A stretch of DNA of 31,975 bases from a virus: the IMG/VR virus record IMGVR_UViG_3300045927_000094, positions 1 to 31,975 of that record, one strand, 5' to 3'. Position 1 is the stretch's first letter. Every line of letters begins with the position of its first letter. The position numbers and the translations under genes were made by a program. Below are positions 1-31,975 of this stretch, in pieces. The notes beneath the pieces were generated by a model, which made no database searches, had not been told where the DNA came from, and saw only the letters and a list, made by a program, of their open reading frames with translations.

Positions 1-110
1 GCACTTGCCTGACGCCTGCGGTCGAGGCGTTCAACCGTGGCGTTCTTCACAGCCTTTGCCTTCCCACGGTCAAACTCAGATACCCGCGCGGGATCGCCAT
101 CAGTTGCCAC
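1..110 (-). CDS. Possible partial leftward ORF running off the left edge
   Basis: A leftward reading frame is open from the window edge back to about position 173, with a GTG at 108-110 as the first reasonable start. The visible part (about 36 residues) is charged, with a K/R-rich stretch near the edge. I recognise no family. A GAGGA sits directly against the GTG, which is poor spacing, and the start lies inside a 14-bp inverted repeat. It may simply be an open frame in GC-rich DNA. It would be read in the same direction as the RHH gene at 280-468. Confidence 0.22.
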   Translation of the reverse strand, partial: MATDGDPARVSEFDRGKAKAVKNATVERLDRRRQAS

Positions 111-128
111 TCCTCGATCCCGCGCGGG
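83..128. repeat. 14-bp perfect inverted repeat
   Basis: CCCGCGCGGGATCG at 83-96 is repeated in inverted orientation at 115-128, with an 18-bp spacer. Each arm also contains its own palindrome (CCCGCGCGGG), so it could fold as one long hairpin or as two small ones. There is no T-run on either side, so it is not a classical terminator. Function unknown. Confidence 0.6.
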
Positions 129-163
129 CGGCGCGCCATTAGGATGCTGACTTACGGTCGGCG

Positions 164-217
164 CGCGCGAAGATTAAGGCCGGGGAACCGCCCCCGATAC
201 CCCGGCCCCCTCGCGCG
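164..217 (-). terminator. Likely terminator hairpin of the leftward RHH gene
   Basis: GGCCGGGG (178-185) pairs with CCCCGGCC (200-207). An outer stem CGCGCGA (164-170) / TCGCGCG (211-217) can extend it. Read leftward, the inner hairpin is followed by TTAATCTT, a modest U-tract, consistent with ending the transcript of the gene at 280-468. The 3' arm can pair alternatively with CGACGCGCGAG at 254-264, so two folds compete. Confidence 0.5.
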
Positions 218-279
218 TCGAAGCCCGGAGGAACCCATAGGAAGGATTCAGCTCCGACGCGCGAGAGAATCAAAGATCG

Positions 280-468
280 TTATTTCTTCCCGGAGTCCAG
301 CCCTTTCGCTAATTTATCCCTAGCGACCTGCGACAGTTTGACGCCAGACTTGTCGCCGCCGCGCCGCTCCCGCTCTTCTTCGAGCTGTCGGCGCAGTTCC
401 TTGTCCAAGGTAATCGTAACCACATTTCTCGGCCTGTTCGGCTTCTCCTGTTTTTTATCGTTGCTCAT
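280..468 (-). CDS. Ribbon-helix-helix DNA-binding protein, candidate repressor
   Basis: A 62-residue protein from the ATG at 466-468; the frame extends upstream to a TTG at 513, but that extension lies over the operator cluster. The layout is that of an Arc/Mnt/MetJ-type RHH regulator: a basic N-terminus, a short strand N-V-V-T-I-T-L (residues 15-21), a charged helix (22-36), a Gly-rich turn and a second helix (about 44-57). RHH proteins dimerise, and the paired strand lies in the DNA major groove. It is divergent from another RHH gene at 591 with nearly the same strand residues. A purine-rich GAGGGAGG lies upstream of the ATG but about 13 nt away. Probably the lysogeny repressor, or the Cro-like partner of the gene at 591; which is which cannot be told from sequence. 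Confidence 0.7.
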   Translation of the reverse strand: MSNDKKQEKPNRPRNVVTITLDKELRRQLEEERERRGGDKSGVKLSQVARDKLAKGLDSGKK

Positions 469-495
469 TGTTTTTGGTTGTCCCTCCCTCTTCTG

Positions 496-518
496 TGCAG
501 GCAATGCCTGCAATGCCT
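496..518. promoter_or_regulatory. Operator-like palindrome with extra half-site
   Basis: TGCAGGCAATGCCTGCA at 496-512 has perfect 8-bp arms around a central A. A second half-site, TGCAATGCCT, follows at 509-518. It lies just downstream of the predicted leftward promoter, around its start point, the usual place for an autoregulatory site. The 10-mer GCATTGCAGG recurs inside the early promoter at 1119-1128. Binding by the RHH proteins is inferred. Confidence 0.6.
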
Positions 519-522
519 ACTC

Positions 523-551
523 ACTCTACACAAGCCGCAACGTTTTGACAA
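523..551 (-). promoter_or_regulatory. Leftward promoter for the RHH gene at 280-468
   Basis: Read on the minus strand: -35 TTGTCA (551-546), 17-bp spacer, -10 TAGAGT (528-523). The match is 5/6 and 4/6 to the sigma70 consensus. Its -35 overlaps the -35 of the rightward promoter by 5 bp, so only one polymerase is likely to occupy the region at a time. Initiation would fall near 516, inside the operator cluster. Confidence 0.5.
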
Positions 552-573
552 GGGATATTTTTGCAATCATGAT
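545..573 (+). promoter_or_regulatory. Rightward promoter for the RHH gene at 591
   Basis: Consensus -35 TTGACA at 545-550, 17-bp spacer, then CATGAT at 568-573 (4/6 to the -10 consensus). Transcription would begin about 10 nt before the ATG, leaving the ribosome binding site almost at the 5' end of the mRNA. Overlaps the leftward promoter on the other strand. Confidence 0.5.
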
Positions 574-590
574 CCGCACAGGAGGAACCT

Positions 591-842
591 ATGGCAAAAC
601 CACGACCAAATGTGGTGACTACCACATTCGATGAGCACACCCGTAAGCGTATTGAGACTTGCGTTCAAAAATATCACAAGCGTGATAAAGCCTTAGTCGT
701 TTACGAAATTGTAAGCACGTATATCGGGATGTACGAGGAGGCTGAAAATGCCCGCCTCGAAACCCTGGTAGAACAAGGTGCAAGGGGAAAAGTACAGGCG
801 CCCTCGACGCTAACAGGTCGACGGGCGCGCAAGTCGGCTTGA
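591..842 (+). CDS. Ribbon-helix-helix DNA-binding protein, divergent partner
   Basis: An 83-residue protein behind a strong AGGAGGA site, with ATG at 591. The N-terminal strand N-V-V-T-T-T-F (residues 7-13) closely resembles the N-V-V-T-I-T-L strand of the divergent RHH protein. It is followed by helices at about 14-28 and 32-46 and a basic tail (residues 75-83). Since RHH strands read the operator, the two proteins may recognise related sites. Position and orientation resemble the cI/cro arrangement of lambdoid phages, or Arc/Mnt in P22, but both partners are RHH here. A 3' terminator at 1041 closes this transcript. Regulator assignment is from fold pattern only. Confidence 0.65.
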   Translation: MAKPRPNVVTTTFDEHTRKRIETCVQKYHKRDKALVVYEIVSTYIGMYEEAENARLETLVEQGARGKVQAPSTLTGRRARKSA

Positions 843-943
843 TACATGGTTTACAGCCGAATTTGCGCCTGGTGAAACGCCTTCCCGACGGCGAATTGTC
901 CACCGTCGAATATTCCAACCCCACGCCCAGAGTCAAAGGCTAG
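839..943 (+). CDS. Possible 34-residue ORF after the RHH gene
   Basis: A TTG at 839-841 overlaps the TGA of the upstream gene and opens a 34-codon frame ending at TAG 941-943. The translation is plausible (basic, with a K-R-L-P-D-G-E segment) but there is no good ribosome binding site and no recognisable family. It may be expressed by coupling to the gene before it, or be chance. Confidence 0.22.
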   Translation: MIHGLQPNLRLVKRLPDGELSTVEYSNPTPRVKG

Positions 944-1040
944 GCAGGCGCTTGCGGGCTTTGTTTTATGGCTTGTTGCCCTCGACACCTCTTTGTCGAA
1001 CCTGCAAGCAATCCATCAACCTCACTGACACACGCCAGAG

Positions 1041-1068
1041 ACGGGGCCACCAGCGGCCCCGTTTTCCT
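1041..1068 (+). terminator. Strong rho-independent terminator
   Basis: ACGGGGCC (1041-1048), loop ACCAGC, GGCCCCGT (1055-1062), then a T-rich tail. The 8-bp perfect GC-rich stem separates the RHH transcript from the early promoter at 1117. The rest of 944-1116 shows nothing else I can support. Confidence 0.85.
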
Positions 1069-1116
1069 TTTCTTTTCCTGTTTTTCCGTGTTTTATGCGA
1101 ATTGTGCAAATAGTAC

Positions 1117-1154
1117 TTGCATTGCAGGTATGACTTGCGTATACTGCACCTGCA
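1117..1154 (+). promoter_or_regulatory. Early promoter bracketed by inverted TGCAGG half-sites
   Basis: -35 TTGCAT (1117-1122), 17-bp spacer, -10 TATACT (1140-1145). TGCAGGT at 1123-1129 and its inverse ACCTGCA at 1148-1154 flank the -10 box. The same half-site builds the 17-bp palindrome at 496-512. The natural reading is that an RHH regulator represses this early operon, with half-sites spaced for two bound units or a loop. Confidence 0.7.
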
Positions 1155-1170
1155 TTCAACGGAGGAACTT

Positions 1171-1545
1171 ATGGCAATCAATAAAATCAAATTCGCAAAA
1201 GTAGTTGAGGCGGCAAAGGCAAAAGCGGCGGGTTCTCCTGAGTGGCTGCGCGCAATCGAGAAAGCAACAGCGCGCATCCTGGACGGCGGCCTTGTTGTCA
1301 CGCTGTTTGCCGACGACACGGCGCTTGTGACTTCGCTCAACGGTTCATACCGGGTCAATGGCGCTTGCGATTGCGCCGCCCGGACGAATCATTGTTACCA
1401 TCGCGCAGCCAAGCGGCTGATGGAGATTTACGAAGCGGAGCCGGAAGCGGTTGCCGTCGCGCCTGAAATCACTCGCAGCGTCGAGCGTGATGTCGTCACG
1501 CGGCGCCGCGTCAAAGTCACCAGAGTTGATGGTTGGGTTATCTAA
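1171..1545 (+). CDS. SWIM zinc-finger-like early protein
   Basis: A 124-residue protein starting at the ATG right after GGAGGAAC; an in-frame ATG at 1117 lies in the promoter and is not used. It contains C66-x-C68 followed by C75-x-H77, the CxC...CxH pattern of SWIM zinc-binding domains, which contact nucleic acid or protein. The C-terminus is basic (residues 102-118). First gene of the early operon, just after the repressible promoter, where phages often place host-modulating or recombination-related genes. SWIM proteins include partners of recombination factors, and RecT lies in the same operon, but a functional link is a guess. Confidence 0.6.
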   Translation: MAINKIKFAKVVEAAKAKAAGSPEWLRAIEKATARILDGGLVVTLFADDTALVTSLNGSYRVNGACDCAARTNHCYHRAAKRLMEIYEAEPEAVAVAPEITRSVERDVVTRRRVKVTRVDGWVI

Positions 1546-1559
1546 CAAGGAGGCAACAA

Positions 1560-1778
1560 ATGAGCACAGTTGAACGACCTGAATATGTCACGGACGAACA
1601 CTTGGAATATCTGGACGATCTGCGCGAATCCGGCGCAACGAACATGTTCGGCGCTGCGCCATATTTGGCGGACGCGTTTGAGATCGATAAGAAGCAGGCG
1701 CGAGAGATATTAAGTTACTGGATGAAGACGTTCGGTGAAAGGAGGAGCGCCCATGTCGCTGACCAAACGCTATCTTGA
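1560..1778 (+). CDS. Small conserved-looking phage protein
   Basis: A 72-residue acidic protein from the ATG at 1560, 7 nt after AAGGAGG; the frame is open from 1533 but the earlier ATG lies inside the preceding gene. I associate the core V-T-D-E-H-L-E-Y-L-D-D-L-R-E-S-G followed by N-M-F-G-A-A-P-Y-L with a family common in phage early regions, of unknown function. The C-terminal part D-K-K-Q-A-R-E-I-L resembles a small HTH-like helix pair. It overlaps the next gene by 26 bp. Confidence 0.65.
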   Translation: MSTVERPEYVTDEHLEYLDDLRESGATNMFGAAPYLADAFEIDKKQAREILSYWMKTFGERRSAHVADQTLS

Positions 1779-1917
1779 GAGATTACCGCAGGCCGAGCAG
1801 GACGAAATCCTGGGCCGCTTCGACGAGTGGACGGACAGCGCCGAGAACGAGCCGCCGGACGAAGAGTTGGCAGAGTGGGCGCAAGCGCTGATGGAAGAGG
1901 AGGACGAACAGTGCTAA
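1753..1917 (+). CDS. Small acidic hypothetical protein
   Basis: 54 residues from the ATG at 1753, preceded by AAAGGAGGAG; a GTG at 1735 is also in frame but lies upstream of that site. The protein is very acidic after residue 15 and ends in a run of Glu/Asp. No family recognised. Its start lies inside the preceding gene and its stop overlaps the GTG of the next one, so translation of the three is probably coupled. Acidic early phage proteins sometimes mimic DNA, but nothing here proves that. Confidence 0.5.
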   Translation: MSLTKRYLERLPQAEQDEILGRFDEWTDSAENEPPDEELAEWAQALMEEEDEQC

Positions 1918-2141
1918 CCCAAGCCGACGAAATCAAAGCAGAACTGGACAAGCTGGACGGTGAGATTGGCTGGCACGGACAGTGCATTGACGAATTGGAA
2001 GAGCGCATAAGCCGACATAGGCGCGACCGCGACGGCTTATACAGGCAGCGCGCGACACTGGAAGAGAAGCTACGCAGGGAAGAGGCCCGGCTTATCAGAC
2101 CGCAGCCGAAGGGCACGGTCTACGACAACTGGAAGATTTAA
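1911..2141 (+). CDS. Small coiled-coil protein
   Basis: 76 residues from GTG 1911, with AGAGGAGG about 7 nt before it; the GTG overlaps the stop of the upstream gene. The sequence is highly charged with heptad spacing from about residue 5 to 60, predicting one long coiled coil or helical hairpin. It contains an H-G-Q-C-I-D-E-L segment. No enzymatic motif. Function unknown. Confidence 0.55.
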   Translation: MLTQADEIKAELDKLDGEIGWHGQCIDELEERISRHRRDRDGLYRQRATLEEKLRREEARLIRPQPKGTVYDNWKI

Positions 2142-2178
2142 CAAGCTTGCGCTCGCTTCAGAGGGAGGCGGGCGCGAT

Positions 2179-2221
2179 GCCGGGCGGGGCGATTAGAGAG
2201 CGTTTGGGAACCCCGCCCGGC
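2179..2221 (+). promoter_or_regulatory. Intra-operon hairpin ahead of recT
   Basis: GCCGGGCGGGG (2179-2189) pairs perfectly with CCCCGCCCGGC (2211-2221) around a 21-nt loop. No T-run follows, so it is more likely an mRNA stability or processing element, or a factor-dependent attenuator, than a simple terminator. It ends about 10 nt before the AAAGGAGGAA site of the RecT gene. Confidence 0.55.
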
Positions 2222-2240
2222 CTTATCCAAAGGAGGAATT

Positions 2241-3287
2241 ATGTCCACAGCATTACAACTACAACGAGTCGAACGCGCAGCCGGGGCGCTTGCCCGAATA
2301 GACAACATCGAAGACCTGCAAACGCTGGCGCAAATATTCGTCAAGTCCGGCTTCTTTCAGGACGCGAAGGACGCGGCGCAGGCTATCGTCAAGGTGATGG
2401 CGGGCGCGGAGCTTGGCTTTCCGGCCATCGCGTCAATGACTGGCATTTACATCGTCAAGGGCAAAGTCTCGATGTCGGCTAACCTGATGGCGGCGGCTAT
2501 CAAGCGGAGCGGGAAATACAACTTCCGTGTGAGGCAGTTGGACAGCCAAGCGGCAGAGATTGAGTTCTTCGAGGACAACCGATCCATAGGTGTGTCACGG
2601 TTCACGATGGTCGAAGCGAAGGGCGCGAACTTGGCCGATAGTCCAACGTGGCAGAAGTTCCCGCGCAATATGCTTTACGCGCGCGCGATGTCGAACGGCG
2701 CGAAATGGTTTTGCCCTGACATCTTCGGCGGGCCTGTGTACACGCCTGACGAGTTAGGCATGCGAACAGACGAAGAAGGGGAAGCGATAGAAGTCAGGCC
2801 GGAACCTGTCGCCGCATTACCCGAACCGGAAGTTGTAGACCCGAATTGGGAGCCAGAACCCGAACGCCCCGTCAGGCTCGAAGGCGCGCAGCCGACGGAC
2901 GCAAGGCCAAGGACGCTCGGCGATCTGGTAACACCTAAGCAGCTCTGGATGATCAGAAGCACAGGGCGCGAAAGCGGTGTTGACGTAGAGGCTGAATGCC
3001 AGAAGCAATACCGTTGCAGCCTGGAAGAGATCAGCAAGAAAGCGGCTTCGCAACTGATTGAATACCTAAAGGAGAAAGTAGAGCCGAAGCCGGAGGCCAT
3101 GCCGTCGGACGAACTCCGCGCGCTCAATCGGCAGTTGGGCTACAGCGAGGCGCAGCTGTTGAAGTGGCTTTCGGAGAAATTCGGATTCAGCAAGGGGCTG
3201 AGCCTACAAACCGCGCTCGGATCGCTCAATCCGGGCGAGATGAGCCAGTGCATAGACCTGTTCAAACAGAAATTGGAGGAAAAATGA
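2241..3287 (+). CDS. recT: RecT-family single-strand annealing protein
   Basis: 348 residues, ATG at 2241 behind AAAGGAGGAATT. RecT-type proteins coat single-stranded DNA and anneal complementary strands in phage recombination. Residues about 20-175 match the family in pattern: an A-x-A-I-V-K-V-M-A-G-A-E-L-G-F segment, then S-M-T-G-I-Y-I-V-K-G-K, S-A-N-L-M-A-A-A-I-K-R-S-G, and P-R-N-M-L-Y-A-R-A-M-S-N-G-A-K. After an acidic Pro/Glu linker (180-225) comes a second module (227-280) beginning L-V-T-P-K-Q-L that resembles an extra domain seen in several phage proteins, then a C-terminal helical part. The usual exonuclease partner (YqaJ, RecE or lambda Exo type) is not in this window. The stop overlaps the start of the next gene. 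Confidence 0.85.
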   Translation: MSTALQLQRVERAAGALARIDNIEDLQTLAQIFVKSGFFQDAKDAAQAIVKVMAGAELGFPAIASMTGIYIVKGKVSMSANLMAAAIKRSGKYNFRVRQLDSQAAEIEFFEDNRSIGVSRFTMVEAKGANLADSPTWQKFPRNMLYARAMSNGAKWFCPDIFGGPVYTPDELGMRTDEEGEAIEVRPEPVAALPEPEVVDPNWEPEPERPVRLEGAQPTDARPRTLGDLVTPKQLWMIRSTGRESGVDVEAECQKQYRCSLEEISKKAASQLIEYLKEKVEPKPEAMPSDELRALNRQLGYSEAQLLKWLSEKFGFSKGLSLQTALGSLNPGEMSQCIDLFKQKLEEK

Positions 3288-3643
3288 GAAACTATCCGCA
3301 GGAAATCGAAGAACAATCAATCGCACTCACCAGACTGAGCGAGGAGCGCGACCGGGCGAAGGAAGCATTAGAAGCCGTGACCGACGAGATCATGCGCGAA
3401 GTTCTTGGCGAGACTGAGCTGACCGGCAAACTGCGCTACACGAACGACAAGGCGCGCGACCTTGCCATTCGGGACAGGTGCCGCAATTCGCCCGCCTGGG
3501 TCGAAATCAGCGAAAGAGCGAGACTTGCGGAGATCGCTCGCGCTGCATCCGAAGCCAAGCGCGAACGCCTGCGCGGCGAGTTCAGCGAATCGAAGCTCGC
3601 TCGGCGGGAACGGATCGTGAACATGGAAGCGGCGATAAACTAG
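3284..3643 (+). CDS. Coiled-coil protein coupled to recT
   Basis: 119 residues beginning at the ATGA that overlaps the recT stop, with TTGGAGGA just upstream. Long charged helices (about 5-45 and 75-115) suggest a coiled-coil or helical-bundle protein. The tight overlap suggests co-translation with RecT and perhaps a shared role in recombination. No nuclease motif is visible, so it does not look like the missing exonuclease. Family not recognised. Confidence 0.6.
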   Translation: MRNYPQEIEEQSIALTRLSEERDRAKEALEAVTDEIMREVLGETELTGKLRYTNDKARDLAIRDRCRNSPAWVEISERARLAEIARAASEAKRERLRGEFSESKLARRERIVNMEAAIN

Positions 3644-3651
3644 GAGGGATC

Positions 3652-3939
3652 ATGAGTGAATCGAAGTATACGCCGGGGCCGTGGATAGCGTCCGGCGACA
3701 GCAAGTACATTGACAGTGACGACGGCTGGATTGCCGAGGTTAATTCGTGGCCGACAAGCCCGGTTAAACAAGTGCCAGAGGGAAGCGAGAAGCATCAAGC
3801 GAATGCCCGCCTGATAGCCGCCGCGCCGGATTTGCTGGACGCCCTACTTGAAATCGTGGCGCGCAATGAAATTCAGAATTGGTTCAATCTCGATCAGGCC
3901 CGCGCCGCAATCGCCAAAGCCAAAGGAGAGCAATCATGA
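3652..3939 (+). CDS. Phage protein of the TPGPW...ANARLIAAAPDLL type
   Basis: 95 residues, ATG at 3652 after GGAGGGATC. The N-terminal Y-T-P-G-P-W and the later A-N-A-R-L-I-A-A-A-P-D-L-L-D-A-L are a combination I recognise from small, widespread phage early proteins of unknown function. A Trp-rich, beta-like N-terminal half is followed by a helical C-terminal half. It overlaps the following HTH gene by 4 bp. No catalytic residues can be assigned. Confidence 0.65.
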   Translation: MSESKYTPGPWIASGDSKYIDSDDGWIAEVNSWPTSPVKQVPEGSEKHQANARLIAAAPDLLDALLEIVARNEIQNWFNLDQARAAIAKAKGEQS

Positions 3940-4175
3940 TGGACTTAAACGGGATAGTCATAACGCCTGATTCGCAGCGGCGGACAGAGACACGGGTAGA
4001 GACGCGGCCCGAATGGTTGACGGTTAAAGACGTATCCGAACTGTTCCTGCTTACGCCGGGTACGGTTTACAGCCTGTGTCGCAAGGGGCAGATGCCGCAC
4101 AAGAGAATCGGCAGGAGCTATCGCTTCAACTACGCGCAGCTTATCAAGTGGGCGGAAACGGAGGAGGCGGCGTAA
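3936..4175 (+). CDS. Excisionase-like helix-turn-helix protein
   Basis: 79 residues from the first of two adjacent ATGs at 3936, preceded by AAAGGAGAG. Residues about 27-72 form the MerR-like HTH_17/excisionase pattern: W-L-T-V-K-D-V-S-E-L-F, then T-P-G-T-V-Y-S-L-C-R-K-G-Q-M-P, then a K-R-I-G-R-S-Y-R-F wing. Such proteins bend DNA and direct integrase toward excision, or act as small transcription factors. It lies two genes upstream of the integrase on the same strand, which fits a recombination directionality factor. Direct evidence for Xis activity is lacking. Confidence 0.7.
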   Translation: MMDLNGIVITPDSQRRTETRVETRPEWLTVKDVSELFLLTPGTVYSLCRKGQMPHKRIGRSYRFNYAQLIKWAETEEAA

Positions 4176-4218
4176 AGGCCGCTCTTAACAGAACAATCCA
4201 AAGGTAAAGAAAGGAAAT

Positions 4219-4809
4219 ATGGGAACAAGGCATTTAATCGCAGTGCAGTTAGATGGTAAATACCGCATCGCTCAATACGGCCAGTGGGACGGCTATCCGA
4301 GCGGGCAAGGCGCGGACGTGCTGAAGTTTCTCCGCAAAATGAACCGACCGAAGTTTGAAGAGAAATTACGCGCCGCTTCTTTTTGCACGGATGCAGATTG
4401 GGCAGAGATCAAGGCCAGAATTGAGCGCGACAATCTAGGCGGGCACAACGAGCAGTGGAAAGAAGTTTGGCCGGAATTGAGCCGGGATACAGGGGCCAAG
4501 GTTCTAGCGCTGGTTCAAGAGAAGGAGGCAGGCATAAAGCTGAGAGATCAAATCGACTTTGCGGCAAACTCGCTGATGTGCGAGTGGGGTTACGTGATAG
4601 ACCTCGACACGAACACGCTTGAAGTCTTCAAGGGCTTTCAAAAAAATCCCTTGCCAGAAGGCGATCGATTCGCCAACTTCAGGCCGACCAATCCGCGCGA
4701 AGCCGTGGAGGGCTATTACCAGATTCGCAGGATTGCGTCATACTCGCTGGATAAACTGCCAACTCAAAGACGATTGGAGCGCGACTGTGACCCACCCGAC
4801 GAAGATTGA
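4219..4809 (+). CDS. Conserved hypothetical protein (GTRHL...YGQWDGYPSGQG type)
   Basis: 196 residues, ATG at 4219 after AAAGGAAAT. The N-terminal M-G-T-R-H-L and Q-Y-G-Q-W-D-G-Y-P-S-G-Q-G (residues 19-31) are hallmarks of a protein family I have seen repeatedly in phage and mobile-element genomes; its function is not established. The conserved H, D and aromatic residues look like an active or binding site. The C-terminal half is less regular. It stands between the HTH gene and the integrase. Confidence 0.7.
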   Translation: MGTRHLIAVQLDGKYRIAQYGQWDGYPSGQGADVLKFLRKMNRPKFEEKLRAASFCTDADWAEIKARIERDNLGGHNEQWKEVWPELSRDTGAKVLALVQEKEAGIKLRDQIDFAANSLMCEWGYVIDLDTNTLEVFKGFQKNPLPEGDRFANFRPTNPREAVEGYYQIRRIASYSLDKLPTQRRLERDCDPPDED

Positions 4810-4851
4810 CCCATGAGCAATTCTCATCCACAATCCGCCCGGTTCGCACAG

Positions 4852-4869
4852 CTCCGAGAAATCGGAGGA
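4852..4869 (+). promoter_or_regulatory. Hairpin enclosing the integrase ribosome binding site
   Basis: CTCCGA (4852-4857), loop GAAA, TCGGAG (4862-4867): a perfect 6-bp stem closed by a GNRA tetraloop. Four of the six GGAGGA bases (4864-4869) are paired. The ATG follows at 4877. This could hold integrase translation down until the hairpin is opened. A 43-codon frame starting at ATG 4813 runs through the hairpin and could do that by translation. Confidence 0.55.
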
Positions 4870-4876
4870 ACCAATC

Positions 4877-5965
4877 ATGCAGAAAAAGAGAAAGCGCCAG
4901 GATGGGGTCTGGAAAGACCCGGACTCCGGCATCTGGCGCTATAGATTTATGCTCAAGGGGAAGCGTTATTTTGGAGCGCTTCCCCAATGTAAAAACAAGA
5001 CCGAAGCGAAGGCGGCGCGTGATCGTCGCCGTATCGCTGTCCGTGAAGGCCGCGAGGATCGAATCGAAGCCGAAACAAACTTCAAAGCCTTCGTGGAGAA
5101 AATCTTTATGCCGTGGGTCGAGACGAACAAATCGAAAGGGACGTATCAGAGCTACCGATGGCGCTGCGACGATCTCATTAAAGCGTTCGGCTCGCTCCAC
5201 TTGCAGGAAGTATCGCAGATTGGAATCGAGAGATTCAAGCGGGATCAGTTGAAGCGAAAGACCAAGCGTGGGCAGGCTCAATCCCCGGCGTCGGTGAACC
5301 GTTATCTTCAGGTTCTCGCCTCGATCTTCAGCCGGGCCGGGGAATTGGGCCTGATCGAAAAGCGCCCGAAGATCGAAACCCTTCGAGAAGACAATCAGCG
5401 GCTTAGGTATCTCTCGACCGACGAGGAAAAGAGATTACTTGCCGCTGCACTGCCACACCTTCAGGATTTAATCGTCGTCGGACTGGCAACGGGTCTTCGA
5501 CGGGACGAACTCTTCAGCTTGCAAAAGGAGGATATTGACCTTGTTCTTAATCTGGTTACGGTCACTGATGGCAAAGGTGGGAAGCTTCGGACTGTCCCGC
5601 TCGATCCCGATGGCGCCGCTGCGCGGACTCTCGCATGGCTCAAGAAAACCTCAAGGTCGGAGTGGGTTTTTACTTCGCCGCATTCCGGGGGAAAGTTTAC
5701 GCGCGTGGATCGCTCGCTCGCGGCGGCTTGCAAAACTGCGGAAGTGGAGCCGATCACGCTTCACGCTCTAAGGCATACTTTCTGCACTCGACTCGCGGCT
5801 GCCGGTGTGGATGTTCGGACAATCAAGGAGCTGGCCGGACATTCGGATATCCAGACCACGATGAGATATCTTCATCTTGTCGAATCGAACAAGCATCAGG
5901 CAATTAGAAAACTGAGCGGCTACTACGAAGGCGCGGAAGTCGTTCCCATTAGGAAAGCGGGGTAA
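4877..5965 (+). CDS. int: Tyrosine recombinase, phage integrase
   Basis: 362 residues. It joins attP with the bacterial att site and, with an excisionase, reverses this. An N-terminal AP2-like arm-binding region (about 8-58, with W-R-Y-R-F and K-R-Y-F) is followed by a SAM-like core-binding domain (70-165) and the catalytic domain (175-345). The catalytic set is complete: R208 (T-G-L-R-R-D-E), K233 (D-G-K-G-G-K), H296-x-x-R299 (L-H-A-L-R-H-T-F), H322 (G-H-S) and the nucleophile Y331 (T-T-M-R-Y-L-H). The putative attP lies about 380 bp downstream. The start codon follows a GGAGGA site that can be hidden in a hairpin. Confidence 0.95.
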   Translation: MQKKRKRQDGVWKDPDSGIWRYRFMLKGKRYFGALPQCKNKTEAKAARDRRRIAVREGREDRIEAETNFKAFVEKIFMPWVETNKSKGTYQSYRWRCDDLIKAFGSLHLQEVSQIGIERFKRDQLKRKTKRGQAQSPASVNRYLQVLASIFSRAGELGLIEKRPKIETLREDNQRLRYLSTDEEKRLLAAALPHLQDLIVVGLATGLRRDELFSLQKEDIDLVLNLVTVTDGKGGKLRTVPLDPDGAAARTLAWLKKTSRSEWVFTSPHSGGKFTRVDRSLAAACKTAEVEPITLHALRHTFCTRLAAAGVDVRTIKELAGHSDIQTTMRYLHLVESNKHQAIRKLSGYYEGAEVVPIRKAG

Positions 5966-5967
5966 GA

Positions 5968-6354
5968 ATGGAGCGCGAGAATCGGCTACGGAATCGCGTT
6001 GAGCAGCAACGGTGGAAAATCCGCCAACAAGGGAAGCAAATTTTAGACTTGGTAGCCAAGCTAAACGACTTCAACGCCCATGTGCGTCAGGTGATTAGGT
6101 GGTACCAAATGCAGTGCGACGAAACAGCCGCCAAGTTTTCCCAAGACGAAAGCGAAACAGGCCAGCAAATGTATTGGCGGGCAGACGGCGCATCCGATGC
6201 GCTTGAATGGCTGGTGTCGCAATTCCCTGACAAGCCGCTGCCCCAAGCTAAATTACCACTAAATTACCACTCCGACACCGAACGGAACACCGGAGCAGGG
6301 AACTTAACCTGCTCAGGCTCACCACTTACAGCAGAGCAGGGAAGCGGAGAGTGA
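5968..6354 (+). CDS. Coiled-coil hypothetical protein between int and attP
   Basis: 128 residues, ATG two bases after the integrase stop, with only a weak ribosome site, so probably translated by coupling. The first 60 residues form a charged coiled coil. A middle W-R-A-D-G-A-S-D-A-L-E-W-L segment resembles small phage proteins of unknown function. The C-terminal 25 residues are encoded inside the predicted attP arm and core DNA and look low-complexity, so the end of the protein would change on integration. Family not recognised. Confidence 0.5.
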   Translation: MERENRLRNRVEQQRWKIRQQGKQILDLVAKLNDFNAHVRQVIRWYQMQCDETAAKFSQDESETGQQMYWRADGASDALEWLVSQFPDKPLPQAKLPLNYHSDTERNTGAGNLTCSGSPLTAEQGSGE

Positions 6355-6504
6355 GGGACTCGAACTCCCAAACCCGCTTTTGCGGTTTTTACCTATTAAC
6401 TTGGATTTTCAACGAAGTACACCAATAAATCGGGGCCGTGCGAACCTTCGATTTAGACTCTTTACGATTCTTTGGGAAAGACACTTACCATTATTTTACC
6501 ACTG
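6251..6504. other. attP: Predicted attP region: tRNA-Ser-like core with flanking arm repeats
   Basis: The core at about 6344-6365, read on the minus strand, gives TTCGAGTCCCTCACTCTCCG, the T-loop, acceptor strand and G73 discriminator of a bacterial tRNA-Ser. The 5' part of a tRNA is absent and CCA is not encoded, so it is a tRNA fragment. On one side AATTACCACT is repeated at 6251-6260 and 6262-6271; on the other, CTTACCATTA and TTTTACCACT lie at 6484-6504. Such repeats suit integrase arm-type sites. Adjacent to int, this is the expected attP architecture. Exact core limits need the host tRNA sequence. Confidence 0.65.
6374..6390 (+). terminator. Short terminator downstream of int
   Basis: CCGC, loop TTTT, GCGG, then five T (6386-6390). 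The stem is only 4 bp, extendable by AA/TT with a bulge. It would end the int transcript inside attP. On the other strand the same hairpin could be the remnant of the tRNA-Ser variable arm. Confidence 0.5.
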
Positions 6505-6528
6505 CCCCAGATTCTAATGATTATTCTC

Positions 6529-6556
6529 TTGACTTCAAATTGAATTTGAGTACAAT
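6529..6556 (+). promoter_or_regulatory. Promoter with an operator-like palindrome in its spacer
   Basis: -35 TTGACT (6529-6534), 16-bp spacer, -10 TACAAT (6551-6556). The spacer starts with TCAAATTGAATTTGA (6535-6549), a palindrome with perfect 7-bp arms, so a dimeric regulator bound there would block polymerase. It drives the small-gene cassette beginning at 6602. The rest of 6391-6528 is AT-rich and shows only the arm-type repeats. Confidence 0.7.
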
Positions 6557-6601
6557 AGCACTGTCAGTTGGAATTGAAAACGCAGCTAACGGAGGAATGA
6601 G

Positions 6602-6781
6602 ATGACTGAGAATCAAATCGAACGCAGAACGGAAAGCATGATTAACAGCCTCGACCGCACATTTATGAACACCAGTATGTCGCAGGAAGAATACGACAGC
6701 AAAATGGCCGAGATTAGGAAATGGGCGGATACGGAATACGCAGTCCAAAGCGATGCGGAGCGCGCAGGCTTTGAAGTCTGA
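6602..6781 (+). CDS. Small helical hypothetical protein
   Basis: 59 residues, ATG at 6602, with GGAGGAATGAG upstream. It is charged and predicted all-helical, with S-M-S-Q-E-E-Y-D-S-K-M-A-E-I-R-K-W as the central amphipathic helix. First gene after the operator-containing promoter at 6529, so tightly controlled or strongly expressed. No family recognised; size and position would fit an antitoxin, anti-repressor or anti-host peptide, but there is no direct evidence. Confidence 0.5.
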   Translation: MTENQIERRTESMINSLDRTFMNTSMSQEEYDSKMAEIRKWADTEYAVQSDAERAGFEV

Positions 6782-6801
6782 CTAGCCGAAATGCTCTCTG
6801 A

Positions 6802-6915
6802 CAACGAACAAATCCCACAGGCCGTGACGACGACCATTCAGGTATGGGGCTTCCGTAGTTTGTTGCTGTTCCCTCTGAGTTTGCGAACAATACCGGTCGT
6901 GGGATTTGTTGGTTG
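6802..6915 (+). ncRNA. Candidate structured RNA or cis-regulatory hairpin
   Basis: CAAC G AACAAATCCCAC (6802-6818) pairs with GTGGGATTTGTT G GTTG (6899-6915): 16 of 17 pairs with one G-G mismatch. Inside, GACC (6832-6835) and GGTAT (6841-6845) pair with the continuous ATACC-GGTC (6890-6898), and GGGG (6846-6849) can pair with CCCT (6871-6874). No ORF of note occupies the segment. It lies between two small genes and ends about 10 nt before the ribosome site of the next gene. It could be a leader structure, a small RNA or a DNA cruciform. Not a known class to me. Confidence 0.45.
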
Positions 6916-6939
6916 GCAATAAGAATGGAGGAAAAGAAA

Positions 6940-7161
6940 ATGGCCGAAATAAGACACCAGTACAGAGACGGATTCAACTATGAGCAGCACACCCTTTGCG
7001 GCGCAGCCGGTACACCGTGGGCTGCGGACGCGATTCCCTGCGAGCCTTGCGCGCAGAAGGCAAGAGAACGGGCCGCAGCGAAAGCCGCTCGCGCTCGCGC
7101 GATTCAAGAAGCGAAGGAAGAGAAATTACGCGGAATGGACAACGTTAAAATTTACGACTAA
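6940..7161 (+). CDS. Small Cys-containing basic protein
   Basis: 73 residues from ATG 6940, which sits 8 nt after GGAGGA; an in-frame ATG at 6925 includes that site and is less likely. Cysteines at 20, 34 and 37 (the last two as C-x-x-C) with nearby H could form a metal site. Residues 39-67 form a long Ala/Arg/Lys/Glu helix. The stop is immediately followed by the first copy of a 32-bp repeated leader. Function unknown. Confidence 0.5.
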   Translation: MAEIRHQYRDGFNYEQHTLCGAAGTPWAADAIPCEPCAQKARERAAAKAARARAIQEAKEEKLRGMDNVKIYD

Positions 7162-7193
7162 CACCGACCGCCAGCAGTCCCTAGCCGGAGGAA
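7162..7193 (+). repeat. 32-bp leader repeat, copy 1
   Basis: Identical at 31 of 32 positions to 7502-7533. It ends in the GGAGGAA ribosome binding site of the gene at 7196, so a complete translation-start leader has been duplicated. Confidence 0.85.
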
Positions 7194-7195
7194 AC

Positions 7196-7309
7196 ATGAA
7201 AAAGTGCAAGATTTGTAAAAAGCCTTTCACTCCCAAAACAAAAGAGCAAATTTACTGCCGTCTGAACTGCGCCGGTAAAGATAAGGCATGGGTGCTAAAG
7301 ACAACATGA
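7196..7309 (+). CDS. Mini zinc-ribbon protein
   Basis: 37 residues starting 2 nt after the leader repeat. C4-x-x-C7 and C21-x3-C25 make a four-cysteine zinc site in a basic background (K-K-C-K-I-C-K-K-P-F, then Y-C-R-L-N-C). It resembles the short zinc-ribbon proteins common in phages and probably binds nucleic acid or a protein partner. It overlaps the next start. Too short for confident assignment. Confidence 0.6.
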   Translation: MKKCKICKKPFTPKTKEQIYCRLNCAGKDKAWVLKTT

Positions 7310-7491
7310 CAACAGAAGAACAACTAACCATCTTGGCTATTAAAGGCGCAATTTCCGAATTGCCGCCGCATCAGGAAGAAGCCTGTAATGAACTGGCCGA
7401 ACACATGCGGCGAATGATAAAAGCGGCGGGTTCACCTGTCGGGGAATTAGCCATTACGCTTGTAGGCGCTGAGATACAGGCAGAGGCTTAA
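7306..7491 (+). CDS. Small helical hypothetical protein
   Basis: 61 residues from the ATGA that overlaps the preceding stop; an alternative ATG at 7288 adds 6 residues. Mostly helical, with an E-E-A-C-N-E-L-A-E-H-M-R-R-M-I-K helix and a hydrophobic C-terminal strand. No family recognised. With the zinc-ribbon gene it makes up the segment between the two copies of the 32-bp leader repeat. Confidence 0.5.
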   Translation: MTTEEQLTILAIKGAISELPPHQEEACNELAEHMRRMIKAAGSPVGELAITLVGAEIQAEA

Positions 7492-7501
7492 CGAATATGA
7501 C

Positions 7502-7533
7502 CACCGACCGCCAGCAATCCCTAGCCGGAGGAA
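7502..7533 (+). repeat. 32-bp leader repeat, copy 2
   Basis: Differs from 7162-7193 at one position (A for G). It supplies the GGAGGAA ribosome site for the gene at 7535. The 340-bp spacing between copies brackets two complete genes. Confidence 0.85.
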
Positions 7534-7534
7534 T

Positions 7535-7693
7535 ATGACCTACGAACAACTGTGCGACCGTCACGACGAATTGTGCGCAACCTACAATGACACCGAAGAC
7601 CCGGCGCTTCTTGAGCAAATCTGCGCGCTGGAAGTAATGTTAATTGGCGAAGAGTTCATGCCGCCGCCTGAAGAAATGGGCGAGGAACAATGA
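7535..7693 (+). CDS. Small acidic hypothetical protein
   Basis: 52 residues starting just after leader repeat copy 2. Acidic, three cysteines (7, 14, 30), helical pattern, with a Pro-rich acidic tail. The TGA overlaps the ATG of the next gene, indicating coupling. Family not recognised. Confidence 0.5.
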   Translation: MTYEQLCDRHDELCATYNDTEDPALLEQICALEVMLIGEEFMPPPEEMGEEQ

Positions 7694-7932
7694 CACCTGA
7701 AGAAAGACAATCCAGCCTAGCCGCCGCCCGTCGCGCGTGCGAGTGGCTACGTGACAGCATCGCAGTGTACGGCGAGTGCAGGGAAGCACTGGACTGCCTC
7801 ATTGCCGAGTTCACCCGGCTCGACACATCCGAACAGAAGCGCACTTCCCGCGCTGGCCGTCCTCTTCTCCCTCACCCTGGTAAGAAAACCCTACACCAAC
7901 GTCTCTACCGAAAACGCAAGGAGAAACAATGA
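7690..7932 (+). CDS. Small protein with basic C-terminus
   Basis: 80 residues from the ATGA overlap at 7690. Residues 1-48 are helical with two cysteines (29, 36); residues 49-80 are strongly basic and Pro/His-containing, suggesting nucleic-acid contact. The stop again overlaps the next ATG. No family recognised. Confidence 0.5.
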   Translation: MTPEERQSSLAAARRACEWLRDSIAVYGECREALDCLIAEFTRLDTSEQKRTSRAGRPLLPHPGKKTLHQRLYRKRKEKQ

Positions 7933-8213
7933 GAAAACACCCCGAACAAATGGATAACGAAATCTATCTGGGCAATATTAGCCCCTGCGACTATGGGTTC
8001 ATTGATTGGAACACCAAGCGCCAGGGCAAGACATCGTACGCGCCGGACGGTTCCCGGCTAGGCGAGCACGATAGCGCGCTCCTCAAGCCGGTATTTATCA
8101 ATCGCGCTGAAGTAGAGGCCGAACTCGCAGCAGGTGTTACCGAGAGTAGGCGGCGCGAATATCAGAGAATGCTGGATAACGGAACAGTGTTCTTCGACGA
8201 GACCCCCCTATGA
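7929..8213 (+). CDS. Hypothetical protein of the accessory cassette
   Basis: 94 residues from the ATGA overlap at 7929. It contains a compact aromatic/Gly-rich N-terminal half (Y-L-G-N-I-S-P-C-D-Y-G-F-I-D-W) and a charged helical C-terminal half. No catalytic motif or known family. Its TGA overlaps the ATG of a 37-codon membrane-peptide gene. Confidence 0.5.
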   Translation: MRKHPEQMDNEIYLGNISPCDYGFIDWNTKRQGKTSYAPDGSRLGEHDSALLKPVFINRAEVEAELAAGVTESRRREYQRMLDNGTVFFDETPL

Positions 8214-8323
8214 AACCCAACCCCAAAGGCCCCCTCTCCTTCTATCTGCTGCGCCTTCTATTCCGCGCATCCCCCTTCATCGTCATCATCGCCCTTCTCC
8301 TGGCGCTCTACCACAACTGCTAA
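8210..8323 (+). CDS. Tiny predicted membrane protein
   Basis: 37 residues from the ATGA overlap at 8210. A short basic/Pro N-terminus precedes one hydrophobic helix covering about residues 10-33. The coding strand is strikingly pyrimidine-rich compared with its neighbours. It could be a small holin-like or toxin-like peptide, or a membrane-associated regulator. The reading frame and overlap support it; nothing else does. Confidence 0.45.
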   Translation: MKPNPKGPLSFYLLRLLFRASPFIVIIALLLALYHNC

Positions 8324-8331
8324 CCCCCACC

Positions 8332-8439
8332 ATGTTCCACTCACTATTCCACAGACTCTTCGACCTTCTCATCCGTGCCCACGTCCGCATCTCTAATCTC
8401 ATCGCCTCCCTTCGCACCAAGCGCAAGCCGAAGCGCTAG
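8332..8439 (+). CDS. Tiny amphipathic basic peptide
   Basis: 35 residues, ATG at 8332, with no ribosome binding site I can see. The N-terminal helix is amphipathic (F-H-R-L-F-D-L-L-I-R-A-H-V-R-I) and the tail is very basic (R-T-K-R-K-P-K-R). It continues the pyrimidine-rich stretch that begins near 8203. It may act at the membrane with the upstream peptide, or be spurious. Confidence 0.3.
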   Translation: MFHSLFHRLFDLLIRAHVRISNLIASLRTKRKPKR

Positions 8440-8759
8440 CACTGTAGCCGATCGCGCGCGGTCCATTGCACCCACGCGCACTATTAAGGGGGTACGATAG
8501 CCCCAATGAAGGACAGGGGGAGGGCGGAACCACCCGTTCACAGCCCCTCCCCTTCCCCACTTTTGCAGTTATCACGGAACTTTCAGGGAGTTTCTTGTGT
8601 TGGCGTCGTGTTTTTCGATGGATCAGTGATTGGAAAGCTGAATGAATGGCTTCTTGCTGTTGCGGTGAGTTCCTGGGGGGATTGTAAGGGGGGTTAATAT
8701 TTGCTGTCAACGTGGGTAGCCACAGTGGAAGATTAATAGGGGTGTGGTAGGATGGGGGG
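8440..8759. other. 320-bp intergenic region with terminator-like hairpin and G-runs
   Basis: No supported gene. GGGGAGGG near 8516-8524 can pair, with a bulge, with CCCCTCCCC near 8553-8561, followed after a few bases by TTTT, giving a weak terminator for the small-gene cassette. The right part holds G-runs at 8675-8680, 8688-8693, 8713-8715, 8739-8742 and 8754-8759, the last touching the ATG at 8760. GTGGGTAGCCAC at 8711-8722 is a small inverted repeat. I found no convincing promoter. Confidence 0.5.
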
Positions 8760-8975
8760 ATGAGAGAAGCAGAGTTCTACGAGTCGTTGACCGATGCCTT
8801 GAATAAGGGATACCGTTTCGCCTTCAATAAAGGCGACTTCGGCAACCAGACTGACGTGTTCATGGTATCTATAGTGGCCGAACCAAACCTGCCGCTTGTG
8901 TGTGGTGTAGGCGAAACGCTTATCGCGGCCTACCTAGACTGTTGGAACGAGGCTATAGCACGGCCAACCCTGTGA
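8760..8975 (+). CDS. Conserved-looking small protein
   Basis: 71 residues, ATG at 8760, directly preceded by six G. The pattern F-Y-E-S-L-T-D-A-L-N-K-G-Y, then I-V-A-E-P-N-L-P-L-V, then A-A-Y-L-D-C-W-N-E-A-I suggests a small alpha/beta fold. Its last 24 codons are duplicated exactly, in inverted orientation, at the right end of the window. The TGA overlaps a GTG in the frame of the next gene. Function unknown. Confidence 0.55.
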   Translation: MREAEFYESLTDALNKGYRFAFNKGDFGNQTDVFMVSIVAEPNLPLVCGVGETLIAAYLDCWNEAIARPTL

Positions 8976-9015
8976 AAATTGAGGAAGCGATGACACCGGA
9001 AAACCTTAACACTGA
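8902..9015 (+). repeat. 114-bp inverted repeat, left copy
   Basis: Identical over 114 bp to the reverse complement of 31862-31975, the last bases of the window. It spans the end of the gene at 8760 and the first nine codons of the gene at 8990. Beyond position 9015 the two copies diverge. Confidence 0.9.
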
Positions 9016-9268
9016 GATGCTGCTGCAACTGATGGCCAAGCTGCAATTCATCGCAAAAGCCGCGAGAGAAAAAGGCATGACCGCTGGCCGATCCGAACCG
9101 CGATACGACGCCGTTGAGATAAAGGCCAAAGACTTGTTGAACAAGCTCGACAAGCTCATTCCGGCGGTTATGCTCTCGGAGATCGGAGCGATTACGCAGC
9201 TAACGAAAGACCTGTATAAACTCATGGGCGAAGAAGAAAGCGAGACCACGAATGGAAGAGGAAACTAG
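8990..9268 (+). CDS. Small helical protein with duplicated N-terminus
   Basis: 92 residues from the ATG at 8990, with GAGGA 4 nt upstream; a GTG at 8972 overlapping the previous stop is an alternative. Mostly helical and Lys/Glu-rich. The first residues M-T-P-E-N-L-N-T-E-M are also the start of the leftward membrane protein at the right end (31729-31887), after which the proteins differ. The stop overlaps the next start. No family recognised. Confidence 0.5.
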   Translation: MTPENLNTEMLLQLMAKLQFIAKAAREKGMTAGRSEPRYDAVEIKAKDLLNKLDKLIPAVMLSEIGAITQLTKDLYKLMGEEESETTNGRGN

Positions 9269-9629
9269 TCCTATATTGGCTCCGATAATGACCGCTGAGG
9301 AAATTGAGGAGAAGTTCTGCGCGAATCATCGAATGGCAGAGATAGTTGACTACAAAGAGGGGCCGACAATGGCCAGCGACATTAATCGAGAGTTGGACGA
9401 TGCGACCCGCAGCACAGGCCCACAGCCGGAAACGCGGCGACCACGACGCATCGACTGCAACGCCGAAGAATTGATCACTATCTACGGCAGCCTGCAAGTA
9501 TATCTCAAAGTCCTGACTCAACAGCCGGACGAAGACCTTGAAACGATTGCGCGAGTCACGCGGTTGATGATCGCCATCAAGCCGCAGGCTGTCGAAGCTT
9601 CTCAAGAGATCGCAAGGAGAGAGACATAA
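9252..9629 (+). CDS. Hypothetical protein preceding the late region
   Basis: 125 residues if started at ATG 9252; ATGs at 9288 and 9369 are alternatives. The N-terminal 60 residues are acidic and probably flexible; the C-terminal 60 are helical (E-E-L-I-T-I-Y-G-S-L-Q-V-Y-L, then I-A-R-V-T-R-L-M-I-A-I). No recognised domain. Overlaps its neighbours on both sides, so co-translated. Confidence 0.45.
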   Translation: MEEETSPILAPIMTAEEIEEKFCANHRMAEIVDYKEGPTMASDINRELDDATRSTGPQPETRRPRRIDCNAEELITIYGSLQVYLKVLTQQPDEDLETIARVTRLMIAIKPQAVEASQEIARRET

Positions 9630-9913
9630 TGGAAATTGACGCCAAACATATTGCTAAAATCGTAACAGATGCAGTGGCCAAAGAGACGTTCGCTGAGCGC
9701 CGCCAGTTGATAGATGCAGCGTTCCGAGAGATGGCCATCTCGGACACCTCCGACATAGACGCATCGACAATGAGGCTGCTTGAATCGCACATCGCGCAAG
9801 TTAAAGAGCGCCGCCCGGACTTGAGCGAGACTGATGCATACATCGTGGCAGGCAGACTCTTAAAGCAACTGATCGCCTGCTATCAGGGCGCCCTACAGCA
9901 GCTCTTGCCGTAA
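9629..9913 (+). CDS. Small helical hypothetical protein
   Basis: 94 residues, ATG at 9629 overlapping the upstream stop, with AAGGAGA nearby. All-helical pattern with amphipathic helices at about 4-35 and 46-92. The last gene before the strong terminator at 9938, so the end of the early/middle transcript. Family not recognised. Confidence 0.5.
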   Translation: MEIDAKHIAKIVTDAVAKETFAERRQLIDAAFREMAISDTSDIDASTMRLLESHIAQVKERRPDLSETDAYIVAGRLLKQLIACYQGALQQLLP

Positions 9914-9937
9914 TCATCCTAGCCGCTTCCTGGCATT

Positions 9938-9973
9938 CGGGCCGTCAATTCCAACCTGACGGCCCGTATTTTT
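9938..9973 (+). terminator. Strong rho-independent terminator
   Basis: CGGGCCGTCA (9938-9947), 9-nt loop, TGACGGCCCG (9957-9966), then TATTTTT. The perfect 10-bp stem with a U-tract insulates the late region from upstream transcription. Confidence 0.93.
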
Positions 9974-9986
9974 GCCTAATCCTACC

Positions 9987-10016
9987 TTGACAATGGCGCG
10001 CTAATTCCCCTATCTT
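9987..10016 (+). promoter_or_regulatory. Late-region promoter, near-leaderless
   Basis: TTGACA (9987-9992), 18-bp spacer, TATCTT (10011-10016; 4/6 to the -10 consensus). Transcription would start near 10023, and the ATG is at 10026 with no ribosome binding site, so the mRNA would be nearly leaderless. It lies 14 bp after the terminator. Confidence 0.6.
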
Positions 10017-10025
10017 CGGCGCGTA

Positions 10026-10343
10026 ATGGCGCAAAAAGACACACATCATCCTGCAAACGGGCACGTTTCGCCCCATTATGAGTCAGGGCTTCCCCTTGAC
10101 TCTGCAATTCGTATCGTTGAAGTGGACGAAAACGGCCTGATGGAGATGCTTCTAAGGCTCAGAGGTAGCGAGAAATACATTGCAGACCTCGCCGCTAAGC
10201 TGGAAGTCAGTGCGCAACATCTGGGAGACGTGCTGGCCGGACGCAAGAGCTTCGGCGCGAAGCTGCTCAAGGCGATGGGCGTCGTCAGAGTGCGTCAAAT
10301 CTACGATGTCGAAATCGTCATGGATGAGGGCATAGATGAGTGA
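10026..10343 (+). CDS. Helix-turn-helix protein at the head of the late operon
   Basis: 105 residues. Residues about 48-87 form an XRE-like HTH: Y-I-A-D-L-A-A-K-L-E-V-S-A-Q-H-L-G-D-V-L-A-G-R-K, with a following helix ending in M-G-V-V-R-V-R. This pattern is common in phage DNA-binding proteins. As first gene of the late operon next to terS it could be a late regulator, autoregulate its own promoter or help packaging-site recognition. The ATG has no ribosome binding site and the predicted transcript starts about 3 nt before it. Overlaps the next gene by 8 bp. Confidence 0.6.
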   Translation: MAQKDTHHPANGHVSPHYESGLPLDSAIRIVEVDENGLMEMLLRLRGSEKYIADLAAKLEVSAQHLGDVLAGRKSFGAKLLKAMGVVRVRQIYDVEIVMDEGIDE

Positions 10344-10782
10344 AAGCCTTCAAACAGTCATCTCCGAAGACCGCCGCGAAAAGTTCCTGCTCGCGGTCGC
10401 ATTCCCTTCGTCAAGATCGGCCAGTCTCATTGAAGCGGCAATGGAAGCCGGTATCAGCACGGCGGACGCCGTTCGATTGATGAACGACCCCGGATTCATC
10501 GCGCAAGTTCGACAAGTCACATTCGCCCAGGCTTCAGCGGCGCTGCACGGCGAAGGAATCGCGGATTTAATCAGGATCGCAACGCGCAGCGAGACAGACC
10601 GCGAGAAGCTGACGGCGTGGCGGACGATTGCCATGCTTACCGGCGACCTGAAACACAAGCACCAACACGACGTGAGAGTTACGTTTGAAGACATGCGCGA
10701 CCGGCGCGGCGGCGATGAACTTGCAGGATTATTTGATATTCGAGGCGCAGTTGTCGAGGCGGAGCTTGAAGATGCAGGCTAA
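10336..10782 (+). CDS. terS: Probable terminase small subunit
   Basis: 148 residues, ATG at 10336 overlapping the previous stop. The N-terminal part has an HTH-like pair (S-L-I-E-A-A-M-E-A-G-I-S-T-A-D-A-V-R-L), then an F-I-A-Q-V-R-Q-V-T-F-A-Q-A segment and a helical C-terminus. Size, an early HTH and immediate position before terL match small terminase subunits, which bind the packaging site and feed DNA to the large subunit. The call rests mainly on position; sequence similarity is weak. The terL start lies inside its 3' end. Confidence 0.6.
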   Translation: MSESLQTVISEDRREKFLLAVAFPSSRSASLIEAAMEAGISTADAVRLMNDPGFIAQVRQVTFAQASAALHGEGIADLIRIATRSETDREKLTAWRTIAMLTGDLKHKHQHDVRVTFEDMRDRRGGDELAGLFDIRGAVVEAELEDAG

Positions 10783-12700
10783 CAGTCCACAACTCATTCA
10801 GGTGGATCAGATCAAGATGATCCTCGACCCGGCGCGCATTGACCGGGAGTATCAAACCTTCCTGGCAGATGAAGACGCCTACATCGAGCGCCGATTCGCA
10901 GACCTCCGAGATTGGGACTTCCCTGTTTACTGCGCCGTCAATATTACCATCACGACGAAGGACGGGCGCGCCATTCCGTTCATTCTCAACCGGGTTCAAC
11001 TGGAATTTTTGCGCTGTATCCTCGAAGACCTTGCCGCTGGAAAGCCTGTGCGGATTCTCGTCGTCAAGGATCGGCAACTCGGCGTGTCCACAATCATTCT
11101 GATTTTCTTCTACTGGCTGACATCGCTTCGCCCGAATCGCAACACAATCGTTATCACGCATGACATGGATTCGGTTCACGACTTCTCAAGCCGTCTCGCC
11201 GCCGTGATTGACGAAGCGAACGATATGTTGACGCCGGAAATCAAAGCCGCCCGGCGCGAAGTCATCCACTTCGCCACGCCATCGGGGAGAGGCGGACACA
11301 GAAAGCGAGGACAGGGCGCGGGCCAAAACAGCAAGATACGCTTCTTCACCTGCAAGAAGGTGTCGCTGGGACGCTCCTTCACGATTCAATACGCGCACAT
11401 CTCAGAGGCCGCTTTTTACGGGGATTTGAAGCCGAAGGTAAGCGTTAAGAAATTGCTCGGCTCGCTCGCTCACGCGATACCGAAAGTTCCCGGCTCGATA
11501 CTCGTCATTGAAACCACGCCGAACGGCTTAAACGAAGTGGCCGAGATTTGGGACAAGGCAACCAAAGGAATAAACGAGTTCCGGCCTGTCTTCCTGTCGT
11601 CCATCGGCTCGGACGAATACCGCGATCCGCTGCCGGAGAATCAAACGCTGGACTTGTGCGAGGCCGAAGAGTCTTCCGGCGTTCCGACGCGATGGGGCAA
11701 CGAGGTTGCCGAATCGAAACTGATCCGCGAAGAGCTAATCAAATGGTATCCCGACTTCTACGCGAAATGGGGCGACAAGTGGCTTGACCGGGAAATCCTC
11801 GCGCGGCTGAACTGGCGCAGGCAATACATTGACGGGCCGTGCAATGGAGACAAGGCGCTATTCCGCCGGGAGTTTCCGCTTACGCCGCAACAGGGATTTG
11901 AGGCGACGGGAAAGAACTGTTTCGATTTGCGCTCCATCGGCCTGATGCGGAAGCGCGTCGAAGAGGAGGGCGTTCAGCCCCGGCGCTACGCCTACGTTGG
12001 CGACCCCGACAGCGACAACCCGAAAGACCAATTCCGACCGGATGATTATGGTCCGCTGGTAGTCTATGAGGGTCGACGCGAAGGCGTTCAGTATGTCCTT
12101 GCTGCTGATCCGGCGATGGGCAATCCCAACAGCGACCCGTCCGCGCTCATCGTCTATGCCGTGTCCGAAACAGAACCGCATCTGCGGGAAGTGGCTTCGT
12201 ACAACAAGATTATCAAGCCTGATGTATTCGCTGACCTGATTTACTACCTGGGAAAAGGTTACAACAACGCGCTCGTCGTCGTCGAAGACAACCCGGCGGG
12301 CGGCGGGCCTATTGTCAATCTGCACCTTCACCGGCAGGCGAAATATGAGCGGATTTATTTCCGGCTCGATCCTTACGACAAGAAGGCCGCGCCGAGGCCC
12401 GGATTCGTCACGCACGAACGCAACCGGGGGACGATCATCACCGGCCTCGATTTGCGAATCAGGAACGGTGAAATACTTCTGCGAACGCCGCTGCTGCTTG
12501 AACAGCTTGAACACTTCGTTGAGCTTGAGAACGGCGACATGGGCGCGGAACCCGGATACAACGACGACCTGGCGATGGCCGCGATGATTGGGGTTAATGC
12601 CAGTTTGCGAGTTTACGAACAGGTGATAAGGGAAGGCCCGCCGCCGGGAAGCGTCGGAGACTTGAAGAAAAAGGGCGTATTTAAGAGGGGGAGACGATAA
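10772..12700 (+). CDS. terL: Terminase large subunit
   Basis: 642 residues from ATG 10772 (GGAG 9 nt upstream, 11-bp overlap with terS); the frame is open from 10685 but that start is deep inside terS. It is the ATP-driven DNA packaging motor with a headful or site-specific nuclease. The ATPase P-loop variant K-D-R-Q-L-G-V-S-T is at 99-107 and a Walker-B-like H-I-S-E-A-A-F at 209-215. The RNase-H-like nuclease shows D446 (A-A-D-P-A-M-G), E505 (V-V-V-E-D-N-P-A-G) and D598/D599 (Y-N-D-D-L-A-M-A). Length fits large terminases. The stop shares a base with the portal start. Confidence 0.92.
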   Translation: MQANSPQLIQVDQIKMILDPARIDREYQTFLADEDAYIERRFADLRDWDFPVYCAVNITITTKDGRAIPFILNRVQLEFLRCILEDLAAGKPVRILVVKDRQLGVSTIILIFFYWLTSLRPNRNTIVITHDMDSVHDFSSRLAAVIDEANDMLTPEIKAARREVIHFATPSGRGGHRKRGQGAGQNSKIRFFTCKKVSLGRSFTIQYAHISEAAFYGDLKPKVSVKKLLGSLAHAIPKVPGSILVIETTPNGLNEVAEIWDKATKGINEFRPVFLSSIGSDEYRDPLPENQTLDLCEAEESSGVPTRWGNEVAESKLIREELIKWYPDFYAKWGDKWLDREILARLNWRRQYIDGPCNGDKALFRREFPLTPQQGFEATGKNCFDLRSIGLMRKRVEEEGVQPRRYAYVGDPDSDNPKDQFRPDDYGPLVVYEGRREGVQYVLAADPAMGNPNSDPSALIVYAVSETEPHLREVASYNKIIKPDVFADLIYYLGKGYNNALVVVEDNPAGGGPIVNLHLHRQAKYERIYFRLDPYDKKAAPRPGFVTHERNRGTIITGLDLRIRNGEILLRTPLLLEQLEHFVELENGDMGAEPGYNDDLAMAAMIGVNASLRVYEQVIREGPPPGSVGDLKKKGVFKRGRR

Positions 12701-14634
12701 TGCCGCGTAGAATCAGGCCATCAACCGCCGCGACAAAAGAAAACCTGAGAATTCGGCGTCAAACCGGCCCCGTCGTCGTCGAAACCGGCGATGCCGAGAA
12801 AGACGGCCCTATCTGGATGTCGCGCATCTTGAAGACCCTGCAAACCCGCATCGAGAGCGACAACGGCGACAGACATTGGGCCGCATATCACAACTGGTTT
12901 AACGGCCTGCAATGGCAGCACGAAGACACCAGCAAGAACAGTTGGGACTTGTACAGCGACACGATAACGAGCATCTACACGAATAACATCGTCCAGTCCA
13001 TCGCGTCCGCATACATGCCCTTCCTGCTCAACGGCAGGATAGAATTTAAGGTAAAGCCGAAGAAGACCGCCGAGACGAACGCCGCCGAGATTCACACCGG
13101 ACTGCTCAATTACGAGTGGAAAGAGCGCAAGGCAACCGAACAGGTGAAGATGATTATTGATGATGTCGTCGTCATCGGCCACGGCATCGCTGAGACGGCC
13201 TATTGCGTGGAAGTGGACGAAGCCCGGCGCAAGGATCAAGGCAACATCGAATACCGCGATTATGTGCGGCGAGATGCTGCTTACGTCGAGTGGCTCAGCC
13301 CCTTCGATTTCTTGCAGGATTTGACCGCGAAGGACGGGACGCCGCGCACCGCCCATTGGTGCGCGAAGCGGTTCTACGTTCCCTACGACGATCTTGTCGC
13401 CAACAAGCGATACAGCAGGCGCGTTACCGACCTGATTCAGACCGGAACGTCGAGCCACAACCTGACGACCCGCAGCGCGTTCAGAAACGACGCAAGATTC
13501 AGCGCGGGCGGGTTCTTCGACAAAGACCTGGGCGTCAGGGTTCCCGAAGAAACAAGCGTCGCTGTCTGGGAAATCTGGGACAAGAAGCACCGTCAGGTAA
13601 TCACGATGGCCGAGGGAATACCCTTCCCGCTCGACGTGGAAGAGTGGCGCTATCCGTACTTGGATGGATTCCCCTTTGTGATGATTCAGTTTTTGCGCGC
13701 AAAAAATCTGCTCTATCCCATCGGCGTACCGCGACAGCTCAAGGACGCGCAGTTGCAGACGAACCGCATCCGAACTCAGCAGATTCAGAACGTGCGGGCG
13801 CAGAAGAATATGTACGGCGCGACGGGCGACGTGGATAAGACGGCGCTTGACGACTTCGCCAATCTGCCCAACTTGAGCGTGGTTAGAATGCTACGCCAAG
13901 GCGATTTGTTCGCCATAGACAACCCGGAGATGAACAAAGACGCGCTGATTCTCGAACAGGCCATCGCCGCCGACGCGCAGCGCGCAACCGGGGCCGATGC
14001 GCTCTTTCAAGGGCAGCCGCTTCCCGACCGTACGACCGGGATAGAAGTCGCCACGCGCACGAACCTTGTCAGACTGAAGGCCGACGACAAAGTGGCGAAC
14101 GTCGAAAACGGCGTCATCGAGATTGCAACGCAGATTCTTCAACATCTGAAGGCTAATCGAGTAGTTCCCGACGTGGTGGAGATAGTCGGGCTGCTCGGCT
14201 CGCAGTGGCGTCAATACACGTTCGCGGAAATTCAGGAGGAAACCGATGTCGAAGTTTCCTACTTCGCCGCGCCGCAGTCCAACCCGGAGGTGGAACGCCA
14301 GCAGAAAACGCAAGTCGCGCAAGTGGCCGCGCAGATGGCCCCGCTGATGGCTGAGTCGGGATCGCCAGTGCAGATCAATTTCGCGGAGGTGTTCGCGTGG
14401 CTGCTCAAATCGTTCCCCGACATCAAGGACGCCGGGCGATTCTTTCAACCGGCGAATGTCGTGCAGCCTCCATTGGAAGAAACAATCGCGCCAGCGGGCA
14501 CGGGGTTGACGCCCGCGCTCGCGGGACAACTGGCCCCGGCGCAAGTTGCGGGCAGTCCGTCGGTAGGAACGCCCGGAGAAGGAACAGGATCGTCCGATCT
14601 CTTAATGCAAATCTTTGGGGGATTGGGCCAATAA
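12700..14634 (+). CDS. Portal protein
   Basis: 644 residues, ATG overlapping the terL stop (TAATG). Portal proteins form the dodecameric ring at one capsid vertex through which DNA passes. The layout supports it: length typical of podovirus portals, an N-terminal alpha/beta wing (W-F-N-G-L-Q-W near 67-73), a central P-Y-L-D-G-F-P-F-V-M-I-Q-F segment near 317-329, a long-helix region rich in Q/R (D-A-Q-L-Q-T-N-R-I-R-T-Q) and a Gln-rich C-terminal helix followed by a flexible Pro/Gly tail. Position right after terL is the strongest argument. No frameshift seen. Confidence 0.85.
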   Translation: MPRRIRPSTAATKENLRIRRQTGPVVVETGDAEKDGPIWMSRILKTLQTRIESDNGDRHWAAYHNWFNGLQWQHEDTSKNSWDLYSDTITSIYTNNIVQSIASAYMPFLLNGRIEFKVKPKKTAETNAAEIHTGLLNYEWKERKATEQVKMIIDDVVVIGHGIAETAYCVEVDEARRKDQGNIEYRDYVRRDAAYVEWLSPFDFLQDLTAKDGTPRTAHWCAKRFYVPYDDLVANKRYSRRVTDLIQTGTSSHNLTTRSAFRNDARFSAGGFFDKDLGVRVPEETSVAVWEIWDKKHRQVITMAEGIPFPLDVEEWRYPYLDGFPFVMIQFLRAKNLLYPIGVPRQLKDAQLQTNRIRTQQIQNVRAQKNMYGATGDVDKTALDDFANLPNLSVVRMLRQGDLFAIDNPEMNKDALILEQAIAADAQRATGADALFQGQPLPDRTTGIEVATRTNLVRLKADDKVANVENGVIEIATQILQHLKANRVVPDVVEIVGLLGSQWRQYTFAEIQEETDVEVSYFAAPQSNPEVERQQKTQVAQVAAQMAPLMAESGSPVQINFAEVFAWLLKSFPDIKDAGRFFQPANVVQPPLEETIAPAGTGLTPALAGQLAPAQVAGSPSVGTPGEGTGSSDLLMQIFGGLGQ

Positions 14635-14644
14635 CAGGAGAAAC

Positions 14645-15199
14645 ATGAGGAAACTACTTTTTACACTCACAGCACTAGTGGCGCTTGCCACGCCAGCGTT
14701 CACGCAAAACAGGCTCGAAATCGGGGCTGGATACTTGAACACCGAGCTTCAGGCCAACCCGATTCAATCAATCGAATACCTCAAGGGCTATTACGCCGAA
14801 GTGGACGGAACCATTGTCTATAAGAACGGCTTCCGGCTCAGCGGCGTTTTCAGTTACCAGAAAGCCTACAACGTCGAAGTCGTCCCGATGAACGAAGTCT
14901 ATCCGATGGGCCTTCGCCGCAACGTGCAGACGTTTTCCTTCGGCGGGCGAATCAGCAGGAAGCTCGGCCCGGTGAGGCCGTTCGGCTCGTTCCTTGTTGG
15001 CTTCCGTAAGCCGCACGGTGACACGAACGACGCCATCAACTATGAGCCGGTTCGCAAGTATCAGGCGGGCGCGGACATCATCTTTGGCGAGTCCAGCCAC
15101 TTTGGGCTTCGTCCGTTCTTCGTGGAGTTTGAAGCAACCGGCGGGTTCGGAGACACGCGCACCCAGAAGTACGGCGCTGGCCTGTTTTTCCGGCTGTAG
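14645..15199 (+). CDS. Secreted outer-membrane beta-barrel-like protein
   Basis: 184 residues from ATG 14645, behind CAGGAGAAAC. The first about 20 residues are a clear signal peptide (R-K, then L-L-F-T-L-T-A-L-V-A-L-A, then T-P-A). The mature part alternates in short strands rich in Tyr, Phe and Gly (E-I-G-A-G-Y-L, R-L-S-G-V-F-S-Y, G-A-G-L-F-F-R-L) and ends in an aromatic/hydrophobic strand, as in 8-stranded OmpA/Ail/Lom-like barrels. This predicts export and insertion in an outer membrane. It is unusual between portal and capsid genes. Possible roles: superinfection exclusion, altered host surface, or help in lysis. Confidence 0.65.
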   Translation: MRKLLFTLTALVALATPAFTQNRLEIGAGYLNTELQANPIQSIEYLKGYYAEVDGTIVYKNGFRLSGVFSYQKAYNVEVVPMNEVYPMGLRRNVQTFSFGGRISRKLGPVRPFGSFLVGFRKPHGDTNDAINYEPVRKYQAGADIIFGESSHFGLRPFFVEFEATGGFGDTRTQKYGAGLFFRL

Positions 15200-15201
15200 C
15201 T

Positions 15202-15654
15202 ATGCCCCTCTACGAATTTGAATGTGAAACTGATGGCGTATTCGAGGCGCTGCTAACCCACGTTCCGGGCAAGGGATATTACCCTTGTCCAGTGTGCGAT
15301 ATTCCAGCGCCCTATATTCCGTCGCTTTACAATCCCCGGCCCGATACTCTTTGGGCAGGCCATCAGATAGAAGGCCGGGGCTACTTCACTTCCAAATCGA
15401 AACTGGATAAGACCATGAAAGAGAAACACCACATACCCGTCGGAGATCGTACCGACGGCGAAGGCATGCGGAAGATGGCGCGCGAGGCGGCAAAGGCCCG
15501 CGATGAGAAATTCGCACAGGAAAGCCGGGACTTCCTGCGGGGTGAGATGGCAAAACGAGACTTGCTCGATTCAGAGGGCAACCTTCGCCCGGAAGCCTCG
15601 AAACAGCTCACCGATACGCCCCTGATTCACACCAACGACGAGCGGGTTAAATGA
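15202..15654 (+). CDS. FmdB-like zinc-ribbon protein in the head operon
   Basis: 150 residues. The start M-P-L-Y-E-F-E-C, then Y-Y-P-C-P-V-C (C29-x-x-C32) resembles the N-terminal FmdB-type zinc ribbon, but the first knuckle has only one cysteine (C8, followed by E-T-D), so D11 or nothing may replace the fourth ligand. Residues 65-150 form charged helices resembling a coiled coil. Its role in head assembly is unknown; regulator, assembly chaperone or minor capsid component are all possible. Stop overlaps the next ATG. Confidence 0.55.
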   Translation: MPLYEFECETDGVFEALLTHVPGKGYYPCPVCDIPAPYIPSLYNPRPDTLWAGHQIEGRGYFTSKSKLDKTMKEKHHIPVGDRTDGEGMRKMAREAAKARDEKFAQESRDFLRGEMAKRDLLDSEGNLRPEASKQLTDTPLIHTNDERVK

Positions 15655-15785
15655 ATAAACGGGTTGAGATTATCGGAAACATGCTGCTCGTGCTGCTGGC
15701 GTTCAATAAGCGGGGCGAATGGGGCAGGACTGAACGCCGGGCAATGTTCCGCGCCGTCTTTAAGGCTATCTATTCGCTAATTTAA
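15651..15785 (+). CDS. Small hypothetical protein
   Basis: 44 residues from the ATGA overlap at 15651. A hydrophobic segment (I-I-G-N-M-L-L-V-L-L-A-F) is followed by basic helical residues (R-R-A-M-F-R-A-V-F-K). It is probably membrane-associated or a helix-bundle peptide. Last gene before the terminator at 15789. No family recognised. Confidence 0.45.
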   Translation: MNKRVEIIGNMLLVLLAFNKRGEWGRTERRAMFRAVFKAIYSLI

Positions 15786-15788
15786 CCG

Positions 15789-15816
15789 GGTGGTGTATCA
15801 GAATGCGCCACCTTTT
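15789..15816 (+). terminator. Terminator between packaging and capsid units
   Basis: GGTGGTGT (15789-15796), loop ATCAGAAT, GCGCCACC (15805-15812), then TTTT. The stem has 8 pairs including two G-T wobbles. It is likely partial, letting some packaging-unit transcripts continue. Confidence 0.7.
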
Positions 15817-15817
15817 A

Positions 15818-15846
15818 TTGACTTTACCGTGTTTCATTCTTAAGAT
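15818..15846 (+). promoter_or_regulatory. Promoter of the scaffold/capsid unit
   Basis: TTGACT (15818-15823), 17-bp spacer, TAAGAT (15841-15846). Directly after the terminator tail. It gives independent, probably stronger, expression of the scaffold and major capsid genes, which are needed in large amounts. Confidence 0.65.
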
Positions 15847-15875
15847 GCGGTTTCACTGTAGGAATTAGAGGGGTT

Positions 15876-16874
15876 ATGTCTACCATCAAGATGACCGCGC
15901 CAGTGGGCGCAGGAACAGGCGTACAGAAGTTTTCGATCAAGCCGGGCGGCATGGGGCTGCAACTGGACAGCGCGGCTCCGCCTGCTGCTCCGTCCAGCGT
16001 AGACACGCAACCCGATCCGCCCGCCGCCTTGCCTCCTGAACCCGCAGCCCCCGCGAACGCATTCGCGCGCATGCACCCCGGCGTTGATCCGGCGACAGTG
16101 AATTATGTCTTTGACGAGAAAGCCCGGCGAATGCGGCTGCTGCCGATTGAAGCGCCGCCCGAAACGCCGGTCGAAATCCCGCCCGCGCCGGTTGCGCCAG
16201 TAGCGCCGCCGGTTCCTTCCGCGCCCGATTCCGTGGCTGAATTGAAGGCCCAACTCGAACAGCAAAACCAACTGATGACGGCGATGATTCAAGCCCAACT
16301 GACAGGCAGGCCGCTTGCCGAAGTGCTGAGCGGAACGCCTGCCGCACAGCCTGAGCCGGACTTGAGCGGACTCGATCTTTACGACGACGCGCAGCGGGCG
16401 CAGTTCGTCAAACAGGTGAGAGCCGATGCGCTCAACGCGGCGCGCGCGGAAGTTCAAGCCCAGATGCGCGGACACATGCCCTCGATTCAGGGCGCGCAAA
16501 GGCATGGGGAGTTCTTCGAGATTCAGGCCGCGCACGGAGCGGAGCCGGACTTCCAACAGAAGGCGGCGCTTGCCAATCAACTCATCGGGAACAATCCCAA
16601 CGTTTCCTTCAAAGCTACCTACGACCTGATTTCACAAATTCAAAAGGGACTCGGCGGCGCAAACGGCGCGAAGGTCGAAGAACCCGCGAAGCAGCCCGGC
16701 CTGGGCGTGTTGACCAAAGAACAAGCCGACGCGAAAGCGGCGCAGGCGGCAAAGTATCCGGCCTCGAACGGCGCGAGAGCAATAGGCAAGCCCGAACCGC
16801 CGCCGGGTCTGAAGGGCTTCAAACAGCATGCGCTATGGGTAGCCCATCAACAGGCGATGGGCCATATGGATTAA
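15876..16874 (+). CDS. Head scaffolding protein
   Basis: 332 residues behind TAGAGGGGTT. Scaffolds shape the procapsid and leave before or during packaging. The protein is Pro/Ala-rich and probably disordered at about 30-120, has a short coiled coil at about 118-140 (E-L-K-A-Q-L-E-Q-Q-N-Q-L), a second helical region (170-260) and a basic C-terminal helix with H-A-L-W-V-A-H-Q-Q, the kind of end that contacts the capsid lattice. The gene immediately precedes the major capsid gene, the usual order. No protease motif is seen. Confidence 0.75.
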   Translation: MSTIKMTAPVGAGTGVQKFSIKPGGMGLQLDSAAPPAAPSSVDTQPDPPAALPPEPAAPANAFARMHPGVDPATVNYVFDEKARRMRLLPIEAPPETPVEIPPAPVAPVAPPVPSAPDSVAELKAQLEQQNQLMTAMIQAQLTGRPLAEVLSGTPAAQPEPDLSGLDLYDDAQRAQFVKQVRADALNAARAEVQAQMRGHMPSIQGAQRHGEFFEIQAAHGAEPDFQQKAALANQLIGNNPNVSFKATYDLISQIQKGLGGANGAKVEEPAKQPGLGVLTKEQADAKAAQAAKYPASNGARAIGKPEPPPGLKGFKQHALWVAHQQAMGHMD

Positions 16875-16883
16875 GGAGAACAC

Positions 16884-17897
16884 ATGGCTTTAGACACTTC
16901 TTTCAACCGCGTGGTAGCTGCAACCTTGCCGCTCTACGCCCCGCGCGTGACCGAATCTATAGTGGGGTCAATCGCCCTACTGTGGAAGATGGCCATGATG
17001 GATGCGGTCGAAACCCGGCCCGGCGGAACTCAGATAGTCGAACCGACGATCCTGACCGCCAATACCACTGTAGGGGCGTACAGCGAGTTCCAAACACTCA
17101 GCACGACCCTGCAGACTGACCCGAACGTGGCGAGCTACCTGTGGAAGATCATTGCCGGAACTGAGGGCTTGTCCCTGCTTGAACAGGGCAAGAACTCCAA
17201 CAGCGCAACCGCGCCGATTGACCTCTGGGACGCGATCATCAACCGGCTTGCGCTCTCGATGCGAATCGAAGTCAACCGCGAGCTGTTCCTTGATGGAACC
17301 GGGAGCGGCGGCAACGAACTGACCGGCCTCGCGCTCGGTCTGGACTTCGCCGGGACAAACAGCGTTTACGGAAACATTGACTCCGCGACGTTTACGAACT
17401 GGCGCAATCAGACGGAAGCAAGCCCAGGCGACATCGCAACCGCGCCAACTACGCTTCCCCCGGCCATGCGCCGACTGGCGAACAAGTGTTCGAGCCAGAA
17501 CGAGTGGCCGACGATGTACATCACGTCGGTTGAAGTGCACGAAGCCTGGGAAGGAACGCTCATCAGCAACGAGCGTTACCAGCGCGAAGCGTTTGACGAG
17601 GATATGGTTCGTTCGGGATTTCAGAACTACATCTTCAAAGGTGGAGTGGTTTGCTTCGATGACCATATCTTCCCGCACACCAACGCCGCCGCGACTGCCA
17701 CAGCTGGGCATGGATTCCTGGCGCTCAATCTCAAATATCTCAAATTCGTCATGATGGACAACTTTGATTTCGTGATGAGCGATCCGATCAGGCCATTTAA
17801 CCAGATGGCCGACACGATTCAGATGATCATGCACGGCAATTTGGTCATGAATAACCGTCGGCGTCAGGGCCGCATGAACGTGGAGTACACGCCATAA
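16884..17897 (+). CDS. Major capsid protein
   Basis: 337 residues, ATG after AAGGAGAAC. It builds the icosahedral shell. Pattern and length match HK97-fold capsid proteins without a cleaved delta domain: N-terminal arm, an E-loop-like segment (about 55-80), a helix-rich P-domain with R-I-E-V-N-R-E-L-F-L-D-G-T-G (near 131-144), an S-V-E-V-H-E-A-W-E region, and an A-domain with F-D-F-V-M-S-D-P-I-R-P near the C-terminus. Downstream of the scaffold and upstream of the decoration-like gene. Identification is by context plus overall look. Confidence 0.85.
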   Translation: MALDTSFNRVVAATLPLYAPRVTESIVGSIALLWKMAMMDAVETRPGGTQIVEPTILTANTTVGAYSEFQTLSTTLQTDPNVASYLWKIIAGTEGLSLLEQGKNSNSATAPIDLWDAIINRLALSMRIEVNRELFLDGTGSGGNELTGLALGLDFAGTNSVYGNIDSATFTNWRNQTEASPGDIATAPTTLPPAMRRLANKCSSQNEWPTMYITSVEVHEAWEGTLISNERYQREAFDEDMVRSGFQNYIFKGGVVCFDDHIFPHTNAAATATAGHGFLALNLKYLKFVMMDNFDFVMSDPIRPFNQMADTIQMIMHGNLVMNNRRRQGRMNVEYTP

Positions 17898-17907
17898 GGA
17901 GGCAAAT

Positions 17908-18411
17908 ATGTCAGTAGTTTTAGGATGCGATCCCACTCGCGTTGATACCGCCGCCGCGTTCACCGTCGGAACCGAGAGCGATCATCCCGATACGATAAAC
18001 TTCGCGGGAACCAAACTGCGCTACGTTAAGGCGGGAGGCGCGATTACTCTCGGAGCCGCGCTGAAGATTAAGGCCGATGAAACGACGGAACCAAACGTAT
18101 TGATCGAGACATCCGCGATTCAGCAGCCCGTCGTTGCTATCGCGCACGTTGCCATAGCGTCGGGTTCGTTCGGATGGGTGACGAGGCATGGGCGCGTGGC
18201 GTCCGCGAAGGCTGCGGCGTCCACTGCGGCTGAGGCGCGGCTTGGCTCGTCGGCCTCGGCTGGAATACTGCAAACGCTCACGCAGGCGGATTCCAACTTC
18301 ACAAGCAACGATTACTTCGAACTGTTGGCCTACGCGCAGTCGCCCGTTATCGCGCTCGACGCAAACGACTCGAACGGGGCGAACATCGAGGTTTTCATAG
18401 GGCAAGGATGA
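17908..18411 (+). CDS. Capsid decoration / head fibre-like protein
   Basis: 167 residues, ATG after AAGGAGGCAA. Beta-rich, with Gly and small residues. The segment A-S-G-S-F-G-W-V-T-R-H-G-R-V followed by A-E-A-R-L-G-S-S-A-S-A-G resembles the compact beta fold of phage head decoration proteins (DUF2190-like or gpD-like). Such proteins bind the expanded capsid and stabilise it. Its stop overlaps the start of the glyco/methyltransferase fusion gene, so the two are co-translated; it is therefore also a candidate substrate of that enzyme. Confidence 0.6.
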   Translation: MSVVLGCDPTRVDTAAAFTVGTESDHPDTINFAGTKLRYVKAGGAITLGAALKIKADETTEPNVLIETSAIQQPVVAIAHVAIASGSFGWVTRHGRVASAKAAASTAAEARLGSSASAGILQTLTQADSNFTSNDYFELLAYAQSPVIALDANDSNGANIEVFIGQG

Positions 18412-20447
18412 GCAATCCACTATGGCTGAATCTGGGTTGCGGTGACTACGAATTAGCCTGTTACCGCAACCTGGACAGCAAAAAAGGTGACACGATTTAT
18501 CCGTTGGCCGACTACAAAGACGGCGAAGCGGACGAAGTGCGCGCAAGTCACGTACTCGAACACTTCCCGCATGGGCAAGTGGCCGACGTGGTGAAGGAAT
18601 GGGCGCGCGTTCTCAAGCCAGGGGCAAAGCTGAAGATTGCCGTTCCTGATTTCGACTGGATAGTAAAAGCCTACTCGAACGGGCATCGGGGAGATGCGCG
18701 GCTTGAGCATTATCTATTCGGCGGACAGGTGGACAGCGATGACTACCATAAGACTTTCTTCAACGAAGACAAGTTAAAGGCGCTTCTCGAAGGCGCGGGG
18801 CTTGTTGACGTGAAGAAGTGGGAGTCCGACGCCGACGACTGTTCGAGCTATCACGTCTCCTTGAATCTCGAAGGGCGCAAGCCGTTGCCGCCCAGACAGT
18901 GCGCGCATGGCGTTTCGCGCGAAGGCGCGGGAACAAAGCATTCAACGTTCCCATTTGGAATCTGCGAATGCTGCCGCAACTCGTTCGCAAAAACGAGCGC
19001 GACCATGACGCATTGCCGCAAGTGTGAACCGGCGCAGGCCGCGCAGGAACCGGAGCCGAAACTTACCTACGCGCCGACGCCGACCTATGAGTTTATCAAG
19101 CACTCGAAGGGCGTTATTCACGTTGGGGCGAACACCGGGCAGGCGCGGGACATCTACGCGCAGGCCGGATTGCCGGTTGTCTGGATTGAGGCAATCTCCG
19201 ATGTGTGCAGGCGACTAGCGGACAACGTGGCGCGCTACCCAAACCAGCGGGCGCTGAACTATCTAATAGCAGATAAGGACGACCACCCCTACATGTTCAA
19301 GGTCGCCAGTAACGACGGCCAATCATCGTCCATCTTCGACTTTGGTAAGCACACGGAAATCTGGCCGGATATAGCTTACACCCACACGGCATATATCAAA
19401 GGCTACACGCTAAAGACCGTCCTGCGGCAGAACGCCGTCAAGCTCGACGAATACGACACGCTAATTCTCGACACGCAAGGCTCCGAACTGCTTGTACTGA
19501 AGGGCGCGGAAAGCATTCTCGACAAGTTCAATTTCATTCGCGCCGAGGCTTGCGACTTCGAGTTATACAAGGGCGGCTGTCTTCTCAAAGACCTCGATGA
19601 ATACCTGATACCGCGCGGCTTTGAACGGGTGATGACGTGGCATTACAAGCGCAGCCCGCAGCCCGAAGTGGAACGAATCTTCGAGGCGCTCTATCAGAGG
19701 AAGACCGCGAAGCGCCCGCAGATTACGCCGATCTACATCCACGACGAGAAGAGCGGCGCGAAGGCGATATATCGAGTGGCGGCGCTCGCCAGCGTTCCGC
19801 GCCTGGGCTTTCAGGCCCATATGAGGTCTTCCGAACAGGCGTTCGCAGACCCGCGCATCCCGATCCTGCGAGAGTCGGGCTGCGTCTTCTGGGAAATGAC
19901 GATGCAGAACGGGTTCAACTCCCTGATAAAAGCGGGCGCGGACTACATCATCACGACCGATTACGACAGCATCTTCACCAATGAGGATGTAAAGGAACTT
20001 CTGCGCCTTATCGTCCGCTATCCCGACGCCGACGCCATAGCCGCGTGGCAGGCGTCACGCTGGAAAGATCATCCGGCGCTCGCGGGAGTCAGAACGCAGG
20101 ACGGGCAGTGGGGCGCGGGCGTTCCAATCGAGGATATGAAAAGCCTCGACCTGACCCGCGTCGATAACACCGTTTACGGCCTGACGATCATTAAGGTATC
20201 GGCCATCCAGAAGATGTCGAAACCCTGGTTTCTGAATGTGCCGAACGAAGACGGGGAATGGGAACACGGCAAGCACGACGCGGATAGTTATTTCTGGTGG
20301 AAGTTCCGAGAGGCGGGCAACAGCCTGTATATGGCGAACCGTGTACGCATAGGCCATCTGCACGAAGATGTTTTATGGCTGGATGACGACTTCCAGCTTA
20401 TCAAGCAGGACTTGACGGACTATTACTCAAAGGGCCGTCCGTTCTGA
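18408..20447 (+). CDS. Multidomain methyltransferase - zinc cluster - FkbM-type methyltransferase - glycosyltransferase
   Basis: 679 residues in one uninterrupted frame, ATGA overlapping the decoration-gene stop. Domain 1 (5-155): class I SAM methyltransferase, motif I L-N-L-G-C-G (7-12), then S-H-V-L-E-H-F and a V-L-K-P-G segment. A Cys/His cluster follows (C186, C188, C189, C203, C206, with H202), likely zinc. Domain 2 (229-415): FkbM-like methyltransferase, with V-I-H-V-G-A-N-T-G (236-244) and L-I-L-D-T-Q-G-S-E (352-360). Domain 3 (438-665): GT-A-type glycosyltransferase, with T-D-Y-D-S (517-521) as the DxD-like metal motif and a late E-H-G-K-H-D-A-D. FkbM enzymes methylate sugar hydroxyls, so domains 2 and 3 suggest building and capping of a glycan. 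Position suggests virion glycosylation; host-surface modification is the alternative. Confidence 0.8.
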   Translation: MSNPLWLNLGCGDYELACYRNLDSKKGDTIYPLADYKDGEADEVRASHVLEHFPHGQVADVVKEWARVLKPGAKLKIAVPDFDWIVKAYSNGHRGDARLEHYLFGGQVDSDDYHKTFFNEDKLKALLEGAGLVDVKKWESDADDCSSYHVSLNLEGRKPLPPRQCAHGVSREGAGTKHSTFPFGICECCRNSFAKTSATMTHCRKCEPAQAAQEPEPKLTYAPTPTYEFIKHSKGVIHVGANTGQARDIYAQAGLPVVWIEAISDVCRRLADNVARYPNQRALNYLIADKDDHPYMFKVASNDGQSSSIFDFGKHTEIWPDIAYTHTAYIKGYTLKTVLRQNAVKLDEYDTLILDTQGSELLVLKGAESILDKFNFIRAEACDFELYKGGCLLKDLDEYLIPRGFERVMTWHYKRSPQPEVERIFEALYQRKTAKRPQITPIYIHDEKSGAKAIYRVAALASVPRLGFQAHMRSSEQAFADPRIPILRESGCVFWEMTMQNGFNSLIKAGADYIITTDYDSIFTNEDVKELLRLIVRYPDADAIAAWQASRWKDHPALAGVRTQDGQWGAGVPIEDMKSLDLTRVDNTVYGLTIIKVSAIQKMSKPWFLNVPNEDGEWEHGKHDADSYFWWKFREAGNSLYMANRVRIGHLHEDVLWLDDDFQLIKQDLTDYYSKGRPF

Positions 20448-20460
20448 GAGGAAAAGATTT

Positions 20461-20676
20461 ATGCCTTCAATGAAGAAAATGAAGAAAACATCCATCGGGA
20501 AAAAGGGGCAACTCAACACGAATACCACGAACCCGAAGGTAGGCGGCGCCGACAGCCGCAAGGGTTTCGTGATGTCGAACCCGTCCTCGACCAGCATGGG
20601 CGCGGGACGCAAGCCGGGCGGATACGGCGGGAAGGCGATGGGAACGGCGAAAGGCAGAGGCGGGAGGAGTTATTGA
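20461..20676 (+). CDS. Small basic Gly-rich protein
   Basis: 71 residues, ATG at 20461 after GAGGAAAAG. Lys-rich N-terminus, then low-complexity Ser/Gly/Asn and a G-R-G-G-R-S-Y end. Probably disordered. Small basic proteins of this type occur in podovirus head operons and may be minor virion components or DNA-associated. No family assigned. Confidence 0.5.
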   Translation: MPSMKKMKKTSIGKKGQLNTNTTNPKVGGADSRKGFVMSNPSSTSMGAGRKPGGYGGKAMGTAKGRGGRSY

Positions 20677-20678
20677 TC

Positions 20679-21302
20679 ATGGCACGCAAGCCGATGAGCG
20701 ACGAGCAGAAAGAGAAAATCCGCGAGTCTCTTCGCAAGACCACGGAGAGGAAGAAAGCGGAGGCAGAGGCCGCAGCAGCGGCAGCGCCCGCCCCGGCTGA
20801 TGATGGCGACTTCCTGACCGGGCACGTTCCCGAAGGCCCGGTCTGGACGCCCGCCGTGGACGTGAAGACTGGACTCGACCGCGACGAGCGCGCGGCGATT
20901 GATTTGGCGGTAAAGCTCGATCAGGCGGAAGCTCGCATCCGGGAAGCGGCGCTCCCGAAGGATACGAAGAAGATGATCCTTCAGGAAATCCAGGTGGATT
21001 CAAATAATAAAATCCGCCGCTACGTTGAGCTTACGCCGTCAATGTGCGATGCGCGCGGCTGCCCCTTCGACGCCGCGAAGGAAGCCGGGGCTACGGACTG
21101 GTACAACGCGCCAGTAGATCAGGTGATGCCCAACGGCAAGACCATCGGGCAAAGGCTCATCGAGCTGAAGGAATACCACAAGGCGACGGGGCATACCAAT
21201 CAATCCCTGAACGATCACATTATCACCGCCGACGAACTGGCGAAGCGGCAGTGGGGCATCGGGCAGGATATTCGCGGAGACTTTTTAACCGGAGCGAGAT
21301 AA
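20679..21302 (+). CDS. Hypothetical virion-associated protein
   Basis: 207 residues from ATG 20679, behind GGGAGGAG; a TTG at 20673 is also in frame. The N-terminal 50 residues are basic/Ala-rich (K-R-K-basic helix, then an A-A-A-A-A-P linker). The remainder is mixed, containing C-D-A-R-G-C-P-F-D, a possible two-Cys site, and a charged C-terminal helix. It lies between the glycosyltransferase fusion and the head-tail adaptor. Similar basic head-operon proteins are often of unknown function. Confidence 0.5.
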   Translation: MARKPMSDEQKEKIRESLRKTTERKKAEAEAAAAAAPAPADDGDFLTGHVPEGPVWTPAVDVKTGLDRDERAAIDLAVKLDQAEARIREAALPKDTKKMILQEIQVDSNNKIRRYVELTPSMCDARGCPFDAAKEAGATDWYNAPVDQVMPNGKTIGQRLIELKEYHKATGHTNQSLNDHIITADELAKRQWGIGQDIRGDFLTGAR

Positions 21303-21306
21303 TCGC

Positions 21307-22005
21307 ATGGCGACCGTTAATGCGCTGGCGCTGAAACTGATTACGGAATTTGGCGAGAGCACGGATGATACCGATCTCGTCGCCGTGGTCGAGCCGCGCA
21401 TTAACGAAGCCTTGCAGGAAATCGCCCTCGCCACGAACTTCAACCCCTTCAAGGCCCGCGCGACATTCGCAACCGTGATCGGTCAGGCCCAATACAACAT
21501 GCCTGCAACTGCGCGCGAGTTGAATCAACTCCGCTTCGTGACGGACTCTCAGCCGATCACGATGTCGACCATGCAGGATTTGGCGATGCGCGGCGCCAGG
21601 CTCGAAGACTCCGGGCGTCCCACGTTCTGGCTTGAGGATGGCGTCGTCCAATCCGGGGCCAACAACCTTCTGAGAATCCGCCTTGTCCCGGTTCCTGCCG
21701 CCGTCGAGAACATCGAAGAGGAACACTACTTCGACCCGACCGATACGGCGTCGGCCTCGCATCTTCAGGTTCCCGATAGCTGGCTCATCTGCGTTCTCGA
21801 CCGTACCCGTTCGTGGTTCCTGGAGAACGAGGGCAAGTATGACGCCTCCGCGCTGGCGATCCGCCGATATGAAAAGAATCTGAAGCTCCTCACTGGCAGG
21901 GAGAACGGCAAAATCGCGCGCAAGATCACGCTTCAGCCCGTTGACCTCGCGGGAGTCAGAACCCGACGAGGTCCGCGCCTTCCAAACAACTTTCCAGATG
22001 TATAG
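21307..22005 (+). CDS. Head-tail adaptor (connector) protein
   Basis: 232 residues. In podoviruses a ring of adaptor subunits (T7 gp11, P22 gp4) attaches below the portal. The pattern is typical: an N-terminal helix with I-N-E-A-L-Q-E-I-A-L-A-T-N-F, a beta segment Q-A-Q-Y-N-M-P-A-T-A-R-E, then strands and a C-terminal helical R-R-Y-E-K-N-L-K-L-L. The following gene is gp10-like, reinforcing the assignment. Whether it is closer to the T7 or the P22 type cannot be said. Confidence 0.7.
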   Translation: MATVNALALKLITEFGESTDDTDLVAVVEPRINEALQEIALATNFNPFKARATFATVIGQAQYNMPATARELNQLRFVTDSQPITMSTMQDLAMRGARLEDSGRPTFWLEDGVVQSGANNLLRIRLVPVPAAVENIEEEHYFDPTDTASASHLQVPDSWLICVLDRTRSWFLENEGKYDASALAIRRYEKNLKLLTGRENGKIARKITLQPVDLAGVRTRRGPRLPNNFPDV

Positions 22006-22016
22006 GGGGTCAAGGC

Positions 22017-23651
22017 ATGGCCTCCACGAATACCGACAACGCAGGACGCCGGACACTTCAAGTTCCCGACTGGAATTTCGGAGTCATTACTTCGATTCTC
22101 GGAACGGAAATCCCCGACCGCGCATTGCAGGACGCGCTCAACGTCGAGTTTGACGAGGCGGGCAATTTGGCCCCCAGAACCGGGTTGACGCAGCTATTCG
22201 CAACCACATTCGCTAACCGCATCACGTCGGCCTACTACTTCACTTCCGGCGCGGGCGAAATCGGGATTCTCTACACGACCGGCAGCCAACTCCGAATCGT
22301 CGAGACGAACGGGACAGGCGACACGAACCTGACGGGCGCTCTTACCCTGCCGTCGAATAACTTCTGGCAGTGGATCACCTACAAAGACCTCGCAATCGGC
22401 GTCAACAAGGCCACGGGCGGCGACAATCCGATAAAGGTTTCAACTGGAAGCGTGGCGGCGGCGCTCGGCGGCAGTCCGCCGAAGGGCAAGTATATCGCCC
22501 TGTGGGAGAACCGCGTGTGGATCGTTTCCGCCACGGAGCCGAATCAATTGTGGGGGTCGGAGCTGGGCGACCCTGAAGGATGGACGACGGGCGGAACGGC
22601 GGCGGACGCCATCACGATTGATGTCGAACTTGACGACGGCGACCAGATCAGCGGGCTATTCGCCACGAAGGACGCGCTTTACGTCTGGAAGCGCAAGCGC
22701 ATTTACAAGGTCATCCGGGTCGCTATCGACTCGAATAATCCGCAGGGTTTGAAGATCGTTATTCACTCCCAGACGATCGGATGCGTCAGTCCATATTCAA
22801 TCTTTCCCCTGTTTGATGATGTGGTGTTTCTCTCAGAGCAGGGGCTTGCGGGCCTGAAACTGACTGAACAAGTCGAGGACTTCAGAACCGCGCTTTACAG
22901 CCGCAACGTCGCGGAGATTGCGAAGATACCGAAGACGACGGAGGAAATCCCGGCCATCCTGATACCGGAGGCGAGCCAGTATTGGCTGTCGTTCCCGGCT
23001 GCGATTTCGACGCGCGCCATTAACGAAGCGTACGTGCTGGATTATCTGAACATCGCGGCGGGCCTCGACGCCACGCGGTGGACGCGGTTCAGCGGCCTTG
23101 CGGCGGGAACGGCTTACACGTCGTTCCCCGGCGCTTCAGGGCGCGTGTATGTCGTCGGCGCGCAGAATCAGGCGGGAACGCATCAGTTATTTACCTACAT
23201 CCCACGGAACGCGAGCGGGCCGCTCAACGACAACGGAGAGAGCTATACGAAGTTCATCAAGACGAAGGCGTTCACGCTCGACGCCCCTTTGATTCGCAAG
23301 CACTTCCACAAGTACGGATTCCGCTTTGCGATCATGGCCGCGTCGAACGAAGTGGTATTGAGCTACTACTTTGACGAGAACCCGAACAAGGGCGGGAATG
23401 AGTCGTTCACCGTCGCCGGGTCGCTGTCGGGCGCGATCTACGATGTCAGCTTGTGGGATCAGGCGGAATGGGACACGAACATTCGAGTCCCGCTCGATTT
23501 CGTGGCCAGAACCAGACAGAACAGCAGCGGCCAGCGCGGGCAGAGCATTACATTCGAGATAAGCAACACGCAGGAGGATCAGGGCTTCCAGTTGCGCGAG
23601 ATGATGTTGATTTACGAAATACTGACGGAGCGCAGAGTTGGCGACGTGTAA
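22017..23651 (+). CDS. Tail stabilisation / tail tubular protein (P22 gp10-like)
   Basis: 544 residues, beta-rich. The start resembles the family hallmark: P-D-R-A-L-Q-D-A-L-N-V-E-F-D-E-A-G-N-L-A-P-R-T-G-L, found at the N-terminus of many podovirus tail-tube/stabilisation proteins. Repeated strands with short turns and segments such as L-W-E-N-R-V-W-I-V-S-A suggest a beta-propeller. P22 gp10 and T7 gp12 close the head and bind tail spikes or fibres. The adaptor before it and the fibre gene after it fit. Confidence 0.72.
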   Translation: MASTNTDNAGRRTLQVPDWNFGVITSILGTEIPDRALQDALNVEFDEAGNLAPRTGLTQLFATTFANRITSAYYFTSGAGEIGILYTTGSQLRIVETNGTGDTNLTGALTLPSNNFWQWITYKDLAIGVNKATGGDNPIKVSTGSVAAALGGSPPKGKYIALWENRVWIVSATEPNQLWGSELGDPEGWTTGGTAADAITIDVELDDGDQISGLFATKDALYVWKRKRIYKVIRVAIDSNNPQGLKIVIHSQTIGCVSPYSIFPLFDDVVFLSEQGLAGLKLTEQVEDFRTALYSRNVAEIAKIPKTTEEIPAILIPEASQYWLSFPAAISTRAINEAYVLDYLNIAAGLDATRWTRFSGLAAGTAYTSFPGASGRVYVVGAQNQAGTHQLFTYIPRNASGPLNDNGESYTKFIKTKAFTLDAPLIRKHFHKYGFRFAIMAASNEVVLSYYFDENPNKGGNESFTVAGSLSGAIYDVSLWDQAEWDTNIRVPLDFVARTRQNSSGQRGQSITFEISNTQEDQGFQLREMMLIYEILTERRVGDV

Positions 23652-23663
23652 GAGGGCAATACT

Positions 23664-24560
23664 ATGGCAGGCTTATTAAGTCGTTTCACAACCTTTCTAC
23701 CGAATACAACGATCCTGAGCAATGACCACAATCAGGAGTTGAACAGGCTCGTCAACTTGCTGAACGGAACGACGACCAATCTCAAGACGGTCTTGAAGAC
23801 TTCGGACGCGGGCGATCCGCCGCTTGAAGTGGATCAACTCGGCGCGGGGCCGATCCTCAAGCTATTGCAGGGCGGCATCCTGAAAGCGCAGTTCCGCAAT
23901 ACCGGGGGGCTGTGGACGCCGGGCATCTACGATACCAACGACAATGAAGAACTGCTTTTTGTCGCCACAGGCTCAGCGGTCAACGAATTTACGATAACGA
24001 ACGCGGCGACAGGGAACCGCCCGGCGCTGTCTGCTACGGGCGGCAATACTGACATTGGAATAACTATCTCCCCGAAGGGAACGGGACAGGTCTTCATCAC
24101 CGGGTCTAGTCCGCTCCGGCTCGCTACCGGCGTATCGCCAAGCAATGACGACGACGCGGCGCGGAAAAAGTACGTGGATGACCGAAAAGTGTCCTTCTCG
24201 GTGGGCTTTCTCATCAGCGACCCATCCAGCGTAACCATCAACGGCAGGGATTTCGGCTCATTCATCGTCCCCGCAGGCGGAACGTATACATTCACGCAGG
24301 GCAAGATAATGTTCAAAAGCGGCTCGCACACTGCGGGCGGCGACCTTGTTTTCAAGATCGAACAGGTAGGAGTTGGGGATAAGTTTTCTATGGGCCTGAA
24401 CAATTCAAATAACACCGTCGACACCGTGTATGTAGACAATCCAGGGGATTTTACCGCTGGTGAGAGCGCCATTTTTAGCGCCTACCTACAAGCGCGAAGC
24501 GGAACCATCACGGAGAGAAATGTCATGGTGGTTATGGAGGGGTTCAGGACGCCGTTTTAA
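23664..24560 (+). CDS. Tail fibre-type protein
   Basis: 298 residues. The middle holds S-P-K-G-T-G-Q-V-F-I and then L-R-L-A-T-G-V-S-P-S-N-D-D-D-A-A-R-K-K-Y-V-D, the D-A-A-x-K-x-Y-V-D motif common in tail fibre N-terminal/shaft regions. A beta-rich C-terminal half may form the tip. The N-terminal 45 residues are helical and probably attach to the tail. A short length suggests a stubby fibre. Receptor unknown. Confidence 0.65.
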   Translation: MAGLLSRFTTFLPNTTILSNDHNQELNRLVNLLNGTTTNLKTVLKTSDAGDPPLEVDQLGAGPILKLLQGGILKAQFRNTGGLWTPGIYDTNDNEELLFVATGSAVNEFTITNAATGNRPALSATGGNTDIGITISPKGTGQVFITGSSPLRLATGVSPSNDDDAARKKYVDDRKVSFSVGFLISDPSSVTINGRDFGSFIVPAGGTYTFTQGKIMFKSGSHTAGGDLVFKIEQVGVGDKFSMGLNNSNNTVDTVYVDNPGDFTAGESAIFSAYLQARSGTITERNVMVVMEGFRTPF

Positions 24561-24564
24561 GTTT

Positions 24565-25077
24565 ATGGGGCTTTATACATATCAACCGACGGCGAATGAA
24601 ACGCCCGACTCATCGCAGATAGTCGGCGATTTGGCTGTAACCGGGGCGTCGAATACGGGCCACAGTTCGACGACTTCATCGGCGTCCGGCGCGGGCAGCA
24701 CCGTGGATAAAACCTGTCGCTGGTCGGGCTTTGCGGCGGGGCCGAAGAATAACGTATCGGTTACGCTGAAGATAACCCACACCAGTGACGGAACCTTGAC
24801 CGGCGGGACGGCGGCGAACAGGTTCACTCTGGAATATTCAATCAACGGCGGCGGCGCGTGGCTGACCGCCGTTGACAGGCTTGATATGACATCCTCGGCA
24901 GGGCCGACGACATTCTCCGTCGCGCTATCCGCCGGGCAGGATTTGACGCAAGTGCAAGTAAGAGACGTAATCAGCGCACTAAGCGATGACGCGGGAGACA
25001 GCGCCGACGCAATAGCGACAATCAGCGGCATTCAGATTGAAGTCGTGACGGTGGATCAACCCGTCGTGATGATGTAG
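24565..25077 (+). CDS. Beta-rich virion-surface-like protein
   Basis: 170 residues from ATG 24565, 2 nt after the fibre stop; the frame extends further upstream but only inside the fibre gene. Thr/Ser/Gly-rich beta sandwich-like sequence, with V-S-V-T-L-K-I-T-H-T-S-D-G-T and F-T-L-E-Y-S-I-N-G-G. No signal peptide. Probably a tail-tip or accessory fibre protein. No family recognised. Confidence 0.5.
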   Translation: MGLYTYQPTANETPDSSQIVGDLAVTGASNTGHSSTTSSASGAGSTVDKTCRWSGFAAGPKNNVSVTLKITHTSDGTLTGGTAANRFTLEYSINGGGAWLTAVDRLDMTSSAGPTTFSVALSAGQDLTQVQVRDVISALSDDAGDSADAIATISGIQIEVVTVDQPVVMM

Positions 25078-25085
25078 GAGGCAAC

Positions 25086-26063
25086 ATGGCTGTATCGAAT
25101 CTGAGTCCTTACCAACAAGCGCTACAAGCCGTTGTCGGCACAGGCAAGGGGGCCGACAGGCTGTTAACGCCTGATATTCTAGGCCGTGTGGCCGATCAGA
25201 TATTCGGCCCCTTCCCGATTCCCCCAGGCTCGCAGATCGTCTTTCAGGGGCCGGACAGAGCCGAATGGATAGACGCCGAGGGCTTCCGCCACATCGCCAC
25301 GCGCTCGCTCGACGGGCGCGATCCGGGCGCGGGGCAGATCAGGGAACAGACCGACCGTCCGCCGGTTCTGCCAGCGGCGCAGGGACAGAACGACCTGTTG
25401 AGCCAATTAACAGGCGGGCAGGGAGTATCCGCCGACTTTCAGGCGATCCGGGATTTAACCGGCAGATTGCAGCAGCCCGCGACGTTGGCGCAACTCGACC
25501 CTGAGACGGCAGCCGCTTTGCAGGCGATCACGGCGAACACGCTCGCGCAACTGGATCAGCGATTCAAGCAGGATCAGGCGAACCAGTTGGCGGCGCTGTT
25601 CGGGAACAGAATACAGTCGTCATCGATTGCGACGAACGCCCTGGGACAGTTGCTTCAGAATCAGGGGCTTGTCACGTCTCAGGCGCTTTCAGACGCAGCC
25701 GGGCGAGAACTCGGAGCGCGGCAGTTCATTACGGACACGCAGCGGGCAAATCTGGCGACGGCGCTTCAGGGATTACTCGGCGGCGCGGGACTTCAAACCG
25801 ACCTCCTGACAAACCTGTCAGGCCAGCAGACGCAGCGGGACATCGCGGGCGGCGGATTGAATCTCGATTTCGCAAGGCTCGCGGAGTCGGCGCGGCAGGC
25901 CAATCAGGGGTTTGAGCTGGGCCAGCAGGAGGCCGATACGCGATTGGCTCAATCCCGGAGCGTCCTCAGTAAAATCCTTCAAGGGATCGGGGTCGCGGGA
26001 TCGGCGGCGGGCGGAATCGGAACGCTGATCGGCGCGATTCCGAGAGGTAAAACAAATGGCTAA
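25086..26063 (+). CDS. Candidate internal virion / ejection protein 1
   Basis: 325 residues, ATG after AGGAGGCAAC. Gln/Ala/Leu-rich helices run from about 105 to 290, and a C-terminal Gly/Ala segment (I-A-G-S-A-A-G-G-I-G-T-L-I-G-A-I, about 300-318) looks like a membrane-inserting glycine zipper. Size and place in a run of three (325, 374 and 1057 residues) recall the ejection proteins of podoviruses (P22 gp7/gp20/gp16, T7 gp14/15/16), which form a channel through the cell envelope. By analogy only. Confidence 0.55.
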   Translation: MAVSNLSPYQQALQAVVGTGKGADRLLTPDILGRVADQIFGPFPIPPGSQIVFQGPDRAEWIDAEGFRHIATRSLDGRDPGAGQIREQTDRPPVLPAAQGQNDLLSQLTGGQGVSADFQAIRDLTGRLQQPATLAQLDPETAAALQAITANTLAQLDQRFKQDQANQLAALFGNRIQSSSIATNALGQLLQNQGLVTSQALSDAAGRELGARQFITDTQRANLATALQGLLGGAGLQTDLLTNLSGQQTQRDIAGGGLNLDFARLAESARQANQGFELGQQEADTRLAQSRSVLSKILQGIGVAGSAAGGIGTLIGAIPRGKTNG

Positions 26064-27180
26064 CACGGCATTACTTCAGGCAGTCGTTCAGACTCTTTTG
26101 CAGGGCAGGCCAGCAAGCCCCATCGCGCCCGTTCCCGCGCCTATCCCTTCAGGCGGATTCACGCCTCCGGGCGGGTTTGGGATGCCAATGCTTGACGCGC
26201 CGCCGACAGTTGCGCCGGTTGCGCCCGCGCCAGCGCTTGACCAATCGTTAATCGAACAGTTGACCGGCCCGCGCCCTGTCGCGCCAGTGACTCAACCTGT
26301 TTCACTGCTTCAGAAAATAGCGCTCGCGCTTCAAGGCTTCGGCGCGGGCGTTGAAGGCAGGGGGCCGCAATTCCTTGCGCAGCTCGACGAACAACGGCAA
26401 AGACCACAGCGCGAGTTTCAGGCGGCGACCGAACAGTATGAGTCGAATAGACGCCGGGCTGTGGGAATTGCCGAAGATAAGCGGCAAGGGGAACGGGCGG
26501 ACATCCAGCGGCGGGCTGACATTCAATCAGGCCGGGAGTTTCAGTTATACGAAGGCGAATTACGCGACCGCAGGCAGGAGGCGCGCGACCTGAGACTGCA
26601 AGCCGCCGCGCTCGAACGCGAAGAACGCAAGGTTGAAGGCGAACGGCTTGAACAGGAGCGCAAGCAGAAAGCGCAGCAGGAGCGTGACGCCCGGCTGATT
26701 GCGCGTGACTTTGGCAAGGTAGGAGCGCCGCCTGCCGTCGCTAAAAACCTGGGCGACTATTACGCCGGACTGACGGATAAACTGTCGCCGGAGGCCGCGA
26801 AGTTTGAAAGCGCACAGGCTCGGCTTGCCGATATACGAGCGCGAAAGGCGGCGACAGGCGGAACCGGAACCAGCGCGGGAGATACGAACGCGGCGACCTT
26901 GGAGATGCAATTCAATGCGCTGAAGGCGCGATTCCTGAACGCGGAGAAGCCGACGCAAGGCATGCCACGGGGCGACCGCGCGCTGATGGATAGAATAGCG
27001 GCGCAGTTCCCTGCAGTTATGAACAAACTGGAGAAGCTCGGATGGGAGGTTGGGTACGATGGCATCTATCCCTATATCAAGCCGCCGCAAGCGCAATCAG
27101 GGCGGCAACAAGCAGCGCCGCAAGCGCAGAACAATGACCCCGGAGATGTCAGGAGGCATTTAAATGCCGGACGTAACTGA
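26056..27180 (+). CDS. Candidate internal virion / ejection protein 2
   Basis: 374 residues, overlapping the previous gene by 8 bp. A Pro-rich flexible N-terminal region (20-80) is followed by a very long charged coiled coil (about 115-225, R/E/Q-rich), then a mixed region and a Gln-rich tail. Consistent with an ejected structural protein. No enzymatic motif. The 3' end overlaps the next gene by 17 bp, indicating tight coupling. Confidence 0.5.
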   Translation: MANTALLQAVVQTLLQGRPASPIAPVPAPIPSGGFTPPGGFGMPMLDAPPTVAPVAPAPALDQSLIEQLTGPRPVAPVTQPVSLLQKIALALQGFGAGVEGRGPQFLAQLDEQRQRPQREFQAATEQYESNRRRAVGIAEDKRQGERADIQRRADIQSGREFQLYEGELRDRRQEARDLRLQAAALEREERKVEGERLEQERKQKAQQERDARLIARDFGKVGAPPAVAKNLGDYYAGLTDKLSPEAAKFESAQARLADIRARKAATGGTGTSAGDTNAATLEMQFNALKARFLNAEKPTQGMPRGDRALMDRIAAQFPAVMNKLEKLGWEVGYDGIYPYIKPPQAQSGRQQAAPQAQNNDPGDVRRHLNAGRN

Positions 27181-30100
27181 ATTGGGGCGAGCGGTAAAAA
27201 GGAAGTATCCGGGAGCCTATAACGACCTCTCAGATGCGGATTTAGGGCGCGCGTTCAAGGCCAAGTACCCCGGCGCGTATGATGACTTCACGGACATCCC
27301 CGCACCAGCGCAGCCGTCGCCCGCCGCGCCTGGGGGGTTCCGGGCTGGCATATCTGGATTCGCGGCCCCTGTGACTGAAGCTCTCAGCGTCGGATTGCAG
27401 CGTGGCGGGGCATTTTTTGCTGAGAACGCGCTCGCCTTAGCCGAAACGATTCAGGGAATGAAGCGCGGCGACGTGGAACCGCTACAGGAAGCTATGGAAC
27501 TTGGGGCGCGGGGGGCGGCTTCCACCAGCGCGCAACTTGGCGACGTGATAACCGGCAGCAACCGTGCGGCGGAAGTTCCCGGCGCAGACCCGCAGGCGCT
27601 TGCCGAGGCGAAGCGGCAACAGATGGAACGCCGGACGAAGCGGTCAGAGTTTAAGGAAGGCTTTCAGGGCGTACAGAAAATGCGGGAAAGCGCCGATGTG
27701 AGAGCCGCGCGCGATCCGTCTCTCATCGGGAAGGCGATTCGACGCGGAACGGAGTTTGCCACGCTTGCGGCCCCGGCTGTCGCTACAGGCGTTGCCACAG
27801 GCGGAAGCGTTCCGGTAATGACCACTCTCGCCGCTCTGCAAAGCGCCGGACAGCCTGAAAACCTTGCGCTGAATGTGGCCCTCGAAGCAGCCCCTATTCC
27901 TTTGGGGCGCGCGTTCAGTGAAGGCGTTGACTCTGTTCGCCGGACGTTCGGCAAGGGCGCGGCGCAAGTAATCGAAGCGGAAGCAGCGCCCGCAATCGCG
28001 CCCCGGTTCCTGCGGGAAGGACTGCCCCCCGCCCCGACCGTTGACCCGCTGCCTGTCGCGTTTTCCAAACTCGGAACGGATAACATCGAACAAATCGGCG
28101 CGATGATCGCAAACGCAAACCGGCGCTTCGGAAAGAAGCGGACGCCCGAACAGATACAAAGCTCGATGGAGGACTACAAGGCGCTGCAGCAGTTGACGCC
28201 TGAAGAACACGCCGCGTTGGGGGAAGTTCTGCCAGTGCGGAATTATGCCCCCGTCAAGTCGGATTTCGCCGGTGAGGGCGCGTACGCGCAGGACATAGCC
28301 GATATTCCCATGGCGCAGGCCGACGCGCAGTTGCGGGCGAATATTAGGGGGATAGGGGATTTCTTCGAGCAGGAAGGCCGGGCCCTTCAAGCCGCCGAGG
28401 ACGCGGCGATCATGGGCGACATCGGCCCCGCCGCTACATCCGGCCAGATAGTGCAGCCCGCGCGCGTGAGCGCCGCTGACCTGATAACCTCTGCCCCGCC
28501 TTCCGTTCGTGCGGCAGCGGCGGGCGTCACAGGGCCAAGAGTCGGCGCAGACCTCGACGCGCTGAATGTCGCCGCCGCCCAGGGCGCGCCGCCTGTCCCG
28601 CCTGGAGATGTCCCGACCGGCTTCGGCGGACAAGCGCCACAGGGACAGCAGGCGCTTTTCGATGCCGCCGCGCGCTCGCCGTGGCAGGATACGGTGCTGG
28701 CGTATATTCGTGCGAACTTGCTTACTAATCCAGTGGGCCGCGCGCTCGACTTCGGCCAGACTATTATTAACCAGTTCGCGGACGCCGCTCTGCGCCCCGT
28801 TGCCGCCGCCGTGGATGTGGTCGTCTCAAAGCTTACCGGCCAGCGCAGCATTCTTGGGCCAAACATTAGAGACACGGGGCGCGCATTTGGTTCCATCAGG
28901 CAGGGATTGAGGGACGCGCGCGAGACGCTGAGGACGGGACGGCAGGCCATAGATAGCGCCGCCACTGACGACGTGCTGTATGGCCGTGAGATACGCAGCG
29001 GACTTGGCAGGGGCTTCGACGTTCCCGTCAACGGCCTGTTTCGACTTATTGGCGCGATGGATGCGCCCTTCCGCCGGTTCGCCTTCGCCCGCAACCTTCA
29101 GGAGCGCGCAAGACTCGCGGCGATCAACGAGGCGAAGCGCGGGCGGATTCCACGCGATCAGACCGTCGCCCGCGCGCGGGAATTGATAGACCGTGACGAC
29201 ATCATAGCCGCCGCTGTTCGTGACGGAGAGAAGGCCGTCTTGTCCGAATCCAATGTGATTTCCAGTTGGGTAGCAGCCCAAACGCGGAACTCCCCGACCG
29301 CGCGGCTGGCAGTTGGGCTGCTTCAGACGTTTTTGCGGATTCCGGCCAACGCGGTGTTTAAGGCGGCGGACTTCGCAGGGCTAGGCGGCGTCAAGATGCT
29401 GTACAAAATAGCGCGTGGCGGGCTTCGCAAGGCCAAAGGACAGGCATTCTTTCGGGACTTGGAGGAACAGCGAGTATTCGCGCAAAACGTCGCGGCGGGT
29501 TCATTCGGCGTGGCGGGTTTTATGTTGGGCATGGAGTTGGAAGAACGCGGCAAACTGGAAGGCTATTTCTACGTGGGCCGCAGGGACTTCCCCGGCAGAC
29601 ACGTTCCGACCTCGATTGAGATTGGCGGAACACGTTACGACGTGGGCAGATTGGGCGGCTTCATCTTCGCGCCGCTGTTTATCGGCGCAACCTACAACCG
29701 GCTCAGGAAGGAGGACGCGGGCAAGGCCAACGCATTACTCCGGTCATTCAGCGGACTCGTCCAGCAGGCCCCGGCGCTCGGCTATCACGGCGCGCCCGCG
29801 AAGGCGGGGCGGATACTGTCGGCGGACGATATGGTTGGCGAACTGAAAAAAGAAGCAGGCAGCACAGTGTCGGGCCTCATCCCTGCGCGTGGGTTTCTGG
29901 GCGCGACGGCCAAAGCTCTCGACCCTGCCAAGAAACGCGAGGCCGAAGGCTTTACCGGGCCGATAATGAACGCTATTCCGGGCCTGCGCGAGATGTTGCC
30001 GATAACGGGCAATGAAGCATTGGATGCTGCCGTTGACCGCAACAGCCCGCTACTTCTGGAAGTGCAGCGGTTGAAGATTCGAGTCGCGGAACTGCAGCGC

Positions 30101-30337
30101 AAGAAGGACGAACCGGAGGACACATTCAAGGCCCGCGTCCAACAGTTCGCACAGAACTACACAAGCTACGGGCTGCAGCTCATTCAGGATTCCCGCTTCC
30201 AGGCCGCGTCCGACGACGTGAAAGAACGCGCATTGAAGAAGCTCAACGAGAAAGCGAAGGGGCTAACCCATAAGGAATTTGCCAACCCGGAGATTGAACT
30301 CGCTCCGGGCTTGATTCTCGACATGGTGGAGAAATGA
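27164..30337 (+). CDS. Large internal virion / ejection protein
   Basis: 1057 residues, the largest gene. It begins with two tandem motifs of the G-R-A-x-K-x-K-Y-P-G-A-Y-x-D type (about 7-22 and 27-42), a repeat I know from phage virion proteins. A long Ala/Gly-rich helical region follows, then segments resembling the large polyvalent phage proteins: N-L-L-T-N-P-V-G-R-A-L-D-F-G (near 524) and F-L-R-I-P-A-N-A-V-F-K-A (near 724). A Gly/Ala hydrophobic patch near 780 could insert in membrane. No lysozyme or transglycosylase signature is visible. Likely the main DNA-ejection protein. Confidence 0.6.
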   Translation: MPDVTELGRAVKRKYPGAYNDLSDADLGRAFKAKYPGAYDDFTDIPAPAQPSPAAPGGFRAGISGFAAPVTEALSVGLQRGGAFFAENALALAETIQGMKRGDVEPLQEAMELGARGAASTSAQLGDVITGSNRAAEVPGADPQALAEAKRQQMERRTKRSEFKEGFQGVQKMRESADVRAARDPSLIGKAIRRGTEFATLAAPAVATGVATGGSVPVMTTLAALQSAGQPENLALNVALEAAPIPLGRAFSEGVDSVRRTFGKGAAQVIEAEAAPAIAPRFLREGLPPAPTVDPLPVAFSKLGTDNIEQIGAMIANANRRFGKKRTPEQIQSSMEDYKALQQLTPEEHAALGEVLPVRNYAPVKSDFAGEGAYAQDIADIPMAQADAQLRANIRGIGDFFEQEGRALQAAEDAAIMGDIGPAATSGQIVQPARVSAADLITSAPPSVRAAAAGVTGPRVGADLDALNVAAAQGAPPVPPGDVPTGFGGQAPQGQQALFDAAARSPWQDTVLAYIRANLLTNPVGRALDFGQTIINQFADAALRPVAAAVDVVVSKLTGQRSILGPNIRDTGRAFGSIRQGLRDARETLRTGRQAIDSAATDDVLYGREIRSGLGRGFDVPVNGLFRLIGAMDAPFRRFAFARNLQERARLAAINEAKRGRIPRDQTVARARELIDRDDIIAAAVRDGEKAVLSESNVISSWVAAQTRNSPTARLAVGLLQTFLRIPANAVFKAADFAGLGGVKMLYKIARGGLRKAKGQAFFRDLEEQRVFAQNVAAGSFGVAGFMLGMELEERGKLEGYFYVGRRDFPGRHVPTSIEIGGTRYDVGRLGGFIFAPLFIGATYNRLRKEDAGKANALLRSFSGLVQQAPALGYHGAPAKAGRILSADDMVGELKKEAGSTVSGLIPARGFLGATAKALDPAKKREAEGFTGPIMNAIPGLREMLPITGNEALDAAVDRNSPLLLEVQRLKIRVAELQRKKDEPEDTFKARVQQFAQNYTSYGLQLIQDSRFQAASDDVKERALKKLNEKAKGLTHKEFANPEIELAPGLILDMVEK

Positions 30338-31179
30338 AAATCCACATCCCGCAGAAATACATTCACGGCAGGATCAAGCGCGGCAGCATTTCCGTGGGCG
30401 GCGGCAGCGGTGAGGCGTCCCTGGCGCCCACTGCCATTGACGACATAAGAGTATCCGTCGAACCTGAAGGACTCGCGGGATTCGCGGACGACGGCCCTAT
30501 CGACGTATGGGCCGATGAAAGCGGGCATTCCCCGGCAAACGATTTTATTCAGGCGACCGAAGCAAATAAACCGATATGCAAGACGAACATTCTCAACGGG
30601 TTTCGCATTGCGCGGTTTGATGGCGTCTCCGACCGTATCAGCACTCAATACGGGCCAAAGGACGATACGGCAGACGGCTATACATTTGCTGCGGTCTTTC
30701 GTACTAACAGCCTGACCGCAAGACAGCTCATTCTGTGGACAGGCGATGCCAATAGTCCCGGTTTTCCGCCAAGTGGATTTGTCACATCCCCATTTTCAAT
30801 AACTGATGATGGCACGGCTAATTTAGTTGGTAATTTATTACACAATCCCGCTGGCCCCGACACTGTTAAATCGTACGCTTCGCTAACCGACACTGCGGAT
30901 TTCCACATTGGAATCTGCACCTTCAGCGGGATGACAGTCAACCCCGGCAACAAGACGACCCAGATGTTTCTTGATGGGGTCTTCGCCTCCCCTCAGACAT
31001 CGTCATTTAGTCTGGATTACACACAATTTGTAGCTTTAGTGAGGATGGGCACGCCGGGCAATCTGGCGTCCAATTTCTTCAATGGCGACATTGCCGCCGC
31101 TGCCATTTTTGCAAGGGCGCTGTCTTCGACTGAGATTACAGGGCTGTACACATTTTGGCGCAACAAATTCAATCTTTAA
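30334..31179 (+). CDS. LamG / concanavalin-A-like domain protein
   Basis: 281 residues, ATGA overlap with the preceding gene. A short basic/Gly-rich N-terminus (1-30) may anchor to the particle. Residues about 85-275 show the laminin-G-type jelly-roll pattern, with F-D-G-V-S-D-R near its start and F-F-N-G-D-I-A-A-A-A-I-F-A-R-A-L-S at its end. Such domains bind carbohydrates. Expected role: receptor recognition or decoration. The gene is at the end of the structural run. Confidence 0.65.
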   Translation: MKIHIPQKYIHGRIKRGSISVGGGSGEASLAPTAIDDIRVSVEPEGLAGFADDGPIDVWADESGHSPANDFIQATEANKPICKTNILNGFRIARFDGVSDRISTQYGPKDDTADGYTFAAVFRTNSLTARQLILWTGDANSPGFPPSGFVTSPFSITDDGTANLVGNLLHNPAGPDTVKSYASLTDTADFHIGICTFSGMTVNPGNKTTQMFLDGVFASPQTSSFSLDYTQFVALVRMGTPGNLASNFFNGDIAAAAIFARALSSTEITGLYTFWRNKFNL

Positions 31180-31195
31180 TGGAGTCTCCCCCAAT

Positions 31196-31405
31196 ATGAA
31201 ACTAGAAGCGATTTCCATCATTATCACCAATCTTGCCCTGGTCGTTGGCGCGGTCTGGCGCATGGGGTTCCTGCTGTCCAAGATCGAAGTCCGTATTGTT
31301 CACGTTGAAGAGAAGCTTGGCATTTTCAACGGCGAGTCTCTGCGCCGTCTCTCCGACCTCGAATCGCGCATCCTCTACCTTGAGCGCATCGAGAAGCGTT
31401 CTTGA
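31196..31405 (+). CDS. Small membrane protein with coiled coil, holin-like candidate
   Basis: 69 residues from ATG 31196. One transmembrane helix (about 5-27: A-I-S-I-I-I-T-N-L-A-L-V-V-G-A-V) is followed by a charged coiled coil (28-66). Placement after the structural genes and topology would fit a holin accessory or a small lysis protein, but no endolysin gene lies nearby to confirm it. The stop overlaps the -35 box of the next promoter. Confidence 0.5.
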   Translation: MKLEAISIIITNLALVVGAVWRMGFLLSKIEVRIVHVEEKLGIFNGESLRRLSDLESRILYLERIEKRS

Positions 31406-31429
31406 CTTCCCAGCCCGGCGTTCTATAAT
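31402..31429 (+). promoter_or_regulatory. Strong promoter for the gene at 31446
   Basis: TTGACT (31402-31407), 16-bp spacer, perfect -10 TATAAT (31424-31429). The same -35 and spacing occur at 6529. It gives the terminal membrane-protein gene its own expression, independent of the late operon. Confidence 0.8.
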
Positions 31430-31445
31430 GCGCGCCGGAGGAACC

Positions 31446-31742
31446 ATGAAAAACACCATCATTCGCATCGCCATCTACATCCCAATAATTTCATTCTTTT
31501 GGTGGATATTCACTCCGGGCTTTTTCGCCCCCCAGAACTTTCCCGGCCCGCCCGTCGCTCAGGCAATAAGTTATCTCGCCTTCTACGGCGTTACTTACGG
31601 CGTCTGGATCGTCGCCTACGAAGCCTGCTATCGGCTTGCGAGATATGTTTGGAAGCCGAAGTCCGCGCCCGTTCCTGAGACTCAGAGACTTGAACCGCAG
31701 GAGACGCGGCCCACTACCGGATTAGGAGTCAACCAAAGATAG
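31446..31742 (+). CDS. Two-helix membrane protein, possible holin or lysogenic conversion gene
   Basis: 98 residues behind CCGGAGGAACC. Two hydrophobic segments (about 5-25, with S-F-F-W-W-I-F, and 38-66, with G-V-T-Y-G-V-W-I-V-A-Y) and a Pro-rich cytoplasmic tail. Class II holin topology is possible. Its own near-consensus promoter and isolation from the operon fit a gene expressed outside the late programme, such as an exclusion or conversion factor. Its 3' end overlaps that of the convergent gene by 14 bp. Family not recognised. Confidence 0.55.
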   Translation: MKNTIIRIAIYIPIISFFWWIFTPGFFAPQNFPGPPVAQAISYLAFYGVTYGVWIVAYEACYRLARYVWKPKSAPVPETQRLEPQETRPTTGLGVNQR

Positions 31743-31887
31743 CCAGAGTGATAACCAATGCGGCAATGATGGCGAGTTCGGTTGCCACAAATAGATAGTC
31801 TTCCCTGTCCCAAGGCGTGTGCCAGCCTTTATTAGCCTCGGCCAAATCTTGCAGTTCCATTTCAGTGTTAAGGTTTTCCGGTGTCAT
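31729..31887 (-). CDS. Small leftward membrane protein with duplicated start region
   Basis: 52 residues from the ATG at 31887. The first ten residues (M-T-P-E-N-L-N-T-E-M) equal those of the gene at 8990 because the DNA is an inverted copy; the rest is different, with a linker containing H-T-P-W-D-R-E-D and one C-terminal transmembrane helix (about 31-51). A GAGGA precedes the ATG as at 8990. Likely tail-anchored. Convergent with the gene at 31446. Confidence 0.5.
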   Translation of the reverse strand: MTPENLNTEMELQDLAEANKGWHTPWDREDYLFVATELAIIAALVITLAIFG

Positions 31888-31975
31888 CGCTTCCTCAATT
31901 TTCACAGGGTTGGCCGTGCTATAGCCTCGTTCCAACAGTCTAGGTAGGCCGCGATAAGCGTTTCGCCTACACCAC
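31862..31975 (-). repeat. 114-bp inverted repeat, right copy
   Basis: Exact reverse complement of 8902-9015, running to the very last base of the window. Extends an unknown distance further. Confidence 0.9.
31902..31975 (-). CDS. Partial gene, C-terminal end identical to the gene at 8760
   Basis: About 24 codons entering from the right edge, ending at TGA 31904-31902, identical to the last codons of 8760-8975. The N-terminal part lies beyond the window. It shows that a homologous two-gene module sits at both places in opposite orientation. Confidence 0.6.
   Translation of the reverse strand, partial: GVGETLIAAYLDCWNEAIARPTL

Follow-up and report, generated by a model that had tools for sequence, protein, structure and literature searches.

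A single gene at 18408..20447 (+ strand) in the window, which is the whole 31,975-nucleotide stretch of viral DNA analyzed here, encodes a 679-aa fusion of a class I SAM methyltransferase (MT), a Cys/His insert, an FkbM-family methyltransferase and a glycosyltransferase (GT), as assigned by Pfam and PHROGs profiles, structure prediction and Foldseek. As judged from sequence, this protein is probably a virion glycan enzyme that adds an O-methylated sugar to the cement protein encoded next to it. GT-MT fusions behind capsid genes are, by the same kind of evidence, widespread in uncultured phages. The virion-glycan reading now rests on synteny, on cassette exchange and on several unrelated MT partners, and not on one window.

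Translation of the window confirmed what the earlier note on this DNA had said of the gene itself: it is one uninterrupted 679-aa frame, its start overlaps the stop of a decoration-type (cement-like) gene in the tetranucleotide ATGA at 18408-18411, and it is the second gene downstream of the gene for the major capsid protein (MCP). The 4-bp ATGA overlap is also present in five relatives (L001, L002, L003, L005 and L006). The MCP gene (16884..17897) was identified by phrog_9953 (2.9e-37) and is Myxococcus phage Mx8/Mx9-like. It is preceded by genes for the terminase large subunit (10685..12700; phrog_2, 4.1e-25) and the portal protein (12700..14634; phrog_1216, 1.5e-9), and by a 332-aa gene (15876..16874) that is syntenic in all relatives and is placed as a scaffold or protease by position only. 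Downstream of the fusion are a 71-aa gene (20461..20676) and a SU10-type head-tail adaptor gene (21307..22005; PF24175, 1.1e-10), with two small genes between the fusion enzyme and the adaptor. All of these genes are on the + strand. The six close relatives of the fusion enzyme (L001-L006) are 66-69% identical to the window protein. A profile built from six sequences matched none of the sequences of solved structures, Rfam gave no matches, and a tblastn search with the window protein against 50,697 phage records gave matches confined to the FkbM region, in cyanophage and marine virus records.

The N-terminal class I SAM methyltransferase domain (18408..18881; residues 1-158) was recognized by Pfam, by phrog_6636 (1.7e-11) and in the predicted model. 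Within residues 34-135, Methyltransf_23 matched at 29.5 bits (gathering threshold 27) and Methyltransf_11 at 27.1 bits (gathering threshold 21.2). Motif I of class I methyltransferases is present as LNLGCG at residues 7-12. AlphaFold2 modeled residues 1-160 with pLDDT above 90, and Foldseek of this domain returned many class I SAM methyltransferase folds in the PDB. Motif I and the EH motifs are invariant or nearly so across 41 sequences.

The FkbM-family domain (19062..19703; residues 219-432) was matched by PF05050 at residues 238-405 (E 1e-9; 39.2 bits against a gathering threshold of 22.7) and by phrog_8156 (2.7e-6). Both family motifs are present, the SAM-binding VGANxG motif as IHVGANTG at 237-244 and the D-x-(E/Q)-G motif as LDTQGSELLVLKGA at 354-367. 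This domain was modeled poorly by AlphaFold2, the alignment being too shallow, and its assignment therefore rests on the Pfam match and the motifs. Its relatives are confined to the window's virus group and to distant FkbM proteins of cyanophages such as S-SRM01 and P-SSM2, which are ~29-30% identical to it. In those cyanophage records only the FkbM domain was matched, with the window MT and GT unmatched, and the proteins are annotated as FkbM methyltransferases or as hypothetical. FkbM enzymes are able to methylate non-sugar hydroxyls, and NoeI is a relative of FkbM. NoeI methylates fucose (PMC6275314).

The C-terminal domain (19773..20444; residues 456-679) is, by its predicted model, a GT-A fold glycosyltransferase; alignments, Foldseek and a weak match to phrog_1574 point the same way. 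GT-A hallmarks include the DxD motif that binds metal and nucleotide-sugar (PMC7185993). The corresponding DYD occupies residues 518-520, and both D518 and D520 are invariant in 41 relatives. In the same alignment D626 is invariant and D624 nearly so, the two being equated with the xED motif by position only, and H650, a candidate for the C-terminal His of GT-A enzymes, is invariant there although the relative L173 has Gln instead. Pfam matches to the window GT stayed below threshold (Glycos_transf_2, E 0.13). Most of residues 440-679 were modeled with pLDDT above 90, and the best PDB match of the model is 2c0n, the A197 protein of STIV (E 8e-9; TM 0.65 by target length; 14% identity), followed by COLGALT1, mimivirus R699 and LH3, with E values of 1e-6 to 8e-9 overall. 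The class I methyltransferase with motif I at 7-12, the FkbM-like methyltransferase at about 229-415 and the GT-A glycosyltransferase with DYD at 518-520 that had been proposed from the letters were thus each recovered, with confidently predicted SAM methyltransferase and GT-A folds for the two outer domains. Residues ~455-510 of the enzyme occur in two allelic forms, one in L002/L005/L006 and the other in the window, L001 and L003, in otherwise similar enzymes, which suggests recombination within the GT.

Between the two methyltransferase domains lies a 56-residue Cys/His-rich insertion (18882..19049; residues 159-214) that is private to the window. The Cys and His residues that had been proposed as a cluster at 165-206 are present (C165, H167, H178, C186, C188, C189, H202, C203 and C206). 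However, the insertion is missing from all six close relatives (L001-L006), so the cluster is not a regular part of the enzyme. No Pfam family matched it, no relatives were found among IMG/VR viral contigs, and no source was found elsewhere in the window or in the relatives; its pLDDT is ~30. A zinc cluster as a conserved part of the enzyme was rejected on these grounds.

Relatives of the GT were collected from IMG/VR. A scan seeded with conserved stretches of the whole protein returned mostly MT-GT fusions of ~400 aa that lack FkbM, and a scan seeded with the GT only gave 425 relatives, the top 80 of which were retrieved. After same-contig repeats were removed by identical sequence, at least 129 distinct GT ORFs were obtained. 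MT-GT (85) and Methyltransf_9-GT (20) are the most frequent, MT-FkbM-GT accounts for 6 (window included) and FkbM-GT for 4, and the rarer arrangements are MT-FkbM2-GT (2), GT-MT, GT-FkbM2-MT, GT-FkbM2 and Methyltransf_9-MT-GT (1 each). An MT was not detected in 8 of the 129, and the Methyltransf_9 assignment was confirmed by direct comparison with Pfam for seven proteins of that group. The fused MTs are of four types and stand before or after the GT, which is the sole domain common to all family members. Among the GT-seeded set, taken from the best 80 of 425 and for which fusion was not a selection criterion, 67 of 74 GTs were fused to at least one MT. The N-terminal domain fused to the GT in L242 and L245 is weakly Methyltransf_23-like without a clear SAM motif I and is possibly a decayed methyltransferase. 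A nucleotide-sugar epimerase (phrog_540, 7.7e-86) was found among the sampled upstream genes and was assigned to L025 by gene layout only; it could supply the sugar donor for the MT-GT of that contig.

A GT-MT architecture does recur beside capsid genes, where the earlier note had proposed to look for it. Of the fused GT ORFs, 107 have 1.5 kb or more of DNA on their upstream side, and 99 of these begin within 1.3 kb behind an MCP gene, as compared to 42 of 1128 (3.7%) of the remaining ORFs of 200 aa or longer on the same contigs; the sequences counted are mutually related, and the selection of IMG/VR contigs by their viral genes favors those that bear an MCP. A PHROG scan assigned 41 of 44 sampled large upstream genes to HK97-type major head proteins, a family unlike the window MCP. 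Fused GTs are found behind MCP genes of two capsid lineages. The small gene between the HK97-type MCP and the fusion matched phrog_5707 in 25 of 43 instances. The HK97-group fusions differ from the window in that most lack FkbM, in their MCP family and in this small neighbor. Fusions such as L035, L055, L073 and L197 (MT-GT or Methyltransf_9-GT) share with the window the GT core, the slot and a fused SAM methyltransferase. A search of 84,980 cellular genomes showed the fusion on six short MAG contigs only; lone relatives of the MT occur widely in bacterial genomes. Tblastn searches of annotated phages with the MT-GT relatives L055 and L013, and with the small neighbor of the HK97 group, found none, and a literature search did not find post-capsid GT-MT fusions described as a phage family. 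The statement in the earlier note that no such four-part fusion was known stands for the exact arrangement. The four-part form with the Cys/His insert is unique to the window contig, and the three-part MT-FkbM-GT form is restricted to the window's virus group. The statement does not extend to GT-MT fusions as such, which are common behind phage capsid genes in metagenomes.

The slot between the cement gene and the 71-aa gene was compared among viruses with an MCP 81-96% identical to that of the window. It holds MT-FkbM-GT in L001-L006, GT-MT in L009 and FkbM-GT in L173, and it is empty in L167, L170/L172 and L171, where the 71-aa gene directly follows the cement gene. In L008, where the MCP is off the contig, the content is GT-FkbM2-MT, and in L193/L194 it is GT-FkbM2. 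A quick tree of the GT domains, of which the starred groups alone were used, places the GT-first forms in one starred clade and the FkbM-GT and MT-FkbM-GT forms in another, with MT-FkbM-GT nested within FkbM-GT. Against L009 and L008, identity is 60-71% for the MT domain of the window but only 45-48% for its GT. The histories of MT and GT are therefore partly separate, which is consistent with domain shuffling.

Comparison of the window with L009 delimits a two-gene segment (17945..20470, + strand) that extends from approximately codon 13 of the cement gene to just past the enzyme stop. DNA identity is 81-84% over the region from terminase to MCP, weaker at the gene at 14615, drops from ~0.88 to ~0.5 near 17945-17965 and is back to 0.97 at ~20470, from where it is again 81-84%. 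At the protein level the backbone is 73-96% identical, with one gene (14615) at 56%, the cement protein is 35% identical and the enzyme is permuted. Because one breakpoint falls at the beginning of the cement gene and the other at the enzyme stop, the two genes have been replaced as a pair. L181 provides the converse case, with backbone genes 29-50% identical to those of the window, a cement protein 55% identical and an FkbM-GT in the slot. Across the identity table, cement type tracks enzyme type and not the backbone. These results raise the possibility, put forward tentatively, of an exchangeable cassette that re-dresses the virion, in which a cement protein and a GT with interchangeable methyltransferases give different O-methylated coats on the same shell. 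Such a cassette would recombine among phages whose capsids are almost the same. It would be a counterpart, in viruses of bacteria, of antigenic variation, and one found in many uncultured phages.

The proposed acceptor is the 167-aa cement/decoration-like protein encoded at 17908..18411 (+ strand). Phage_cement_2 (PF09956) was matched by 5 of 12 homologues, the best at 3.6e-6, whereas the window copy itself gave no Pfam cement match. Its model is weak (pLDDT 65) and resembles capsid decoration or head-fibre proteins, though not significantly (Foldseek E of at least 0.08). A C-terminal ALDxxDSN motif is present in 8 of 8 aligned cement proteins that accompany an FkbM-GT enzyme (drawn from the window, L001-L006, L173 and L181) and absent from the 4 aligned cement proteins that accompany a GT-MT or an empty slot; because the cement sequences are related, the motif marks only a candidate acceptor region. 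N-glycosylation sequons in the cement proteins, considered as an acceptor marker, were by eye present both with and without an enzyme and were dropped.

Taken together, these features suggest the following mechanism. The enzyme would be made late, alongside the head proteins, and its GT-A domain would move a sugar from a host nucleotide-sugar donor to a protein of the capsid surface. The acceptor would most likely be the 167-aa cement protein, encoded upstream and translationally coupled, and it is named mainly because cement type follows enzyme type and not the backbone. The class I and FkbM methyltransferases would then O-methylate the transferred sugar, much as two PBCV-1 methyltransferases act on a capsid glycan. 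Since the GT is present in every occupied slot, it is read as the primary enzyme; it would be the constant core and the methyltransferases exchangeable add-ons. The cement gene and the enzyme would travel between viruses as a two-gene cassette, and because they move together a particle could acquire a different methylated coat with its capsid unchanged. The benefit may be altered recognition or adsorption. The earlier proposal of virion glycosylation and methylation is supported in this form by synteny and by the cassette swap; the part it gave to a zinc cluster has fallen away.

An enzyme of this kind could instead modify a host surface polysaccharide, in serotype conversion or superinfection exclusion, and merely be located in the head operon. 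Serotype conversion by phage-encoded GTs is well established, and stand-alone relatives of the MT are frequent in bacterial genomes. A tyrosine recombinase gene at 4877-5965 (Phage_integrase, 8e-31 in Pfam) indicates that the window phage is probably temperate, and lysogenic conversion is therefore possible. However, late-operon genes are normally silent in lysogens, and no flippase or polytopic GT partner was found when the larger ORFs of the window were scanned with Pfam. In 99 of 107 cases, across two capsid lineages, the fusion comes directly after the MCP gene and a small head gene, and the enzyme was co-replaced with the cement gene; both observations also argue against a host-surface substrate, which we regard as unlikely. 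The same synteny need not mean a link to the substrate; it could come from a site that tolerates insertions, the slot behind the cement gene serving as a cargo site for an enzyme whose substrate is unrelated to the head. In L167, L170/L172 and L171 the slot holds nothing, and the enzyme is therefore dispensable. Cargo slots are usually mixed, though, and this one holds one GT family across two unrelated capsid lineages, with a cement type that goes with the enzyme type and not with the backbone. A permissive slot thus seems quite improbable as the explanation.

GTs and methyltransferases also occur in the hypermodification of phage DNA, which is one role of phage GTs (PMC12619734), and the fusion might add sugar and methyl groups to the bases of phage DNA or to nucleotides. 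Yet the nearest folds of the GT are capsid and protein GTs rather than DNA glucosyltransferases, FkbM and Methyltransf_11-type enzymes are not DNA methyltransferase families, the scanned window ORFs contain no nucleotide-modifying enzymes, and the gene is in the head operon, outside the replication region; action on DNA is very unlikely. Equally hard to credit is a catalytically dead protein whose enzyme-like domains have a structural use, for example as a lectin-like head decoration. The weak and possibly degenerate MT domains of L245 and L242 would fit such a use, but the DXD motif, further acidic residues of the GT-A fold and the MT motif I and EH motifs are invariant or nearly so in 41 sequences. 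Modification of the virion remains the preferred reading.

The closest functional parallel to a virion-modifying fusion is A064R of PBCV-1. According to the portions of the PBCV-1 literature drawn on here, the terminal rhamnose on the capsid glycan receives its 2-O-methyl group from A064R (GT-GT-MT) and its 3-O-methyl group from A061L, and most PBCV-1 antigenic classes go back to mutations in a064r (PMC7019647, PMC9614988). Like A064R, the window protein is a single virus protein of ~640-680 aa in which GT-A and SAM methyltransferase domains are fused, and by analogy it may work in the same way. It is not a member of that family: A064R as described has two GTs and one MT in the order GT-GT-MT, whereas the window protein has the order MT-FkbM-GT with a single GT. 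In PBCV-1 the second methyltransferase is a separate gene (A061L) and the host is a eukaryotic alga, whereas the window fusion is from a phage. The target of A064R is the outer end of an N-glycan carried by the MCP, while the acceptor proposed here is the cement protein. The portions of those accounts used here report neither an FkbM domain in A064R nor an adjoining cement gene, and the likeness of its GT to that of the window is taken here as one of function.

Other viral enzymes resemble parts of the fusion. In STIV, an archaeal virus with a glycosylated MCP, the GT-A enzyme A197 is essential (PMC10551542). This best structural match of the window GT is a stand-alone enzyme without methyltransferase domains. 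Mycobacteriophage GTs (Che8 gp110, Corndog gp38 and Myrna) modify the capsid and tail tube (PMC12363180; PMC11600133, citing Freeman 2023), and cluster O mycobacteriophages have an O-methyltransferase gene followed by three GT genes, whose products act on capsid and tail (PMC11600133). The mycobacteriophage GTs and methyltransferases are encoded by separate genes, whereas the window has a fusion. When the window protein was compared by tblastn with the 50,697 phage records, it did not match the Che8 gp110, Corndog gp38 or Myrna GTs.

Phage capsid glycosylation had previously been shown in a few mycobacteriophages. The present finding is a family of post-capsid GTs, nearly always fused to a methyltransferase, on more than 100 uncultured phage contigs. 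It gives a testable pair of enzyme and acceptor, the cement protein and the adjacent fusion enzyme, and a natural comparison is available in viruses with the same capsid and four slot contents. If the proposal is true, phage virions would commonly wear methylated glycan coats that are exchanged rapidly, and this would bear on adsorption, competition between phages, environmental stability and immune recognition by animals.

Several further features were observed in the window and in the family. The gene at 15202-15654 encodes a 150-aa zinc-ribbon-like protein (Zn_ribbon_8, E 1.6e-4, below the cut-off) with its zinc-ribbon-like motif at the protein start, and all relatives have kept this gene between portal and MCP. 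A tail-region protein (30334-31179) has a Concanavalin A-like lectin/glucanase domain (Laminin_G_3, E 4.5e-6; 27.3 bits against a cut-off of 27.6). In L036, two complete fusions at 795-4877, an MT-FkbM2-GT and an MT-GT, lie one gene apart, the module being duplicated in tandem with other MTs in each copy; L031 similarly carries a GT and an MT-GT close together.
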